DNA from: Pseudoponticoccus marisrubri
GTDB lineage: Bacteria; Pseudomonadota; Alphaproteobacteria; Rhodobacterales; Rhodobacteraceae
Reading direction: 5' to 3'
Length of the DNA stretch: 64,000 nt
NCBI RefSeq assembly: GCF_001482405.1
Contig: NZ_LPXO01000005.1
Coordinates: 124,001-188,000 of the forward strand
The notes under the pieces: model-generated
The model's input: only the letters and a program-made list of their open reading frames with translations
Database searches by the model: none
What the model was told of the DNA's origin: nothing
Translations under genes and position numbers: made by a program
Shown: positions 1 to 64,000 of the stretch, piece by piece
Numbering within the stretch: the first letter of the stretch is position 1
How the letters are laid out: every line of letters begins with the position of its first letter

Positions 1-58
1 CGATCATGATGAGGAGCACGCCGAATAGCAGGGCCCAAACGTGCAGGATGACTGTCAT
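1..58 (-). CDS. N-terminus of a membrane protein, possibly MFS transporter (partial)
   Basis: Only the first 19 codons lie in the window. Read on the minus strand from ATG at 58 they give MTVILHVWALLFGVLLIMI, a hydrophobic helix starting right after the initiator. From memory this resembles the first helix of MFS carriers of the YcaD type, which often begin with a WALLLG-like stretch. A GAGGT ribosome site sits about 8 nt upstream. The gene diverges from the ABC ATPase at 353. Function cannot be settled from so short a piece. Confidence 0.5.
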   Translation of the reverse strand, partial: MTVILHVWALLFGVLLIMI

Positions 59-171
59 TTCGGGACCTCGCGGCATTCGGGTCTGTGTCCGCGGCACCCT
101 TGGGCCAGGCATCCGCGCGCCCAGCCCAACTATGTCAGGGCCGCGATTGCAAGCGCCGATGCCCCCGGACA

Positions 172-188
172 GGCGGAATTTTTCCGCC
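172..188. repeat. Small perfect inverted repeat in the divergent upstream region
   Basis: GGCGGAA-TTT-TTCCGCC, 7-bp arms and a 3-nt loop, lies in the 294-nt gap (59-352) between the partial membrane-protein gene and the ABC ATPase. It could be an operator or a short transcript hairpin. Apart from this and the AGGAGG at 338-343 I see nothing definite in the gap. Confidence 0.4.
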
Positions 189-352
189 GTGCCCGTGTCG
201 TGATCGCCGGCGCGGTCGCAATCGGCTTGCGTGACCCGGCGGGCGCGGCCATGCACCCCGCAACCGGGGCGGGGCACCTGTCATGGGCCTGTCACGGGAA
301 TGCGACAGAAGCGGCGCACGAAACAGGACAGGTATCAGGAGGCAGCACCGGA

Positions 353-1393
<1,041 letters not shown>

Positions 1394-1396
1394 GGT

Positions 1397-1939
1397 ATGC
1401 GGGACCCCGAGCGCCTCTTCCCGGCCGGTGCCGACCGGCTTGCCCATATCCGGCGGGTCATGCAGACCGCCCGCGCGTTGGAGGCGCGCCGGTGCTTCGG
1501 CGGCCGGCTCGTCCTGGCAGCCGCCTATCACGATATCGGCTACGCCCCTTCGCTGGTCGTGACCGGCTTCCACCCGGTCGACGGCGCGCTGGTGGCGCGG
1601 CGCGACGGGCTCGATACCGAGATCGTGGATGCGGTCCTGCACCATTCCGGCGCGCGGGCACTGGCGCAGCGCAGCCGCCCCGACCTGGTGGCGCACTATG
1701 GCCCGGTTTGCCGGATGATGGACACGGCGCTCAGCCGCGCGCTGACCTTCTGCGACCTCCGCTCGGGCCCGCGGGGCGAGCGCCTGTCCCAGTCCGAGCG
1801 GTTGGCCGAGATCGCGGTACGCCATGCCGGCAACGCCGCGCTTCTGGCGGCGATGGAAGAGGCTCGGCCGGATTTCATGGCCATCGAGGCCGAGTTCGGG
1901 CCGTGTCTCGCTGCGCCGCTCAGATCCGCCACGGAATGA
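1397..1939 (+). CDS. HD-domain metal-dependent phosphohydrolase-like protein
   Basis: 180 aa. An HD motif AAYHDIGYA (H45, D46) is followed by TGFHPVDGA and then HHSGA (H82, H83), the metal-ligand pattern of small HD hydrolases. It starts 3 nt after the ABC ATPase stop, so the two are co-transcribed and probably share a role. HD proteins of this size include nucleotide phosphohydrolases and, more rarely, the PhnZ-type oxygenases that split hydroxy-phosphonates. The link to an ABC importer makes the second idea tempting, but the motif around the HD is closer to the general family. The last 20 bases overlap the 3' end of the convergent permease gene. Confidence 0.75.
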   Translation: MRDPERLFPAGADRLAHIRRVMQTARALEARRCFGGRLVLAAAYHDIGYAPSLVVTGFHPVDGALVARRDGLDTEIVDAVLHHSGARALAQRSRPDLVAHYGPVCRMMDTALSRALTFCDLRSGPRGERLSQSERLAEIAVRHAGNAALLAAMEEARPDFMAIEAEFGPCLAAPLRSATE

Positions 1940-3629
1940 CGCCCGGCGGCGCGCGGCGGCCCAGCCGGTCCAGCAGGACCATCAGAACGATCGTGGCCAG
2001 CACGGTGACCGAGGACATGGCCGCGGCCAGCGTGGTATAGCCGCCATCCTCGTAATTGTAGATCGTGGTGCCGATGGTCTCGTTGCCCGTCGACCAGAGC
2101 AGCGCCGACACCGTGACCTCGTTATAGGCGGTCAGAAAGACCAGGATCGCCCCCGAGGCGGCCGCCGGCGCGATGAGCGGCAGGAAAATCCGCCGCATCC
2201 GCATCAGGAACGGTGCGCCCGCGATGCGCGCGGCCTCGTCCAGCGCGGGGTCCAGCTGCACATAGGCGGCCGAGACCGGCTTGAGCGCGATCGCGAAGAA
2301 GGCGCAGAGATAGGCGAGGAAGATGATGCCCAGCGTGTTGTACAGCGAGACCTCGATCAGTGGCAGCGGCTTGATGAAGGCCAGGATGAAGGCGATCGAG
2401 ATCACGAGGCCGGGAATGGCATAGGTCATCTCGGCCAGCGTGGCGAGCCCGGTTGCCAGCCGCCGGGCCGGCCGGCGCGGCGAGGTCATGAAGCGGGCAA
2501 GGAAGATGCAGCCAAGCGCGATCAGAAGGGCCGCCGCCCCGGCGGTGAGCGTCGAGTTCAGGAAGGCCCGTGCGGTGGCCGACTGGCGGAACAGGATCTC
2601 GGTGAAATTGTCGAACGTGACCGTCTCGGCAGTCAGCGGCAGCCCGTAGGTCGAGACCAGCGCCGTGGCCACGAGCGCCGTGATCGGCAACACGAGTGTC
2701 GCCACGATCAGCAGGACCAGCCCGGCCTCGGTCCAGGGCCGAAGCGGCCCCAGCGCGATATGCAGCGGCGGTTGCGGCGGGCCGATCAGCCGGGCGCGGC
2801 TGCGCGCCAGAAGCGTCGTCTGTGCCAGGATGATCCCCACCGAGACCAGCGCCAGCACCGCGGCTATCACCGCCACGTCGGTCAGCACCGAGGGGCCGAA
2901 ACTGGCCAGCCTCTGCCAGATCAGCACCGGCAGCGTGATGTAGCGCGCCGGGATGCCCAGAAGCGCCTGGATCCCGAAATTCCCCAGCGCCGAGACGAAG
3001 GCCAGCGCGAAACCGGCGATCAGCGTCGGCGCCAGCAATGGCAGCAGGATGCGGCGCAACAGGTAGAGCGGCGTGGCCCCGGCGATGCGGGCGGCATCGC
3101 TCATCTCGCGCGGCAGCGCGCGCAGCGCGGCCAGCACGACGAGGAAGACCAGCGGCGTGTGCTGGACGCCCAGCAGGAAGATCATGCCGCCGGCGGAGTA
3201 GAGCGGATGGGTCGCGCCCAGCTCGGGTGCAAGGCCCAGCGTGCGCAGGATCGGCGAGGACGGCCCCATCGCCTGGATCCAGGCGATAGCGGTCACATGC
3301 GGCGGGATCATCATCGGGATCAGCAGCAGGAAGGCAAAACTGCCCTTCCATCGGATATCGGTCAGCCCCAGCACCAGCGCGATGCAGGTGCCGGCGACCA
3401 GCGACAGCGCCGAGGAAAAGAACGCGGTGACCAGCGAATGGGTGAGCGCGCGCAGGACCGACCGGCTGGACAGCGCCTCGCTCAGCGGGCCGAGTGACAG
3501 CGCGCCGCCCTCCGTCAGCCCGATCCGGGCCAGAAGACCCAGCGGGAAGACAAACAGCGCGATGGCGACAAACGTGATGGCGGCGAGGGTCACCCCCTCG
3601 CCGCCGCACAGCTTTCCGAGGACTTTCAA
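1920..3629 (-). CDS. ABC transporter permease with two fused membrane domains (FbpB-type)
   Basis: Inner-membrane permease of 569 aa with about twelve hydrophobic segments. Two BPD-transport domains are fused in one chain; each carries the ATPase-contact loop, visible as SDAARIAGATPL in the first half and DEAARIAGAPFL in the second. This fused layout is usual for Fe(III) importers (FbpB/SfuB) and for some phosphonate and thiamine importers. It follows the binding-protein gene with a 4-nt gap. Its 3' end overlaps the convergent HD gene by 20 bp, so the two mRNAs are complementary there. It probably works with the ATPase at 353-1393. Confidence 0.9.
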   Translation of the reverse strand: MKVLGKLCGGEGVTLAAITFVAIALFVFPLGLLARIGLTEGGALSLGPLSEALSSRSVLRALTHSLVTAFFSSALSLVAGTCIALVLGLTDIRWKGSFAFLLLIPMMIPPHVTAIAWIQAMGPSSPILRTLGLAPELGATHPLYSAGGMIFLLGVQHTPLVFLVVLAALRALPREMSDAARIAGATPLYLLRRILLPLLAPTLIAGFALAFVSALGNFGIQALLGIPARYITLPVLIWQRLASFGPSVLTDVAVIAAVLALVSVGIILAQTTLLARSRARLIGPPQPPLHIALGPLRPWTEAGLVLLIVATLVLPITALVATALVSTYGLPLTAETVTFDNFTEILFRQSATARAFLNSTLTAGAAALLIALGCIFLARFMTSPRRPARRLATGLATLAEMTYAIPGLVISIAFILAFIKPLPLIEVSLYNTLGIIFLAYLCAFFAIALKPVSAAYVQLDPALDEAARIAGAPFLMRMRRIFLPLIAPAAASGAILVFLTAYNEVTVSALLWSTGNETIGTTIYNYEDGGYTTLAAAMSSVTVLATIVLMVLLDRLGRRAPPGVIPWRI

Positions 3630-3633
3630 GAGG

Positions 3634-4611
3634 TCAGCCGCCGAAGATCTCGGTGAACTTCATCTTGTTGTCCATGTCGTTTTCCAGCGCCTGCGCCGGG
3701 TCGAAATCCAGCAGCTTGATGTCGCTCAGCGCCGGGAAACCCTCGGGCGGGGTGACGCCGGGATGCGCGGGCAGATAGCCCATGTCCGTGGCCAGTTGCT
3801 GGCCTTCCTCGGAGATCAGGAAATCGACAAAGGCCTTGGCGGCATCGGGGTTCTGCGCGGTCGACAGGATCGCCGCCGGCTCGGTCACGGCCGAGACGCC
3901 TTCCTCGGGGAAGACGAAGGCCACGGGCGCGCCCTTGGCCATCTCGCGGATCGGCAGGAAATCCACGACGAAACCATAAAGCTTCTCGCCGCCGGCGATC
4001 GCCTTGTAGGTGCCACCATTGCCGCCTTGCGGGTTGGCGCCCTGCTCGGCCAGGCCTTCGTAATAGTCCCAGCCCAGGTCCGGGTGCGCGGTGATCGCGG
4101 CCATGTGGATCGTGGCCGCGCCGGAGGTCAGCGGCGAGGGCATTGCCAGCTTGCCGGCGGCGTCTTCGGCCAGCAGGTCCTTGTAGGAGGTCGGCACCAT
4201 CTCGGCGCCGGTGTTGTAGACGATGCCCGTGGTGATCAGCTTGGTCGAGAAGTAATGGCCCTCATCGTCCATCAGCGCGGGATCATAGGCCGAGGTGTCG
4301 GCCTCGGGATAGGGCATCAGCCGGCCTTCGGCTTCCAGCCCTTCCATGGTGACCATGTCGGCGATCAGCAGCACGTCGGGCTGCGGCGCACCGGCTTCGA
4401 ACTCGGCGCGCAGCTTGGCCATCACCTTGGTGGTGCCGTCGCGGATCCATTCGACCTCGACATCCGGATATTTCGCCTCGAAGGCGTCGACCGTCTGCTG
4501 GGCGTCGGCATTGGGCTGCGAGGTGTAGAGCACCAGCTTGCCCGAGACATCGGCGGCCACGGCGGTGGAGGAGAGAAGAACGGCGGCAAGCGCCGGAAGG
4601 ACAGAACGCAT
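3634..4611 (-). CDS. Periplasmic substrate-binding protein, family 1 (FbpA-like)
   Basis: 325 aa with a signal peptide (about residues 1-20, ending AVAA before DVSG). The mature start GKLVLYTSQPNADAQQTV is typical of iron, spermidine and 2-aminoethylphosphonate binding proteins (extracellular solute-binding family 1). It delivers substrate to the fused permease that follows. I see no conserved tandem Tyr pair of the kind that ligates Fe(III) in FbpA, so iron is only one option. A GGGGA stretch precedes the ATG. The upstream gap to 4766 carries the promoter region and the terminator of the previous - strand operon. Confidence 0.87.
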   Translation of the reverse strand: MRSVLPALAAVLLSSTAVAADVSGKLVLYTSQPNADAQQTVDAFEAKYPDVEVEWIRDGTTKVMAKLRAEFEAGAPQPDVLLIADMVTMEGLEAEGRLMPYPEADTSAYDPALMDDEGHYFSTKLITTGIVYNTGAEMVPTSYKDLLAEDAAGKLAMPSPLTSGAATIHMAAITAHPDLGWDYYEGLAEQGANPQGGNGGTYKAIAGGEKLYGFVVDFLPIREMAKGAPVAFVFPEEGVSAVTEPAAILSTAQNPDAAKAFVDFLISEEGQQLATDMGYLPAHPGVTPPEGFPALSDIKLLDFDPAQALENDMDNKMKFTEIFGG

Positions 4612-4725
4612 GAGGGTCCCCGAGTTGTCGTTTCGATCAGGGGCGCTCTAACATCGCTCTGCGACAGTTTGCTGACACGAGCGGTCGGAATTTCCGGGTT
4701 TTCGGCCTTGTCGCCGCAAGGGATA

Positions 4726-4759
4726 CGCCCCCGCCGGCATGGCCTGCGGCGGGGGGGCG
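4726..4759 (-). terminator. Hairpin terminating the long - strand catabolic operon
   Basis: An 11-bp arm CGCCCCCGCCG at 4726-4736 pairs with CGGCGGGGGGGCG at 4747-4759 (two-base bulge) around a 10-nt loop. It lies 8 nt beyond the stop of the alpha/beta hydrolase gene, the last gene of the operon. There is no long U run, so Rho or processing may assist. It separates this operon from the next - strand unit starting at 4611. Confidence 0.6.
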
Positions 4760-4766
4760 TCGTCGC

Positions 4767-5453
4767 TCAGGTCAGCTGCAGCCAGCGGCGCAGGGCCTCG
4801 GTCGTCCGGTCGGGCTGTTCCAGCGTGGGCAGGTGGCCCGCGCCGTCGATCACCTCGAGCACCGAGTTCGACAGAAGGTCGTGCATCAGCTCATGCCGGG
4901 CGACGGGGCAGAGGCGGTCATCGCGCCCGCACAGCACCAGAGCCGGCCCGAAATAGGCGCGCAGCGTGTCGCATTGGTCGGGCCGGTCGCGCAGCGCCAG
5001 CGACTGGCGGATGAACACGTCGGGGCCCAGCGACAGGGCCATCTCCATGCAGAGCGCGAGGATCGCGTCCCGGTCCGGGCCGTCGGTCAGATAATTGGGC
5101 TTCATCTCGTCGCGCATCACCGCATGCAGCTGCCCGGCGGCGGCCTTTTCCATCTGCGGCGCGCGCCGCGCCTTGACGGCCTCGGCCTCGGCCAGCGGGT
5201 TGGTGTCCAGCAGCGCCAGCCCCGCCACGCGGCCGGGCGCCTGGCGCAGCACCTCCATCGCGACGATGCCGCCCATGGACAGGCCGGCCAGGGCAAAGCG
5301 CGCGGGCGCCTGCGCCAGCACCTCGGCCGCCAGCGCCTGCACGGTATCGGCCGAGGTGATCGGCAGCACCTGCGCGGGCAGCGCGTCGGTCTGCGGCGCG
5401 AACAGCCGGGCATCGCACATCATGCCCGGCAGCAGGATCAGCGGCGCGCCCAT
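4767..5453 (-). CDS. Alpha/beta-fold hydrolase
   Basis: 228 aa, cytoplasmic. N-terminal LILLPGMMCDARLFAPQ provides the oxyanion region, GLSMGGIVAME is the nucleophile elbow (GxSxG, Ser), LVLCGRDDRLCP carries the acid and GAGHLPTLEQP the catalytic His, so the triad is complete. Start ATG at 5453 shares one base with the stop of the MetE-like gene (TGATG), implying translational coupling; an in-frame upstream extension is open but antisense-like. Last gene of the long operon. Such hydrolases open lactones or cleave esters; a ring-opening or ester product of the upstream enzymes is a plausible substrate, but this is inference. Confidence 0.85.
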   Translation of the reverse strand: MGAPLILLPGMMCDARLFAPQTDALPAQVLPITSADTVQALAAEVLAQAPARFALAGLSMGGIVAMEVLRQAPGRVAGLALLDTNPLAEAEAVKARRAPQMEKAAAGQLHAVMRDEMKPNYLTDGPDRDAILALCMEMALSLGPDVFIRQSLALRDRPDQCDTLRAYFGPALVLCGRDDRLCPVARHELMHDLLSNSVLEVIDGAGHLPTLEQPDRTTEALRRWLQLT

Positions 5454-6574
5454 CAGACCAGCGACGCGCCTTCGGCGAGCGCGCCCAGCTTGGCATAGGC
5501 GATCTCGGGATCCACCGCGCCGAAGCCCGCGAAGGTGCCGAAGCCGCAATCGGAGCCGGCGATCACCCGCTCGGCGCCCGCGATCTCGACGAAACGCCGG
5601 ATCCTCTGCGCGACCAGCTCGGGGTGCTCGACGAAATTCGTGGTCGTGTCCACGACGCCGGGCACCAGCACCTTGTCGTCGGGGATGTCGGCACGGCGGT
5701 CGCGGAACACGGTCCATTCATGGCCGTGGCGGGGGTTCGACGTCTCGAACAGCACGTAGCGCGCCTTGGTCGCCATCAGCGTGTCGAACATCTTGGCCAT
5801 GGGAATGTCGCAGACATGCGGGCCCTCGTAATTGCCCCAGCAGATATGCACGCGGACCCGGTCCATGGGCACGTCGGCCAGCGCATGGTTCAGCGCCTCG
5901 ACATGGGAATTGGCGATCTTCAGGAAGTCGTCATCGCCGAGATCGTTGAACAGCATGTGCCGCGACAGCGCGAGGTCGGGGCAGTCCAGCTGCAGGTCGA
6001 GCCCGGCGGCGATGATGGTCTCGTATTCCTCCTTCATCGCATCGGCCAGCGCGGCAAGATATGCCTCGCGCGAGGGGTAGTGGTCGTTCTGCAGGAACAG
6101 CGAGATCACGCCCGGCGAGGCCGCGTTCATGAAGCCGCGCTCGACGCCCTGTTCGGCCATCGCGGCCTTGAGGTTGGCGATGTCCTTCTGCAGCTCTCCC
6201 TGCCCCTTCGAGCGGACTTCGCCCACGCACATGGGCCGGGCATATTTCGGCGTGCCGCCGTCATCGGCCAGCCGTTTCAGGAAGCTGGGGAACAGCTTGA
6301 GATCGGCCGGTGCGTTGCGCGGGCTGTCCCCGTCGAAACCGGTATAGCGGTCCTTCACATAGGTCGCGTAGCTGATCTTGGAGGTCTCGCCATCCGACAC
6401 GATGTCGATGCCGGCGGCCCTCTGCTTCTGCACGGTTTCGTTGACGGCCCGTGTCATGCAGGCATCAAACGCCTCCGCGTCGTACTCCTTGCCATGCTCT
6501 CGCGCGAAGATGAAGTCGACCACCTCCTGGCTGCGGGGAAGCGATCCGACATGGGTGGTCAGAATGCGGGTCAT
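5453..6574 (-). CDS. MetE-like (cobalamin-independent methionine synthase C-terminal family) protein
   Basis: 373 aa, corresponding to only the C-terminal zinc barrel of MetE. The start MTRILTTHVGSLPR is the hallmark of the short family. Zinc ligands can be seen as H243 and C245 in VHICWGNYEGPH and C343 in AGSDCGFGT, with a probable Glu at 277. ATG 6574 is preceded by AGGAGG. Members act in methyl or alkyl transfer to thiols (MetE core, MtsA-like proteins, epoxyalkane:CoM transferase relatives). Placed next to a SAM-dependent methyltransferase gene it suggests a demethylation or methyl-transfer step in the pathway. It overlaps the hydrolase gene by one base. Confidence 0.85.
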   Translation of the reverse strand: MTRILTTHVGSLPRSQEVVDFIFAREHGKEYDAEAFDACMTRAVNETVQKQRAAGIDIVSDGETSKISYATYVKDRYTGFDGDSPRNAPADLKLFPSFLKRLADDGGTPKYARPMCVGEVRSKGQGELQKDIANLKAAMAEQGVERGFMNAASPGVISLFLQNDHYPSREAYLAALADAMKEEYETIIAAGLDLQLDCPDLALSRHMLFNDLGDDDFLKIANSHVEALNHALADVPMDRVRVHICWGNYEGPHVCDIPMAKMFDTLMATKARYVLFETSNPRHGHEWTVFRDRRADIPDDKVLVPGVVDTTTNFVEHPELVAQRIRRFVEIAGAERVIAGSDCGFGTFAGFGAVDPEIAYAKLGALAEGASLV

Positions 6575-6615
6575 CTTGGGTCCTCCTGTCGGGGGCGTGT
6601 CGGGTCTGGGGTGGC

Positions 6616-6634
6616 GGCCCGGACGCTCCGGGCC
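6616..6634 (-). other. Intercistronic hairpin
   Basis: GGCCCGGA-CGC-TCCGGGCC, a perfect 8-bp stem with a 3-nt loop in the 147-nt gap before the MetE-like gene. A second stem (CGTCGCCC at 6664-6671 with GGGCGACG at 6690-6697) lies just upstream in the transcript. They may act as attenuators or processing sites that set the level of the last two genes. Confidence 0.45.
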
Positions 6635-6721
6635 TGCCATGTCTACATCCGGCCGGCTTGCGTCGTCGCCCGGGGGGCGTCCCGGGTTTGGGCGACGCGG
6701 TGGCCGCAAGCCATGGCCGGC

Positions 6722-7327
6722 TCAGGCATCCTTGCGCGCCATCATGACGCTGTGATCCTGGGTCTCGGGGTCCTCGGCGAGGAAGCCGGTCAGGCGCAGG
6801 CCGTTCTCTTCGAGGCAGGCGGCGTACTCGGCCGGCGAGAGCGAGGCGTGATAGACCGTCTCGTCGCCCACGGCCCCGGTGACCTCGCCCGCCCGCGGGC
6901 CGACCGTCGTCAGCAGCGACCCGCCGGGGGCAAGATGGCGGGCCATGCGCGCGATGCAGTCGCGCTGCGCCGCGGGGGTGAGGTGGAAGAAGCTGTTCCA
7001 CGCCACGATCCCATCGAACCGCTCGGGCAGTTCGAAATCGCGCATGTCGCCCTGCCGCCAGTCGCCCTCGGGCCAGCGCTCGCGCGCGAAGGCCAGCATC
7101 GCCTCGGCGATGTCCAGCCCCGTCACGGCAAACCCCTCGGCGATGAACCAACGCGCGATGGGCGTGCCGGTGCCGCAGCCGAGATCGAGGACCCGCCCGC
7201 CCGCGGGCAGGCAGGCCGCGAACCGCGCCAGCCAGCGCGCCTCGAAGAGCTCGCGCGAGCGTTGCGCGTCGTAGATCGCGGCCTGCCGCTCATAGACGTC
7301 GCGGATATCCTCGGGCGCGGCGGTCAT
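6722..7327 (-). CDS. Class I SAM-dependent methyltransferase
   Basis: 201 aa. Motif I VLDLGCGTGTPIA is followed by an acidic end of strand 2 (VTGLDIAEAML), DMRDFELPE and FDGIVAWNSFFHL, the Methyltransf_11/25 pattern. ATG 7327 overlaps the bicupin stop as ATGA; an alternative ATG at 7336 adds three residues. No substrate-specific motif is visible. Its place between a bicupin and a MetE-like protein suggests small-molecule methylation or detoxification in the same pathway. Confidence 0.85.
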   Translation of the reverse strand: MTAAPEDIRDVYERQAAIYDAQRSRELFEARWLARFAACLPAGGRVLDLGCGTGTPIARWFIAEGFAVTGLDIAEAMLAFARERWPEGDWRQGDMRDFELPERFDGIVAWNSFFHLTPAAQRDCIARMARHLAPGGSLLTTVGPRAGEVTGAVGDETVYHASLSPAEYAACLEENGLRLTGFLAEDPETQDHSVMMARKDA

Positions 7328-8289
7328 CCCTTCCATGTCGGCCCGGGGACATCGTCGGTCCCCACGATGTGGTAGAGCGCCGCCTCGCCGGTCATCGAGG
7401 GCACCGCGCTATGCGCCAGCCCTTCGGGCACCGACATGGTGTCACCGGGGGCGAGCGTGGCGCGCCCGCCATCCCAGTCGACGCGCCAATGGCCCTTGAC
7501 CGGCATCAGCACGCTGGGCCGGTCATGGCTGTGCTTGGCCTTGGTGGCCGAGTCGGGCGTGATGAAATCCACCTCGAAGCCCGGCCGGTCGCGCAGCAGC
7601 CCGGTCTCGCCGATGACCTTGCAGGGCGCGCGGTCGGCCAGCGCCACCATGTCCCAGTAGCGCGCCACGTGGTTGGGCAGGACCTCGGCGGTGGTGGGCT
7701 CGCCGCGCTTTGCCAGTTCGGCCTCGGACATCAGCGGCATCGGCGCCACGCCTGCGGGCAGGCGCTCGCCCTTCTTGGTGTCGTAGAGCTTGCCCGTCTC
7801 GGCCAGCACCAGCCCGTGATCGGCGGCATCCTCGATCACCTGCGGCGCCCAGTTGACGCCGCCGCCGGCATCGTCGCCGCCCAGGATGGCCATGATCATC
7901 CCGTACTCGGTGCCGATATTCTCGAAACCGCGGAAGATCCCGGTGGGGATGTTGAAGATGTCGCCGGGCTCCAGCGTGACCTCGCCGGCCGTGCCCCAGC
8001 GGCCCCAGAAGAAGCGCCAGCGCCCGGACAGGACAAAGAACACCTCGGCGGTGTTGTGGTCGTGCAGCGAGTTGCGGACGCGCGGCGGCTGGCCGGCCGC
8101 GCCGATATTGAACCCGTGCGGGATGGTGATGTGGACATGCTGGTCGGGGCTTTCGGACACGCCGCCGCCGATGATCGTGAAATTCTCCTTCTGGTCGCTG
8201 CCCGGCGTGTGGGCGTCGATGAAGGCAGTCTTGCAGGGGATCAGCTCGCCATAGCGGACGATGCGTTGTTCCATCTCTTGCGGTGTCAT
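7324..8289 (-). CDS. Bicupin protein (two cupin domains)
   Basis: 321 aa, two cupin barrels. Domain 1 (about 60-150) has HDHNTAEVFFVLSG (HxH and Glu ligands) and LEPGDIFNIPTG, but the usual late His is absent (GIFRGFEN). Domain 2 (about 230-320) has KHSHDRPSVLMPVKG and PEGLAHSAV, keeping HxH and the late His but with Ser where Glu is usual. Each site is therefore a three-ligand variant, compatible with Fe or Mn dioxygenase (gentisate/salicylate-type bicupin) or with a non-redox isomerase. AAGGA precedes ATG 8289. Catalytic role in the pathway unknown. Confidence 0.8.
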   Translation of the reverse strand: MTPQEMEQRIVRYGELIPCKTAFIDAHTPGSDQKENFTIIGGGVSESPDQHVHITIPHGFNIGAAGQPPRVRNSLHDHNTAEVFFVLSGRWRFFWGRWGTAGEVTLEPGDIFNIPTGIFRGFENIGTEYGMIMAILGGDDAGGGVNWAPQVIEDAADHGLVLAETGKLYDTKKGERLPAGVAPMPLMSEAELAKRGEPTTAEVLPNHVARYWDMVALADRAPCKVIGETGLLRDRPGFEVDFITPDSATKAKHSHDRPSVLMPVKGHWRVDWDGGRATLAPGDTMSVPEGLAHSAVPSMTGEAALYHIVGTDDVPGPTWKG

Positions 8290-8309
8290 CTGTCAGGTCC
8301 TTTCGGGAT

Positions 8310-8341
8310 GTGATGTCTGAATGTCAGGGTTCAGACATCAC
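8310..8341. repeat. Perfect 12-bp inverted repeat upstream of the bicupin gene
   Basis: Left arm GTGATGTCTGAA (8310-8321) and right arm TTCAGACATCAC (8330-8341) flank an 8-nt loop TGTCAGGG. The right arm overlaps the stop of the 31-codon ORF and the left arm ends about 20 nt before the bicupin start. It may be an mRNA stem controlling bicupin expression, or an internal operator. Confidence 0.6.
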
Positions 8342-8426
8342 GCCCCGGGGGATGCGGGTTCAGCCGTTCCGCGCGACGCGCCTGGAACAGCATGTGCAGC
8401 CGCCGTGCAGCCTCGGACTGGGTCAT
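8331..8426 (-). CDS. 31-residue small ORF, translationally coupled
   Basis: ATG at 8426 shares a base with the stop of the double SnoaL gene (TGATG), the same coupling used by larger genes of this operon. The product, beginning MTQSEAARRLHMLFQ, is short and Arg-rich, with no recognisable family. Its stop lies inside the 12-bp inverted repeat. It could be a leader-type ORF controlling the bicupin, or a decayed gene end. Support rests only on the overlap and position. Confidence 0.35.
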   Translation of the reverse strand: MTQSEAARRLHMLFQARRAERLNPHPPGRDV

Positions 8427-9415
8427 CAGAGCTCGCCCGTGTGCAGCAGGATCTGCTTCCAGATCGCGGTTTCGTCGAACAGCGTCCATTCCCGGCGCAG
8501 CTTGACCTGGCCCGAGATCAGCTCGCCCCACTCGGCCTGCGAGATGCCCAGCACGTAGACCTCGGCCCCGGTGGGCGCACCGAAGGCCCCCCATCCGCTG
8601 TGCCGGCCATGCAGCGACCAGCGGATGGCCGAGCGCGGCGGCATGTTGGGATCCTCGCGGCCGATCTGGTGATCGATGGTGAAGGTCGCGTCCGGGAAGG
8701 CCGCGCGCAGCCCCATCCAGAACCCGTCGGCGGCGGCCCAGCCATGGCCCGTCTCGCCGCCAGGGTATTCCAGCTGCGCGGCGCGATCATACTCGGCTTC
8801 GATCGCGGCCATGTCGGCGCCCATCAGCCGCTGTAGTAGATCCGCGTGGCGCTGGCCCCAGGCATTGTCATTGCCGCGCCCGGTATAGGGGCCCGCCCGG
8901 TCGGTGGCGGGGGTCAGCGGCCGCACGCAGGATTGCGGCCCGCCCTCGCGCGCGATCAGGTCGCGGGCATAGTCCTTCGGCTCCCAGCCGATCTGCCGCA
9001 CGATGGCGGTCTGGTCGCGGATCAGCCACTCGTCGTCGATGGCGTTGTCCCTGGCATGGCAATCGGCCAGGATGCGGTACTGCAGCTTGGCGCCCGAGGC
9101 GGCGCCATAGACCCCGTCGCGCGCATGGGTCGCGGTCGAGATGATCCGGTGCGAGGAGAGCATCCCCTCTTCGGGCGTGCCGGACCAGATGACATCCTCG
9201 CCCAGCAATTCCCGGTCGGGAAATTCCGCCAGCGTGGCCATGGTGGCCGCGATCACGCCCTGGTTGCCCACCACGACCGATGCCGGCGAGCGCACCACGA
9301 TTTCGGGCGCATAGTAGTGATGCAGCGTGGCGATGCCGCGATCTTCCCAGATCTCCTTGGTGATGCCGATGATATAGTCGGGAAAATCGGCGAATTTCGG
9401 GTCGAACCCCTTCAT
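8426..9415 (-). CDS. SnoaL-like protein with two NTF2-fold domains (A)
   Basis: 329 aa. The N-terminal half contains HHYYAPEIVVRSPASVVVG and the C-terminal half REWTLFDETAIWKQIL, both patterns of SnoaL/ester-cyclase-type cone-shaped domains. ATG 9415 overlaps the LacI stop as ATGA; ATG 9424 is an alternative. It is the most divergent of the four SnoaL-type proteins here and lacks the ENWVxxD...GVD ending shared by the other three. SnoaL-fold enzymes catalyse aldol cyclisations, hydrolysis or isomerisation without cofactors; in catabolic operons their substrates are mostly unknown. Confidence 0.78.
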   Translation of the reverse strand: MKGFDPKFADFPDYIIGITKEIWEDRGIATLHHYYAPEIVVRSPASVVVGNQGVIAATMATLAEFPDRELLGEDVIWSGTPEEGMLSSHRIISTATHARDGVYGAASGAKLQYRILADCHARDNAIDDEWLIRDQTAIVRQIGWEPKDYARDLIAREGGPQSCVRPLTPATDRAGPYTGRGNDNAWGQRHADLLQRLMGADMAAIEAEYDRAAQLEYPGGETGHGWAAADGFWMGLRAAFPDATFTIDHQIGREDPNMPPRSAIRWSLHGRHSGWGAFGAPTGAEVYVLGISQAEWGELISGQVKLRREWTLFDETAIWKQILLHTGEL

Positions 9416-10431
9416 TTCTTCCATCCTTCCGGAATTCTTGCCGAACTGCGGATCTGCAGTTCGCTGTCGATTTCGATCTGTTGCGGTGTGGCGCCGGGCG
9501 TCTCGATATGGTCGATGATCATCTCGACCGTCGCGTCCACCATGCGGTTCACCGGCTGGCGGATCGTGGTCAGGTCATAGGCGCCCCAGCTGGACAGCGG
9601 CACGTCGTCATAACCCACGACCGAGATGTCCCGCCCCGGCACCAGCCCGGCCTCTCGCAACACGTCCATTACGGCAAAGGCCATGTGATCATTGCCCACG
9701 AAGATCGCGTCGGGCCGGGTGGGGCCGGCGATCAGGTCGCGCGCGCAGTCCATGGCGATGTCGCGCTTGTACATGCCGTCGATCAGCGCGAAGGGCGCGA
9801 CCCCGGCCTCTTGCAGCGCCGACAGGAAACCGGCCTGCCGGTCGCGCCCGGTGGAGCTGCCCTGCCAGCCCGCGATATGGGCGATGCGGTCATGCCCGCC
9901 GGCCAGCAGGAACTCGGCCGCCTTGCGCCCGCCCGCTACATTGGCCGAGGTGACCGAGGGCAGGCCGCTGTCATTCTGGCCGCGGTTGAACAGCACGACG
10001 GGGATCTGCGCGGTCTTGGCGCGGTTGGCGAGGGTGGAGCTGATCGCGACCGAGGCGGTGATGATCCCGTCCACCTGGTAGTCCATCATCTCCTCGACCA
10101 CCGCATCCGCCTCGCCGATCGAGTTGTAGGCGGTGAAGATCAGGATGTGATAGCCGCGCGCCTGCAGCGCGACGGACAGACGCTCCAGCGCCAGCGGGTA
10201 GAACTGGTTTTCAAGATAGGCCACCACGACGCCGATGATCCGACTCTTGCCCGAGACCATGGCCCGGGCCAGCACGTTGGGGCGATAGCCCAGCTCGGCC
10301 GCGGCAAGGCGCACCTTCTCGATCGTCTTGCGCGAGGCGGAGGCGCCGGGCGTGAACACCCGGCTGACCGCCGACTGGCTGACACCCGCCCGCGCCGCAA
10401 CCTGTGCCGATGTGACCTTGCCGCGTTCCAT
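9412..10431 (-). CDS. LacI-family transcriptional regulator of the long operon
   Basis: 339 aa. N-terminal helix-turn-helix VTSAQVAARAGVSQSAVSRV and hinge LGYRPNVLARAM, then a sugar-binding-like effector domain (GIVVA-type start at about 68, GNDHMAFAVMD, VVGYDDVPLS). ATG 10431 shares a base with the SDR stop; a TTG one codon upstream is possible. Being inside the operon it probably regulates itself. Two palindromes with the central CG typical of LacI-family operators lie in the divergent promoter region at 18874-18944. Confidence 0.92.
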   Translation of the reverse strand: MERGKVTSAQVAARAGVSQSAVSRVFTPGASASRKTIEKVRLAAAELGYRPNVLARAMVSGKSRIIGVVVAYLENQFYPLALERLSVALQARGYHILIFTAYNSIGEADAVVEEMMDYQVDGIITASVAISSTLANRAKTAQIPVVLFNRGQNDSGLPSVTSANVAGGRKAAEFLLAGGHDRIAHIAGWQGSSTGRDRQAGFLSALQEAGVAPFALIDGMYKRDIAMDCARDLIAGPTRPDAIFVGNDHMAFAVMDVLREAGLVPGRDISVVGYDDVPLSSWGAYDLTTIRQPVNRMVDATVEMIIDHIETPGATPQQIEIDSELQIRSSARIPEGWKK

Positions 10432-11192
10432 CAATCCGCCGTCCAGCCTCCATCCACCAGCAGCGACGTGCCGGTGACCAGCGCCGAGGCCGCGCCGGCC
10501 AGGTAGACCACCGCGCCCATGACATCCTCGACGGCGCCGACGCGGCCCAGCTTGATCTTCTCCTCAATCCACTTGACGCGCTCGGGATTGTCGAAGGTCT
10601 GCTCGGTCAGGGGCGTGCGGATGAAGGTGGGGCAGATCGCGTTGATGCGGATGCCCGCGCGGCCCCACTCGATGGACATGGCCTTGATCATGCCGTCCAG
10701 CCCGTGTTTCGAGGCGCAGTAGACCGCGCGGTCGATGCCGCCGACATGGGCCATCTGGCTGGAGATGTGGATGATCGAGCCGCCCTGTCCGGCCGCCTGC
10801 ATCGCGCGTGCCGCCTCGGCCGACAGGAAATAGGCGCCGCGCAGGTTCACCGCCATGACCGCGTCGTAGTCGGCGGGATCGGTCTTCAGCGCGGGGCCAT
10901 GCCGGGCCAGCCCGGCGGCGTTGACCACCACGTCGAAGGGCGCCGCGGCGCAGAGCGCGCGCACGGCTGCGGTGTCAGCCACGTCCAGCACATGCGCCTC
11001 GGCGCTCAGCCCGGCCTCGGTCATTGCCGCGACGGCCTGCTCCAGCCGCTCGGCACCCCGGGCGGCACAGACCACATGCGCCCCGGCCTCGGCCAGCGCG
11101 ACTGCCGCGCCCAGCCCGATACCGGACGAGGCACCGGTGACCAATGCGCGCCGGCCGTCCAGCCGGAAGGACGGTGTGCGGGGCAGGTCCAT
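10431..11192 (-). CDS. SDR-family NAD(P)-dependent oxidoreductase
   Basis: 253 aa classical SDR: TGASSGIG near residue 20, NAAG, catalytic Ser in IIHISSQM and YCASKHG as the YxxxK dyad, PTFIRTPLT after it. ATG 11192 shares one base with the stop of the upstream SnoaL gene (TGATG); the preceding GTG is less likely. Expected to oxidise a hydroxyl or reduce a ketone in the pathway of the CUT1-imported substrate. Close relatives are gluconate-5-dehydrogenase and sugar dehydrogenase types, but substrate cannot be read from the sequence. Confidence 0.9.
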   Translation of the reverse strand: MDLPRTPSFRLDGRRALVTGASSGIGLGAAVALAEAGAHVVCAARGAERLEQAVAAMTEAGLSAEAHVLDVADTAAVRALCAAAPFDVVVNAAGLARHGPALKTDPADYDAVMAVNLRGAYFLSAEAARAMQAAGQGGSIIHISSQMAHVGGIDRAVYCASKHGLDGMIKAMSIEWGRAGIRINAICPTFIRTPLTEQTFDNPERVKWIEEKIKLGRVGAVEDVMGAVVYLAGAASALVTGTSLLVDGGWTAD

Positions 11193-12238
11193 CACGTGTC
11201 ACCCACCGGGAAGGGCACCGACCCGGGCACGCGGGCCTTGTTGAACTCGCGCAGGCGGGCAAACACGTCGACGCCCAGCTGCCGATAGGCATCGAGAATG
11301 TCGACCATGACCCAGTTCTCGCGGATGCGGCCCTGTTCGAGACGCCAGAAATCGAGACTGCGCATGGTGATCCGCTTGCCCGACGGCGCGATGCCCATCC
11401 AGCCGTCATGGGTGACGGTCTGAATCATGTTGGGCCACCCGGTGACGGCGACGTAATCGTTGTCGCCGAAGAAGTGATAGGTGATCTCGTCCACGTACTG
11501 GCCGCGATCGGGCATGCCCGCGAGGAACGGGATCTGGTGCCAGTTGCGGAACCCCGCGATGCCGCGCCCGGTGCCGATGCCGGCGGGCCCGTACCAGTTC
11601 ATCGTGTCATGCCAGAAGCGCGGCATCTCCATCACCTCGGCGCCGCCCTGGCTGGGATGCTTCTTCAGGTGGTCGAGCATCTCGACGATGATCCGCTGGC
11701 TTTCGCGGCTGTGCGCGTCATCGCGATCGGGCCGGATCAGCCCGTCGCCGGTGGCGGGCCCGGGGATGCAGAACTCGCGCCCCAGCGACGGGGCCATGGG
11801 CCAGGCATTGGCCTGCATCATGACCTCCGGGATGTCCCAGAGCGCCTGGTACTCGACGACCTTGCCATCCTTGAAGCGGTAGAATTCGTGAAAGCGCATA
11901 TGGGCGAGGTGCCCGGTCGGCGGGATGTCGAGGAACGGGGCGACGAAGGTGCCGATGAAATGCCCCCCGCAGCCGACCCAGTCGCCGCCGAAATCGTCGG
12001 TGCCGGCCATGACGATCCAGTCGCGCCGCTCCACGTCCGGCCAGGCCGCCCGCAGCACGGCGAGCGCGGTGTCGTGAAAGGCCTGTCCGCCGGTCATCTC
12101 GCCGAAGGGATGGGCCAGCCGGAACACGGCCTCGGGCGCGCAGAGCGCGTCCAGCGCGGCGCGGATCGCGGCCTCGTCCCAGTCGTATTGCGCGGCGCGC
12201 AGCGGGGCGAGCGCTGCCTTGTTCGATGCATGGGTCAT
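11192..12238 (-). CDS. SnoaL-like protein with two NTF2-fold domains (B)
   Basis: 348 aa. Domain 1 includes [13 protein letters not shown] and [19 protein letters not shown]; domain 2 includes [12 protein letters not shown] and ends [20 protein letters not shown]. That ending recurs in proteins C (13550-14086) and D (18969-19970), showing they are paralogues. ATG 12238 overlaps the HisD-like stop as ATGA. Likely a cofactor-independent hydrolase, cyclase or isomerase; the family is often annotated ester cyclase or nuclear transport factor 2. Reaction unknown. Confidence 0.82.
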
Positions 12239-13545
12239 TGCGCGGCCTCTCCGTAGGGGACGTTCTGCCCGCCATAGCGGCGCACGCGGACATTGCACTG
12301 CTCGGCATGGCCCACGAAGCCTTCGAGCATGCAGAGCCGCGAGCCATAGGCGCCGATCTGCGCCGCCGCCTCGTCGGTGGTCACCTTTTGATAGCTGTGG
12401 GTTTTCAGGAACTTGCCGACCCAGAGCCCGCCGGTATAGCGGCCGGCCTTCTTGGTCGGCAGCGTGTGGTTGGTGCCGATCACCTTGTCACCATTGGCGA
12501 CGTTGGTCCGGGGCCCGAGGAACAGCGCGCCATAGCTGTGCATGTGCTCGAGGAACCAGTCGTCGCGGTCGGTCATCACCTGCACGTGCTCGTAGGCCAT
12601 GTCATTGGCCACCTGCAGCATCTCGTCGTAACTGTCGCAGAGGATCACGTCGCCGTAATCCTCCCAGCTGGTGCGCGCGGTCTCGGCGGTGGGCAGGATG
12701 GCCAGCAGCCGGTCGATCTCGGCCAGCGTATCCTCGGCCAGCTTGCGCGAGTTGGTGATCAGGCAGGCGGGCGAGTTGTAGCCATGCTCGGCCTGACCCA
12801 GCAGGTCGGTGGCGCAGAGCTCGGCATCCACCGTCTCGTCGGCGATGACCATGGTCTCGGTCGGGCCGGCAAAGAGGTCGATGCCGACGCGCCCGAAGAG
12901 CTGGCGCTTGGCCTCGGCCACGAAGGCGTTGCCGGGTCCGACCAGCATGTGCACCGGGTCGATCGTCTCGGTCCCGATCGCCATGGCGCCGACGGCCTGG
13001 ATGCCGCCCAGCACGTAGATCTCGTGCGCGCCGCCCATATGCATGGCCGCGACGATCGCCGGGTGCGGCTCGCCATTCACCGGCGGGGCCGAGGCCACGA
13101 TGCGGGGCACCCCCGCGACATTGGCCGTCAGCACCGACATATGCGCCGAGGCCACCATGGGAAACTTGCCCCCGGGCACGTAGCAGCCGACCGACTGCAC
13201 GGGAATGTTGCGATGCCCGAGGATCACGCCGGGCAGGGTCTCGACCTCGATATCCGTCATCGAGGCGCGCTGCGCCTCGGCAAAGCGGCGGATCTGGTCC
13301 TGCGCGAAGCGGATATCCTCCATGTCACGCGCGCTGACCTTCTGCATCGCCGCCTCGATCTCGGAGGCGGAAAGGCGAAAGCGCTCGGGCGCGTAATTGT
13401 CGAATTTCCGCGACAGCTCGCGCACCGCGGCATCGCCGCGCGTCTCGATATCCTTCAGCGTGGCTTCGACCGCGGCGCGGACCTTGCTGTCATCCTCGAC
13501 GCGCTCGGCCTCGGGCTTGCTGGTCTTGAGATGCTCGATCGTCAT
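12235..13545 (-). CDS. HisD-superfamily NAD-dependent dehydrogenase (sulfopropanediol dehydrogenase HpsN-like)
   Basis: 436 aa, full length for histidinol dehydrogenase. The Q-x-x-H metal pair is seen in GQAEHGYNS, the general-base EH in MAYEHVQVM, and the last metal His in [23 protein letters not shown] and [14 protein letters not shown] are family blocks. No histidine biosynthesis gene is nearby, and the sequence recalls the catabolic branch that oxidises an alcohol twice to an acid, of which HpsN ((R)-dihydroxypropanesulfonate to sulfolactate) is the studied member. ATG 13545 has GGAAGG 8 nt upstream. It probably oxidises a primary alcohol of the imported compound to a carboxylate. Substrate not determined. 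Confidence 0.82.
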
Positions 13546-13549
13546 GCGG

Positions 13550-14086
13550 TCATCCTTCCGTGTCGGGTCGGGGCGGGGTTTTCTCGCCCCGGTCAAATGC
13601 TTCCCAGCCGTGACCGTCGAACACGTCCACGCCCAGCTGGGCCAGGACATGCGGGAAATCCACCATCACCCAGTTGTCGGTGATCTTGCCGTCCTCGACC
13701 TTCCAGAAATCCATGTACCGGATCTGGACTCGCTTGCCGGTGGGGGCGACGCCCATGAAGGGGCCCGAATGGGTGGCCTCCTGCCGGCCGAAGGCGGCGG
13801 CCCATTCGCCCATGTAGAGGCGCGCCTCGTCAACGCAGGTCTTGTCCGAGAAGGCCGCCTGGAACGGGCGTTGCCAGTTGTCCTGGAACTCCTGCAGCCC
13901 GGTCTTGGTGCCGCAACCCTGGTTGCCCATCCAGCGGAAGCCTGTCGCGAAGAACTGGCCGATATCGTCGATGCGGTGGTCGTTGAGACCGTCGACCATG
14001 CCCTCGATCACGGCGCGGGTCTCGTCGGTCTTGCTCATGTCCGTGTCACGCGTCAGCACGGCCTGTTCGGGGCGGGAACCCTTCAT
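13550..14086 (-). CDS. SnoaL-like protein, single domain (C)
   Basis: 178 aa, one NTF2-fold domain. Blocks [16 protein letters not shown] and [20 protein letters not shown] align with the second domains of B and D, suggesting that B and D arose by adding an N-terminal domain. ATG 14086 has AAGGA at good distance and overlaps the stop of a 43-codon ORF (ATGA). Activity unknown; cofactor-free lyase, hydrolase or isomerase expected from the fold. Confidence 0.8.
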
Positions 14087-14214
14087 GTCTTTCGTCCTTT
14101 CAGATTGCCTTGGGAAGTCCTGAGAGCCGTCGCGTGACGGGTCAGGAAATCCCGGGGCATCCGGTTCAGGGCGGGGTGGCGCATCAGCGCGCCATGACGG
14201 GCCGCGGCGCTCAT
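14083..14214 (-). CDS. 43-residue small ORF coupled at both ends
   Basis: ATG 14214 overlaps the permease stop (ATGA) and its TGA overlaps the SnoaL C start (ATGA), exactly filling what otherwise looks like a 124-nt gap. The product starts MSAAARHGALMRHPALNR and is basic (many Arg and His) without a membrane segment or known motif. Third positions are mostly G or C in the first half. Double coupling in an operon that uses this device repeatedly argues that it is translated, perhaps only to carry ribosomes from the permease to the enzyme genes. Confidence 0.45.
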   Translation of the reverse strand: MSAAARHGALMRHPALNRMPRDFLTRHATALRTSQGNLKGRKT

Positions 14215-15365
14215 CCCTTCACCGCCCCCGCGGTCAGGCCGCTGACGATCTGGCGCTGGAACACCATGACCAGCAGGAAGAGCGGCGCGGTAATCGACAC
14301 GGCGGCGGCCACGGCGACCACCTGGTCGGTGGTCGTGGTCTCGCGGTTGAACATGCCCGCGATGGCCGGGACCATCGTCTGGTTCGAAGCATCGAGCAGC
14401 AGCGAGGTCACGAGGAAGTCGTTATAGGCCAGCAGGAAGCTGAACAGCCCCGTGGTGATGACGCCCGGCCACATGACCGGCATGATGACCAGCCGGAAGG
14501 CCTTGAAATGCGAGCAGCCATCCACCCGCGCCGCCTCGTCCAGATCGGCGGGGATGTTCGAGAAGAAGCTGCGCAGCATCCAGATGGTGAAGGGCTGGTT
14601 GATCGCCACCAGCACCGCGATCACCGCCGCGGGCTTGCCGTAGAGCGTGGGCGCGTTCTCACCCAGGATCGGCGAGAGCCACTCGGCCGAGTTGATGAAG
14701 ACGGGCAGGTAGCCGGCCACCAGCACCGAATGCGGCAGCGCGCGGAAGATCAGCGCGACGATCAGGATCCAGAAGGCCAGCGTCGAGCCCGACCGCGCCA
14801 GGCCATAGCCCGCCAGCGTGCCGACCGACAGCGAGATGGTCACCACGCCGGCGGTCACGATCAGCGAGTTCGCGAAGTTGTTCGAGAAGCCGCGATCGAC
14901 CCAGACCGTCTGGTAATGTTCGGTCGTGGCCCCGATGATGTCGCGGCCCAGCGGCCCGACAAGCGGGGTCAGCAGGTCGGTCACGATCGGCAGCAGCCCG
15001 AAGAAGGCCAGCACGAAGGCCACGCCCACCAGCGCCGCGGTCACCACCCAGCCCAGGGCGACGTAGCCGCCGGGGCTGTAGCTGGCCACCAGCGTGGGCA
15101 CCCGCCGCACGGTCAGCCGCGCGGCGATGTAGATCACCGCAAGGCCCAGCACGATCTCGAGGATCGACCAGCCGGATCCGCCGGCGCGGGTGGCGGGCCC
15201 GAAGATCACGTTGAGCGGGTTGGAGTCGAAGGCATCCACCGGCGACTTGAAGCTCATCACCGTGATCCAGGCGATGGGGAAGGCCGCGATCAGGCACCAC
15301 AGGGCCAGGAAGGCGCCGGAGGCGATGCGCAGCGAGGCGGGTTGGCGCAGGGCTTTCGAGGTCAT
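14211..15365 (-). CDS. CUT1 ABC transporter permease (UgpE/MalG-type) with an insertion
   Basis: 384 aa, about 100 longer than usual for this subunit. TM1 (LRIASGAFLALWCLIAAFP) and ITVMSFKSPVD are followed by an extra region of about 110 residues with two more hydrophobic segments (around 70-90 and 105-135) before the normal core. The ATPase contact loop is ADLDEAARVDGCSHFKAF and the end is GLTAGAVKG, as in MalG-type proteins. ATG 15365 shares one base with the stop of the partner permease. Forms the inner-membrane channel of the operon's importer. Confidence 0.9.
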   Translation of the reverse strand: MTSKALRQPASLRIASGAFLALWCLIAAFPIAWITVMSFKSPVDAFDSNPLNVIFGPATRAGGSGWSILEIVLGLAVIYIAARLTVRRVPTLVASYSPGGYVALGWVVTAALVGVAFVLAFFGLLPIVTDLLTPLVGPLGRDIIGATTEHYQTVWVDRGFSNNFANSLIVTAGVVTISLSVGTLAGYGLARSGSTLAFWILIVALIFRALPHSVLVAGYLPVFINSAEWLSPILGENAPTLYGKPAAVIAVLVAINQPFTIWMLRSFFSNIPADLDEAARVDGCSHFKAFRLVIMPVMWPGVITTGLFSFLLAYNDFLVTSLLLDASNQTMVPAIAGMFNRETTTTDQVVAVAAAVSITAPLFLLVMVFQRQIVSGLTAGAVKG

Positions 15366-16387
15366 CAGCGGGTTCCCTTGTGGTCGCGCCACGTGCGCTT
15401 GAGCAGCGGCACCAGCAGGATGGCGATGCCGATCATGGTCAGCATGGCCGAGGCCGAGGCGCGGGAGATCGAGCGGTTCCCGGCCTGGTCGGGTTTCAGG
15501 AAGTCGTAGGTCAGCCACTGCAGCGAGATCACGTAGCCCTCGGCGCGGAAGCCCACGACCTCCTCGAAGACCCGGTAGGAATCCATCAGGTGGATCATCG
15601 CCACGAAGATGATCAGCGGCATCAGGTGCGGGATGATGATCAGCCGCAGCCGCTGCCAGCGGCTGGCCCCGTCGATCACCGCGCTTTCGATCGAGTCCTG
15701 GTTCACCGTCTGCAGACCGGCATAGAAGATGATCGCGGCGAAGGGGGCGACGTGCCAGACACGGTAGACCATCATCAGCAGTTCGATGGTCCAGGCCTGC
15801 GCGAAGAGCGCGAGATCCCGCGCCAGCCACCATTCTAGGAAGGCGGTCAGGATGCCGTCGCCGCGGAACAGCCAGTTGATCGACAGCGCGCCGATCACCG
15901 GCGTGATGATGAAGGGCAGCAGCGACACGAAGATGACCGGCCCGCGGATGAGTTTCGAGGCGTTGTTGATCAGCATCGCGATGCCCAGCCCGAAGCCCAC
16001 CACCAGCGGCAGGGTCACCAGCGTGAACATGATGGTGAAGCGCAACGCCTTCCAGAAATCGATGTTCTGAATCGCGGCCCAGGACCCGGAGGTCAGCGCC
16101 TCGCCCAGGCGGTCGAGCTCCAGCACGTTGCGGTAGGTCTGAAGGCCCACGAACTCGGTCTGGCGGACGATCTCGCCCGCCTCGTCCAGGATGGGCCGGG
16201 TCTTCATCTCGGTCGTGCAGGTCTGTTCGAGGAACCCGGCCGTGCAGCTTTCGACCTCGACCGTCTCGTAGACGGGCTGGGTGACGTTGAAGCTGTTCCA
16301 GAACACCGACAGCAGCGGAAAGGCGATGAACAGCAGCATCATGAGTATGGACGGGCCGACGAAGGCGGCGAATACGCGTGGCTTCAT
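15365..16387 (-). CDS. CUT1 ABC transporter permease (UgpA/MalF-type)
   Basis: 340 aa, first TM at residues 8-28. A periplasmic loop of about 80 residues after TM1 contains three Cys (ESCTAGFLEQTCTTE), unusual for this subunit. The contact loop is DSIESAVIDGASRWQRLR and the last TM is MLTMIGIAILLVPLL. Partner of the permease that overlaps its stop. The binding-protein gene precedes it in the transcript across a strong hairpin. Confidence 0.9.
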   Translation of the reverse strand: MKPRVFAAFVGPSILMMLLFIAFPLLSVFWNSFNVTQPVYETVEVESCTAGFLEQTCTTEMKTRPILDEAGEIVRQTEFVGLQTYRNVLELDRLGEALTSGSWAAIQNIDFWKALRFTIMFTLVTLPLVVGFGLGIAMLINNASKLIRGPVIFVSLLPFIITPVIGALSINWLFRGDGILTAFLEWWLARDLALFAQAWTIELLMMVYRVWHVAPFAAIIFYAGLQTVNQDSIESAVIDGASRWQRLRLIIIPHLMPLIIFVAMIHLMDSYRVFEEVVGFRAEGYVISLQWLTYDFLKPDQAGNRSISRASASAMLTMIGIAILLVPLLKRTWRDHKGTR

Positions 16388-16485
16388 GGATCCTCTCGTG
16401 GGTTGGGGTCTCGAGGCCCGGCCTCGTCGGCACGATGTGCCCGGCTGTCCCGCGACACGCGGCAGGCGCGTGCAGGTCGGTCAGG

Positions 16486-16512
16486 GCCGGGGCCGCGCGT
16501 GGCGGCCCCGGC
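16486..16512 (-). other. GC hairpin between binding-protein and permease genes
   Basis: Arms GCCGGGGCCGC (16486-16496) and GCGGCCCCGGC (16502-16512) form a perfect 11-bp stem with loop GCGTG. It lies 11 nt after the binding-protein stop. Such stems commonly protect the upstream mRNA from 3' exonucleases so that more binding protein than permease is made. Confidence 0.65.
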
Positions 16513-16523
16513 AGGCCTGCGCC

Positions 16524-17732
16524 TTACTCGATGAGCCCGGCTTCCTGCGCCGAGGTCATGTAGGCGGCCTCGATATCGGCCAGCGTGGTCTCGGCATCCT
16601 TCTCGCCGTTCAGGTAGGCGGCGATGCCGTTGCCCAGCACGGTATGCATGATGCCCATGGCCGAGGAGGCGGGGTAGGGGCGAGCACCCTTGGCGGCGGT
16701 GGCCGCGGCACCGGCGGCGAGGGCGCCCGGCTCGTAGCCGTCGATCAGCCAGATCGCGGCGGTCGGGTGGGCCTCGACCGTCTCGGTGTCGATGCCTTCC
16801 ATCGCGACGCGGAAGGCGGCCTCGGCCTCTTCATCGGTGATGTTGGACGCGATCACGATGCCGTCCCACCAGATCGACGAGACCGGCGCGGCCGGGCCCA
16901 TGGGGGCGGCGGCCATCTTGACCTTGCCCACGACCTGGCTTTCCTCGGGGTCGTCCATCGCGCCGGCGCGGCTGGCCCAGAGGTTCGCCATGGCGATCTG
17001 GCCCTGCTGGAACTGCTGCTGCACATAGGTGGAGTCGGATGCCAGGTACTCGGGGTCGAGATACTCGGTCGTGGCTTTCAGCTTCTCCAGCGCGGCGAGG
17101 CCCATCTCGTTGTTGATCGTCGGCATGTTGGCGTCGTCGACGAAATTGCCGCCATGCGCGAGGAACATGTTCACGAATTCCTCGCCCAGGTTCCAGCCGG
17201 CCTTGAAGGTGCCGCCCAGCGGGTACTGCACCACGTCGGCCTCGGCGATGACGGCGGCCGCCTCGAGCATCTCGTCATAGGTGGTGGGCACCTCGAGATC
17301 GAGCTGTTCGAGGATGTCCTCGCGGTACATCAGGTGCTGGTTGTTGACCATCATGGCGATCGCCATGATGTCGCCATCCACGGTGATCAGCTGGTTGGGC
17401 TTGAGGTGCTGGCCGTATTTCTCGACCAGGTCGTTCAGCGGGCGGATCGTGCCGGCATTGAGCAGCGGGATCAGCGTCGCGTTGGCCACGCCGCCGATAT
17501 GGTAGAGCGAGGGATCGGCGGCGAAGGCCTCGGGCTGCTTCTCGCGGAATTCCTGGTCGAGATTGGCGGTGAAGTTGCCGCATTCGGCCATCGCGTCGGT
17601 CACGGCCTTCCAGGCCTCGAACCCGGCGGTGAGCGAGCGCAGCTCGACCTCGTTCTCGAAGGCGCATTCGGCGGTGGCAGCGCCGGCAATGGCCGTCATG
17701 GCGCCTGCCATGAGGATCGTCCTGAATTTCAT
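16524..17732 (-). CDS. CUT1 ABC transporter substrate-binding protein
   Basis: 402 aa with a signal peptide (MKFRTILMAGAMTAIAGAATA, cut before ECAFE). The family 1 solute-binding pattern is present (YHIGGVANATLIPLLNAGTI; FQQGQIAMANLWASRAG). GGGAG precedes ATG 17732. Two Cys near the N-terminus of the mature protein (in ECAFE and AECGNF) might form a disulfide. It feeds the two permeases that follow. Ligand unknown; the downstream enzymes suggest a polyol or sugar-like compound. Confidence 0.9.
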   Translation of the reverse strand: MKFRTILMAGAMTAIAGAATAECAFENEVELRSLTAGFEAWKAVTDAMAECGNFTANLDQEFREKQPEAFAADPSLYHIGGVANATLIPLLNAGTIRPLNDLVEKYGQHLKPNQLITVDGDIMAIAMMVNNQHLMYREDILEQLDLEVPTTYDEMLEAAAVIAEADVVQYPLGGTFKAGWNLGEEFVNMFLAHGGNFVDDANMPTINNEMGLAALEKLKATTEYLDPEYLASDSTYVQQQFQQGQIAMANLWASRAGAMDDPEESQVVGKVKMAAAPMGPAAPVSSIWWDGIVIASNITDEEAEAAFRVAMEGIDTETVEAHPTAAIWLIDGYEPGALAAGAAATAAKGARPYPASSAMGIMHTVLGNGIAAYLNGEKDAETTLADIEAAYMTSAQEAGLIE

Positions 17733-17791
17733 CGTCTTTCTCCCTTTGGTTTGCAGGGCATCCGTTGATCCGGCCCGCTTGGTGATGGGTG

Positions 17792-18841
17792 TCAGGTCTC
17801 GAGCCGTGTCCCGGTCTCGGCGTCGAACAGGTGGCAATGTTCCTGCGGAATGTGGATCGAGACGGTGTCGCCGATCTCGGCCCGGAACGTCTTGTCGGCC
17901 TTGGCCGAGACCAGCGAGCTGCCGATGCGGACGCTGACCATGGTCGCGTCGCCCAGCAGCTCGAGCGTGTAGATCGGCGCGGTGATCTGCCCGCCCTCGG
18001 CGCGCACCTCGGCATCCTCGGCCCGGAAGCCCAGCGTTACCGGCCCGTCGGCCACGTCCAGCCCGGAGATCTCGGTCCTGTCGGTGGTGAAGGTGCCGCC
18101 CGCGCAATGTCCCGCGATCAGGTTCATGGCCGGAGAGCCGATGAACCCGGCGACGAAAGTGTTGGCCGGCCGGTCGTAGATCTCGGTCGGGCTACCGACC
18201 TGCTGCACGATCCCGCGCTCCATCACCACGACGCGGTCGGCCAGGGTCATCGCCTCGATCTGGTCATGCGTGACGTAGATGGTGGTGGTGGCCAGCTCGT
18301 GCGACAGGTTCTTGATCTGCGCCCGGGTCGACACGCGCAGCTTGGCGTCGAGGTTGGACAGCGGCTCGTCCATCAAAAAGACGGTGGGTTCGCGCACGAT
18401 GGCGCGGGCCAGCGCCACGCGCTGGCGCTGCCCGCCCGACAGCTCGGCCGGCTTGCGGTGCAGGAAGTCGTCCAGCTCGACCATGGCGCTGGCCCGGCGG
18501 ACGCGCTCGTCATGGGTGGCCGGGTCGACGCCGCGCACCTTCAGCGGGAAGCGGATGTTCTCGTAGACATTCATGTTGGGGTAGAGCGCGTAGCTCTGGA
18601 ACACCATTGCCACGTCGCGCTCCTTGGGCTCGAGGTCGTTGATGACCCTTCCGCCGATGGTGATCTCGCCATCCGTCGGATCTTCGAGCCCCGCGATCAT
18701 CCGCATGGTCGTGGTCTTGCCGCAGCCCGAGGGGCCAAGCAGCACGAGAAACTCACGATCCGCAATGGTCAGATCGAAATTGTCGACGCCGACAAAGCCG
18801 CCCCATCGCTTGGACACACCGCGCAGTTGGATTTCGGCCAT
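17792..18841 (-). CDS. CUT1 ABC transporter ATP-binding protein (UgpC/MsmK-type), first gene of the long operon
   Basis: 349 aa. Walker A GPSGCGKTT, Q-loop VFQSYALYPNM, signature LSGGQRQRVALARA, Walker B FLMDEPLSNLD, H-loop TIYVTHDQ, then a C-terminal TOBE/OB regulatory domain (residues about 235-349). ATG 18841 has GGGAGG about 8 nt upstream; the open frame upstream runs through the operators and is not used. First gene after the divergent promoter. It energises the importer encoded just downstream and, as in other CUT1 ATPases, could serve several importers. Confidence 0.93.
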   Translation of the reverse strand: MAEIQLRGVSKRWGGFVGVDNFDLTIADREFLVLLGPSGCGKTTTMRMIAGLEDPTDGEITIGGRVINDLEPKERDVAMVFQSYALYPNMNVYENIRFPLKVRGVDPATHDERVRRASAMVELDDFLHRKPAELSGGQRQRVALARAIVREPTVFLMDEPLSNLDAKLRVSTRAQIKNLSHELATTTIYVTHDQIEAMTLADRVVVMERGIVQQVGSPTEIYDRPANTFVAGFIGSPAMNLIAGHCAGGTFTTDRTEISGLDVADGPVTLGFRAEDAEVRAEGGQITAPIYTLELLGDATMVSVRIGSSLVSAKADKTFRAEIGDTVSIHIPQEHCHLFDAETGTRLET

Positions 18842-18873
18842 CCCGGCCACCTCCCTGTTGGAAGCACGCCCCA

Positions 18874-18889
18874 TTGCATGCGAATGCAA
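18874..18889. promoter_or_regulatory. LacI-type operator 1
   Basis: TTGCATGCGAATGCAA, a 16-bp near-palindrome with a central CG, the usual form of LacI-family sites. It lies 33 nt before the ATPase start. A weak - strand promoter, TTGCTT / 18 nt / TACCCT, can be drawn just upstream of it, placing the site downstream of the -10 as a road-block. Confidence 0.6.
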
Positions 18890-18928
18890 GAAGGGTAGAC
18901 ACGGCTGCGCGATTCAAGCAAGCTTATC

Positions 18929-18944
18929 TTGCAAACGAATGCAA
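18929..18944. promoter_or_regulatory. LacI-type operator 2
   Basis: TTGCAAACGAATGCAA, sharing TTGCA..CGAATGCAA with operator 1; the centres are 55 bp apart. It is 25 nt before the divergent SnoaL D start. Two copies between divergent units suggest one LacI repressor, probably that at 9412-10431, controls both directions, possibly by looping. Confidence 0.6.
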
Positions 18945-18968
18945 AATTCTGGTGAGGGCCGCGAAAAG

Positions 18969-19970
18969 ATGGAAGATTTTCAGGCAGAGAAGGCGGTCGT
19001 GCGGGCGTATTACGCGGCGCTCGACGCCGCGTCCGGCGACGAGACCGCCGGAATCATGGCCGAGTTCACCAGCCCCGACTACCTGTGGCGCGGCTATCAC
19101 CCGTTCAACGAAATTCGCGGTGCACAGGCCGTGGCCGAGCGGTTCTGGGCGCCGCTCAAATCCGCGCTGACCTCGCTGCAGCGCCGCGAGGACGTGTTCA
19201 TGGCCGGCGCCAACGCGATGGACGGCAACGACAGCGTCTGGGTGGTCTCGATGGGCCACCTGATGGGCCTGTTCGACGCGCCCTGGCTGGGCATCCGCCC
19301 CACCGGCAAGATCGCGGCACTGCGCTATTGCGAGTTCAACCGGGTCGAGAATGGCCGCATCACCGAGTCCGCGATGTTCTTCGACATCCCGCACCTGATG
19401 GTGCAGGCCGGCCAGAACCCGTTCCCGCCCCAGACCGGCGCGCAGCTGGTGCAACCCGGCCCGCTGCCCCATGACGCGCTGCTGTTTCAGGCACAACCGC
19501 CCGAGGAGGGCCGCAGGACCCTCGCCGCGATCGAGGCGATGCTTGCGGATCTGGGCCAGTGGCAGTCCGACCTGTCGCTGGAGGACGAATTGGCTCGGAC
19601 TTGGACGCGGGACATGCTCTGGTGGGGGCCGACCGGGATCGGCTCGACCTACACGATCGAGCGCTACGCGAAGCAGCATGCCGGCCCCTTCCGCGCCGCC
19701 TTCACCGAGCGGTCCAAGACCCGGCATCTCTGCCGCATCGCCGAGGGCAATTATGGCGGCTTCTTCGGCTGGCCGAATTTCACCGCGCGTCATGTGGGTG
19801 GCTTCATGGGCATGCCGGGGACCGGGCAGACGGGCGAGTTCCGCGTCATCGACATCTATCGCCGCGAGGGCGACAAGCTGGCCGAGAACTGGATCTTCAT
19901 CGACCTGCTGCATTTCTGGAAGACCCAAGGGGTCGACATCCTCGACCGCACCACTGCGATCAGCGCCTGA
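18969..19970 (+). CDS. SnoaL-like protein with two NTF2-fold domains (D), divergent
   Basis: 333 aa. Domain 1 has YLWRGYHPFNEIRG and LRYCEFNRVENGRITES; domain 2 has LWWGPTGIGSTYTIERYAK and ends LAENWIFIDLLHFWKTQGVD, matching proteins B and C. It is transcribed away from the importer operon from the gap containing both LacI-type operators, so it very likely belongs to the same regulon. ATG 18969 was chosen because the upstream frame crosses the promoter; GAGGG lies 12 nt upstream. Reaction unknown. Confidence 0.82.
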   Translation: MEDFQAEKAVVRAYYAALDAASGDETAGIMAEFTSPDYLWRGYHPFNEIRGAQAVAERFWAPLKSALTSLQRREDVFMAGANAMDGNDSVWVVSMGHLMGLFDAPWLGIRPTGKIAALRYCEFNRVENGRITESAMFFDIPHLMVQAGQNPFPPQTGAQLVQPGPLPHDALLFQAQPPEEGRRTLAAIEAMLADLGQWQSDLSLEDELARTWTRDMLWWGPTGIGSTYTIERYAKQHAGPFRAAFTERSKTRHLCRIAEGNYGGFFGWPNFTARHVGGFMGMPGTGQTGEFRVIDIYRREGDKLAENWIFIDLLHFWKTQGVDILDRTTAISA

Positions 19971-19985
19971 GGGTCAGGCGCCCGC

Positions 19986-20879
19986 TCACTCCCAGAGGGC
20001 CGAGGCCCGCATCGTGCGCCGCGCATTGGCAAGGTGGTCGCGATAGGCCGCCGCGGCCTCCTGCGCATCGCCCGCCTCCAGCGCGCGGATGATGCGCAGA
20101 TGTTCATGGATCGCATCCCGGTTGCGCTGCAGCTCGTCGCTCCGGTTCCAGCGGTAATGGTAGTGGAAGACCATCGAGACGACCTCGAAGAAATCGGTCA
20201 TGAAGCGGTTGTCATGGGCTTCGATGGTTGCCCTGTGAAAGGCCTCGTCCAGGCGCGGGAAGGCCAGGTAGTCCTCCTCGATCCGCGCCAGTAGTGCCTC
20301 GTGCCGGGGGCCGAGCGCGACAAGCGCGGATTGCGCCGGCGCGTCGGGCCCGGCCGCCAGCGCGGCGTCGAAGGCGCGCAGCTCGAACATCTCGCGAACC
20401 TCGAACAGCTCTTCGGCGAAATCGCGCGTGAAGCCCCGCAGCACCCAGGAATGGTTGCGCTCCTTGGTGATCAGCCCGAAGCGCGAGAACTTGATCATGA
20501 ACTCGCGGATCACCGACGAACTGGTGCCAAAGCGCTTCTTGAGGTCGGATTCGTTTAGCGCGCTGCCCGGGGCGAGGTCGCTGTTCAGCACGTATTCCAT
20601 GAACCTGGACGAGACCTTCTCGGTGGCCGAGGCGGTCTCCGCCTTGCCGAAGTAGTCCGCCTGTCCCGGCTGCCGCAGGATCGTCTTGCTTCGCCCCTCC
20701 CACGTGATGATGCCGGCCTCGTCCAGCCGTGCGAGGATGGCGCGCACCGTGGTGCGCGAGACCGACAGGGTCCTGGACAGGGCGGTTTCGGTCGGCAGGG
20801 CGCCGGGCAGGCCGGTATCGCGGATCAGGTCGAGGGCCTGGTTGTAGCTTTCCTTGAACGTGCTGCTGTCGCGCGACAT
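19986..20879 (-). CDS. GntR-family regulator with two winged helices and an FCD domain
   Basis: 297 aa, longer than the usual 220-250 for FadR-type GntR proteins. A first winged helix (about 12-65) contains LPTETALSRTLSVSRTTVRA; a second (about 80-140) contains ALNESDLKKRFGTSSSVIRE; an FCD ligand domain follows, starting ELFEVREMFELRAFDAAL, with late His residues for a metal or ligand site. AAGGGG precedes ATG 20879. It is the last gene of a - unit with the SDR and zinc dehydrogenase, which it probably controls in response to a sugar acid. Convergent with SnoaL D. Confidence 0.88.
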   Translation of the reverse strand: MSRDSSTFKESYNQALDLIRDTGLPGALPTETALSRTLSVSRTTVRAILARLDEAGIITWEGRSKTILRQPGQADYFGKAETASATEKVSSRFMEYVLNSDLAPGSALNESDLKKRFGTSSSVIREFMIKFSRFGLITKERNHSWVLRGFTRDFAEELFEVREMFELRAFDAALAAGPDAPAQSALVALGPRHEALLARIEEDYLAFPRLDEAFHRATIEAHDNRFMTDFFEVVSMVFHYHYRWNRSDELQRNRDAIHEHLRIIRALEAGDAQEAAAAYRDHLANARRTMRASALWE

Positions 20880-21004
20880 GGCAGGCCCCTTTCGATCCCG
20901 ACGCGTCTTATCGCAGCCGGTCCACGGCCAAGTCCAGAGCGGCGCCTGGCGCACTCTGAGCCAGCCGGTGGCCGTCACACGGCGTCAGGCCGCGCCGGAC
21001 CCGC

Positions 21005-21781
21005 TCAGAACCCGGTCGCGCCGCCGCCATCCACCAGGATGACCTGGCCGTTGATGTATTTGGCAGCCGGGGCCGCGAGGAAGGCGCAGGCCCAGCCGAT
21101 ATCCTCGGGCGTGCCGAGGGTCTGCATCGGGATGCGCCCCATGATCTTCTGCTTGCGGGCCGGATCGCCATCGGTCGCCTTGCGGAAGATGTCGGTGTCG
21201 ATCCAGCCGGGGGCCACGCCGTTGACGCGGATGCCGCGCGACGCGAATTCCGCCGACAACCCGCGGATGACCCCGTCGATCGCGGTTTTCGAGATCGTGT
21301 AGCCATGCACCAGCGGCTGGCCGATATAGGCAGTCATGGAGGAGATGAAGGTGATGGACCCGGGTCGATCCTCGGCCAGCAGCCGCTTGATGACGCAGCG
21401 GGTCAGCTCCAGCGCGCCGCGCACATGCACGTCGAAGACCTGGTCGAAATCGGCCATGTCGCTGTCTTCGAACGGCTTCTTGAGCGTGTTGCCCGCGTTG
21501 TTCACCAGCAGGTCGATCGTCCCGAAACGCTCGGCGATGGTGGCCTCGGCGGCGGGCAGGCCTGCGATGTCGGTCACATCCAGCGGCGCGGCCACACAGC
21601 CATGGCCGATCTCGGCCGCCGCCGCCTCCAGCACGTCGGCGCGCCGGCCGGCAATGATGACCTTGGCGCCGCTCTGGGCAAGGTAGCCGGCGATGGCCTT
21701 GCCGATGCCCGATCCGCCGCCGGTGACAAGCGCGGTCCGGCCGTCCAGCCCGTAGGTCTGCTTCAGGATGTCGCTGGCCAT
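21005..21781 (-). CDS. SDR-family oxidoreductase (gluconate 5-dehydrogenase-like)
   Basis: 258 aa classical SDR: TGGGSGIG near residue 21, NNAG, Ser in ITFISSMTA and YTISKTA as YxxxK; PGWIDTDIF and the closing ILVDGGGATG are typical of the Ga5DH/IdnO group. It begins one base after the stop of the zinc dehydrogenase, so the two are co-translated. The pair IdnD-like plus IdnO-like suggests two-step epimerisation or oxidation of a sugar acid or polyol, but no specific substrate is visible. Confidence 0.9.
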   Translation of the reverse strand: MASDILKQTYGLDGRTALVTGGGSGIGKAIAGYLAQSGAKVIIAGRRADVLEAAAAEIGHGCVAAPLDVTDIAGLPAAEATIAERFGTIDLLVNNAGNTLKKPFEDSDMADFDQVFDVHVRGALELTRCVIKRLLAEDRPGSITFISSMTAYIGQPLVHGYTISKTAIDGVIRGLSAEFASRGIRVNGVAPGWIDTDIFRKATDGDPARKQKIMGRIPMQTLGTPEDIGWACAFLAAPAAKYINGQVILVDGGGATGF

Positions 21782-22810
21782 TCAGTCGTCCTTTCCGAAA
21801 TCGATCATGATCTTGAAGGTCTCGTCGCGATGCGCGGTCCAGTGTTCGAAGGCGCCCTCGGCCTCGGCCCAGGGAAAGATGCGCGAAACCAGCAGATCCT
21901 CCAGCCCCGGGCGGGTCTCGAGGAAGGCGATCACCGCGTCGAAATCCGCACCGGTGGCGTTGCGCGAGCCGCGGATGTCCAGCTCCTTGAGGTTGAAGAG
22001 CTTGGTCTCGTAGGCGACCTCGGTCTTGGTATAGCCGATATAGACGATCCGCCCGGTGAAGGGCGCGATATCCACCGCCTGTCGGAAGGTCTGCGCAACG
22101 CCGGCCGCCTCGATGATGACATCGGCGCCGCGGCCCTCGGTCAGCTCGGACAGCCTGTCCTCGAGGGTCTCGGCCTGCGGGTTGATGACCGCGGTTGCCC
22201 CGAGTTGGCCCAGGATCTCGGCCTTGGCCGCCGAGATCTCGCTGACGATGACCCGGGCGCCGCGGGCGAGCGCGCCCAGCACGGCGCCGACGCCGATCAT
22301 GCCGCCGCCGAGGACGAGCACGGTATCTTCGGGCGCCACCTGTCCGCGGGCGACGGCGTGGAAGCCGACCGAGAGCGGCTCGACCAGCGCGAGCTGCTGC
22401 AGGGACAGGCGGTCGTTCACGATCAGCCGGTCGGCCGGCACGACGATGCGGTCGCAGAGCCCGCCATCGCGTTGCACGCCCAGCGTCTGGTTGAACTGGC
22501 AGGCGTTGGGCCGCCCCCGCCGGCAGGCCGGGCAGGTGCCGCAGGCGGTGTAGGGGATGACCACGACATGGGCGCCGGGCCGGATCTCGTCGCCCACGCC
22601 CGCGCCGGTCTCCAGCACCACGCCGCCGATCTCGTGCCCGGGCACCCGGGGCAGCTCGACCAGCGGGTTGGCCCCGTTGAAGGTGCTCAGGTCGCTGCCG
22701 CACAGCCCGACGACGCGCACGTCGACAAGCACCTCGCCCGGGCCGGGCGTCGGTGCGGGGCGGTCAAGGAAGGTGGTGTGACCGATCCGGTCGATGGCGA
22801 GGCTTTTCAT
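21782..22810 (-). CDS. Zinc-dependent alcohol dehydrogenase (L-galactonate/sorbitol dehydrogenase-like MDR)
   Basis: 342 aa MDR. Catalytic zinc: Cys in GLCGSDLSTF and His-Glu in VPGHEIGG; structural zinc: four Cys in CGTCPACRRGRPNAC; NAD fold: VLVLGGGMIGVGAV. Overall similar to LgoD/RspB/IdnD-type dehydrogenases that act on sugar acids or polyols. AAGGGAG precedes ATG 22810. First enzyme gene of a unit with the SDR and the GntR regulator; a possible 65-codon ORF precedes it. Confidence 0.9.
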   Translation of the reverse strand: MKSLAIDRIGHTTFLDRPAPTPGPGEVLVDVRVVGLCGSDLSTFNGANPLVELPRVPGHEIGGVVLETGAGVGDEIRPGAHVVVIPYTACGTCPACRRGRPNACQFNQTLGVQRDGGLCDRIVVPADRLIVNDRLSLQQLALVEPLSVGFHAVARGQVAPEDTVLVLGGGMIGVGAVLGALARGARVIVSEISAAKAEILGQLGATAVINPQAETLEDRLSELTEGRGADVIIEAAGVAQTFRQAVDIAPFTGRIVYIGYTKTEVAYETKLFNLKELDIRGSRNATGADFDAVIAFLETRPGLEDLLVSRIFPWAEAEGAFEHWTAHRDETFKIMIDFGKDD

Positions 22811-22837
22811 GCGGGCTCCCTTGGGTGTGGTGGCAGG

Positions 22838-23035
22838 TTACTGGTGCGCGGTCACGGTGTCGGTCGGCACCACGGCCGCGGCCTCTTCGCCGGTGAGGAA
22901 GGGCAGAAGGCTTCCCACCGAGACGCCGACGACGGCACGGATCGACCCCGTCGACAGGCCGCCCGTCCCAAGCGCCCCGATGCCGCGGGAATGCTTCGAG
23001 ATCCCTCGGGCCTTCGGGACGGGATATGGTGTCAT
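22838..23035 (-). CDS. Small hypothetical protein upstream of the dehydrogenase
   Basis: 65 aa, unrecognised. G/C third positions dominate throughout, as in the neighbouring real genes, and GGGAG stands ahead of ATG 23035. The middle is mildly hydrophobic (IRAVVGVSVGSLLPFL), which could be a membrane helix or a start-transfer segment. It sits 27 nt before the zinc dehydrogenase start and downstream of an AT-rich promoter-like stretch, so it would be the first gene of that unit. Confidence 0.42.
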   Translation of the reverse strand: MTPYPVPKARGISKHSRGIGALGTGGLSTGSIRAVVGVSVGSLLPFLTGEEAAAVVPTDTVTAHQ

Positions 23036-23338
23036 GCCGGTTCTCCCAAACCTCCAGGCTGCCGCCTCATGCCACGGCGATGAATGTCCTAAATCGGTAA
23101 AGAACGGACTCGCACCTTGTCAACGGTCCTTTATGCAATTAACACATTTCGAGTGTGGGCGGATCTTGAGTGACCAGACCGGCGGAGCGACTGGCGCGCT
23201 CTTGCGCCAAACTCACGACCGGATCTTCGCGCCGGGGCGGGGCAGACCGGCGTTGACACCCCGTGCCATGCAGCTCGCGATCCGACCCGCAAAACAGCCC
23301 ACGGCTTCGCGCCCCACATCCATGTCCGAGGAGACCCA
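23036..23338. promoter_or_regulatory. Divergent intergenic region with AT-rich promoter segment
   Basis: 303 nt between divergent units. On the - strand TTGACA (23118-23123) is followed, 16 nt later, by TTTACC, a plausible promoter for the small ORF, dehydrogenase, SDR and GntR unit. On the + strand TTGTCA at 23117 with TAACAC 17 nt later is weaker. The stretch 23127-23150 is the most AT-rich of this area. A short inverted repeat TGGCGC...GCGCCA lies near 23190-23210. No gene seen here. Confidence 0.35.
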
Positions 23339-24286
23339 ATGCTGACGCAGGAACATCGACTGGCCTTCGGGTGTGGCGGGCTGGGCGGGCTTTATCGCCC
23401 GGTCGGCGAGGCCGAGGCCGAGGCGGTGCTGGAGGCCGCATGGGATGCCGGCATCCGCTATTTCGACACCGCGCCGCATTACGGCCATGGCATGTCCGAA
23501 CATCGGCTGGGCCGGTTTCTGCGGGACCGGGAGGGCTGGCGTCTATCCACCAAGGTCGGGCGCCTCCTGACGCCAGAGGCCGATCCGCCAAAGGTGGTCA
23601 ACGGCTTTCACAGCGCGCTGCCCTTCCGGCAGCATTTCGACTTCACCTATGACGGGATCATGCGCTCGGTCGAGGACAGTCACCAGCGCCTCGGGCTCAA
23701 CCGGATCGACATCCTCTATGTGCATGACATCGGCGATCCGGGCGCGGGCACCGACACGGCAGAGCATCGCGCGCAACTGCTGGACAGTGGCGTGCGCGCG
23801 CTGGAGGCGCTGAAAGCCTCGGGCACCATCGGCGCCGTGGGTCTCGGCGTGAACACGGTCGAGATCTGCGAAGAACTGATCGGCCGCATGCCGATGGACC
23901 TGATCCTGCTGGCCGGGCGCTACACGCTGCTGGACCGGTCCGCCACCGCGCGGCTGTTTCCGCTGGCCGAGGCGCATGGCGTGCGCTTCGTCATCGGCGG
24001 GGTATTCAACTCGGGCATCCTGGCCACGGGGCCGGTCGAGGGGGCGCATTACAACTATGCGCCCGCCCCGCCGGAGGTGCTGGCCCGCACCGCCCGGCTG
24101 GAGGCGATCTGCGCCGCCCATGGCGTGCCGCTGGCCAGCGCCGCGCTGCAATATCCCGACCGCCATCCGTTGGTGGTCTCGACCCTGATCGGCACCGGGA
24201 AGGTCAGTTCCCTGACCCGCAACGTCGCGCAATTCTCGGCAGAGCTTCCCGATGCGCTCTGGTCCGAGCTGGAGAGCGCGACGTAG
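23339..24286 (+). CDS. Aldo/keto reductase (L-fucose/D-threo-aldose dehydrogenase-like)
   Basis: 315 aa. AKR barrel with catalytic Asp in YFDTAPHYG, Tyr in the same block, Lys in LSTKVGR and His in ILYVHDIGD. The long ILLAGRYTLLDRSAT block and GVFNSGILATG are typical of the branch containing D-threo-aldose 1-dehydrogenase, L-fucose dehydrogenase and pyridoxal 4-dehydrogenase. GAGGAG precedes ATG 23339. It stands alone between a divergent - unit and a convergent AKR. It probably oxidises a free sugar to a lactone; the exact sugar is unknown. Confidence 0.88.
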   Translation: MLTQEHRLAFGCGGLGGLYRPVGEAEAEAVLEAAWDAGIRYFDTAPHYGHGMSEHRLGRFLRDREGWRLSTKVGRLLTPEADPPKVVNGFHSALPFRQHFDFTYDGIMRSVEDSHQRLGLNRIDILYVHDIGDPGAGTDTAEHRAQLLDSGVRALEALKASGTIGAVGLGVNTVEICEELIGRMPMDLILLAGRYTLLDRSATARLFPLAEAHGVRFVIGGVFNSGILATGPVEGAHYNYAPAPPEVLARTARLEAICAAHGVPLASAALQYPDRHPLVVSTLIGTGKVSSLTRNVAQFSAELPDALWSELESAT

Positions 24287-24374
24287 CTGGTCGGCCGTCT
24301 CCGGCGGCATCGCCTCCGAGTTTGCCGATACGGCGCCCGGGCAGATCAGATGGACAGGCAGGGCCCCAAAAATG

Positions 24375-25319
24375 TCACGGCATCGGCGCGCCGATGCTGG
24401 CCTCCAGCAGGCGGTACCAATCCGAGCGGGTCAGCCGGATATCACGCGCTTTCACGGCCTCTTCGACGCGGGTCAGCTTCTGCGATCCGACGATGGGGAT
24501 CAGCCGCGCGGGATGGCTCAGCACCCAGGCAAGGGCGATGGACGCATTGTCCGTCCCGTGCTTTTCCGACATCGCCTCCAGCACCGGGCGAAGCCGGTCC
24601 ATTCGCTCGCGATGCTCCGGCGTGGCGACACCGGTCGCCAGCTGTCCGCCGCCCAGTGGCGAATGCGCCATGGTCGCCAGGTTGAACTCCTGGCTGCTGT
24701 CGAGCACGCCGTCGAAGAGCGGGTCGGGATAGAGCAGGGAGAACTCGGGCTGGCTGGCCACCAGCGGAAAGTCGAGTTTCGACTGCAGGGCGCGCAGCTG
24801 GAACGGCGAGAAATTCGACACCCCCGCATGCAGGATCTTGCCCGCATCCCGCAGCGTGGTCAGCGCCTCGGCAATCTCGCCGTAATCGCCCAGAAGGTCG
24901 GGGCGGTGGATCAGGAACACGTCGATACGGTCCGTCTGCAGTCGGCGCAGGGATGCCTCGCAGGTCTCGACGATGGTCGATCCGGAGCTGTCATAGGGCA
25001 GGCCCCGTGTCTGGCCGTCCACCGTCTCGATGGTGATCCCGGCCTTTGTCACCAGCACCATGCGGTCGCGCAGCTCCGGTGCGCGCGCCAGAACCTGGCC
25101 CATCCGCGCCTCGGCATCGCCATACCCCACCGTGTCGTGGCCATAGATCGGCGCCGTGTCGAAGAGGTTCACGCCCAGGTCAAGCGTCCCGCGCAGGAGC
25201 GCCTCGATCTGGTCGAGCGCGGCACCGTCGAACCGCATGCAGCCGAAAGCGATCGTGCTCACCTCGAACGGGCCCATGGACACCGTGGCGGGTATCTTCA
25301 GCGGTTCATCTTTCATCAT
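24375..25319 (-). CDS. Aldo/keto reductase, divergent to the LacI-CUT1 operon
   Basis: 314 aa. Asp and Tyr in NLFDTAPIYG, Lys in LVTKAGI and His in FLIHRPDLLG complete the AKR tetrad. Closest in style to the YdhF-like branch (HRPDxL, AGVSNFSPFQ, IPIVGSQ). AGGAAG precedes the first of two adjacent ATGs at 25319. Its promoter gap holds the tandem palindromes shared with the LacI gene, so it is likely a member of that regulon and may reduce or oxidise the imported sugar. Confidence 0.88.
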   Translation of the reverse strand: MMKDEPLKIPATVSMGPFEVSTIAFGCMRFDGAALDQIEALLRGTLDLGVNLFDTAPIYGHDTVGYGDAEARMGQVLARAPELRDRMVLVTKAGITIETVDGQTRGLPYDSSGSTIVETCEASLRRLQTDRIDVFLIHRPDLLGDYGEIAEALTTLRDAGKILHAGVSNFSPFQLRALQSKLDFPLVASQPEFSLLYPDPLFDGVLDSSQEFNLATMAHSPLGGGQLATGVATPEHRERMDRLRPVLEAMSEKHGTDNASIALAWVLSHPARLIPIVGSQKLTRVEEAVKARDIRLTRSDWYRLLEASIGAPMP

Positions 25320-25409
25320 CCGTCTTCCTTCCCTCGCGACCACCGGGGCGGTGTCGCCATGATCCGTTCCTCTGCCCGGCAGGGGTGCCGGGGCAAAAGG
25401 AATTGACAA

Positions 25410-25437
25410 TGACACTGGTGTCATGACACTGGTGTCA
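25410..25437. promoter_or_regulatory. Two abutting 14-bp palindromes (operator pair)
   Basis: TGACACTGGTGTCA occurs twice without a gap, at 25410-25423 and 25424-25437; each has perfect 6-bp arms. TTGACA at 25403-25408 just upstream may be a -35 box. The pair lies 42 nt before the LacI gene start and 91 nt from the divergent AKR. It is the obvious binding place for the LacI regulator encoded alongside. Confidence 0.7.
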
Positions 25438-25479
25438 TAAGCGGGCGGACATGGATTCGCAAGCTGGTGGGAGGAGAGA

Positions 25480-26568
25480 ATGGCATCGATCTACGACGTC
25501 GCACGGCGCGCGGGCGTATCGACGAAAACGGTCAGCCGTGTGCTGAACGGCGATGCCCCGGTGGCGCAGAAGACCCGCGACGCGGTCGAGCGCGCGATGG
25601 CCGAACTCGAGTACATCCCCTCCTTCGCGGCGCGGTCGATGAAGTCGCAGAAATCCGGCCTGATCGGTCTGATCACCGGCGCGATCAGCACCGCCGCCGA
25701 TGCGCCGGCCGATGCGGGCCTGCCCGAGATCCACATCGTGCAGGGCGCGCAGAACGTCTTCGAAACCTCCGGCAAGACCCTGCTGATCTCGGACACAGGC
25801 GGCAAGTCGGAGCGGGTGCCGCACCTGATCCGCACCTTTCGGCAGCACCGGGTCGAGGGGCTGCTCTACGTCGCGGATCACTACAAGCGGGTCGATCTGG
25901 ACCTGCCCGAGGGCGCGATGAAGGTCGTGCTGGTCAATTGCATCGACGCGCGCGGCACGCCCGCGGTGGTGCCGGATGACGAGAGCGGCCAGCTGGCGCT
26001 GACCCGCAGGGTCATCGCGGCCGGGCACCGGCGGATCGCCTACCTGACACTGGGCCGCGCGGTGCTGGCGACCGAGGCGCGCGTGGCGGGCTACAGGCAG
26101 GCTCTGGACGAGGCGGGGATCGCCTTCGATCCCGCGCTCGTCGCCGCCTCCGAGCTTTTCGGCACCAAGGGCGAGCACCAGATGATCTGGGACGCGCTGG
26201 ACCGTCTGCTGACGGGCGCCAACCCGCCCACCGCGATCTGTTGCGGCAATGACCGGCTGGCGATGGCGGTCTACGGCATCCTGCGCGACCGGGGTGTCAG
26301 CGTGCCCGACCAGATCTCGGTGGTGGGCTACGACGATCACAGGCTGGTCTCGGAGACGCTATATCCCGCGCTGACCACGGCCGAGCTGCCCTACAACGCC
26401 ATGGGGGCCCGCGCCGCGGACCTTTTGCTGAACATGATTGCACAGCCCGACAGCGAGACGCCGACGCAGCCGATCGCCGTCCGGGGGCAAGTCGTCGAGC
26501 GCGCGTCGCTGAAAGCGCCGCCGCTCGCCGGAACCGTCTACCAACTCAAAGGGAGGAGAGAACCTTGA
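25480..26568 (+). CDS. LacI-family transcriptional regulator
   Basis: 362 aa. Helix-turn-helix IYDVARRAGVSTKTVSRVLN, hinge YIPSFAARSMKS, then a periplasmic-binding-like effector domain (GLIGLITGAIS; CCGNDRLAMAVYG; SVVGYDDHRLV). GGGAGGAG precedes ATG 25480. Its stop overlaps the TTG start of the binding-protein gene, so regulator and importer are co-transcribed. Expected to repress its own operon and the divergent AKR through the tandem palindromes, released by the imported sugar or a breakdown product. Confidence 0.93.
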   Translation: MASIYDVARRAGVSTKTVSRVLNGDAPVAQKTRDAVERAMAELEYIPSFAARSMKSQKSGLIGLITGAISTAADAPADAGLPEIHIVQGAQNVFETSGKTLLISDTGGKSERVPHLIRTFRQHRVEGLLYVADHYKRVDLDLPEGAMKVVLVNCIDARGTPAVVPDDESGQLALTRRVIAAGHRRIAYLTLGRAVLATEARVAGYRQALDEAGIAFDPALVAASELFGTKGEHQMIWDALDRLLTGANPPTAICCGNDRLAMAVYGILRDRGVSVPDQISVVGYDDHRLVSETLYPALTTAELPYNAMGARAADLLLNMIAQPDSETPTQPIAVRGQVVERASLKAPPLAGTVYQLKGRREP

Positions 26569-27824
26569 AAAACCTGAGACATGCAACCGCGCTTGCCGCA
26601 ATCGCCTGTGCCGGAATGGCGCAGGCCCAGACCGAGCTGAGCCTGTGGTATCACGGCGCCGGCAGCGCCAATGCCGAAGAGGCGCTGGTCAACCAGGTTG
26701 TGGCGGATTTCAACGCCAGCCAGTCCGACTGGAAGGTGGTGCTCGAGACCTTCCCGCAGCTGGCCTACAATGACGCGGTCGGCGCCGCGGCGCTCGCGGA
26801 CGAGCTGCCCGACATCCTCGACGTCGACGGGCCGGTGATGCCGAACTGGGCCTGGGCCGGCTACATGCAGCCGCTGGGCATCGACGAGGCCAAGCTGGAG
26901 GGCTTCCTGCCGGGCACAATCGGGCGCTGGAACGGCGAGATCTACTCGGTGGGTCTCTGGGATGCCGCGGTGGCGATGATGGCGCGTCGCTCGGTGCTGG
27001 AGGAAAACGGCATCCGCATCCCCACGCTGGAAGAGCCCTGGACGCGCGAGGAATTCGACGGCGTGCTGCAGACGCTGAAGGATACCGGCGAGTTCGACTA
27101 TCCGCTGGATCTGGGCATGGCGTGGAAGGGCGAATGGTATCCCTACGCCTTCTCGCCCTTCCTGCAGAGCTTTGGCGGCGACATCGTGGATCGCGACGGC
27201 TACCAGACCGCCGAGGGCGTGCTGAACGGCGACGCGGCGATCGAGTTCGGCGAATGGTGGCAGGGCCTGTTCGAGAACGACATGGCGCCGGGCACCAGCC
27301 AGGATGCGGCCGACCGTGAAACCGGGTTCCTTGAAGGCAAGTACGCCCTGTCGTGGAACGGCAACTGGGCCGCGCTGCCGGTGGTCGAGAAATTCGGCGA
27401 TGACGCGCTGTTCCTGCCGGCCCCCGATTTCGGCGAAGGCCCGGTGATCGGCGGCGCCTCGTGGCAATTCGGCATCGCCAAGACCTCGGAACATCCCGAG
27501 GGCGCCCGCGCCTTCATCGAGTTCGCGATTCAGCCAAAATACCTCTCGGCCTTCTCGGACGGGACCGGGCTGATCCCCTCGACCGCGGATGCCGCGGCGG
27601 ACACGGCCAACTACAACGCGGGCGGCGCGCTGGAAGTGTTCTACGAGCTGTCGGAGAACCAGGCCAAGCTGCGCCCGGTGACCCCGGGCTACATCGTGCA
27701 GGCCAAGGTGTTCGAGAAGGCGCTGGCCGACATCGCCAACGGCGCCGACGTGATCGACACGCTGGACGCGGCGGTCGACGAGATCAACGAGGATATCGAG
27801 AACAACCAGGGCTACGGCCACTGA
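26565..27824 (+). CDS. CUT1 ABC transporter substrate-binding protein (TTG start)
   Basis: 419 aa with a signal peptide (MKNLRHATALAAIACAGMAQA before QTELS). Starts at TTG 26565, which overlaps the LacI stop as TTGA; GGGAGGAG at 26551-26558 fixes this start, and no ATG is near. The rest is a family 1 sugar-binding protein (LSLWYHGAG; DVDGPVMPNWAWAGY; GKYALSWNGNWAALP). First structural gene of an importer whose operon also carries a GH32-like hydrolase, which suggests an oligosaccharide or fructoside ligand. Confidence 0.92.
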   Translation: MKNLRHATALAAIACAGMAQAQTELSLWYHGAGSANAEEALVNQVVADFNASQSDWKVVLETFPQLAYNDAVGAAALADELPDILDVDGPVMPNWAWAGYMQPLGIDEAKLEGFLPGTIGRWNGEIYSVGLWDAAVAMMARRSVLEENGIRIPTLEEPWTREEFDGVLQTLKDTGEFDYPLDLGMAWKGEWYPYAFSPFLQSFGGDIVDRDGYQTAEGVLNGDAAIEFGEWWQGLFENDMAPGTSQDAADRETGFLEGKYALSWNGNWAALPVVEKFGDDALFLPAPDFGEGPVIGGASWQFGIAKTSEHPEGARAFIEFAIQPKYLSAFSDGTGLIPSTADAAADTANYNAGGALEVFYELSENQAKLRPVTPGYIVQAKVFEKALADIANGADVIDTLDAAVDEINEDIENNQGYGH

Positions 27825-27846
27825 TCCCGGGTTCCTGACCGTTCCC

Positions 27847-27871
27847 GGCGCGGCGGCCCGTCCGCCGCGCC
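27847..27871 (+). other. GC hairpin between binding-protein and permease genes
   Basis: GGCGCGGCGG (27847-27856) and CCGCCGCGCC (27862-27871) make a perfect 10-bp stem with loop CCCGT, 22 nt after the binding-protein stop. Likely an mRNA stabiliser or partial terminator giving excess binding protein. Confidence 0.65.
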
Positions 27872-27901
27872 CACCACTCCAGCATCGTAGGGGAGGGGAC
27901 C

Positions 27902-28972
27902 ATGGCGTCCAAACTGACCCGAGCGAACCGTGCCGGCTGGCTGATGGCGTTTCCGGGCGTGGCCCTGATGACCCTGTTCATCATCGTGCCCTTCTTCCTG
28001 GCCTTCGCCTATTCCCTGACCAACCAGCGGCTCGCCTCACCAAATGCCGCCGAATACGTGGGTTTCAAGAACTACTCCGACCTGCTCGGGGTCGCGGTCT
28101 TCACCTTGGAGCCCGAGCGCGACGACAGCGGCGCCGTGATCCGCGACGAGGATGGCGAGATCGAGTATCCCCGGCTGCGCGGCTTCACCCGCAACAACCC
28201 GGACTATCCCAATCTTGCCGGCAAGCGGGAATGGTTCTCCTGGCAATCGGGCGAGAACCGCACCGTCGTGCTGGCCTCGGACGTGGTCTTCATGAAGGCG
28301 CTGGTGAACACCTTCACCTTCGTGCTCTTCGTGGCGCCGATCCAGGCCGGGCTGGCGCTGTGCCTGGCGCTGCTCATCAACCAGAAACTGCGCGGGATCA
28401 ATATCTTCCGGACGATCTACTTCATGCCTGTGGTGGTCTCGATCGTGGTCGTCTCGCTTCTGTGGCAGTTCATCTATTCGCCCGGCGAGGGGCTGTTGAA
28501 CAATGTCTTGGGCTGGCTGACCTTCGGCGCCTTCGAGGGCATCGACTGGCTGGGGCGCACCGATACCGCGCTGCCCTCGATCATGGCGATGTCGATCTGG
28601 CAGGGGGTCGGGTTTCACATGGTGATCTGGCTGGCCGGGCTGCAGAACATCTCGCCCACGCTCTACGAGGCCGGCGAGATCGAGGGCGCCGGCAAGTGGC
28701 AGACCTTCCGCTACATCACGTGGCCGGGGCTGCGGAACACCGCGGTGCTGATCCTGATCGTCATCACCATGCAGGCCTTTGCGCTCTTTGCCCAGATCGA
28801 CGTGATGACCCAGGGCGGGCCGCTGGACAGCACGCAGGTGCTGGTCTTCCAGGCCGTCGAACGCGGCTATGGCAAGCAGGACATCTCCGGCGGGTCGACC
28901 ATCAGCGCGATCCTCTTCGTGATCGTGCTCACCATCTCGCTGATCCAGCGCTACCTGACGAGGGAGAGATAA
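27902..28972 (+). CDS. CUT1 ABC transporter permease (UgpA/MalF-type)
   Basis: 356 aa, TM1 at about 14-36. A soluble insertion of about 70 residues after TM1 (ERDDSGAVIRDEDGEIEYPR) lies on the periplasmic side. The contact loop is TLYEAGEIEGAGKWQTFR. GGGGAGGGG precedes ATG 27902. It is followed two bases later by its partner permease. Together they form the channel of the LacI-controlled importer. Confidence 0.92.
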   Translation: MASKLTRANRAGWLMAFPGVALMTLFIIVPFFLAFAYSLTNQRLASPNAAEYVGFKNYSDLLGVAVFTLEPERDDSGAVIRDEDGEIEYPRLRGFTRNNPDYPNLAGKREWFSWQSGENRTVVLASDVVFMKALVNTFTFVLFVAPIQAGLALCLALLINQKLRGINIFRTIYFMPVVVSIVVVSLLWQFIYSPGEGLLNNVLGWLTFGAFEGIDWLGRTDTALPSIMAMSIWQGVGFHMVIWLAGLQNISPTLYEAGEIEGAGKWQTFRYITWPGLRNTAVLILIVITMQAFALFAQIDVMTQGGPLDSTQVLVFQAVERGYGKQDISGGSTISAILFVIVLTISLIQRYLTRER

Positions 28973-28973
28973 C

Positions 28974-29855
28974 ATGGCCGCCGTCAAAGCCGACAATCAC
29001 GGGATGCGCCTTGCATCGCGCTATGCCGTCCTGATCCTTGTCGCGATCATCTTCGTCTTCCCGCTGCTGTTCATGGTGATGTCCTCGCTGAAACCCTCGG
29101 CGCAGCTGCTGCTGGACACCAAGAGCCTGCGTGCCTTCCTGCCCGTGGGGGACCTGTCCTTCCAGAACTACACCGACGCCTTCGCCCGCGCGCCGATCGG
29201 GGTGTTCGTGTTCAACTCGGTGCTGGTCACCGGCATCACAGTGCTGCTCTGCCTCTTCGTCTGCTCGCTGGCGGCCTTTGCCTTCGTCTTCATCGACTGG
29301 GGCGGCAAGGCGGTGATCTTCTCGGTCCTGCTGGCGACGCTGATCATCCCCTACGAGACGATCTTCATCCCGCTGTTGCTGATGGTGTCGCAGCTGCCGT
29401 GGATCGGCGCGGACGGGTTCGAGCTGGGCTGGCTGAACACCTACCGGGTGCAGATCGCGCCCTTCATCGCGGATGCGCTGTCCATCTTCCTCTTCGTGCA
29501 GTTCTTCAAGGACCTGCCGAAGGAGCTGATCGAGGCCAGCCGGGTCGAGGGCGCCTCGTGGTGGTCGATCTACCGCCGGGTGGTCATGCCGCTCTCGGGC
29601 CCGGTCATCGCCACGGCCGCGATCCTCAAGTTCCTGTTCATGTACAACCAGTACCTCTGGCCGCTGATGGTGGTGCAGGAAGAGGCGATCCGCCCGGTCA
29701 TGGTGGGGCTTGGCTACTTCACCGACCAGCTCAACGTGCCCTGGGGCGAGGTCATGGCCTACCTGACCATCATCACGGTCCCGGTCCTGGGCTTCTACCT
29801 CTCGCTGCAGCGTGTCTTCATTTCTTCGGTCGCCTCAACGGGCGTGAAAGGATAA
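28974..29855 (+). CDS. CUT1 ABC transporter permease (UgpE/MalG-type)
   Basis: 293 aa, six TM segments. The contact loop is KELIEASRVEGASWWSIYR and the C-terminus ends SVASTGVKG, the usual MalG/UgpE-type ending. It begins right after the preceding permease stop and is followed by the hydrolase gene at 29861. No anomaly apart from FVFIDWGGK in place of the more common FRG-type cytoplasmic turn. Confidence 0.92.
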   Translation: MAAVKADNHGMRLASRYAVLILVAIIFVFPLLFMVMSSLKPSAQLLLDTKSLRAFLPVGDLSFQNYTDAFARAPIGVFVFNSVLVTGITVLLCLFVCSLAAFAFVFIDWGGKAVIFSVLLATLIIPYETIFIPLLLMVSQLPWIGADGFELGWLNTYRVQIAPFIADALSIFLFVQFFKDLPKELIEASRVEGASWWSIYRRVVMPLSGPVIATAAILKFLFMYNQYLWPLMVVQEEAIRPVMVGLGYFTDQLNVPWGEVMAYLTIITVPVLGFYLSLQRVFISSVASTGVKG

Positions 29856-29860
29856 TCGCG

Positions 29861-30853
29861 ATGGTCATCGCACTCGAAAACCACTGGATCTGGGACAGCT
29901 GGTACGCCCATGACGGGCAGCGCTGGCACGCCTGGTTCCTGCAGGCGCCCAAATCGCTTGGCGACCCGGAACTGCGCCACTTCAATGTCAGCCAGGGCCA
30001 TGCCGTCTCGGACGACCTCGTCACCTGGGAGCATCTGGGCGTCGGGCTGGCACCGGCGGAGGGGCCGGCCTGGGACGACTACACCACCTGGACAGGCTCG
30101 GTGGTGCAGGATGATGACGGGCTGTGGCACCTGTTCTACACCGGCACCAGCCGCGCCGATGAGGGGATGGTGCAGCGCATCGGCCATGCGACCTCGACCG
30201 ACATGCACAACTGGGATCGGGTCGGCGACGGCTTCTGCCTCGATATCGAGGGCCCCGCGGCCGAGGCCTATGAAAAGGACTTCATGACCGGTTTCTGGCA
30301 CGACCGGGCGATGCGCGACCCCTGGGTGATGCGCGACCCCGAGGGTGACGGCTGGCTGATGTATTTCACCGCCCGCGCCTCGGGCATCGCCGAGGCCAAT
30401 GCCGGGGGTGCTATCGGCTTTGCCACCTCGCCCGACCTGCAAACCTGGACGCTGCAGCCGCCGGTCTTCGTCGGTGGTTATGGCCAGCTGGAGGTGCCGC
30501 AGGTCTTCGAGGCCGGCGGGCGCTGGTACTGCCTGTTCTGCACGGCCGCGCAGCATTTCTCCAAGGCGCAGGCCGAGGGCACCGAGGGCGGGCCGGTCAC
30601 CGGTTCGCATTACCTGGTCGGGGACAGCCCGCGCGGGCCATGGTCCATCGCGCCGGGCTTTCTGGATGGCGCGCTGCCCTGCCGCCGCTATGCCTCGCGC
30701 ATCCTGTCCACCGATGACGGGCTGGTCATCATGGGCTTTGCCGATCACCCGGACGGCACCGGTTTCCAGGGCCTTGTCATGGACCCCGAACCGGTGATCG
30801 TCGACGCCGAAGGCCACCTGCACGTGGCCCCCACACGACAAGCAGCGGAGTGA
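29861..30853 (+). CDS. GH32-like glycoside hydrolase, cytoplasmic
   Basis: 330 aa five-bladed propeller of the GH32/GH68/GH43 clan. The presumed nucleophile is the Asp of ENHWIWDSWY, the RDP motif is MRDPWV, and the acid/base Glu is in QLEVPQVFE, the order found in invertase/levanase-type enzymes. No signal peptide, so it acts on an imported substrate. It is shorter than GH32 enzymes with a C-terminal beta-sandwich (usually 450 or more). AAGGA precedes ATG 29861. Placed between permease and ATPase genes, it probably cleaves a fructoside or other small glycoside after import. Confidence 0.8.
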   Translation: MVIALENHWIWDSWYAHDGQRWHAWFLQAPKSLGDPELRHFNVSQGHAVSDDLVTWEHLGVGLAPAEGPAWDDYTTWTGSVVQDDDGLWHLFYTGTSRADEGMVQRIGHATSTDMHNWDRVGDGFCLDIEGPAAEAYEKDFMTGFWHDRAMRDPWVMRDPEGDGWLMYFTARASGIAEANAGGAIGFATSPDLQTWTLQPPVFVGGYGQLEVPQVFEAGGRWYCLFCTAAQHFSKAQAEGTEGGPVTGSHYLVGDSPRGPWSIAPGFLDGALPCRRYASRILSTDDGLVIMGFADHPDGTGFQGLVMDPEPVIVDAEGHLHVAPTRQAAE

Positions 30854-30859
30854 GAGACG

Positions 30860-31956
<1,097 letters not shown>

Positions 31957-31960
<4 letters not shown>

Positions 31961-32982
31961 CGGACAAACCATTGATGATCCTGGATCAGCACTTCCGCCA
32001 GCTGGAAGAGCTGTTCCGCCCCGAAACCTTCGACGCGCTGTCCGACATTTGCCGGATCGAAGGTGGCCGCAACTGGCCGATGGACCCCGCGCGCGTCGAT
32101 GACCTGATCGAGGAGGCGGCCTTTCATGTGGCTGCCTTCCCCAGGCTTTCGGCCGCGCAGATCGGCCGGGCCGGGAATCTGCGCGCGGTGATGGAGGTCG
32201 CCGGCGCGATCAACGAGGGCCTCGCCTATGATGCCTGTTTCGACAAGGGCATCGAGGTGCTGTCCTGCGCCCCTGGCTTCCGCCAGTCGGTGGCCGAGAT
32301 GACGCTGGCCATGGCACTGGCCGGCGGCCGCGGGCTGGTGCGCGAGCACGAGGCCTTCCGCACAGGGTCCGAGCATTGGCTGGACGACCGCCCAGAGACC
32401 GACTTCACGCTGTTCGGTGCGACGGTCGGCTATATCGGCTTCGGCCAGATCGCGCGGGAATGCACCCGCCTGATGGCGCCTTTCGCGCCGGAAGTGCTGG
32501 CCTTCGATCCGTTCCTGAAAGATGCCGGGCCGGGGGTCGCGCTTTGCGATCTCGAAACACTGGTCAGGCGTTCCCGCGTCGTCGTGATGGCCGCGGTGCC
32601 CTCGGAAGAGACCCGCAACTTGTTGAATGCCGAGCTGATCGCGCAACTGCCGAAGGGCGCGCTGGTCGTCGTCATCAGCCGCGCCTGGTGCGTGGATTTC
32701 CCGGCGCTGGTCGCCGCCGCCGAGGCCGGCCACATCACGCTGGCCACCGATGTCTTCCCGACCGAGCCGCTGCGTCTCGACGACCCCCTGCGCCGCGCGC
32801 CGAATGTCATCCTGTCACCGCACCGCGCCGCCGCCGTGCCCGGCGGGCGGCAGTTGATCGGCGACATGATCCTGCATGACGTGCAGGCCATCCTTGACGG
32901 GCGCCCTGATAGGCAGATGAAACCGGCGAACCGGGACCAGGTGGCCAGCCTCGTCGCTGCGCAGAAGGGCATCCAGTCATGA
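31957..32982 (+). CDS. D-isomer-specific 2-hydroxyacid dehydrogenase family protein
   Basis: 341 aa. Nucleotide-binding GYIGFGQIA near residue 155, the substrate Arg in VVISRAWCVDF, a Glu in FPTEPLRLDDPL and the active His in LSPHRAA. FGRQ-like FRQSVAEMTLAMAL is the usual dehydrogenase block. ATGA overlap with the ATPase stop. Likely reduces or oxidises a 2-keto acid from sugar breakdown. The cysteine in SRAWCVDF is an unusual neighbour of the active Arg. Confidence 0.87.
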
Positions 32983-33929
32983 CCGCATTCCGCTGGGGCA
33001 TCCTTGCCACCGGGAACATCGCGGGGTCGATGGCCGCCGCGCTGCGCCATGTGCCGGAGGCCGAACTGCTCGCCGTCGCTTCGCGCAGCCAGGCCTCGGC
33101 AGACCGGTTCGCCAGCACATGGGAGGTGCCGCGCGCCTACCCCTCTCACGCGGCGCTTTTGGCCGACCCCGATATCGACATCGTCTATGTCGCCACGCCC
33201 AATGCGGCGCACAAGCAGAACATCCTCGACGCGCTGGCGGCGGGCAAGCATGTTCTCTGCGAAAAGCCCCTGACAACCTCGGCCGCCGACACGCAGGACT
33301 GTATCGAGGCGGCCCGCGCCGCAGGCCTCTTCCTGATGGAGGCGATGTGGACCGCCTTCTTCCCGGCGATGCGGCGGGCGCAGGCGCTGATCGGCGAAGG
33401 CGCCATCGGCACGCCCCGTCACCTGTCGGCGCAATTTGTCAGCGCGCGCGACCCGCAGCACTTTCCCAACTTGTTCGACCCGGCGCTTGGCGGCGGCGCG
33501 ACGCTGGATCTTGGCGTCTACCCCTTCACCGTCGCGCAGCTTCTGGCCGGGCCGATCGCCAGCAGCCGGGCCGAGATCGTCACGGGCCCGACGGGCGTCG
33601 ATGAAATGGTCGTGGTCGCCGCGCGGCACGAGGGCGATGCCGTCTCGCAGCTCTCCTTCGGGTTTCGGGCGGAAATGCCCGTCTCGGTTCTGGTCACGGG
33701 CGATGCGGGCACGCTGGCCATCCCGCAGGATTTCCACTGCCCGGACCGGCTGGTCCTGACCGGGGGCGGGTCGCCGGAAGAGATCCATCTGCCTTACATC
33801 GGCAACGGCTACGCCCACGAAGCGATGCATGTGCAGGACTGCCTGCGTGCCGGCCGGACGCAAAGCGACATCGTCCCGCAGGCGATGAGCCTGTCCTCGG
33901 CGCGCTTGCTGGAGGCCTTGGTCCCCTGA
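32979..33929 (+). CDS. Gfo/Idh/MocA-family oxidoreductase
   Basis: 316 aa. N-terminal Rossmann fold GILATGNIAGSMAAAL, then VYVATPNAAHKQN and HVLCEKPLTTS with the family EKP Lys; the C-terminal alpha/beta domain has GGGATLDLGVYP in place of the canonical GGGxxxDxGxH, with Tyr-Pro instead of His, as in dihydrodiol or xylose dehydrogenase-like members. ATGA overlap with the previous gene. Last gene of the operon; probably a sugar or 1,5-anhydro-sugar dehydrogenase. Confidence 0.9.
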   Translation: MTAFRWGILATGNIAGSMAAALRHVPEAELLAVASRSQASADRFASTWEVPRAYPSHAALLADPDIDIVYVATPNAAHKQNILDALAAGKHVLCEKPLTTSAADTQDCIEAARAAGLFLMEAMWTAFFPAMRRAQALIGEGAIGTPRHLSAQFVSARDPQHFPNLFDPALGGGATLDLGVYPFTVAQLLAGPIASSRAEIVTGPTGVDEMVVVAARHEGDAVSQLSFGFRAEMPVSVLVTGDAGTLAIPQDFHCPDRLVLTGGGSPEEIHLPYIGNGYAHEAMHVQDCLRAGRTQSDIVPQAMSLSSARLLEALVP

Positions 33930-33940
33930 GATGGGCCCTG

Positions 33941-33960
33941 CGGACCGGCGCGCCGGTCCG
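33941..33960 (+). terminator. Perfect 20-bp palindrome after the operon
   Basis: CGGACCGGCGCGCCGGTCCG lies 11 nt after the stop of the Gfo/Idh/MocA gene and can fold into a tight GC stem. There is no U run behind it, so it is either a Rho-assisted terminator or an operator of the carrier gene at 34037. Confidence 0.4.
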
Positions 33961-34036
33961 AAGCGATCCGGTTTCTGTCCGGGGCAAAACCGCCTAGGCT
34001 CGGTCGGCAGTCAGGATCGGGCAGGGGCACGGATGC

Positions 34037-35818
34037 ATGGCGGGATTGCTCGAACTCTTCGAGACATATGATGCGGCGATCTCGCTGGCATTGCTGGTTG
34101 CGCTGTTCGGGATCTTCCTTCTGGAACGCTACCCGCCCGAGGTGCCCGCCGCGGGCCTCGCCGCGATCTTCGTCGCGCTGGAGTTCGTCAGCACCGAGGA
34201 GCTGCTGTCGGTCTTCTCCAACCCGGCGCCGCTGACGATCGGGGCGATGTTCGTGCTGTCGGGGGCGCTGGTGCGAACCGGCGTGCTCGAGGCGCTCTCG
34301 GACCGGGTGGTGGCGCATGCCAAGGAACGACCGGTCCTCGCCCTGGGCCTGGTGCTCTGCGCGACGCTCGTTGCCTCGGGCTTCGTCAACAACACGGCCG
34401 TCGTGCTGGTGCTGATCCCGGTTATCCTGCGGCTGGCCTCGGCCATGGGCACCGCGCCGACCCGCCTGCTGATGCCGCTCTCCTATGTCGCGATCCTGGG
34501 CGGGTCCTGCACGCTGATCGGCACCTCGACCAACCTGCTGGTGGACGGCGTGGCGCGGGAACAGGGGCTCGCGCCGTTCAGCATCTTCGAGATCACGCCG
34601 GTCGGGCTGATGGTGGCGGTGGCGGGCGGTGCCACGCTGGCGCTTCTAGGCCGATGGTTTTTGCCCGCGCGCGGGGCACAGGCGCCCGAGGGCATGACCG
34701 GCACGATGGCCTTCCTGTCCGAGGCCGAGATCACCGGGGACACGCATGTCGGCAAGACGCTGGAGGAGGCCGCCTCGTTCGGGCGCAGCCAGGTCAGCGT
34801 GATCGCGGTGCGGCGCGGCAACAAGACCCTGCGCGGCCCCTTGGCCGAGCTGGAGCTGGAAGAGGGCGATCGGGTCATCTTCAGCGCGCCGACCTCCGAG
34901 CTTCTGACCATGCACGAGGATGACGGTCTCCGGGTGGGCCTCGGCGGTCGGCAGCTGCCCAAGGAGGATCTTGTCACGGTCGAGGTCGTGGTCTCGCCGC
35001 GGAAGTCCAATATCGGGCGGCCGCTCAGCCGCATGGGGTTGGGGCGCCGCTACGGCGTGCGGGTGCTGGGCGCGCGTCGCCACGGCCAGGGCCTGGGCAG
35101 CGAGCTGGGCGCGCTCCGCCTGCGCCCGGCCGACAAGCTGCTGCTCGAGGGGCCGGGCAACGCCTTCCAGGCGCTCGAGGACGAGGCGCAGCTCGTCTCT
35201 GTCAGCCGCCCCACGGGCCGCGCCTACCGGCGCCGGCGCGCACCCTTGGCGCTGGCCGCGCTGGCCGGTGTGGTGGGGCTTGCAGCGCTCGGGATCTCCG
35301 AGATCGCCACGCTCTCCATCCTCGCCGTGGCGGCGATCCTCGTCTCGCGCTGCATCGATTCCGACGAGGCCTGGAGCCTTGTCGACGGCTCGATCCTCGT
35401 GCTGATCTTCGCGATGCTCGTCGTTGGCTTGGGATTGCAGAACACTGGCGCCGTCGCGATTCTGGTGGACGCGGTGGCGCCCACTATCGCGGGGTTTCCG
35501 CCGTTCCTTGCCCTGTTGACGGTCTACCTGCTGGCCTCGGTCCTGACCGAGACGGTCACCAACAATGCCGTGGCGATCATCTACACGCCGATCGCCATCG
35601 GGCTTGCCGACAGCACCGGGATGGATCCCCGGGCGCTGACCATGGCAGTGATGTTCGGCGCCTCGGCCAGCTTCGCGACCCCGATCGGCTACCAGACGAA
35701 CACGTTGATCTATGGCGCCGGCAATTACCGTTTCGCCGATTTCCTGCGGATCGGGGTGCCGATGAACCTTGTCTGCGGGCTCGTGGCCTGCGCCGGGATC
35801 TGGTGGCTTTATGGCTGA
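34037..35818 (+). CDS. SLC13-type (DASS) anion permease with two RCK_C domains
   Basis: 593 aa. Two membrane halves (about residues 1-210 and 400-593) flank a cytoplasmic block with two TrkA-C-like domains, GKTLEEAASFGRSQVSVIAV and VVSPRKSNIGRPLSRMGL. The SNT-like signatures of the family appear as FVNNTAVV and GTSTNLLVDG in the first half, and TETVTNNAVAI with GYQTNTLIYG in the second. Members carry sulfate, dicarboxylates or tellurite-like anions; bacterial versions with RCK_C domains are often sulfate or cysteine related. It stands alone; next is a tartrate-type dehydrogenase. Confidence 0.88.
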   Translation: MAGLLELFETYDAAISLALLVALFGIFLLERYPPEVPAAGLAAIFVALEFVSTEELLSVFSNPAPLTIGAMFVLSGALVRTGVLEALSDRVVAHAKERPVLALGLVLCATLVASGFVNNTAVVLVLIPVILRLASAMGTAPTRLLMPLSYVAILGGSCTLIGTSTNLLVDGVAREQGLAPFSIFEITPVGLMVAVAGGATLALLGRWFLPARGAQAPEGMTGTMAFLSEAEITGDTHVGKTLEEAASFGRSQVSVIAVRRGNKTLRGPLAELELEEGDRVIFSAPTSELLTMHEDDGLRVGLGGRQLPKEDLVTVEVVVSPRKSNIGRPLSRMGLGRRYGVRVLGARRHGQGLGSELGALRLRPADKLLLEGPGNAFQALEDEAQLVSVSRPTGRAYRRRRAPLALAALAGVVGLAALGISEIATLSILAVAAILVSRCIDSDEAWSLVDGSILVLIFAMLVVGLGLQNTGAVAILVDAVAPTIAGFPPFLALLTVYLLASVLTETVTNNAVAIIYTPIAIGLADSTGMDPRALTMAVMFGASASFATPIGYQTNTLIYGAGNYRFADFLRIGVPMNLVCGLVACAGIWWLYG

Positions 35819-35938
35819 CACGGCCCTCGCCCCTTTGGTGCGAAGGTGCATATGGTCCGGGAAAAGGCGAGATGCCCGACAGCACGCGATCAGGCGCGGG
35901 CCCGAACGGGGACCGCGCGTTCACGAGGAGGAGACAGC

Positions 35939-37051
35939 ATGACGACCCCGAAAGACGCCACGGCGGCAAGGCAGGCCCCCCGGAGCTACAGGATCGCCTC
36001 GATTCCGGCCGACGGCATCGGCCCAGAGGTGATCGCCGCAGGATTGCAGGCGCTCGAGGTGCTGGCCCGCCGCGATGGCGGCTTCACCTTCGAGGTCGCC
36101 GAATTCGACTGGGGCTCGGAGCGCTACAAGTCGACCGGCGCGCTGATGCCCGAGGACGGGCGCGAGCAGATCAAGGATTTTGACGCGATCTTCTTCGGAG
36201 CGGTGGGCGCGCCGGATGTGCCCGACCACGTGACACTCTGGGGCCTGCGCCTGCCGATCTGCCAGGGCTTCGACCAGTATGCCAATGTGCGCCCGACCAA
36301 GATCCTGCCGGGCATCACCTCGCCGCTGGCCGGTGTCGGGCCGGGTGACCTCGACTGGGTCATCGTGCGCGAGAACTCCGAGGGGGAGTATTCCGGCAAT
36401 GGCGGGCGCGCCCACCAGGGCATGCCCGAGGAAGTGGGCACCGAGGTGTCGATCTTCACCCGCACCGGCGTCACGCGCATCATGCGCTATGCGTTCGAGC
36501 TGGCCCGCTCGCGGCCTCGGAAACTCCTGACGGTGGTCACGAAATCCAACGCCCAGCGGTTCGGCATGGTGATGTGGGACGAGATCGCCGCCGAGGTGGC
36601 CAAGGACTTTCCCGACGTGACCTGGGACAAGATGCTGGTCGACGCGATGACCGTGCGCATGGTCAAGGACCCCAAGAGTCTCGACACCATCGTCGCGACC
36701 AACCTTCACGCCGACATCCTGTCCGACCTCGCCGGTGCGCTGGCGGGCAGCCTTGGCGTGGCCCCCACCGGCAATATCGACCCCGAGCGACGGTATCCTT
36801 CGATGTTCGAGCCGATCCATGGCTCGGCCTTCGACATCACCGGCAAGGGCATCGCGAACCCGGTCGCCACCTTCTGGACGGCCAGCCAGATGTTGGACCA
36901 TCTCGGCGAACCTGCCGCCGCCACCCGCTTGATGCGCGCTGTGGAAAAGGTTTGCGCCGACGGCATCCTGACACCCGATGTGGACGGCACCGCCACCACA
37001 CAGGAGGTCACCGACGCCGTCTGCGAAGCCATCCGCAGCGAGAATATCTAA
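35939..37051 (+). CDS. Tartrate/D-malate/isopropylmalate-type dehydrogenase
   Basis: 370 aa, beta-decarboxylating dehydrogenase family. IPADGIGPEVIAAGLQ at the start, VIVRENSEGEYSGNGGR (substrate loop, close to the TtuC/YeaU form), the catalytic Lys in KMLVDAMTVRMVKDP and metal Asp in TNLHADILSDLA, EPIHGSAFDITGKG for cofactor binding. GAGGAGG precedes ATG 35939; a longer open frame exists but is unsupported. The NSEGEYSGNGGR loop favours tartrate or D-malate rather than isopropylmalate. Possibly linked to the SLC13 carrier upstream (dicarboxylate uptake). Confidence 0.87.
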   Translation: MTTPKDATAARQAPRSYRIASIPADGIGPEVIAAGLQALEVLARRDGGFTFEVAEFDWGSERYKSTGALMPEDGREQIKDFDAIFFGAVGAPDVPDHVTLWGLRLPICQGFDQYANVRPTKILPGITSPLAGVGPGDLDWVIVRENSEGEYSGNGGRAHQGMPEEVGTEVSIFTRTGVTRIMRYAFELARSRPRKLLTVVTKSNAQRFGMVMWDEIAAEVAKDFPDVTWDKMLVDAMTVRMVKDPKSLDTIVATNLHADILSDLAGALAGSLGVAPTGNIDPERRYPSMFEPIHGSAFDITGKGIANPVATFWTASQMLDHLGEPAAATRLMRAVEKVCADGILTPDVDGTATTQEVTDAVCEAIRSENI

Positions 37052-37075
37052 GGAGCCGGGCCAGCCCGCCGGCAC

Positions 37076-38509
37076 CTATTGCGTCGCGGGCGGCGCGGGA
37101 TAGGGGCGTTGCCAGAACGGGTCGTGAAAGGGCCCCTCGGGCGGAGATTTCGCCGCTGCCACGGCCTTGTCGGCATGGCCCGTGGCAAAGCCCTGCAACA
37201 GGCTGCGCGTCAGGGCCGCGTCCAGCTCGGCCCGGGTCGCGGGGTGGGCGTCGATCACGTTCTCCTGTTCACCGGGATCGGCCTCGAGGTCGAACAGCGC
37301 CTGCGTGCCGTTGCCGTAGCGCACCAGTTTCCAGCGCGGCGTGCGCAGCATGAAGCCGCCGGATGTGGCGCCCGCAATGGCGCGGTCGCTGTCAGGCTCG
37401 GATAGGCGGAGCCCCTGGGCCTGCGGCGCCGGCGCGGCCCCGGCCCAGTGCAGGAAGCTCGGAAACAGGTCCAGCAGCGAGGCCGGCGCGGTCTCGACCC
37501 GCGCCGCCGGCGCGCGGAAATCGGCCACGATCAGCGGCACCCGGATCGAGGGTTCGTGGAAGAACCCCTTACCCATCAGCCCGAAATCGCCAAGGTAATC
37601 GCCGTGGTCCGAGGCAAAGACGATGATCGTGTTCTCCAGCCGACCGGTCTGACGCAGGGTCTCCACCAGCAGGGCCACGTCCTCGTCCAGCCGCTCGACC
37701 GAAACGGCATAGTGATGCCGGATGGCCCGGACCTGCGCCGCGCTCAGCCGGGAATAGTCGAGCCCGGCCCAGTCGCGCTTGTAGGCTGCCACATGCGCGT
37801 CCATGTGGGTCTCGCTCTCGGCTGTGCGGGGCAGCGGATCGGGCAGGGCGGACGGGTCGACGCGGTCCAGCGCCTCGGCCGGCGGATCATAGGGGCAATG
37901 CGGCCCGGGAAAGCCCACCATCATGGCGAAGGGCTGGTCGCCCCGCAGGCTGCGCAGGTGATCGGCGGCGCGCTGCGCCACCCAGCGGTCGGGCTGCAGG
38001 TGATCGGGCAGCGGGTTGATGCAGGCGCCCTTGGTCTCGTGGTAGCCCGCCATTTCCTTGCCGTGCAGCTTGGTAAAGCCCTCGGCCGCCAGCGCGTGGT
38101 GATAGTCGTCGCGCACGTGGATGTGGCGCTTGTCCTCGGCGATGACGCGATGCTGGAACCCTTCGGAGCGGTCCCACGGATAGAAATGCATCTTGCCGAT
38201 CGCCGAGGTCCGGTAGCCCTCGGTGGCCAGGATCTCGGGCCAGGTGCGAAGGCCCATCTTGTGCCGGTCGGGGCGCAGCCAGCACAGGTTGTGCATGATG
38301 CCGGTGGCATGGGCGTGCTGGCCGGTCAGCATCGACGCCCGGGCCGGCACGCAGATCGGCGATGGCGAGATCGCGGTCTGCCAGCGCGTGCCCTGTGCGG
38401 CCAACGCGTCGATGGCCGGGGTCCTGAGGAACTCCGCCCCGTAACAGCCAAGGAAATCCGGTCGCAGCTGGTCGGGCAGAAGGAAGAGGATATTGGGTCG
38501 AGCACTCAT
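37076..38509 (-). CDS. Type I sulfatase (formylglycine-dependent)
   Basis: 477 aa. The sulfatase signature CVPARASMLTG has C53, P55 and R57, the Cys converted to formylglycine by FGE. Metal ligands include D13 (LLPDQLRPD) and the Asp-His of FASDHGDYLG; Lys and His of SAIGKMHFYP follow. No signal peptide, so probably cytoplasmic. ATG 38509 overlaps the EamA stop (ATGA). Related to choline sulfatase and arylsulfatase/phosphonate monoester hydrolase branches. With DgoK in the same operon it may remove sulfate from a sugar or sugar-acid ester; no maturase gene is seen here. Confidence 0.88.
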   Translation of the reverse strand: MSARPNILFLLPDQLRPDFLGCYGAEFLRTPAIDALAAQGTRWQTAISPSPICVPARASMLTGQHAHATGIMHNLCWLRPDRHKMGLRTWPEILATEGYRTSAIGKMHFYPWDRSEGFQHRVIAEDKRHIHVRDDYHHALAAEGFTKLHGKEMAGYHETKGACINPLPDHLQPDRWVAQRAADHLRSLRGDQPFAMMVGFPGPHCPYDPPAEALDRVDPSALPDPLPRTAESETHMDAHVAAYKRDWAGLDYSRLSAAQVRAIRHHYAVSVERLDEDVALLVETLRQTGRLENTIIVFASDHGDYLGDFGLMGKGFFHEPSIRVPLIVADFRAPAARVETAPASLLDLFPSFLHWAGAAPAPQAQGLRLSEPDSDRAIAGATSGGFMLRTPRWKLVRYGNGTQALFDLEADPGEQENVIDAHPATRAELDAALTRSLLQGFATGHADKAVAAAKSPPEGPFHDPFWQRPYPAPPATQ

Positions 38510-39375
38510 GTCATGTCCTTGAATCTGTTGTCGGACGCGGTGTGAAGCTGAAGGAGCCCCGCGCCCACGATCAGGGCGATGCCGCAGGCCGCCAGCGGAT
38601 CGGGCAGGTAGCCCCAAAGCGCGGCATCGAAGGCCAGCGACCAGAGCACGCTGGAATAGCGCAGGGGCGCGATGCGGCTGAGCTCGGTCCAGCGCAGCGC
38701 GACGATGATCAGTACATTGGCGCCGACGAGCCCCAGCGCGGCCAGCCCGATCAGCAGCGTATCGGACGCGGTTGGCCACACCCATCGTCCGCCCGCGGGC
38801 AAAAGGGCCGATACCGCGCCGACCAGCACCATCGACACCAGCGCGATGCGGAACGTGTCGGTCCGGCGCGGCAATTGCCGGGTGGTCACGTCGCGCAGCG
38901 CATAAGCCAGAGTCGAGACCAGCGCGAGGGCGATGCCCAGCGGCGAGAAGGTCAGCCCCGGCTGCAGGACCAGCAGCGTGCCTGCGCAGGCCAGCGCCAG
39001 CGCCGCCCAGTTGCCCGGGCGCAGACGCTCCTTCAGTACCACGCCCGACAGGATCACCGACAGGACCGGCAGGGTGGCGTGGATGCTGGCCAGAAGCGAC
39101 AGGGGCAGCTCGAAGATCGCCAGCGAGAAGGTCAGCGCGGCCACCGCGTCCAGCCCGGCCCGGACAAGTCCCCGTGGCCCGACCAGCCGCGCCGGACCCT
39201 TGCGCCGGACCACAACAAAAGCCGCGATCAGCAGCACGGCCGGCACCGCGCGCAGCGCGATGGCCTGACCCGGCGGCATCGGCCCGATCGCCTTGATCGC
39301 CACGCCCGAGGCCACGCCGCTGAACAGCGCCACCAGCGCAAGCGACTGGCCGTCATCGAGGCTCAGCCGGGGCAA
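38506..39375 (-). CDS. EamA/DMT-family membrane transporter
   Basis: 289 aa, ten hydrophobic segments in two EamA repeats (junction around residue 140). It begins at TTG 39375, with GGAGGT about 10 nt upstream and 13 bp overlap with the VOC gene; no ATG is available before residue 33. Drug/metabolite family members export or import small metabolites. Lying between a VOC protein and a sulfatase it may move a sulfated or sugar-acid compound, but direction and substrate are unknown. Confidence 0.82.
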   Translation of the reverse strand: MPRLSLDDGQSLALVALFSGVASGVAIKAIGPMPPGQAIALRAVPAVLLIAAFVVVRRKGPARLVGPRGLVRAGLDAVAALTFSLAIFELPLSLLASIHATLPVLSVILSGVVLKERLRPGNWAALALACAGTLLVLQPGLTFSPLGIALALVSTLAYALRDVTTRQLPRRTDTFRIALVSMVLVGAVSALLPAGGRWVWPTASDTLLIGLAALGLVGANVLIIVALRWTELSRIAPLRYSSVLWSLAFDAALWGYLPDPLAACGIALIVGAGLLQLHTASDNRFKDMT

Positions 39376-39734
39376 GGGGCCGTGACCTCCACCAGGTTGC
39401 CGGCGGGATCCTCGAAGAAGGTCCAGAGCACGCCGGACTGGCCGCGCCGGGGCGGGTAAAGCGGTGCGATGCCCTGCGCTGCGAGGTGGTCCAGCACCGC
39501 TTCGAGGTCAGGGCAGTGCAGGCCGAAATGACCCGGCGCGGGGTCTGTCCGGTCTGCGAGCAGTTCGACGAAGACGGTGCCGCGCCACATCTGCTGCAGG
39601 GCAATGCGCCCCGCGTCATCGGTGCGTCGGAACCCCGGACGAAAGCCGAAGGCGGCGTAGAACGCCATGCTCCGCCCGGGGTCGGGGGCGGCAAGGGCGA
39701 CATGGTTGAGGGTCAGCGCGGGTGCTTCGGTCAC
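39363..39734 (-). CDS. VOC-superfamily (glyoxalase/dioxygenase fold) protein
   Basis: 123 aa from GTG 39734, which overlaps the DgoK stop as GTGA. LNHVALAAPDPGRSMAFYAA gives the first metal His, FGLHCPDLEAVLDHL another and FFEDPAGNLVEVTAP the Glu, the usual VOC metal set. Single domain; would work as a dimer. Function could be lyase, epimerase or dioxygenase; co-translation with DgoK suggests a sugar-acid reaction. Confidence 0.8.
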   Translation of the reverse strand: MTEAPALTLNHVALAAPDPGRSMAFYAAFGFRPGFRRTDDAGRIALQQMWRGTVFVELLADRTDPAPGHFGLHCPDLEAVLDHLAAQGIAPLYPPRRGQSGVLWTFFEDPAGNLVEVTAPCPG

Positions 39735-40639
39735 GCCGCCACCCGCTCGGGCCAGGGGCTGCGGGCCGCGCGGGTCAGCCCGGCCAGCGTCGCCGCGTCC
39801 GCATCCACGCTCTCGAAGGGCGTGCCGAAATGCGTCAGCGCGGCGGCGTAACGATCGGCCAGGACGCCGCTGGCCATTAGCAGCACGTCCCGGGGTTGGT
39901 CCTGCGCGGCCCATTCCGCGCCGATCAGCACGCCCGACAGGAACGAGGCCACCTCGGCCGGCGCCATGTTGCCGGTCAGGGTGCTGGCCCGCGCGGCGAA
40001 GACCGCGTGCGAGAGGGGCAGCGCGGCCCCCCGGTCCAGCCCGCGGCGAAAGGCACCGTCCCGCAGGTCCGTGCCCTCGGAAAGGGCGCCCACCAGCGAG
40101 TGTTGCAGCAGCAACTGGTACATCTCGCCGGTCACGAAGGTGCGGAAACCGGTCAGGACGCCGTCACGCAGCTCGGCCCATTTGCAATGGGTGCCGGGGA
40201 TGCAGATCTGGGCGGTCCCGCGCCCGGTCAGCTCGGCCGCGCCGAAGATCTGCACCTCCTCGCCGCGCATCACGTCATGACCGCCGCTGTCGTCGGCCAC
40301 CGTGGCGCCGGGGAGAATCACGATGGTCCGACCATCCGCCTCGAACCGCGTGGCCTGTGCCGTCAGTTGCCCGAACCGCGCGGGGCAGGGGGCATAGGCC
40401 GCCTCGACCCAGCCGCCGCGCGCGCCCACCATGCCTTGCATGAGCACGGGGGCCTCCGGCGCGGCGGCGCACCAGTCGCCGCAATGGCGGTCGAGAACCT
40501 CAGAAAATGCCCTGTTCTCAATGGATTTCAACCCGTCCGGCCCGGTGCGCGTGGCCAGCACGGCGCCGCCGTGATCCAGCGCCCAGGCCCGGAAGGCGGT
40601 GCTTCCCCAATCAACCGCGATGAAGGCGATGCGTGACAT
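39731..40639 (-). CDS. dgoK: 2-dehydro-3-deoxygalactonokinase
   Basis: 302 aa, ASKHA-fold kinase. IAVDWGSTAFRAW at the N-terminus is the phosphate-binding loop; QGMVGARGGWVEAAY, GEEVQIFGA, IPGTHCKWAEL and TFVTGEMYQLL are DgoK blocks. It phosphorylates 2-keto-3-deoxy-D-galactonate at C6 in the De Ley-Doudoroff route. The usual partner aldolase DgoA is not in the window; a DHDPS-type lyase (40737) is divergent. First gene of the - operon with VOC, EamA and sulfatase. Confidence 0.92.
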   Translation of the reverse strand: MSRIAFIAVDWGSTAFRAWALDHGGAVLATRTGPDGLKSIENRAFSEVLDRHCGDWCAAAPEAPVLMQGMVGARGGWVEAAYAPCPARFGQLTAQATRFEADGRTIVILPGATVADDSGGHDVMRGEEVQIFGAAELTGRGTAQICIPGTHCKWAELRDGVLTGFRTFVTGEMYQLLLQHSLVGALSEGTDLRDGAFRRGLDRGAALPLSHAVFAARASTLTGNMAPAEVASFLSGVLIGAEWAAQDQPRDVLLMASGVLADRYAAALTHFGTPFESVDADAATLAGLTRAARSPWPERVAA

Positions 40640-40667
40640 GTGCCGGCTCCTGTCCTGTGAAAACGCG

Positions 40668-40697
40668 TTGACAGGCTACGGCGCCTGATCTTATGTT
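40668..40697 (+). promoter_or_regulatory. Putative promoter of the lyase-dehydratase-CUT1 operon
   Basis: TTGACA at 40668-40673, 18 nt, TATGTT at 40692-40697. The -10 region overlaps the left arm of the operator-like repeats at 40695-40718, which would place a bound regulator over the start site. Confidence 0.5.
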
Positions 40698-40718
40698 TCA
40701 ACTATGAAACGTTAGTTG
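40695..40718. promoter_or_regulatory. Interlocked inverted repeats, probable operator
   Basis: GTTTCA-ACTA-TGAAAC (40695-40710) and CAACTA-TGAAACGT-TAGTTG (40699-40718) overlap in the divergent gap between dgoK and the lyase gene. Both have perfect 6-bp arms. A likely target of the IclR-SMP-30 fusion protein encoded in the + operon. Confidence 0.5.
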
Positions 40719-40736
40719 CACATAATGGGACAAACG

Positions 40737-41642
40737 ATGAATAGACCCCTGAAGGGCATCCTGCCGATCGTTCCGACGCCGTTCGGCGCCGACGGCCAAG
40801 CCGACGAGCCGTCGCTGAAACGGGTCACCGTCCACGCGATCGAGGCCGGGGCCGCGGCGCTGGTCTATCCCGGCGTGGCAAGCGAAGACCTGTTCCTGAG
40901 CGCCGACGAGCGGCGCAGCTGCCTGGGCCTGGTGACGCGACTGGCCGCCGGCCGGGTGCCGGTCATCGCGGGGGTGAATTCTGCCGACCCCGCCGAGATG
41001 GTCGAGATCACGCGCATGGCGGTCGAGCATGGCGCCGACGGCATCATGGCGATGGCCGTGCCCGCGATGGCGGATCAGGCCGGCACGTGGTTCGCCCGCA
41101 TCGCCGAGGCGCTGGGGCCGGACCGTCCGATCATCCTGCAGAACCTGTTCAAGCCGCGCGGCGCAGACCTGAGCGCCGAGGAGATGCTGAAGCTGGCCGC
41201 CGAGGTGCCCGCGATCCGCTATGTCAAGGAAGAGGGCATCCCCTCGGGGCCCAAGGTCTCAAGGCTGGTGGCCGGCTGCGGCCCGGATCTGGATGGTGTG
41301 ATCGGTGGCGGCGGGGCGCGCTACCTGCTGGAAGAGCTGGACCGCGGCGCGATCGCGACCATGCCCGCCATCGAGCTGCTGGAGCTGCACGTGGCGCTCT
41401 ATCGCGCCTATGTCGCGCATGACCGCAAGGAAGCGCTGCGCCTCTACGAACGCTCGCTGCCGCTGCTGCTGATCCAGGCGCCCTACCGGATGCGGCTGAC
41501 CAAGCTGATCCTGAAGAGCCGCGGCCTGATCGAGTGCGACGACGTGCGCGAGCCGCTGCCCGAGATGGATGCCGAGCTGAAGGAGCTGGCTCTGGAGCTC
41601 TACGAGCGCACGGTGCAGGTGCCGGAGATGGCCGATGCATGA
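40737..41642 (+). CDS. DHDPS/KDG aldolase-family lyase
   Basis: 301 aa class I aldolase barrel. Schiff-base Lys164 is in AIRYVKEEG. Two usual features are altered: the GTTGE loop reads YPGVASEDLFLS, and the Tyr of LYNIP is replaced (IILQNLFKP). Such changes occur in members acting on 2-keto-3-deoxy sugar acids or as dehydratases. ATG 40737 follows GGGA by 6 nt; ATG 40725 is possible. First gene of the operon with an enolase-type dehydratase, so cleavage of a 2-keto-3-deoxy acid to pyruvate and an aldehyde is the best guess. Confidence 0.85.
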   Translation: MNRPLKGILPIVPTPFGADGQADEPSLKRVTVHAIEAGAAALVYPGVASEDLFLSADERRSCLGLVTRLAAGRVPVIAGVNSADPAEMVEITRMAVEHGADGIMAMAVPAMADQAGTWFARIAEALGPDRPIILQNLFKPRGADLSAEEMLKLAAEVPAIRYVKEEGIPSGPKVSRLVAGCGPDLDGVIGGGGARYLLEELDRGAIATMPAIELLELHVALYRAYVAHDRKEALRLYERSLPLLLIQAPYRMRLTKLILKSRGLIECDDVREPLPEMDAELKELALELYERTVQVPEMADA

Positions 41643-42828
41643 GCGCATCGCACGGATCGAGGTCTTTGCCTTCGAGCGCAGCCGGGGCGAGAGCTATCTC
41701 GGCAATCTCGGCGCCGGTGAATTCGCGCTTGGCAGCCATCACATCGTGCGGAAATTCAACGGTACGGTCTATCCGCGCATGGACCGCTCGGTCGTGCTGC
41801 GGCTGACCGACAGCAGCGGTGCCACCGGCTGGGGCGAGACCTATGGCCTTGTGGCGCCGGGGATCGTCGCCGCGCTGATCGAGGATCTGCTGGGCCCCTA
41901 CCTGATGATGCTCGACCCGGCGCGCCCCGACGCGGTCTGGGACAAGCTGTACGAGTTGCAGCGCGTCCGCGGCTATTGGGGCGGCTACCTGGCCGACACG
42001 CTGGCCGCGCTGGATATCGCGCTTTGGGATCTTCATGCGCGCAGCCGTGGCGAAAGCCTGCAGGCGACGCTGGGCACGCCCGGGGCGGGGCAGGTGCCTG
42101 CCTATGTCTCGGGCCTGCCGGAGCCGACCAAACAGGCGCGGCTGGAACTCGCCCAAGGCTGGCAGGCCAAGGGTTTCGACATGGTCAAGATCCCGGTCAG
42201 CCACAGCGACGGCGGCGACGTGCGCGGCGAGTTCGAGAGCCTGCGCGGCGGCCTTGGCGAGGTACAGAAGATCGCCGTCGACGTGCACTGGACGCGCACG
42301 GCAGAGGCAGCCATCGCACTGGGGCAGGAGATCGCGCCCTTTGATCCGTGGTTCATCGAGGCCCCGGTCGCGGCCGAGGACATCGCCGCCCAGATCGAGG
42401 TCGGCCAGGGCATCGCCTGCTCGCTGGCGCTGGGAGAGGAATGGCGCACGACATGGGATTACCTGCCCCGTCGCGCGGCCGCGCGGATCGTGCAGCCCGA
42501 GATGGGCCATACCGGCATCACCCAATTCATGCGCATCGCCGGGCTGGCGCGCGAGGCCGGCGCCGCGATCATGCCGCATGCGACCATCGGGATGGGCATC
42601 TTCGCCAATGCCAGCTTCCGCGCCGCGCTGGCCGCCGGCGCCGAGGCACATGAGTTCCAGCACACGATCTACCCCGCCAATGCCACGCTGCTGGAGGGGG
42701 CGGCGCGCTGCGAGGACGGTCATTTCCACGTGCCCGAGACCCCGGGCCACGGCGTCGCACCCAATGCGGACGGCATGGCCCATCTGACACCATTGCTGAC
42801 GCTTCAAGTCTCAAGAGGAGGAGACCCC
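41635..42828 (+). CDS. Enolase-superfamily sugar-acid dehydratase (mandelate racemase group); frame has no stop before the next gene
   Basis: About 398 residues belong to the enzyme: N-terminal capping domain, then a barrel with Lys in DMVKIPVSH, metal ligands Asp (IAVDVHW), Glu (WFIEAPV) and Glu (LGEEW), and His in IMPHATIGMG, the mandelate-racemase-type layout used by sugar-acid dehydratases. It begins inside the lyase gene (8-bp overlap). The frame stays open through the ribosome site and into the binding protein, ending only at 44091; I stop this feature at the next ATG as the natural boundary. TGA triplets occur in the +1 frame at 42785 and 42797, so a one-base indel, real or technical, would explain the missing stop. 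Confidence 0.82.
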
Positions 42829-44091
42829 ATGAAAACCCTGAGGAATACCGCAATCGGCGCCATGCTGGCCGCCAGCACCCTGCTGACCGCCCTGCCGGCC
42901 GCCGCCGAGGAGCTGACCTTCGTCAGCTGGATGAAGGACGAGCCGGGCTATGGCGATTGGTGGAACGAGATCATCGCCGAGTTCGAGGACACCCATCCCG
43001 GCGTGACCATCAACATGTCCCGCGTGGCGCGGGCCGAATATGCCGACACGATGTTCACCATGTTCGCCGGCGGCAACCCGCCCGACATCGTGCACCTGGC
43101 CGCGTTCGAGTTCCAGCCCTTCGCCAACGAAGGCTGGATGGAGCCGCTGGACCCGTGGATCGAGCAGTCCGGCCTGGATCTCGAGGGCTGGGCCGGCCAG
43201 TCCACCTGCGAATGGAACGGCGACACCGTCTGCATCATGCTGCTCTATACCGGTTTCGTGCTGGCGCATAACGAACGGATCTTCCAGGAGGCCGGCGTCG
43301 AGATCCCGACCGACTGGGACAGCTACCTCGAAGCGGCGCGCGCGCTGAAGAAGGACACCGACGGCGACGGCATCATCGACCAGTACGGCATCGCGCTGCC
43401 CTTCGACGACGCGGCCAGCGTCATGCAGGAAGCGCTGAACTTCGTGCTGGATGCCGGCGGCAGCTGGACCGTGGATGGCGAGCCCGCCTTCGACCGGCCC
43501 GAGGTGATCGAGGGGCTGGCCCGCTACAAGCAGCTCTTCACCGAAGGCCTGACCCCGAAAGAGCTGAGCTCGGCCGATGTGCGCCAGCTGCTGCTGGAAG
43601 GCCGGCTGGCCATGACCGTCGATGGCGGCTGGATCAACAACACCTTCCGCAGCGCCGCGCCGGAAGTGCAGAAGAACCTCGCGATCACCAACTCGCCCTT
43701 CTCGCCGCCGCTGGGCGGCACCTCGAACGTGCTGGGCATGTCGGCCGAGATGTCGGACGAGAAGAAGGAACTGGTCTGGGATTTCATCGCGCTGACCGCC
43801 TCGCCCAAGTACCAGCAGCGCTTCGCGTCGTGGTCCAAGACCCCGGCGCCGCGTCCGGGCGTGGACTATACCCAGCTGAAGGCCGACAACCCGTCCTTCG
43901 AAGTGCTGGCGCAGGCGGCCGAGGATGCCGCGGCGGCCAATGTCGACCGCCTGCCCAAGGGGCTCGAGCTGGAGAACAACGAGGTCGTCAAGATCTTCTA
44001 CAAGGTTGCCCAGCAGATGATCCTGCAGGATCTTGACCCGGCAGAGGCCGCCGCGCGCCTGCAGGAGCAGGTCACGCGCATCAAGGACTGA
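42829..44091 (+). CDS. CUT1 ABC transporter substrate-binding protein
   Basis: 420 aa with a clear signal peptide (ending ALPAAA before EELTF). AAGAGGAGGAGA lies just upstream of ATG 42829, so an independent start is well supported although the same frame is open from the upstream enzyme gene. Family 1 sugar-binding pattern: FAGGNPPDIVHLAAFEFQPF; LLEGRLAMTVDGGWI. A short Ca-like loop DTDGDGIIDQYG is present. It feeds the two permeases that follow; sugar or sugar-acid ligand expected. Confidence 0.92.
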   Translation: MKTLRNTAIGAMLAASTLLTALPAAAEELTFVSWMKDEPGYGDWWNEIIAEFEDTHPGVTINMSRVARAEYADTMFTMFAGGNPPDIVHLAAFEFQPFANEGWMEPLDPWIEQSGLDLEGWAGQSTCEWNGDTVCIMLLYTGFVLAHNERIFQEAGVEIPTDWDSYLEAARALKKDTDGDGIIDQYGIALPFDDAASVMQEALNFVLDAGGSWTVDGEPAFDRPEVIEGLARYKQLFTEGLTPKELSSADVRQLLLEGRLAMTVDGGWINNTFRSAAPEVQKNLAITNSPFSPPLGGTSNVLGMSAEMSDEKKELVWDFIALTASPKYQQRFASWSKTPAPRPGVDYTQLKADNPSFEVLAQAAEDAAAANVDRLPKGLELENNEVVKIFYKVAQQMILQDLDPAEAAARLQEQVTRIKD

Positions 44092-44109
44092 CCTGACCGC
44101 CAACCGGTG

Positions 44110-44130
44110 CGGGCCCCCGCGCGGGGCCCG
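44110..44130 (+). other. GC hairpin between binding-protein and permease genes
   Basis: CGGGCCCC (44110-44117) pairs with GGGGCCCG (44123-44130) around CGCGC. It begins 19 nt after the binding-protein stop. It is followed by three short repeats of ATCCGGCC or CCGGCCAG. Probable mRNA-stabilising stem. Confidence 0.6.
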
Positions 44131-44173
44131 GCCAGATCCGGCCGCATCCGGCCAGACAAGGGCAAATGGACAC

Positions 44174-45121
44174 ATGACCGACACCACCACCCCCCATCGC
44201 GGCAGATCGTCGGGCGGGCTGTTCGCGACCATCGATTTCAGCGCCCCGCGACACCGTGCCAAGTTCGGCTACCTGCTGCTGGCGCCCGCGGTGCTGCTGA
44301 TGGCCGTGATCATCGTCTACCCGATCCTGCTCTCCGTCAGCATCTCGATGCAGGACGTGCGCATCGCGCGGATCGGCGACGGGGCCGAGCCCTGGACGCT
44401 GGAGAACTACCAATGGCTCTTCGGCTCGGGCGAGACATGGCACGCGCTCTGGGTCACCTTCAAGCTTGTGGCCGTGGTGGGCGGCCTGTCGGTCATCATC
44501 GGCTTTGCCACCGCGATGCTGGTGAACCAGAAATTCCGCGGCCGGGCCGCCGCGCGGCTCTTCGTGGCGCTGCCCTGGGCGGTGCCCGAGGTGGTTGCCA
44601 CGGTGATCTGGGCCTGGATGCTCGACAGCTCCTTCGGGCTGGTCAACTGGCTGCTGATGAGATCGGGCATGGTGAGCGAGCCCATCGCCTTCGGTTCCGA
44701 CCCCAATGCCGCCTTCGCCGCGGTCTGTTTCGTGATGATCTGGAAGGGCTACCCGCTGATGTCGATCATGCTGCTGGCCGGCCTGCAATCCATCCCCGAG
44801 GAACAGTACCAGGCCGCCAAGGTGGACGGCGCCGGGGTCTGGCAGCGCTTCTGGTACATCACCCTGCCCAACATGCTGCCCGTGGTCGGCGTGACGCTGG
44901 TGATGACCACGCTCTGGGTGTTCCGCGACTTCGCCATCATCCACGTGCTGACGCAGGGCGGGCCGCTGGGCGCGACGACGACCCTGTCGATCCTGACCTA
45001 CGAGCAGAGCTTCGAGTTCTTCCGCATGGGGCAGGGGGCCGCGGTGGGCGTTCTGACCATGGTGCTCTGCGCGGTCATCAGCCGGGCGCTGGTCGGGCGC
45101 ATGGCGAAATCGGTGCACTGA
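44174..45121 (+). CDS. CUT1 ABC transporter permease (UgpA/MalF-type)
   Basis: 315 aa, six TM segments starting with FGYLLLAPAVLLMAVIIVYP after a Ser/Arg-rich cytoplasmic start. The contact loop is EQYQAAKVDGAGVWQRF. ATG 44174 is chosen over a longer open frame that begins in the previous gene. Followed 10 nt later by its partner. Confidence 0.92.
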   Translation: MTDTTTPHRGRSSGGLFATIDFSAPRHRAKFGYLLLAPAVLLMAVIIVYPILLSVSISMQDVRIARIGDGAEPWTLENYQWLFGSGETWHALWVTFKLVAVVGGLSVIIGFATAMLVNQKFRGRAAARLFVALPWAVPEVVATVIWAWMLDSSFGLVNWLLMRSGMVSEPIAFGSDPNAAFAAVCFVMIWKGYPLMSIMLLAGLQSIPEEQYQAAKVDGAGVWQRFWYITLPNMLPVVGVTLVMTTLWVFRDFAIIHVLTQGGPLGATTTLSILTYEQSFEFFRMGQGAAVGVLTMVLCAVISRALVGRMAKSVH

Positions 45122-45131
45122 GGGGACAACG

Positions 45132-45965
45132 ATGCAAAAAAGACACCCGCTGGGCACTTTCGCGCTCTATGCCACGGTCATCGTGACCTGCGCGCTGCTG
45201 CTCTTCCCGATCTACTGGATGGTGGTGACGGCGCTGCAGCCCTCGTCCAACCTGCGCGCCTATCCGCCGCAGTTCTGGCCCACCGATCCGCAGTGGAACG
45301 TCTTTGCCGACCTGCTGGCGAAACACCCGTTCATGCTGTGGTTCTCGAACACGATCCTGATCGCCTTTGCCACGATGACGATCTCGCTGGCGGTCTCGAT
45401 CCTTGCCGCCTATGCGCTGTCGCGCTTCCGGCTGCGCGGCGGGCAGGGCCTGGGGCTGTTCATCCTGACCTCCAAGATGCTGCCGGCCACGCTGCTGATC
45501 ATCCCGCTGTTTGCGATCTTCCGCTCCACCGGTCTGGTGGGCTCGCTCTGGTCGGTGGTGATCGCGCAGGCGACGCTGATCGTGCCCTTCTGCACCTGGA
45601 TGCTGAAAGGGTATTTCGACACCATGCCGCCCGAGCTGGAACAGGCCGCGCTGGTGGATGGCTGCTCGCCGTTGGGCACGATCTGGCGCATCGTGCTGCC
45701 GGTGGCGGCGCCGGGGCTGGCGGCGACGGCGCTCTATGCCTTCGTGGTCAGCTGGTCGGATTTCCTGTTCGGGCGCACCTTCCTGACCACGACGGATGAA
45801 AGCTGGACGCTGCAGATGGGCATCGCCTCGCTCAAGGGCGAGTTCGTGACCGAGTGGAACGTCATCATGGCGGGCTCCATCATGGCCTCCATCCCGATCA
45901 TCATCGTCTACCTCTTCCTTGAACGTTTCCTCGTCGGTGGCCTGGCTGCCGGGTCCGAGAAGTAA
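45132..45965 (+). CDS. CUT1 ABC transporter permease (UgpE/MalG-type)
   Basis: 277 aa, six TM segments. The contact loop is PELEQAALVDGCSPLGTIWR; the C-terminus FLVGGLAAGSEK is a variant of the usual GLTAGAVKG ending. GGGGAC is near the start. Completes the channel with the preceding permease. Confidence 0.92.
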   Translation: MQKRHPLGTFALYATVIVTCALLLFPIYWMVVTALQPSSNLRAYPPQFWPTDPQWNVFADLLAKHPFMLWFSNTILIAFATMTISLAVSILAAYALSRFRLRGGQGLGLFILTSKMLPATLLIIPLFAIFRSTGLVGSLWSVVIAQATLIVPFCTWMLKGYFDTMPPELEQAALVDGCSPLGTIWRIVLPVAAPGLAATALYAFVVSWSDFLFGRTFLTTTDESWTLQMGIASLKGEFVTEWNVIMAGSIMASIPIIIVYLFLERFLVGGLAAGSEK

Positions 45966-45977
45966 CGGAGCAGATAC

Positions 45978-47099
<1,122 letters not shown>

Positions 47100-47102
47100 G
47101 CA

Positions 47103-48776
47103 TTGGACAGGTTCGAGAAAATCGCTGAACGCTTCCCGGGCGCGGGGACGCTGGTCAAGGGCCTGCAGATCCTCGAGATCCTCGACGAGATCGGGCGCCC
47201 GGCCACCTCGACCGAGCTTCTGTCCGCGACCGGTCTGCCCAAGGCGACCTTCTACCGCCTGCTGGGCGCGCTGACCGAGTTCGGCTACGTGCGTCACGAC
47301 CCGCGGCTCAAGACCTATGCGCTGGGGCACCGGCTGATCGAACTGGCCAGCAAGTCGATGGCCAGTTTCGACCTGCGCAGCGCTGCCGAAAGCGAGGTCC
47401 TGCGCCTGTCGGGCGAGCTGAACGAGACCGTCAGCCTCGCGGTGCTGGAAGGCGACCGGATCATCTATGTCGACGTGCGCCGCCCCTCGAACCCGCTGGC
47501 CATCGGGGTCGAGATCGGCCGCGAACTGCCCGCGCTGGCCAGCGCCTCGGGCCATGCGATCCTGTCGGCCATGCCGCCCCACCGGGTCAACGGCATGATC
47601 GGGGGGCTGTCGGCGGATGAGCAATCCTCGCTTCTGGCGGATTTCGCCATCAGCCGGGCGCGGGGCTATTCGCTGGCCCATTCGCGCAGCCTCGACGGGG
47701 TCGTGGTCATCGCGGTGCCGGTCAACGGGCCGCCCGGCATGGGGCACGGGGCGATCGTCGTCACCGCCCTGGCCAGCCGCCTGCCTTACGAACGCCGCCA
47801 CGTGATCGGACGCGACCTGATGGAAGCGGCGCGCCGGGTCATGGGCAATATCGGGAGCGCCCCCGTGAGCATCACGCCCAACCCGCGCCGTACGGCGCAT
47901 GTCGAGGAGGGGCTGGAATGCCTCTCGGCCGCCGGGGCCATCGTCGGCGAAGGCCCGGTCTGGGACGCCCGCGAGGGGCTGTTGCACTGGGTCGATGTCG
48001 CCGCACCGGCCTTCCACTGCTACGACCCGAAGCGCGGCGAGGATCAGATGATCCAGGCGCCTTACCTGGTCAGCGCCGTCCTGCCCGCCGCTGGCAATGC
48101 CATGGTGGCCGTCACACAGAACGGGCTGGAGCGCTATGACCCGGTGACTGGCAAGCTGCAGACCATCTTCGACCCCGAGGCGCATATGCCCTCGAACCGG
48201 TTCAACGATGCCAAGACCGACCCTGCGGGCCGCGTCTGGACCGGGTCGATGAGCCTCGATGCCTCGATGCCCTCGGGCTCGCTCTACCGGTTCGACAGCG
48301 TGACCGACGCCAAGGCGGTGGATGGCGGGTTCCAGGTCTCGAACGGGCTGGACTGGAGCCCGGACGGGCGCGTCTTCTACTTCACCGACACCGCGCTCGG
48401 CATCGTCTTTGCCTATGATTTCGACGGCGCAACCGGCGCCTTGTCGAACCGGCGCAGCTTTCTGACCTTCGACCCCGCCGATGGCAAGCCCGACGGGCTC
48501 TGCGTCGACAGCGAGGGCAATCTCTGGGTGGCGATCTGGGACGGCTGGCGCGTGGCCTGCTACGCGCCGGACGGTTCCCTGAAGCGCGAGATCGACCTGC
48601 CCGTGCCGCGGCCCACCAGCTGCTGTTTCGGCGGGGCGGACCTGAAGCGGCTTTTCATCACCTCCGCCTCGATCCGCCTGCCGGCCAGCGTGCTGGAGGA
48701 AGCACCGCTGTCGGGCGCGCTCTTCGCCATTGACGTGGATGTGGCCGGCCAGCCCGTGCGCGAGGTCGCGTTATGA
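47103..48776 (+). CDS. IclR regulator fused to an SMP-30/gluconolactonase domain
   Basis: 557 aa from TTG 47103. Residues about 15-75 are an IclR winged helix (TSTELLSATGLPKATFYRLL), about 85-250 the IclR ligand domain (RSLDGVVVIAVPV), and about 270-557 a full SMP-30 propeller with its metal ligands: Glu in IVGEGPVWD, Asn in NRFNDAKTD and Asp in KPDGLCVDSEGN. The reading frame is continuous, so one chain should both bind DNA and hydrolyse a sugar lactone. The lactonase step fits between the SDR (sugar to lactone) and the dehydratase of the same operon. No ATG is available near the start. It may sense and consume its own inducer. Confidence 0.88.
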   Translation: MDRFEKIAERFPGAGTLVKGLQILEILDEIGRPATSTELLSATGLPKATFYRLLGALTEFGYVRHDPRLKTYALGHRLIELASKSMASFDLRSAAESEVLRLSGELNETVSLAVLEGDRIIYVDVRRPSNPLAIGVEIGRELPALASASGHAILSAMPPHRVNGMIGGLSADEQSSLLADFAISRARGYSLAHSRSLDGVVVIAVPVNGPPGMGHGAIVVTALASRLPYERRHVIGRDLMEAARRVMGNIGSAPVSITPNPRRTAHVEEGLECLSAAGAIVGEGPVWDAREGLLHWVDVAAPAFHCYDPKRGEDQMIQAPYLVSAVLPAAGNAMVAVTQNGLERYDPVTGKLQTIFDPEAHMPSNRFNDAKTDPAGRVWTGSMSLDASMPSGSLYRFDSVTDAKAVDGGFQVSNGLDWSPDGRVFYFTDTALGIVFAYDFDGATGALSNRRSFLTFDPADGKPDGLCVDSEGNLWVAIWDGWRVACYAPDGSLKREIDLPVPRPTSCCFGGADLKRLFITSASIRLPASVLEEAPLSGALFAIDVDVAGQPVREVAL

Positions 48777-49513
48777 GCCCCGCTTTCGATTTCAGCAACC
48801 GGCACGTGATGGTCACGGGGGCCGCTTCGGGCATCGGGCGCGCCACCGCGTTGGGCTTCGCGGCCGCCGGCGCCCGTGTCAGCGCCGTGGACCTGAACGC
48901 CGAGGGCCTGGCCGGGACGGCGGCCGCCTCCGACCGGATCGAGACGCAGGTCTGCGATCTGGCCGACAGCGAGGCGATCCGCGCCATGGCCGGGGCCGCC
49001 ATCGAGGCGCAAGGGCCGGTCACCGTTCTGGTCAACAACGCGGGCGTAGACCGGCGCATCCCCTTCGATGACCAGACCGAGGCGCAGTGGCGCTGGATGC
49101 TGTCGGTCAATCTCGACCACCACGCGATCCTGTCGGGCCTCGTCGCCCCGGGCATGGCCGCGGCCGGGGGCGGGGCCATCGTGAACCTCTCCTCCACCGC
49201 ATGGATGAAGCTGGCGGGAAACCTGACCGCCTATCACACCGCCAAGGCGGGGATCGTCGGCCTGACGCGCGGACTGGCGCGGGATCTCGGCCCGAGAGGC
49301 ATCCGCGCCAACGCGATCGCGCCGGGCCGCGTTGTCACCGACCGGGTGGCCGGACAGGTGAGCGAGGACTGGGTGGCCGAATCCCACGCCCTGCAATGCA
49401 TCCCCGACCTGATCCGCCCGTCGGACATCGCCGATTGCGCCATGTGGCTGGCCTCGGACGCCGCCCGCATGGTGACCGGCCAATGCATCGTGGTCGATGG
49501 CGGCGTCGTCTGA
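48773..49513 (+). CDS. SDR-family oxidoreductase (sugar dehydrogenase-like)
   Basis: 246 aa classical SDR: TGAASGIG near residue 17, NNAGVD, Ser in NLSSTAW and YHTAKAG as the YxxxK dyad; ends VVDGG. ATGA overlap with the fusion gene. Probably oxidises the imported sugar to a lactone that the SMP-30 domain opens. Last gene of the operon. Confidence 0.9.
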   Translation: MSPAFDFSNRHVMVTGAASGIGRATALGFAAAGARVSAVDLNAEGLAGTAAASDRIETQVCDLADSEAIRAMAGAAIEAQGPVTVLVNNAGVDRRIPFDDQTEAQWRWMLSVNLDHHAILSGLVAPGMAAAGGGAIVNLSSTAWMKLAGNLTAYHTAKAGIVGLTRGLARDLGPRGIRANAIAPGRVVTDRVAGQVSEDWVAESHALQCIPDLIRPSDIADCAMWLASDAARMVTGQCIVVDGGVV

Positions 49514-49915
49514 GCCCCGGAATAACGCGAACCCGTCCCGGTCCTGATCGCGGGCTGCTGCCACGTGGTATTGTTTTCCTTGGGCGCAAAGCCTCTGCGT
49601 CAAAACGAGGCGTGTCGCAATGGCACGTCCGTTGGGCTTGCCTGAACTCGGCCAACGCCTCGCTTCGGGGCTCGGTCGGAAAAGCCGCCGGCTGAAACAT
49701 CATCTCGGCGAACGTTTCTCGGGACGGGACCCGTCGCCCGCGGGACGGCAACGACGTGTCTCTGTGTAGGTGGTTCTGAGATCCGCAAGAGCTTGCCGGT
49801 TCGCCGGGGCAAAATGCCTGAGTGCAGGATGGGGAATTTTGCTTGCGTGTTCCATGGGGAATCGGCAAGGTTTCATCATGCGAACAAAAGTACGAATGAG
49901 CGGGATCAAGGGCAG
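49514..49915. other. 402-nt intergenic region without a convincing gene
   Basis: Separates the sugar-acid operon from the NAD-kinase/GcvP-like operon. It is visibly less GC-biased than its surroundings. Open frames on both strands look non-coding (no family features, scattered rare codons). It includes CCACGTGG near 49560 and several short GC stems, and should contain the terminator of the upstream operon and the promoter of the downstream one. I looked for a glycine riboswitch because of the GcvP-like genes and did not find its conserved core. It could be a decayed element. Confidence 0.4.
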
Positions 49916-50998
49916 GTGGCACGGCTGGGGCTGATCATCAATCCGGTCGCCGGGCTGGGCGGTGCCATGGCGCGCAAGGGCAGCGACGAGGCCGATATCG
50001 GCGCGCGGGCCGCGGCCGAAGGGCGTGTCTCGCAGGCGCCGATGCGGGCTGCCCGGGCGTTGTCCGCCTTCCGCGAGAGTTGCGACGCCGAGGTGCTGGC
50101 CGGGCCGGTCCTGCCCGATACGGGCACGGTGACACCTGTCGGACCCGACGTGCTGCAGGGCACGGCCGAGGATACCAAGGCCTGCGTGCGCGCCATGGCG
50201 GGGCAGGTGGATCTGATCCTCTTTGCCGGCGGCGACGGCACGGCGCGCGACATCTGCGCGGCCAATGACACGGGCATCCCGATCCTGGGCATCCCCTCGG
50301 GCGTGAAGATGCATTCCGGCGTCTTTGCGCGCAGCCCCGAACGGGCCGGCCGCATGACGGCGGCTTTCCTGTCGGACACGCGGCAGCGGACCGAGATGGT
50401 CGAGATCCTCGATCTCGACGAGGCGGCGCGGCGGGCCGGGCGGCTGTCGGCGCGGCTCTATACCGTGGCGCGCACGCCTCTGGACCTCGCTGGCGCGCGG
50501 CAGAACCCCAAGGCGGGCAACACCGACCCGGTGGGCGAGATGGACGCCGCGCTGGCCGCCTATGTGGCAGGGATGCGCGAGGACACGCTTTACGTGCTGG
50601 GGCCCGGCGCCACGATGAAGGCGCTGAAGGACCGGCTGGGCGGCGGCTCGCTTCTGGGGGTGGACGTGGCCGAGGGCGGGCTGGTGACCGGCACCGACCT
50701 GGACGAGCGCGCGCTGATGGCGCGGGTCGCCGGGCGGCGGGTGCGCATCGTGCTGACGGTCGTGGGCGGGCAGGGCTTCGTGCTGGGCCGCGGCAATCAG
50801 CAGATCTCGCCCGCGGTGCTGCGCGCCGCCGGCATGCCGCCGATCGACGTGATCTGCGGGGCGGAGAAACTGGCGGGGCTCAACCCGCAGGAACTGACCA
50901 TCGACACGGGCGATGTCGCGCTGGACGGCACGCTTGCGGGGTACTGGCCGGTGATCACCGGTCCGGGCCGCAGGCAGGTGATGCGCGTGGTCGCGTAA
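49916..50998 (+). CDS. ATP-NAD kinase family protein (AcoX/COG3199-like)
   Basis: 360 aa. Starts ARLGLIINPVAGLGG and has the NAD-kinase GGDGTARD block (ILFAGGDGTARDIC) and IPSGVKMHSGVFA. The C-terminal half, GPGATMKALKDRLGGGSLLG and VVGGQGFVLGRGNQQISP, is typical of the AcoX-like branch rather than housekeeping NadK. I place the start at GTG 49916 (AAGGG just upstream), where family similarity begins; the upstream frame runs through intergenic DNA. Operon leader of two GcvP-like genes; it may phosphorylate NAD or an unrelated small substrate for them. Confidence 0.8.
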   Translation: MARLGLIINPVAGLGGAMARKGSDEADIGARAAAEGRVSQAPMRAARALSAFRESCDAEVLAGPVLPDTGTVTPVGPDVLQGTAEDTKACVRAMAGQVDLILFAGGDGTARDICAANDTGIPILGIPSGVKMHSGVFARSPERAGRMTAAFLSDTRQRTEMVEILDLDEAARRAGRLSARLYTVARTPLDLAGARQNPKAGNTDPVGEMDAALAAYVAGMREDTLYVLGPGATMKALKDRLGGGSLLGVDVAEGGLVTGTDLDERALMARVAGRRVRIVLTVVGGQGFVLGRGNQQISPAVLRAAGMPPIDVICGAEKLAGLNPQELTIDTGDVALDGTLAGYWPVITGPGRRQVMRVVA

Positions 50999-51016
50999 CA
51001 ACAACAGGAGAGGTAC

Positions 51017-52396
51017 ATGAAAGCGCATCCATGGATGGCGAATTCCGGCGGGTCGGCCAAGGAGGAGATGCTGGCCGCGCTGGGGGTGAACTCGGTCGAG
51101 GCGCTGTTCGCGCAGATCCCCGAGGATCACCTGATGGAACGCCCGCTGGAGCTGCCGCCGCAGCTGGCCTCGGAAGTGGCGCTGTCGCGGCATCTCGACG
51201 ACATGCTGGGCAAGAACACGGTCTTCCCGACCGGGGCCTGTTTCCGCGGGGCAGGGGCCTGGCCGCATTACGTGCCGGCGATCTGCGACGAGGTGGTCGG
51301 CCGCTACGAGTGGCAGACCTCGGTCTTCGGCTCGCCCGCCTCGGACCATGGTCGCAACCAGGCCTGGTTCGAGTTCACCAGCCAGATCGGTGCGCTGGTC
51401 GAGATGGATTTCGTGGGCCTGCCGGTCTACTCGTGGGGCTGTGCCATCGGGCATGCGGTGCGCATGGCCTCGCGCATGACGGGGCGGCGCAAGGTCATCA
51501 TCCCCGAGATTATGGACCCCGAGCGCCGCATGGTGCTGGAGACCTATTGCGAACCCGTCGAGATGGCCCGCCATATCGAGATCGTGCCGGTCAAGGTGGG
51601 CGCCGATGGCGCGATGGATCGCGACGACCTGCGCGCCAAGGTAGATGGCGCCGCGGCGCTGTATTTCGAGACACCGGGCTACCTGGGCGTGATCGACCCC
51701 GATCCGGGCGCGCTCTGTGCCATCGCGCGCGAGGCGGGCGCCGAGGCGATCGTGGGGGTCGACCCGCTGTCGCTGGGCCTGTTGGAGGCGCCGGGTGCCT
51801 ATGGCGCGACACTGGCCGTGGGCCCGACCCAGCCCTTGGGCGTGCACATGTATGCCGGCGGCGGCGTGGGCGGCTTCATCGCCAGCCCCGATGACGAGCG
51901 CTATGCGCGGGAATACAACACGCTGAACGTCTCGATCTCGGAAACCCGGGTGAAGGGCGAGCACGGCTTCGGCCTCGCGCTGTTCCACCAGTCCTCCTAC
52001 GGGATGCGCGACGAGGGCAAGGACTGGACCGGCAACTCGGTCTACCTGTGGGCGCTGGCCAATGCCGCCTACATGTCGGCGATGGGCCCCGAGGGCTTTG
52101 CCGAGATCGGCCGGCTGATCATGGCGCGGTCGCGCGCCGCGGCGCAGGCGCTGGACGGGCTGGAGGGCGTGTCGGTCGACCTGTCGCGCCCGGTCTTCAA
52201 GGAGTTCGTCGCGACCTTCAACAGGCCGGTGGCGCAGGTCAATGCAAGTCTGCGCGCGGCCGGCCTGCTGGGCGGCAAGGACCTGACCGGAGAGCCGGGG
52301 ATCGAGGGCCACGCGGCGCTGTTCTGCGTGACCGAAGCGCATACCGAGGACGATATCGACCGGCTGGTCGCAGCAGTGAAGGAGGCCGTGGCATGA
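51017..52396 (+). CDS. GcvPA-like protein (glycine decarboxylase subunit 1 family), divergent
   Basis: 459 aa, the length of GcvPA. Recognisable blocks: MLAALGVNSVEALFAQIP near the N-terminus, FRGAGAWPHYVPAICDEV and GGGVGGFIAS near residue 290. The normally conserved YDGATA-type block of GcvPA is replaced by PVYSWGCAIGHAV, so the active-site face differs. AGGAGAGG precedes ATG 51017. It partners the GcvPB-like protein encoded next. No H-protein or T-protein gene is near, so ordinary glycine cleavage is doubtful; another amino-acid decarboxylation is possible. Confidence 0.8.
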   Translation: MKAHPWMANSGGSAKEEMLAALGVNSVEALFAQIPEDHLMERPLELPPQLASEVALSRHLDDMLGKNTVFPTGACFRGAGAWPHYVPAICDEVVGRYEWQTSVFGSPASDHGRNQAWFEFTSQIGALVEMDFVGLPVYSWGCAIGHAVRMASRMTGRRKVIIPEIMDPERRMVLETYCEPVEMARHIEIVPVKVGADGAMDRDDLRAKVDGAAALYFETPGYLGVIDPDPGALCAIAREAGAEAIVGVDPLSLGLLEAPGAYGATLAVGPTQPLGVHMYAGGGVGGFIASPDDERYAREYNTLNVSISETRVKGEHGFGLALFHQSSYGMRDEGKDWTGNSVYLWALANAAYMSAMGPEGFAEIGRLIMARSRAAAQALDGLEGVSVDLSRPVFKEFVATFNRPVAQVNASLRAAGLLGGKDLTGEPGIEGHAALFCVTEAHTEDDIDRLVAAVKEAVA

Positions 52397-53937
52397 CCGC
52401 CCCCATCAAGGATTACCTGAAACGCTCCAACGGCTACCGGGCCGCGAAATGGTCCGAGCCGGTGGTGATGGAGATGACCGGCAGCGGCCGTCGCGGCGTG
52501 GTCTTCGAGGACGCGCCGGCGCCGGATCTGCCGGGCAAGGCGGCGCGCAAGACCGCGCCCGCGCTGCCCGAGATCACCGAGCATGACGCGCTGCGCCACT
52601 ACCTGCATCTCAGCCAGATGACGCTGGGCATGATGGGAATCTCGCTCTTCGGCACCTGCACGATGAAATACAACCCGCGGATCGGCGAGCGCGCCAGCCT
52701 CGACCATCTCAAGGGGCTGCATCCGCTGCAGGAGGCCGAGACGCTGCAGGGCGTGCTGGAGATGTACGACAAATTCAGCGATTTCCTCTGCGAAGTCAGC
52801 GGCATGGACCAGTTCGTCTTCCAGGCGGGCGGGGGCGCGGATGCGGCCTATACCCATGCCTGCGTGACGCGCGCCTATCATGCCAGCCGGGGCGAGCTGC
52901 AGCAGCGCGACCAGATCATCACCACGATCCAGACGCACCCCTGTTCGCCCGCCACCGCCAACACGGCCGGGTTCGAGGTGATCACGCTGAGCCTCGAGGA
53001 GAACGGCTATCCCTCGCTGGAACAGCTGAAATCCGTGGTCGGCCCGCGCACCGCGGCGCTGATGGTGAACAATCCCGACGACATGGGAATCTACAATCCC
53101 GACATCAAGGAATGGGTGCGGATCGTGCACGAGGCCGGTGGCCTGTGTTTCTACGACCATGCCAATTTCAACGGGGTGATGACGCGGCTGCGCGCGCGCG
53201 AGCTGGGCTTCGACGCCTGCATGTACATGCTGCACAAGACCTTCGGCGCGCCCAAGGGTGGCGGCGGCCCGGCGGTCGGCGCCTATGGCTGCGCCGAGCA
53301 CCTGGTGCCCTTCCTGCCCGGCCCGGTCGTGGTCAAGCAGGGGGACGGCTATGCGCTGGACACCGACCGGCCCCAGAGCATCGGGCGCGTGCGCGAATTC
53401 ATGGGCAACGCGCCGCAGGTGCTCAAGGCCTATGCCTGGGCGCGGGCCATGGGGGCCGAGGGGCTGCGCGAGGCGGCCGACATCTCGGTGCTGGCCAACA
53501 ATTACATGGACAAGCGCCTGGGCGAGGTGAAGGGCGTCAGCCGCTCCAACCCCGGGATCGACGTGCCGCGCATGGAGATGACGCGCCATTCGGTCGAGCA
53601 GGTGGCGCAGGACACAGGCTGTTCGATCTTCGACATCTCGATGCGGATGACCGATTTCGGGATCGACGCGCTGTGGCTGAGCCACGAGCCCTTCCTGGTG
53701 GCCGAGCCCTTCACGCCGGAGGCGGGCGAGCTTTGGTCGAAGGAGGATATCGACTACTGGATCGACGTGCTGGAACACGTGATCGGCGAGGCCTATTCCG
53801 ATCCCGAGATCGTCAAGACCGCGCCGCACAACGCGCCGATCCACCAGCTGACCAGCGCGCTCGACGAACCCGGCGTCTGGGCCACCACCTGGCGCGCCTA
53901 CGCGCGCAAGCACCTGAAGTCGATGGCGGCGGAGTGA
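52393..53937 (+). CDS. GcvPB-like protein (glycine decarboxylase subunit 2 family), PLP enzyme
   Basis: 514 aa. The PLP Lys is in LHKTFGAPKGGGGP, preceded by CFYDHANFNG with the PLP-stacking region, and GTCTMKYNPRIGE is a clear GcvPB signature. The usual AHGTNPASA block reads QTHPCSPATA here, a marked change at the substrate site. ATGA overlap with the GcvPA-like gene. A strong hairpin follows the stop. Most alphaproteobacteria carry one-chain GcvP, so this split, divergent pair is probably a specialised paralogue. Confidence 0.82.
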   Translation: MTAPIKDYLKRSNGYRAAKWSEPVVMEMTGSGRRGVVFEDAPAPDLPGKAARKTAPALPEITEHDALRHYLHLSQMTLGMMGISLFGTCTMKYNPRIGERASLDHLKGLHPLQEAETLQGVLEMYDKFSDFLCEVSGMDQFVFQAGGGADAAYTHACVTRAYHASRGELQQRDQIITTIQTHPCSPATANTAGFEVITLSLEENGYPSLEQLKSVVGPRTAALMVNNPDDMGIYNPDIKEWVRIVHEAGGLCFYDHANFNGVMTRLRARELGFDACMYMLHKTFGAPKGGGGPAVGAYGCAEHLVPFLPGPVVVKQGDGYALDTDRPQSIGRVREFMGNAPQVLKAYAWARAMGAEGLREAADISVLANNYMDKRLGEVKGVSRSNPGIDVPRMEMTRHSVEQVAQDTGCSIFDISMRMTDFGIDALWLSHEPFLVAEPFTPEAGELWSKEDIDYWIDVLEHVIGEAYSDPEIVKTAPHNAPIHQLTSALDEPGVWATTWRAYARKHLKSMAAE

Positions 53938-53943
53938 GTTGCG

Positions 53944-53973
53944 GGCGGGCAGGGGGCTACCCCTCTGCCCGCC
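53944..53973 (+). terminator. Hairpin after the GcvP-like operon
   Basis: GGCGGGCAG..GGGG pairs with CCCCTCTGCCCGCC (one bulged base) across a three- to four-base loop, starting 6 nt after the stop. No U run follows. Probable terminator of the NAD-kinase/GcvP-like operon. Confidence 0.6.
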
Positions 53974-54070
53974 GCTCAGCGCGTGCAGACGCTCTTGCAA
54001 ACTCGCTTGGTGCGGCATACCTTGGTCCAAGGCTTGGACCAACCCGGGCCCTCGGATCGGACGTCGTGCC

Positions 54071-54295
54071 ATGCAGATGAACATTGCCGAAGCCAAGGCG
54101 AAATTGTCGGAGCTGATCGCCGCCGCCGAGCGTGGCGAAGAGGTAGTGATCGCGCGCGGCGGCAAGCCGATCGTGCGGCTGGTCTCGGCGCAGCCGCAGC
54201 CGGCCTTCCGCATCGGTATCGCCGACGGCGCAGTGACGGACCTTCCCGATTTCCTCGAACCGATGCCGGATGACGAGAGCGCCTTGTGGAGCTGA
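54071..54295 (+). CDS. Phd/YefM-type antitoxin
   Basis: 74 aa. MQMNIAEAKAKLSELIAAAE and GEEVVIARGGKPIVRLVS form the Phd/YefM DNA-binding fold; the acidic tail (EPMPDDESALWS) would wrap the toxin. The start could also be the second ATG, at 54077. Partner of the PIN toxin, whose GTG start lies within its last codons. Expected to bind its own promoter in the 130-nt gap upstream. Confidence 0.88.
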   Translation: MQMNIAEAKAKLSELIAAAERGEEVVIARGGKPIVRLVSAQPQPAFRIGIADGAVTDLPDFLEPMPDDESALWS

Positions 54296-54720
54296 GCACT
54301 GTCCTGCTCGACACCCACACCTGGGTCTGGAGCCTGTTCAAACCGTCGGAGCTGTCGCGCCCCGCGCGTGACGTGATCGAGAGTGCCCGTACGGTCTATG
54401 TACCCCCCTGCAGCTTTCACGAGATCACCGCCAAGCACCGATCCGGCAAGTGGCCCGAAGTAGGAGGGATCGTCGACCGGCTGCCGCAGCTTCTGCGGGC
54501 GCAAGGCGGGCTTGTCGCGCCCTACACGGCCGAGATGGCCATGTTGTCGGGCGGCATGGACTGGGCGCACAAGGACCCGTTCGACCGGATGATCGCGGCC
54601 ACGGCGATCGAGATCGCCTGTCCCGTGATTTCGAAGGACGCGGCCTTCGACGGGCTGACCGGGTTTCCGGGATGGGTGGGGCGCATCTGGAGCGAAATGC
54701 TGGAGACAGGCGCGCCCTGA
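54286..54720 (+). CDS. PIN-domain toxin (VapC-type ribonuclease)
   Basis: 144 aa from GTG 54286, overlapping the antitoxin by 10 bp. Acidic metal ligands are in LLDTHTWVW (Asp), SFHEITAKH (Glu) and AHKDPFDRMIAATA (two Asp), the COG3744-type PIN pattern. As a Mg-dependent RNase it would cut tRNA or mRNA when freed from the antitoxin. The pair sits between two catabolic operons. Confidence 0.9.
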   Translation: MELSTVLLDTHTWVWSLFKPSELSRPARDVIESARTVYVPPCSFHEITAKHRSGKWPEVGGIVDRLPQLLRAQGGLVAPYTAEMAMLSGGMDWAHKDPFDRMIAATAIEIACPVISKDAAFDGLTGFPGWVGRIWSEMLETGAP

Positions 54721-54736
54721 CGACGCGCCTGTCCGG

Positions 54737-55447
54737 TCAGATGAAGGCCTCGAGCCGGGTGTTGACCACGATCTCGGGCAGGCTGGCCTGGTTGGGCAGG
54801 GACAGCACCAGCGAGACGATCTCGGCCACGTCCTCGGGGCGCAGGCGCTTGTCCTTGGGCGTGACGCCGGGGATGTCGGCGATCATCTCGGTGTCGATGG
54901 CGCCGGGGCAGATCGCGGTGCCGCGCAGCCCCTCGTCCCAGCCCTGGAAGCGGACGGCCTGCGTCATGGACAGCAGCGCGCCCTTGGTCATCACGTAGCC
55001 CAGCGAGGCGCTGGGATCGCGGTAGCGCTTGGCATCCGTCGAGGCGATCGACACCACGCGGCCGCGCCCCGAGGCCTTGAGATGGGGCAGGGCGGCGCGG
55101 ATCAGGCGGAAGGGCGCCTTGACGTTGACACGCCAGAGATCGTCGAGATCCTCGTCGGTGCCGCGGGTGAAATCCACCATCTTGAGGATCCCGGCATTGT
55201 TCACCAGCGCATCGGGCGCGCCCATCTGCGCCACGGTCGCGTCGACCCAGGCCTGCGCGGTCTCGGGCGCGTCGGCATCGAACCGATACGCCTGAAGCTG
55301 ATCGGGATCGGCATCGGGAAAGGCCTCGGCCAGCGCCTCGGGCCGGCGCAGTCCGACCGAGACGCGGTGCCCGTCGGCAAGGCAGCGGGCGGTGAGCGCG
55401 GCGCCAAGGCCCCGCGCCCCGCCCGAGATCATCACGATCCGGTCCAT
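54737..55447 (-). CDS. SDR-family oxidoreductase
   Basis: 236 aa: ISGGARGLG near residue 9, NNAGIL, Ser in VVSIASTDA and YVMTKGA as YxxxK; PGAIDTEMI follows. ATG 55447 shares one base with the stop of the preceding SDR-like gene (TGATG). Last gene of the - operon with aminotransferase and CUT1 importer. Substrate unknown. A longer frame upstream is an antisense artefact of the neighbouring gene. Confidence 0.88.
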   Translation of the reverse strand: MDRIVMISGGARGLGAALTARCLADGHRVSVGLRRPEALAEAFPDADPDQLQAYRFDADAPETAQAWVDATVAQMGAPDALVNNAGILKMVDFTRGTDEDLDDLWRVNVKAPFRLIRAALPHLKASGRGRVVSIASTDAKRYRDPSASLGYVMTKGALLSMTQAVRFQGWDEGLRGTAICPGAIDTEMIADIPGVTPKDKRLRPEDVAEIVSLVLSLPNQASLPEIVVNTRLEAFI

Positions 55448-56229
55448 CAGAACAGGCCCTGGTAGACGCCGCCATCGTTGATGATGTTCTGCCCCACGAT
55501 GAAACCCGCCTGGTCCGAGCACAGGAAGGTGACCAGATCGCCGCATTCCCTTGGGTCGGCAAAGCGCCCGGCGGGCACGCTCTGGATGCGGTTCTCGACG
55601 ATGGCCTCGTAGGTGGTGTTGCCGCGCCTTGCGTGGTTGTGCAGGTTGGTGTGCAGGGCGTCGGTGTCGAAGAAGCCCGGGCAGACCGTGTTGATCGTCA
55701 CGTTGTCGCGCACGGTTTCCTTGACCAGCGAGGCGATGGCCCCCGACAGCGCCAGCCGCGCGGAATGGCTGTGCGCGAAATGCGGCTGCGGGAACTTGAT
55801 GAAGCTGACCGAGATGTTGACGATGCGGCCGAACTTGCGTGCGCGCATCCCCGGCAGCACACCGGTGATCATTTCCAGCGACGAGAAGAAATGCGCGTTG
55901 AACCACTCGTCCCAGTCGGCGCGGGTCCAGTCCTCGTATTCGCCGGGGATCTGCCGGATGCCCGGGTTGGTGACGAGGATATCCGTCTCGCCGGCCTTGG
56001 ACAGGATCTCTGCCCGGCCCTCGGCATCGGTGAAATCGGCGGCGACGGTGGTGACGTTCACGCCATGCGCGGCGCGGATCTCCTCGGCGGTGGCCTCCAG
56101 CGCATCGGCGCTGCGCGCGTTCATCACGAGATCCACGCCCTCGGCGGCCAGCGAGAAGGCGCAGGCGCGGCCCAGCCCCTTGCTGGCGGCAGAGACGATG
56201 GCGCGGCGGCCCTTGAGACCCAGTTCCAT
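55447..56229 (-). CDS. SDR-like protein lacking canonical catalytic residues
   Basis: 260 aa with overall 3-oxoacyl-reductase-like fold. The cofactor motif TGxxxGxG is altered to SAASKGLG, NNAG to TNPGI, and the YxxxK dyad is replaced: HSHSARLALSG aligns Ser and Arg with Tyr and Lys. A known atypical SDR subgroup (BKR-like, reported as not matching the usual motifs) shows such changes. It may be a non-redox or regulatory partner of the SDR it is coupled to, or use a different mechanism. Confidence 0.82.
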   Translation of the reverse strand: MELGLKGRRAIVSAASKGLGRACAFSLAAEGVDLVMNARSADALEATAEEIRAAHGVNVTTVAADFTDAEGRAEILSKAGETDILVTNPGIRQIPGEYEDWTRADWDEWFNAHFFSSLEMITGVLPGMRARKFGRIVNISVSFIKFPQPHFAHSHSARLALSGAIASLVKETVRDNVTINTVCPGFFDTDALHTNLHNHARRGNTTYEAIVENRIQSVPAGRFADPRECGDLVTFLCSDQAGFIVGQNIINDGGVYQGLF

Positions 56230-56268
56230 TGATGTTCCTTCCTGTGGTCGGTCTTTGCGTGGCGCCGC

Positions 56269-57216
56269 TCAGGCGCCGGTTTCGGCGTGGTGCTGCGCCA
56301 CCGGGCGCGGCACGGGCTGGTTCAGCAGCCGGTCGAGCCCGCGCTGCAGGCCGGCCAGCGCCTCGCCCTGCAGCGGTTGCAGCGGCGGGCGGGGGGCGCC
56401 GCCCCCGGGGAAGCCCAGGTGGTCCATCGCCGCCTTGGTCGCGGGATAGAGCGTGCGGCCCCCGGTGATGAAGAGCTGGGTGAGCTCCTGCGCGCAGGAC
56501 TGGATCGCCCAGGCCTCGTCCATGCGGCCCTGCTGCACCATGGGCCAGATGTCCAGCAGCGCGTCCCAGACATTGGGGAAGCAGTCCACCAGCCCGTCGC
56601 AGCCTGCCAGCATGGCCGGCATGCCGATGGTCGAGGAGGGGCCGCAGAACACGCGGATGCGGTCGCCCGCGCGGGTCAGCGTGCCGTGGAAGTTCAGCCA
56701 GTCGCCCGAGCTTTCCTTGATCGCCACCACATTGTCGAGATCGGCCAGCTCGTCCACGATGTCGGGCGTCAGCGCGTTCCCGGCATTGCCGGGGATGTTG
56801 TAGAGCATCACCGGCAGCGGCGCGGCCTCGCTGACGGCGGTGAAATGGGCGATGATCTCGGGGCGCGAGAGATGCGCGAAGAAGGGCGGCATGACCAGCG
56901 CGGCATCGGCGCCCGCCTGCGCGGCATCCTTCATCGCGGCGATCACGTCGCGCGGGGTGATGCCCGCGGCACCGACGATGGCAGTGCCGTCGGGGCCCAC
57001 GGCCTTGCGGGCGGTGGCGTAGATCTCGGCGCGTTCCTCGGGGCGCAGGGCCCAGAACTCGCCCGTGCAGCCCGCGGCGACGACGCCGGTGGCGCCCTGC
57101 GCCATCAGCCGGCGGATATTCGCGGCCAGCGCGTCATGATCGACCGCGTTCTGCGCGGTGAAGGGCGTGGTGATCGCGGGCATGCAGCCGGACCATGTGA
57201 TGGTGTTTCTGTCCAC
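56269..57216 (-). CDS. DHDPS/N-acetylneuraminate lyase-family protein
   Basis: 315 aa from GTG 57216 (AGGA 7 nt upstream). All class I lyase features are present: GCTGEFWAL loop, LYNIPGNAG Tyr and Schiff-base Lys in VVAIKESSGD. The C-terminus is rich in Gly/Pro and ends QHHAETGA. It would cleave or dehydrate a 2-keto acid made by the aminotransferase encoded upstream. Exact substrate unknown. Confidence 0.88.
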   Translation of the reverse strand: MDRNTITWSGCMPAITTPFTAQNAVDHDALAANIRRLMAQGATGVVAAGCTGEFWALRPEERAEIYATARKAVGPDGTAIVGAAGITPRDVIAAMKDAAQAGADAALVMPPFFAHLSRPEIIAHFTAVSEAAPLPVMLYNIPGNAGNALTPDIVDELADLDNVVAIKESSGDWLNFHGTLTRAGDRIRVFCGPSSTIGMPAMLAGCDGLVDCFPNVWDALLDIWPMVQQGRMDEAWAIQSCAQELTQLFITGGRTLYPATKAAMDHLGFPGGGAPRPPLQPLQGEALAGLQRGLDRLLNQPVPRPVAQHHAETGA

Positions 57217-57234
57217 GGGTCTGTCCTCGTCAAT

Positions 57235-58632
57235 TTACAGGGGCGCGAGCGCGTCATCGGCGCGCAGCGCGTCGCAGACGGCCCCGGCCGCCTTGCGCAC
57301 CGTCGAGACCGCCAGGTCGATCTCTTCGGGGGTCACGGTGAAGGGCGGCGAGAAGCTGACCGCGTCGCCATTGGGCAGCGCCCGCACGATCACCCCATCC
57401 TCAAGCGCCGCGCGCACGATGCGCGGCCCCACCGTCTGCGCGGCGTCGAAACGCTGCCAGCCCTCGGCGGTGGGCCGCGCGAACTCGACCGCCGCCATCA
57501 GGCCCTTGCCGCGCGTCTCGGCCACGATGGGCAGGTCGTCGAAGGCCCGCGCCAGCGCGGTGTTCAGATAGGCGCCCATCTCGGCGGCGCGCGCGACGAG
57601 CCCCTCTTCCTCGACGATGTCGAGATTGGCCAGCGCGGCGGCGGCCATCACCGGGTGGGCGGTGTAGGTATAGCCGTGGCCAAACACGCCGTATTTCGCC
57701 GCACCCGCGCCCGAGATCACCTGCCAGACCTTGTCGCCCACCAGCACGCCCGACAGCGGCGCATAGCCCGATGTGATGCCCTTGGCGACCGAGATCAGGT
57801 CCGGTGTCATGCCGGTGGCCGGGGAGCCGAACCAGTGGCCCAGCCGGCCGAAGCCGCAGATCACCTCGTCGGCGATCAGCAGCACGTCGTAACGGTCGAG
57901 CACCTGCCGGATGGCCGGGAAATACCCCTCGGGCGGGACGATCACGCCGCCCGCGCCCATCACCGGCTCGGCGATGAAGGCGCCCACGGTCTCGGGGCCC
58001 TCGGCGAGGATCAGGTCCTCGAGCTCCTGCGCGAGCCGGGCCGAGAAGGCGGCGTCATCCTCGCCGGCATGGCGGGTCCAGATGTTGTGCGGCGCCGAGA
58101 CGTGGCGGATCATCGGCAGCGGCAGGTCGAAGCCCGCATGCAGCCCCGGCAGCCCGGTCAGCCCGCCGGTCATCACCGAGACGCCGTGATAGCCGCGGTC
58201 GCGGGCGATGATCTTCTTCTTCTCGGGCTTGCCGCGCACGTTGTTGTAATACCAGACCAGCTTGGCCTGCGTGTCATTGGCATCCGAGCCCGAGGCGCCG
58301 AAGAACACCTTGGAAAAGCCGTCCGGCGCCTTGTCGATCACCCGCTGGGCGAGGATCGCGGCGGGTTCGGTGGCCATCGAGCTGAAGCCGTGGAAATAGC
58401 TCAGCTGCCGGGCCTGGTCGGCCAGCGCATCGGCGATGCGCTCGCGCCCGTAGCCCACGTTGACGCACCACAGCCCGGCCATGGCGTCGAGGTAGCGCCG
58501 ACCGTCATCATCGGTGATCCAGCAGCCCTCGGCGCTGCGGGCCATCATCTGTGCGCCACCCTGCTCGTGGGTCTGTGCCATGCTGAAGGGGTGGAAGACA
58601 TAGCGCCTGTCCAGATCGCGCGTGCCGCTCAT
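57235..58632 (-). CDS. Class III aminotransferase (omega-amino acid/taurine:pyruvate-like)
   Basis: 465 aa. Fold-type I: FGASGSDANDTQAKL for PLP phosphate, RGYHGVSVMTG, the Asp of LLIADEVICGFGR and PLP Lys in ISVAKGITSG. The N-terminal FHPFSMAQTHEQG and GLWCVNVGYG resemble omega-amino acid:pyruvate aminotransferases. Co-transcribed with the DHDPS-type enzyme, suggesting transamination of the imported amino compound followed by cleavage. Amino-donor identity is unknown. Confidence 0.9.
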   Translation of the reverse strand: MSGTRDLDRRYVFHPFSMAQTHEQGGAQMMARSAEGCWITDDDGRRYLDAMAGLWCVNVGYGRERIADALADQARQLSYFHGFSSMATEPAAILAQRVIDKAPDGFSKVFFGASGSDANDTQAKLVWYYNNVRGKPEKKKIIARDRGYHGVSVMTGGLTGLPGLHAGFDLPLPMIRHVSAPHNIWTRHAGEDDAAFSARLAQELEDLILAEGPETVGAFIAEPVMGAGGVIVPPEGYFPAIRQVLDRYDVLLIADEVICGFGRLGHWFGSPATGMTPDLISVAKGITSGYAPLSGVLVGDKVWQVISGAGAAKYGVFGHGYTYTAHPVMAAAALANLDIVEEEGLVARAAEMGAYLNTALARAFDDLPIVAETRGKGLMAAVEFARPTAEGWQRFDAAQTVGPRIVRAALEDGVIVRALPNGDAVSFSPPFTVTPEEIDLAVSTVRKAAGAVCDALRADDALAPL

Positions 58633-58657
58633 GCCCGGCCTCCTTGTGTCGTGAAGT

Positions 58658-59767
58658 TCATGTGGACCGCATCGGAATCACCGAGGCGGGCGTGTCATCG
58701 AGATTGAGGCGGGCACCGTTCTCGGTCGCCTCGAAAAGGTGGATCGCCGCGGGATCGAGACGCAGCGCCACCGGCTGGCCCACGTCGAGCCGGCGCGCGG
58801 CCTCGACCCGGGCCGAGATGCGCCGCTTGTCGGGCAGCTCCAGCGTGACGATGGTCTCGTGCCCGGTATTCTCGGCCAGCCGCACGGTGGCGGGCAGCCC
58901 CTCGCCGCTGCCGATGCTGATCGCCTCGGGCCGCACGCCCAGCACGGCCGGCCCATCATGCAGATCGGCCGAATAGGCGGTGCGGTCGATCGGCACGCGG
59001 TGGCCGGCGATCACGAAATCGCCGCCCTCGACCGTTCCCTCGACCTGGTTCATGGGCGGCGTGCCGATGAAGCCCGCGACGAAGCGGTTGGCCGGGCGGT
59101 TGTAGATCGCGTCGGGCGTGTCGAACTGCTGGACATGGCCGCCATGCATCACAGCGATGCGGCTGGCCATGGTCATCGCCTCCAGCTGGTCATGGGTGAC
59201 ATAGACCATGGTCTTGCCCAGCCGGCGGTGCAGCTCGATCAGCTCGGCGCGCATGTAGCTGCGCAGCTTGGCGTCGAGATTGGACAGCGGCTCGTCCAGC
59301 AGGAAGACCTGCGGCTCGCGCACCAGCGCGCGCCCCAGCGCGACACGTTGCTGCTGGCCGCCCGACAGCTGCTTGGGCTTGCGGTCCAAGAGCGCGCCCA
59401 GCTGCAGCAGGTCGGCCGCCTTCTGCACGGCCTCGGCCCGTGCGGCGCCCTTGATGCCGCGTTTCTTCAGCGGGTAGCCGATATTCTCGCCCACGGTCAT
59501 GTGGGGATAGAGCGCGTAGGACTGGAACACCATGGCGATGTCGCGCTTGCCGGGGGCGAGGTCGTTGACCACCCGGCCCCCGATGCTGATCTCGCCGCTG
59601 GTGGGAAAGTCCAGCCCCGCCAGCATGCGCAGCGTGGTGGACTTGCCGCAGCCCGAGGGGCCCAGCAGGGCGACGAACTCGCCGTCGCGGATGTCGAGGT
59701 CCAGCTTTTCGAGCGCGACGAAACTGCCGAAGCTCTTGTGGACGTCCTTGAAGATCACGTTGGCCAA
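58658..59767 (-). CDS. CUT1 ABC transporter ATP-binding protein (UgpC-type)
   Basis: 369 aa. GPSGCGKST, VFQSYALYPHM, LSGGQQQRVALGRA, FLLDEPLSNLDA, VYVTHDQ, then a C-terminal TOBE domain. The signature reads GGQQQ rather than GGQRQ, a common variant. Encoded after its permeases with an 18-nt gap; powers the importer at 59786-62943. Confidence 0.94.
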   Translation of the reverse strand: MANVIFKDVHKSFGSFVALEKLDLDIRDGEFVALLGPSGCGKSTTLRMLAGLDFPTSGEISIGGRVVNDLAPGKRDIAMVFQSYALYPHMTVGENIGYPLKKRGIKGAARAEAVQKAADLLQLGALLDRKPKQLSGGQQQRVALGRALVREPQVFLLDEPLSNLDAKLRSYMRAELIELHRRLGKTMVYVTHDQLEAMTMASRIAVMHGGHVQQFDTPDAIYNRPANRFVAGFIGTPPMNQVEGTVEGGDFVIAGHRVPIDRTAYSADLHDGPAVLGVRPEAISIGSGEGLPATVRLAENTGHETIVTLELPDKRRISARVEAARRLDVGQPVALRLDPAAIHLFEATENGARLNLDDTPASVIPMRST

Positions 59768-59785
59768 GTCAGGCTCCTTTGGTCG

Positions 59786-60613
59786 TCAGCCCTTGACCCC
59801 GCCGGCGCCGAAGCCGCTGGTCAGGTAGCTTTGCAGGAAGGCGAACACCACGATGAGCGGCAGGCTCATCATCACCGAGGCCGCCATGAGCAGGGACCAT
59901 TCGATGTTGAACGCCGAGATGAGCATGGACATCACGCCGGTGGTCAGCGGTGCGACCGCGTCGGAATTCACCAGCACCAGCGCGTAGAGATACTCGTTCC
60001 AGGACAGGATGAAGGTGAACAGCGCGGTCGAGATGATGCCCGGCAGAAGCTGCGGGAAGATCACGTCGCGAAAGGCGCCGATGCGGGTCGCACCATCGAC
60101 CAGCGCGGCGTTCTCGAGGTCCTCTGGGATGCCCTCCATGAAGCTGCGCAGCAGCCATAGCGCGTAGGGCAGGGCAAAGGTCGTATGCGCGAGGATCAGG
60201 CTGAACAGCGTGTTGGACAGCCCCAGCGTGACCATCATCAGGTAGAGCGGGATGATCAGCACCACCGAGGGCAGCAGGTAGGTGAACAGCACCAGCAGGG
60301 CCAGCGTCTCGCGGCCGCGATAGGTGAAGCGCACAAGACTGTAGGCCCCCAGCGTCCCCAGCGCCACGACGAACAGCGTCGTCGTCGTGGCCAGCACCAC
60401 CGAGTTGCGGAAGTAGCGCAGGAACGGGGTTTCCGACAGCAGCCGCCAGTAATGCTCGAAGGTGACGGATTCCGGGATCCAGGTCGGCGGGATGCGGAAC
60501 AGCTCGGATTGCGGCTTCAGCGAGGTGACGATCATCCAGACCAGCGGGAAGGCGATCAGGAAGACCAGCGACCATGTGAAGACGTTCAGAAGGACGGGGC
60601 GCAGGAGTTTCAT
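59786..60613 (-). CDS. CUT1 ABC transporter permease (UgpE/MalG-type)
   Basis: 275 aa, six TM segments. The contact loop is EDLENAALVDGATRIGAFR; the end is GFGAGGVKG. ATG 60613 overlaps the partner permease stop (ATGA). The longer open frame in this phase is antisense-like and not used. Confidence 0.92.
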   Translation of the reverse strand: MKLLRPVLLNVFTWSLVFLIAFPLVWMIVTSLKPQSELFRIPPTWIPESVTFEHYWRLLSETPFLRYFRNSVVLATTTTLFVVALGTLGAYSLVRFTYRGRETLALLVLFTYLLPSVVLIIPLYLMMVTLGLSNTLFSLILAHTTFALPYALWLLRSFMEGIPEDLENAALVDGATRIGAFRDVIFPQLLPGIISTALFTFILSWNEYLYALVLVNSDAVAPLTTGVMSMLISAFNIEWSLLMAASVMMSLPLIVVFAFLQSYLTSGFGAGGVKG

Positions 60614-61527
60614 GCCTTCTCCTTCGTCTGGCGGATGTAGAGCACCATGAAGACCAGCATCACCAGCATCATGCCCACGGAATAGGCTGCGGCCTGGCCC
60701 ATCTGGTTGAGGCCGAAGGCCTCTTGGTAGACCAGCAGCGACAGCGTCTGGGTCGAGGTCACCGGCCCGCCGCCGGTCAGCAGGTAGAGCAGGTCGAATT
60801 CCTTGAAGTCCCAGATGGCGCGCAGCAGGATGATGACCGTCAGGACCGAGCGCAGCTGCGGCAGGGTGATGTCCCAGAACCGCGCGATGGGGCCCGCGCC
60901 GTCGATCCGCGCCGCCTCGTAGAGGTTCTCGGGGATGGTCTGCAGGCGGGCCAGCACGGCGATGACGACGAAGGGGAAGTATTTCCACGCCCCCACGAGG
61001 ATCACGCCGATCATCGCGTTGGGCATCGAGCCCAGCCAGTCCAGCGGCATGTCGATGATCCCCAGCTGCATCAGCCCGTGGTTGAGCGCGCCGTAGAGAT
61101 CGTTGAACAGCCATTTCCAGACCAGCACTGCGACGACGGTGGACAGGAAATAGGGAAACAGGACAAGGCTGCGCGCGAGCGAGCGGAACCAGATGTTCTG
61201 GTGCAGCAGCAGCGCCAGCCCGACGCCCGCTACGATCTGCAGGGTCAGCGTGCCCACGGTCCAGATCAGCGTGACGCGCAGCGAATTCCAGAACGCCTTG
61301 CCGGTCAGCAGCTCGACATAGTTGTCGGCCCCGACAAAGCCGCCCTGCAGCGTGGGCGTGTAGATCGAGAAGACCGACAGGTAGATCGCCGCCAGCAGCG
61401 GGTAGACGATGACCAGCGTGAAGACGAGGATGGTCGGCGCGATGAGCAGCACGCCGAGACGGGCATAGGCCCGTTCCAGCGGCGAGGACACCGCGCTGCG
61501 GGGGGGATCGGTTGCGATGGCGGTCAT
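60610..61527 (-). CDS. CUT1 ABC transporter permease (UgpA/MalF-type)
   Basis: 305 aa, first TM LGVLLIAPTILVFTLVIVYP. The contact loop is ENLYEAARIDGAGPIARFW. AGGACG precedes ATG 61527. Preceded in the transcript by a perfect hairpin after the binding-protein gene. Confidence 0.92.
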   Translation of the reverse strand: MTAIATDPPRSAVSSPLERAYARLGVLLIAPTILVFTLVIVYPLLAAIYLSVFSIYTPTLQGGFVGADNYVELLTGKAFWNSLRVTLIWTVGTLTLQIVAGVGLALLLHQNIWFRSLARSLVLFPYFLSTVVAVLVWKWLFNDLYGALNHGLMQLGIIDMPLDWLGSMPNAMIGVILVGAWKYFPFVVIAVLARLQTIPENLYEAARIDGAGPIARFWDITLPQLRSVLTVIILLRAIWDFKEFDLLYLLTGGGPVTSTQTLSLLVYQEAFGLNQMGQAAAYSVGMMLVMLVFMVLYIRQTKEKA

Positions 61528-61548
61528 GGAACGTCCTGGTCAGGAGGC

Positions 61549-61578
61549 GCCCGGCGGCAAGGAGGACAGCCGCCGGGC
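61549..61578 (-). other. GC hairpin between binding-protein and permease genes
   Basis: GCCCGGCGGC (61549-61558) and GCCGCCGGGC (61569-61578) form a perfect 10-bp stem. In the mRNA the 10-nt loop reads UGUCCUCCUU, which is complementary to Shine-Dalgarno sequences. It could stabilise the upstream mRNA and perhaps mask the permease ribosome site. Confidence 0.6.
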
Positions 61579-61605
61579 AGGGTCATCATGGCTGGATCGG
61601 GGAGA

Positions 61606-62943
61606 TCAGCCGGCCATGATCTCTTCGATGCGCGTGGCGGTCTCGCCCAGCACGGCATCCACGTTCTCGTCGTTCAGCACGACGCGCTGCACCATCTCGG
61701 CGATGACGCCGGAATTGACCACTTCGCCGGCCTTGGTGTTGGGCTGGTGCTCGGTGCTTTCCCAGCCGAGGTTGAAGCCGTTGGCCGCGGCCGAGGACAT
61801 CAGCTCGACCTCTTCGCTGTAGGTCTCGATGATCTCGTTGTCCTGGTAGGCGGGATCGTTCGAGATGGTCTTGAGCACCGGCAGCACGTGCCCAGGGGCG
61901 GCGTGCAGCTGCTGGATGTAGCCCTCGGGGTCATAGAGGAAGGCCGCGAACTGCTTGGTCGCCTCCATGTTGCCGGCCTGTTTCGGGATGAAGACCGAGG
62001 GGAAGTCGTTGAAGGTCCAGGGCGCGATATCGGCCGACTTGGTCGGGTAGAGATCGCAGGTCACGTGCTCGGCGATGCCGGGGTTCTGGTTGGCGACGTT
62101 GATCAGCACGCGGCCGGTATAGATGCCGGTGGCGCAGGCGCCCGAGACGAAGGCCGTCAGGCTGTCGCCCCAGCTGTAATTGGTGGCGCCCGGCGGGCAG
62201 TACTGGCGCATCGCCTTGTAGAATTCCAGCGCGTCGCGCGTCTCGGGGCTGTCGATGGCCACGTCGAGATCGGGGCTGAAAACCATGCCGCCGGCCTGGT
62301 GGATGACGCCGATGAAGATCAGCGTGGTCATGGAATTGCGGCCATAGGGCAGGGGCGCGCCGTAGATGCCGCCGCCCTGCATCGCCTCGCAGGCGGACAG
62401 AAGTTCGTCCCACGTACGCGGGTTCTTGTCGATGCCGGCCTTTTCCATCAGGTCGCGGCGCAGCCAGATCATGTTGGCGGCCGAGTTGCCGATCGAGGTG
62501 CCGGCATACTGGCCCTGATCGATCTCGTAGATGCGGTTGACGCCGTCATAGAATTTCTCTGGGCCGATCATCTCGATCACATCGTTGAACGGCTCCAGCA
62601 GCCCGTTGCGCCAGTAGTTGGACACCGCGAAGCTGGGCAGGTGCGTGACGATGTTCGGCACGTCGCCGCTGGCGAAAGCGGCCGCGAGTTGAGGGGCATA
62701 GCCTTCGTCCGATGTGCGCTCGAACACGACTTTGACGTTCTCGTGCAGGGCTTCGAAATTGGCGATCTGGGTGCGGTAGGCGGCCAGCTGCTCCGGCGAG
62801 GATTGCGGCGACCACCAGCGCAGGGTGATCTGCTCCTGGGCCTGGATGCGGCGCGGCATGAGGGCGGCGGCACCGGCCGCGGCCATTCCGGTCAGAACCG
62901 AGCGACGCGGCAGGCCCGCGTTCATTCCTTTATTGGTGGTCAT
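61606..62943 (-). CDS. CUT1 ABC transporter substrate-binding protein, Tat-type signal
   Basis: 445 aa. The N-terminus has a twin Arg, LPRRSVLTGMAAAGAAALMP, suggesting Tat export, with cleavage after IQA. Family 1 pattern: LRWWSPQSSPEQLAAYR; FASGDVPNIVTHLPSF. GGGGAG precedes ATG 62943. First gene of the - operon with permeases, ATPase, aminotransferase, lyase and SDRs; the ligand could be an amino sugar or amino-containing polyol, by inference from the aminotransferase. Confidence 0.9.
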   Translation of the reverse strand: MTTNKGMNAGLPRRSVLTGMAAAGAAALMPRRIQAQEQITLRWWSPQSSPEQLAAYRTQIANFEALHENVKVVFERTSDEGYAPQLAAAFASGDVPNIVTHLPSFAVSNYWRNGLLEPFNDVIEMIGPEKFYDGVNRIYEIDQGQYAGTSIGNSAANMIWLRRDLMEKAGIDKNPRTWDELLSACEAMQGGGIYGAPLPYGRNSMTTLIFIGVIHQAGGMVFSPDLDVAIDSPETRDALEFYKAMRQYCPPGATNYSWGDSLTAFVSGACATGIYTGRVLINVANQNPGIAEHVTCDLYPTKSADIAPWTFNDFPSVFIPKQAGNMEATKQFAAFLYDPEGYIQQLHAAPGHVLPVLKTISNDPAYQDNEIIETYSEEVELMSSAAANGFNLGWESTEHQPNTKAGEVVNSGVIAEMVQRVVLNDENVDAVLGETATRIEEIMAG

Positions 62944-62963
62944 GTGACACTCCCCTGTTGGCA

Positions 62964-62989
62964 ATGTTCGCATATCGAACATATGTTCG
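62964..62989. promoter_or_regulatory. Palindromic operator array, probable IclR site
   Basis: ATGTTCG-CATAT-CGAACAT (62964-62982) has 7-bp perfect arms, and CGAACATATGTTCG (62976-62989) is a 14-bp perfect palindrome sharing the middle arm. Three alternating half-sites lie 21-46 nt before the binding-protein start, in the gap shared with the IclR gene. The TTCG/CGAA spacing suits IclR-family operators. Confidence 0.65.
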
Positions 62990-63110
62990 TATTATTGGCG
63001 AGCCGAATCTCGAATCGCAAGTGTTTTTTGGGCGGGCCGGGGGAGATGCCGGGTTCCGCTGCCGCATTGGCGGTGATAGTTCGGATCGCGCACAAGGAAT
63101 GGGATGTCAG

Positions 63111-63962
63111 ATGGCGAAACCTGCAAAGACCACCCCTGTCCAGGCCACCAGCGACACGCGGCTGGGCACCGTGACCGCCGAAGCCGGCGACGAGCAGGAC
63201 AAGCTGTCCAGCCGTGATTTCGTCAGCTCGCTGTCGCGGGGCCTCGAGATCCTGTCGAGCTTCAGCCGCACCTCGAAGAAGATGACCCTCTCCGAGGTCG
63301 CGGTCGAGACGGGGATGAGCCGCGCCACAGCGCGCCGCTTCCTGCTGACGCTGGTCAAGGAGGGCTATGTCGTCACCGACGGCAAGCTGTTCGACCTGAC
63401 CCCCAAGGTGCTGGACCTTGGCTTTTCGGTGCTGTCCAAGATTGGCATCTGGGACCGCGCCCGCCCCTTCATGGAGCGGCTGTCGGAGCAGACCGGGGAA
63501 AGCTGCACGGCGGCGATCCTCGACGGGCTGGAAGTGGTCTACGTGGCCGGTGTGCAGGCGCACAACATCATCAGCGTGGGCATCACGGTGGGCAGCCGGC
63601 AATCGGCCTTCTACACCGCCAATGGCCGCGTGCTGCTGGCGCTGCAGCCGGAAGAGAACTGGGACGGGATCATCGCCAATGCCCGCCTGATGCCGCGCAC
63701 CCAGCACAGCGTGACCAACAAGGCCGAGCTGCGCGGGATCCTCGAACAGGTGCGCGACCAGGGCTGGGCGCTGGTCGACCAGGAGCTGGAAGAGGGGCTG
63801 CTCTCCATCGCGATCCCGCTCAAGTTCCGCTCGGGCGTGCTGGCGGGCTCGATCAACATCGCCGTGCCCTCGATCCGGGCCACGCGCGAGACGATGATCG
63901 AGACCTACCTGCCCAAGCTGCGCGAGACCGCCGACGACATCCAGAAATCGCTGGCCCATTGA
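63111..63962 (+). CDS. IclR-family transcriptional regulator
   Basis: 283 aa. A polar N-terminal extension of about 35 residues is followed by the winged helix (KMTLSEVAVETGMSRATARR) and the IclR ligand domain (ESCTAAILDGLEVVYVAG; LSIAIPLKFRSGVLAGSINI). ATG 63111 was chosen; an in-frame ATG at 63099 is directly adjacent to AAGGA and less likely. Divergent from the importer-aminotransferase operon, with palindromes between, so it is the likely regulator. In style it is close to PcaR/PobR-type regulators. Confidence 0.92.
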   Translation: MAKPAKTTPVQATSDTRLGTVTAEAGDEQDKLSSRDFVSSLSRGLEILSSFSRTSKKMTLSEVAVETGMSRATARRFLLTLVKEGYVVTDGKLFDLTPKVLDLGFSVLSKIGIWDRARPFMERLSEQTGESCTAAILDGLEVVYVAGVQAHNIISVGITVGSRQSAFYTANGRVLLALQPEENWDGIIANARLMPRTQHSVTNKAELRGILEQVRDQGWALVDQELEEGLLSIAIPLKFRSGVLAGSINIAVPSIRATRETMIETYLPKLRETADDIQKSLAH

Positions 63963-64000
63963 GGGCCGGGGGCCGCGCTCACGCGCGCCAGCGCGCCGGG

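Follow-up and report, generated by a model that had tools for sequence, protein, structure and literature searches.

To our knowledge the GcvP-type proteins characterised so far are glycine decarboxylases, and acetoin dehydrogenase, a thiamin-dependent enzyme, has AcoX, which we take to be a member of COG3199, as its genetic companion. In the human P-protein Y161 and Y164 are active-site residues, and R373 and K376 were assigned to H-protein docking by a docking prediction and not from the structure of a complex (PMC7259800). In E. coli acetoin dehydrogenase is active only when AcoX is present, yet AcoX is reported to be without acetoin, NAD or pyruvate kinase activity (PMC10943186). No description of the three-gene arrangement considered here was found in the open-access journal literature searched, where PMC6722718 and PMC10256816 deal with acetoin, HCN and ordinary gcvP.

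The window analysed, 64,000 nucleotides of the Pseudoponticoccus marisrubri genome, carries at 49916-53937 a single operon of kinase-like, GcvPA-like and GcvPB-like genes, the last two sharing a 4-nt ATGA overlap, and the pair so encoded appears to be a separate, widespread family misnamed as a glycine-cleavage enzyme. The coordinates that a preliminary description had given for this trio are right, and Pfam and NCBIfam name its products as follows.

49916..50998, + strand: COG3199-type NAD-kinase/diacylglycerol-kinase-like protein (P0001), GTG start; Pfam NAD_kinase 6.7e-15, NAD_kinase_C 9.2e-11
51017..52396, + strand: GcvPA-like subunit (P0002); NCBIfam GcvPA, Pfam GDC-P 1.1e-41, homologue of 1wyt_A
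52393..53937, + strand: GcvPB-like subunit with the PLP lysine (P0003); NCBIfam GcvPB, homologue of 1wyt_B

Databases name the pair glycine dehydrogenase because both subunits exceed the NCBI cut-offs, at 379.3 bits against 364 for GcvPA and 488.8 bits against 441 for GcvPB, and GcvPB is so named in seven of the eight plasmid records with the trio, the remaining one being unannotated. The residues themselves say otherwise, and would make the pair something other than a glycine dehydrogenase. The phylogeny proposed as a check in the preliminary description places the pair in a separate clade: in a quick GcvPB tree, which took 40 of the 88 clade-1 B rows and included a long outgroup, clade 1 (40 rows) with its sister clade 2 (3 rows) parts from 23 ordinary split GcvPB on a branch of 3.35 (SH-aLRT 100). 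The motifs concerned are these:

51317..51352, + strand: TSVFGSPASDHG replacing the canonical TxYTPYQPExxxG; Val103 at the human Y161 position, Y164 position deleted
51422..51460, + strand: PVYSWGCAIGHAV replacing the YDGATA block; A-subunit residues 136-148
51986..52039, + strand: HQSSYGMRDEGKDWTGNS replacing the canonical TREQHIRRxKATSNICT; both residues predicted to dock H-protein (Arg, Lys) changed
52930..52959, + strand: QTHPCSPATA replacing SAHGTNPASA; B-subunit residues 180-189, His retained
53233..53244, + strand: HKTF block with PLP lysine K282; 88 of 88 clade-1 and 24 of 24 canonical rows

The preliminary description had picked out PVYSWGCAIGHAV in place of YDGATA, QTHPCSPATA in place of AHGTNPASA and a PLP lysine block that is kept; both replacements are located in the subunits, the HKTF block with K282 is present, and by alignment the altered residues lie in the glycine site and in the motif predicted to dock H-protein. 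In the B subunit the PLP-ring aspartate D255 and the histidine H182 are as invariant as K282 over the same clade-1 and canonical rows, and N258 and N260 are retained in all aligned rows. At the Y161 position clade 1 has Val 76 times, Ile 5, Glu 4 and His once (n=86) and never Tyr, against Tyr in 23 of 23 canonical rows, and all 86 clade-1 rows show a gap at the Y164 position, which is occupied by Tyr in each of the 22 canonical loci; clade 2 has Tyr at the Y161 position and retains the His of PHGGG. The SHGTNPAS loop of clade 1 keeps its His, with Pro for Gly in 87 of 88 rows and Cys for Thr/Ser in 84 of 88. At the positions of R373 and K376, an interface proposed by the published docking prediction (PMC7259800), Arg is kept by 2 and Lys by 18 of the 86 clade-1 rows, against 23 of 23 canonical rows for each. 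Most positions of PVYSWGCAIGHAV and QTHPCSPATA are conserved across the clade-1 alignments of 86 rows for A and 88 for B, so that chance similarity is ruled out for these motifs, and positions at least 85% conserved within each set yet differing between clade 1 and canonical number 71 in B and 55 in A. The B alignment lost only L010, which is short, and the A alignment is without L069, L086, L028 and L010; L005 lies inside L056 on the same contig, and so one clade-1 row is counted twice. The record of L037 bears the name Enemella (Actinomycetota), yet the locus has 90% identity to the window, and the record is perhaps contaminated.

That neither gcvH nor gcvT lies nearby, as the preliminary description had it, is borne out more widely: tblastn of 87 clade-1 loci (flanks of 1.5-14 kb, often truncated where a contig ends) with the genome's own GcvH gave no gcvH, and with its own GcvT one distant match, in L099. 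The normal gcvTHP that was to be looked for elsewhere in the genome is found as an ordinary gcvT-gcvH-gcvP on another contig. An ordinary GcvP stands alongside the trio in 27 of 28 genomes, so an H-protein is usually available, and a full-length GcvH match was obtained in 12 of the 13 genomes tested. In Histidinibacterium aquaticum (one genome, its completeness unstated) the trio is present and neither another GcvP nor a GcvH was found, and this points to a function other than glycine cleavage. A genome with no other GcvP was what the preliminary description had counted against its own reading; the window's genome does have another, and none was found in H. aquaticum, which has apparently lost its glycine-cleavage system. 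GcvP and GcvH were also not found in its genus-mate G278, which has no trio, and three genus-mates carry both; a stand-alone GcvT match like that beside gcvH in G276 is absent in G242 and G278, G242 having one further GCV_T match (127 bits, in a 482-aa frame). Loss of gcvTHP in assembly is made less probable for H. aquaticum by the same genes missing from G278 and by the lack of a stand-alone GcvT match.

These genomes bear on the idea of an alternative glycine decarboxylase, in which the pair would be a P-protein specialised to use the chromosomal H-protein or some other lipoyl domain when the surrounding pathway releases glycine. Such an enzyme would fit the cut-offs exceeded by both subunits, the nearest solved structures, which are GcvP, and the ready supply of GcvP and GcvH, but it seems quite improbable given that replacements affect the tyrosine segment of the glycine site, the SHGTNPAS loop and the predicted docking motif alike, that gcvH was not found in the loci and that the trio occurs in a genome without a detected GcvH. 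The motif replacement, the clade position and that same genome likewise lower the case for an ordinary duplicate of glycine cleavage.

P0001, presumably of COG3199, has NAD_kinase domains and a GGDGT motif, as expected of the NAD-kinase superfamily, and gave no NCBIfam match at E 1e-3; GGDGT and GRGNQ are invariant in all 29 aligned rows. Its AlphaFold model (pLDDT 88.6) is matched in VIA-align by diacylglycerol kinase (2qvl, Z 12.2), NAD kinase (7mh7, Z 11.5) and SphK1 (3vzb, Z 10.8), in a list that mixes unrelated folds among the kinases, such as a substrate-binding protein at Z 11.4, and Foldseek gave weak matches of low TM-score with an unrelated glycosyltransferase on top. The constancy of linkage to the pair, another proposed check, comes out as near-constant: the COG3199 gene is in 76 of 80 pair loci, three of the four misses being contig ends, and lies at most 500 bp from the pair in 74 of the 76, in four arrangements. 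Both are on the same plasmid in eight of eight records. Since the motifs and the gene linkage are both conserved, the altered pair is not a product of chance. Kinase and B distances give a mirror-tree correlation of 0.85 over 76 loci, which shared ancestry alone could explain. In the 28 trio genomes the trio's COG3199 gene is the only one found; these were drawn from COG3199-bearing loci and so test for further copies, not for linkage.

The preliminary description had suggested that the kinase-like protein could supply a phosphorylated cofactor or substrate; were it the substrate, the pair would act on a phosphorylated amino acid. Cobalamin synthesis provides a precedent, with a threonine kinase followed by a threonine-phosphate decarboxylase, and the invariant GGDGT motif, the fold like diacylglycerol, NAD and sphingosine kinases, and Lys288, a residue six places past the PLP lysine that all 88 clade-1 rows share and that is His in ordinary GcvPB, are all consistent with it. 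However clade 2 has His at the Lys288 position, the L090 locus has the pair and no COG3199 gene, 27 of the 29 COG3199 loci taken from the phylum sample (1.5-kb flanks) are without an adjoining GcvP-like pair, a COG3199 gene once adjoins a GcvPAB pair with canonical motifs, and AcoX is needed in its own system while reportedly free of the kinase activities named above, all of which makes a phosphorylated substrate distinctly unlikely.

Downstream of the trio the window holds a convergent operon, a transporter and a regulator:

54737-55906 (start internal) and 55447-56229, - strand: frames of two SDR oxidoreductases, convergent operon; Pfam adh_short in both
56269..57216, - strand: DHDPS-family lyase, convergent operon; NCBIfam dapA-like, below cut-off (cluster 7)
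57235..58632, - strand: class-III aminotransferase; NCBIfam PRK06105 above cut-off; top match PRK07482, which stays under its own (cluster 8)
58658-59767, - strand: ABC transporter ATPase (transporter 58658..62982); Pfam ABC_tran
59786-61114 (frame) and 60610-61527, - strand: ABC permeases; Pfam BPD_transp_1 twice
61606-62982, - strand: ABC solute-binding protein; Pfam SBP_bac_1
62958..63962, + strand: IclR-family regulator; Pfam IclR_C 5e-39

As raw counts with no background, SDRs are found in 57 of 80 loci, DHDPS-family lyases in 40 and class-III aminotransferases in 30, the labels being single-linkage clusters each named from one representative. On the same raw footing one or more of DHDPS, aminotransferase III, DAO and 3HCDH are present in 45 of the 53 loci of at least 20 kb, and none of the four in 18 of 80, some of them cut by contig ends. 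Amine oxidases, a 2Fe-2S oxidase and ABC transporters are among the neighbours across loci, and an AMP-ligase, a zinc alcohol dehydrogenase and an APC permease occur in some. Ten neighbours scanned gave no NCBIfam equivalog above cut-off, and subfamily models above cut-off only for two, the window's aminotransferase and the ALDH. The DHDPS-family, DAO, 2Fe-2S oxidase, aminotransferase III and ABC genes suggest pathways for hydroxyproline, opines, ectoine or amino sugars as candidates, and none of these fits all neighbour contexts.

With such neighbours the pair could be a PLP enzyme of the carbon-carbon lyase or aldol type, by which a beta-hydroxy amino acid or amino alcohol is cleaved or joined, the SDR, DHDPS-family and aminotransferase products processing the fragments. 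The frequency of SDRs and DHDPS-family lyases, the altered pocket residues and the nearness of the B fold (modelled with a middling pLDDT of 69.5) to sphingosine-1-phosphate lyase and other fold-type I enzymes at Z 26-28 speak for this. Split GcvPB chains match clearly higher, at Z 39, likeness of fold proves no reaction, and with the known GcvP-type proteins being decarboxylases a lyase of this kind seems unlikely.

We put at about an even chance the reading of the trio as one unit, a putative H-protein-independent PLP heterodimer acting on a non-glycine amino acid with the COG3199 protein as dedicated partner. The preliminary view, of a PLP decarboxylase system with a new substrate or acceptor, is supported in part, by the clade, the linkage, the normal gcvTHP in the genome and the placing of the altered residues. 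The two subunits would form an alpha-beta PLP enzyme derived from a split glycine decarboxylase and no longer part of the glycine cleavage system, and the substrate would be made or imported by the neighbouring catabolic genes. The likeliest chemistry we infer is that the PLP aldimine loses its alpha-carboxylate and that the resulting carbanion is protonated or taken by a small acceptor in place of lipoyl-H-protein, although a related carbanion lyase would also suit this heterodimer. The COG3199 protein would most likely be an AcoX-like kinase-fold factor required for activity, and by analogy is possibly an AcoX-type activator. A wider proposal, of a new heterodimeric PLP class spread horizontally through bacteria and to a haloarchaeal plasmid, which would decarboxylate or cleave a natural amino acid without lipoyl-H-protein and depend on a kinase-fold activator, is tentative and rather doubtful.

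If that wider proposal is true, COG3199 proteins, AcoX included, would in general be activating partners of two-subunit carbanion-forming enzymes, PLP- or thiamin-dependent. The tight COG3199 link offers a second system in which to probe the role of AcoX-like proteins. The pair is a natural test of how a P-protein behaves once freed from H-protein, and the catabolic context suggests an uncharacterised amino-compound pathway in marine and soil bacteria. The glycine dehydrogenase label given by pipelines would lead genome-scale models to add a duplicate glycine cleavage step, probably wrongly.

With the split GcvPA/GcvPB systems (PRK00451 and PRK04366; Thermus 1wyt/1wyu) the pair has in common the two-subunit architecture and fold, the PLP lysine and aspartate and the histidine of the H-G-T-N loop. 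Unlike them it forms a separate clade, has YTPYQ, YDGATA, SHGTNPAS and TREQHIRR replaced, shows no gcvH linkage, is present in a genome without a detected GcvH and is tied to COG3199 and catabolic genes. Stand-alone COG3199-type genes of the phylum sample have 36-44% identity to the window's protein, but most are without an adjoining GcvP-like pair and on another branch of the kinase tree, a quick one of a chosen subset. AcoX (acoXABC) resembles the COG3199 protein in being predicted as small-molecule/NAD-kinase-like and in being encoded beside a two-subunit enzyme, which is acetoin dehydrogenase for AcoX, whereas in the window it is the GcvP-like PLP pair.

The three genes lie where the preliminary description placed them, and are listed here with two further features of the window:

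49916-50998, plus strand: COG3199 protein, NAD-kinase/diacylglycerol-kinase-like
51017-52396, plus strand: GcvPA-like subunit (A)
52393-53937, plus strand: GcvPB-like subunit (B)
47103-48776: SMP-30/gluconolactonase domain fused to an IclR-type regulator
53978-54720, immediately past the trio: Phd/YefM-type antitoxin and PIN-domain pair

With an 18-base gap between the COG3199 and A genes and a four-base overlap between the A and B genes, the trio reads as one operon. Family scans give NAD-kinase-like, GcvPA and GcvPB, the latter two scoring above NCBI's curated cut-offs, and both divergent motifs quoted previously, with the PLP lysine block, are present in the pair. The genome's single ordinary gcvT, gcvH and fused gcvP (a 958-residue frame) are grouped on contig C6, separate from the window's contig C5, and so the pair is a second, divergent P-protein-like enzyme; the finding named earlier as one that would refute a separate role, a genome with no other GcvP, is not seen here. 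Apart from gcvT, this genome has nine GCV_T matches, all within open frames 810-1114 residues long, which may be dimethylglycine or sarcosine dehydrogenases.

The pair occurs in seven of 240 genomes of a class sample, namely the window's, three with a B subunit at 66-69% identity and three at about 46%, the remaining GcvPB being at 38% or less to the window's B subunit. A wider scan, at one genome per species, gave 457 relatives, of which the best 80 (61-94%) were taken as loci; their record titles name Alpha-, Beta- and Gammaproteobacteria, Actinomycetota and one Bacteroidota. Eight further records (53-91%), one haloarchaeal, came from a plasmid collection. The trio of one locus titled Enemella evansiae (Actinomycetota; L037) is 84-90% identical to the window's, and that assembly is possibly mislabelled or contaminated. 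In a quick tree 40 B rows of the window's pair and its near relatives (clade 1) form a single group (SH-aLRT 98), these and three rows of a small sister clade (clade 2) are set off by a branch of 3.35 (support 100), and 23 ordinary split GcvPB form their own group (support 99), so that the separate clade raised earlier as a possibility is recovered; the tree, which includes a fused outgroup, carries a long-branch warning, and the groups correspond to splits at single branches, which are the same wherever the root is placed.

Residues were compared across 88 clade-1 and 24 ordinary B rows, and 86 and 23 A rows, with human numbering transferred via alignments. Positions at least 85% conserved within each set yet different between sets number 71 in B and 55 in A, and K282, D255, H182, N258 and N260 of B are unchanged in every row of both sets. 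Passages of PMC7259800 give human Y161 and Y164, in the YTPYQ segment, as active-site residues, and likewise T894 and W897 of the C-terminal domain. In clade 1 the segment is replaced, the Y161 position being occupied by Val, Ile, Glu or His and the Y164 position deleted (86 of 86 rows each), the Thr is Trp in 87 of 88 rows and the Trp/Phe is Glu in 82 of 88. Replaced too are the YDGATA block of A and the SHGTNPAS loop of B (G to P in 87/88, T/S to C in 84/88), and the sixth residue past the PLP lysine, His in ordinary GcvPB, is Lys288 in 88/88. R373 and K376, within TREQHIRRxKATSNICT, are predicted in the same passages to bind H-protein; the window has HQSSYGMRDEGKDWTGNS there, and clade 1 keeps the Arg in 2/86 rows and the Lys in 18/86. 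Clade 2 still has the Tyr that corresponds to Y161 and a His where clade 1 has Lys288, but TPYQ is missing and HPSDAA or HPADAA stands where ordinary GcvPB has HGTNPAS; judged by these residues, it is intermediate between clade 1 and ordinary GcvP.

No gcvH was found in 87 clade-1 loci by tblastn with the genome's own GcvH, in keeping with its noted absence near the trio. An ordinary GcvP is also present in 27 of 28 genomes picked from the loci, the exception being Histidinibacterium aquaticum (L039), whose genome gave no GcvH match while each of 12 others searched gave a full-length one; the fourteenth target, a Natronosalvus plasmid, matched over 33 residues only. Among five Histidinibacterium genomes, H. 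aquaticum (G242) and G278 are without GcvH and ordinary GcvP, and the other three have both. GcvT adjoins gcvH in one of these (G276), whereas in G242 and G278 the GcvT-type matches above 190 bits all lie within frames of at least 800 residues, and so two of the five seem to have lost the glycine cleavage operon entirely; of these two, H. aquaticum retains the trio, whose proteins are 80, 86 and 89% identical to those of the window. Its retention without a detected GcvH is, in one genome, the strongest single evidence for freedom from H-protein. Since the glycine-site tyrosines, the SHGTNPAS loop and the company of H-protein all fail, the pair is not filed as GcvP, although its mode of action is probably still that of a PLP decarboxylase.

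Within the best 80 of 457 relatives the A gene adjoins the B gene in 79 loci, the other beginning at a contig end, and COG3199 is present in 76. The constant linkage raised earlier as a possibility largely stands, as contig ends explain three of the four misses, but an actinobacterial MAG (L090) has the pair with nothing matching COG3199 across 8.6 kb upstream and 0.7 kb downstream. COG3199 is upstream and co-directional in 54 of the 76 and overlaps the A gene in another two; it is upstream and divergent in 18 and downstream in two, and it lies within 500 bases of the pair in 74. Each of the 28 genomes, drawn from loci already holding COG3199, has one, always adjoining the pair (in two adjacent pieces in G249). 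COG3199 is also present on each of the eight pair-bearing plasmids; on that of Natronosalvus about 54 kb separate it from the pair, and its neighbours there are an aminotransferase, a DHDPS-family gene and SDRs. In the class sample eight of 230 genomes match COG3199, six with a clade-1 or clade-2 pair, one (G087) beside a canonical-motif pair and one by a 47-residue fragment. The G087 locus (L136, 5945-11034) is a second GcvPAB with a frame break in GcvPB, and a further neighbour is, we presume, alpha-oxoamine-synthase-like. G224 has a clade-2 pair and COG3199 is not among its listed matches; its contig stops 48 bases past the B match, and in other clade-2 genomes the kinase sits just past B.

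The window's trio faces an operon, mostly conserved in near relatives, whose products are two SDRs, a lyase of the DHDPS family, a class-III aminotransferase and an ABC transporter; an IclR regulator follows. On plasmid pAMI4 of Paracoccus aminophilus such genes are joined by those for a 3HCDH-type dehydrogenase, two FAD oxidoreductases and a protein resembling sugar-phosphate isomerases. Raw counts in the best 80 loci are SDR 57, IclR 43, DAO 42, DHDPS 40, aminotransferase III 30 and 3HCDH 28, and at least one of the last three or DAO occurs in 45 of 53 loci of at least 20 kb (raw count). These neighbours suggest a setting in the breakdown of amino compounds. Other settings are an AMP-ligase and TetR in Pseudomonas, an APC permease and deacylase in Rhodococcus, and zinc alcohol dehydrogenases in Sphingomonas.

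The GGDGT kinase motif and a GRGNQ motif are invariant in 29 of 29 COG3199 rows. The predicted model (pLDDT 88.6) matches diacylglycerol kinase 2qvl (Z 12.2, rmsd 3.4, 145 residues), DgkB 2qv7 (11.9, 3.4, 145), Pseudomonas NAD kinase 7mh7 (11.5, 3.3, 138) and SphK1 3vzb (10.8, 2.6, 125), similar Z scores also being reached by unrelated folds. COG3199 also occurs away from the pair: it is matched in 39 of 398 phylum-sample genomes and, in 29 loci inspected with 1.5-kb flanks (out of 38 other than the window), adjoins the pair in only two. Its neighbour in ten of these (L172, L179, L183, L185, L188, L189, L192, L193, L197, L198) is what we take to be pdxB, of vitamin B6 synthesis, and in 15 presumably yfcL, epmC or mnmC; a link of stand-alone COG3199 with B6 is possible. 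In a tree of 37 rows two changes suffice to separate the trio kinases from the stand-alone ones, and clade-2 kinases fall, with weak support, with the stand-alone proteins. AcoX, encoded in acetoin operons, is presumably also a COG3199 member. When P. putida acetoin dehydrogenase genes were placed in E. coli, activity required AcoX, for which passages of PMC10943186 report no acetoin, NAD or pyruvate kinase activity. By analogy, an AcoX-like activating role for COG3199 would be the simplest common reading.
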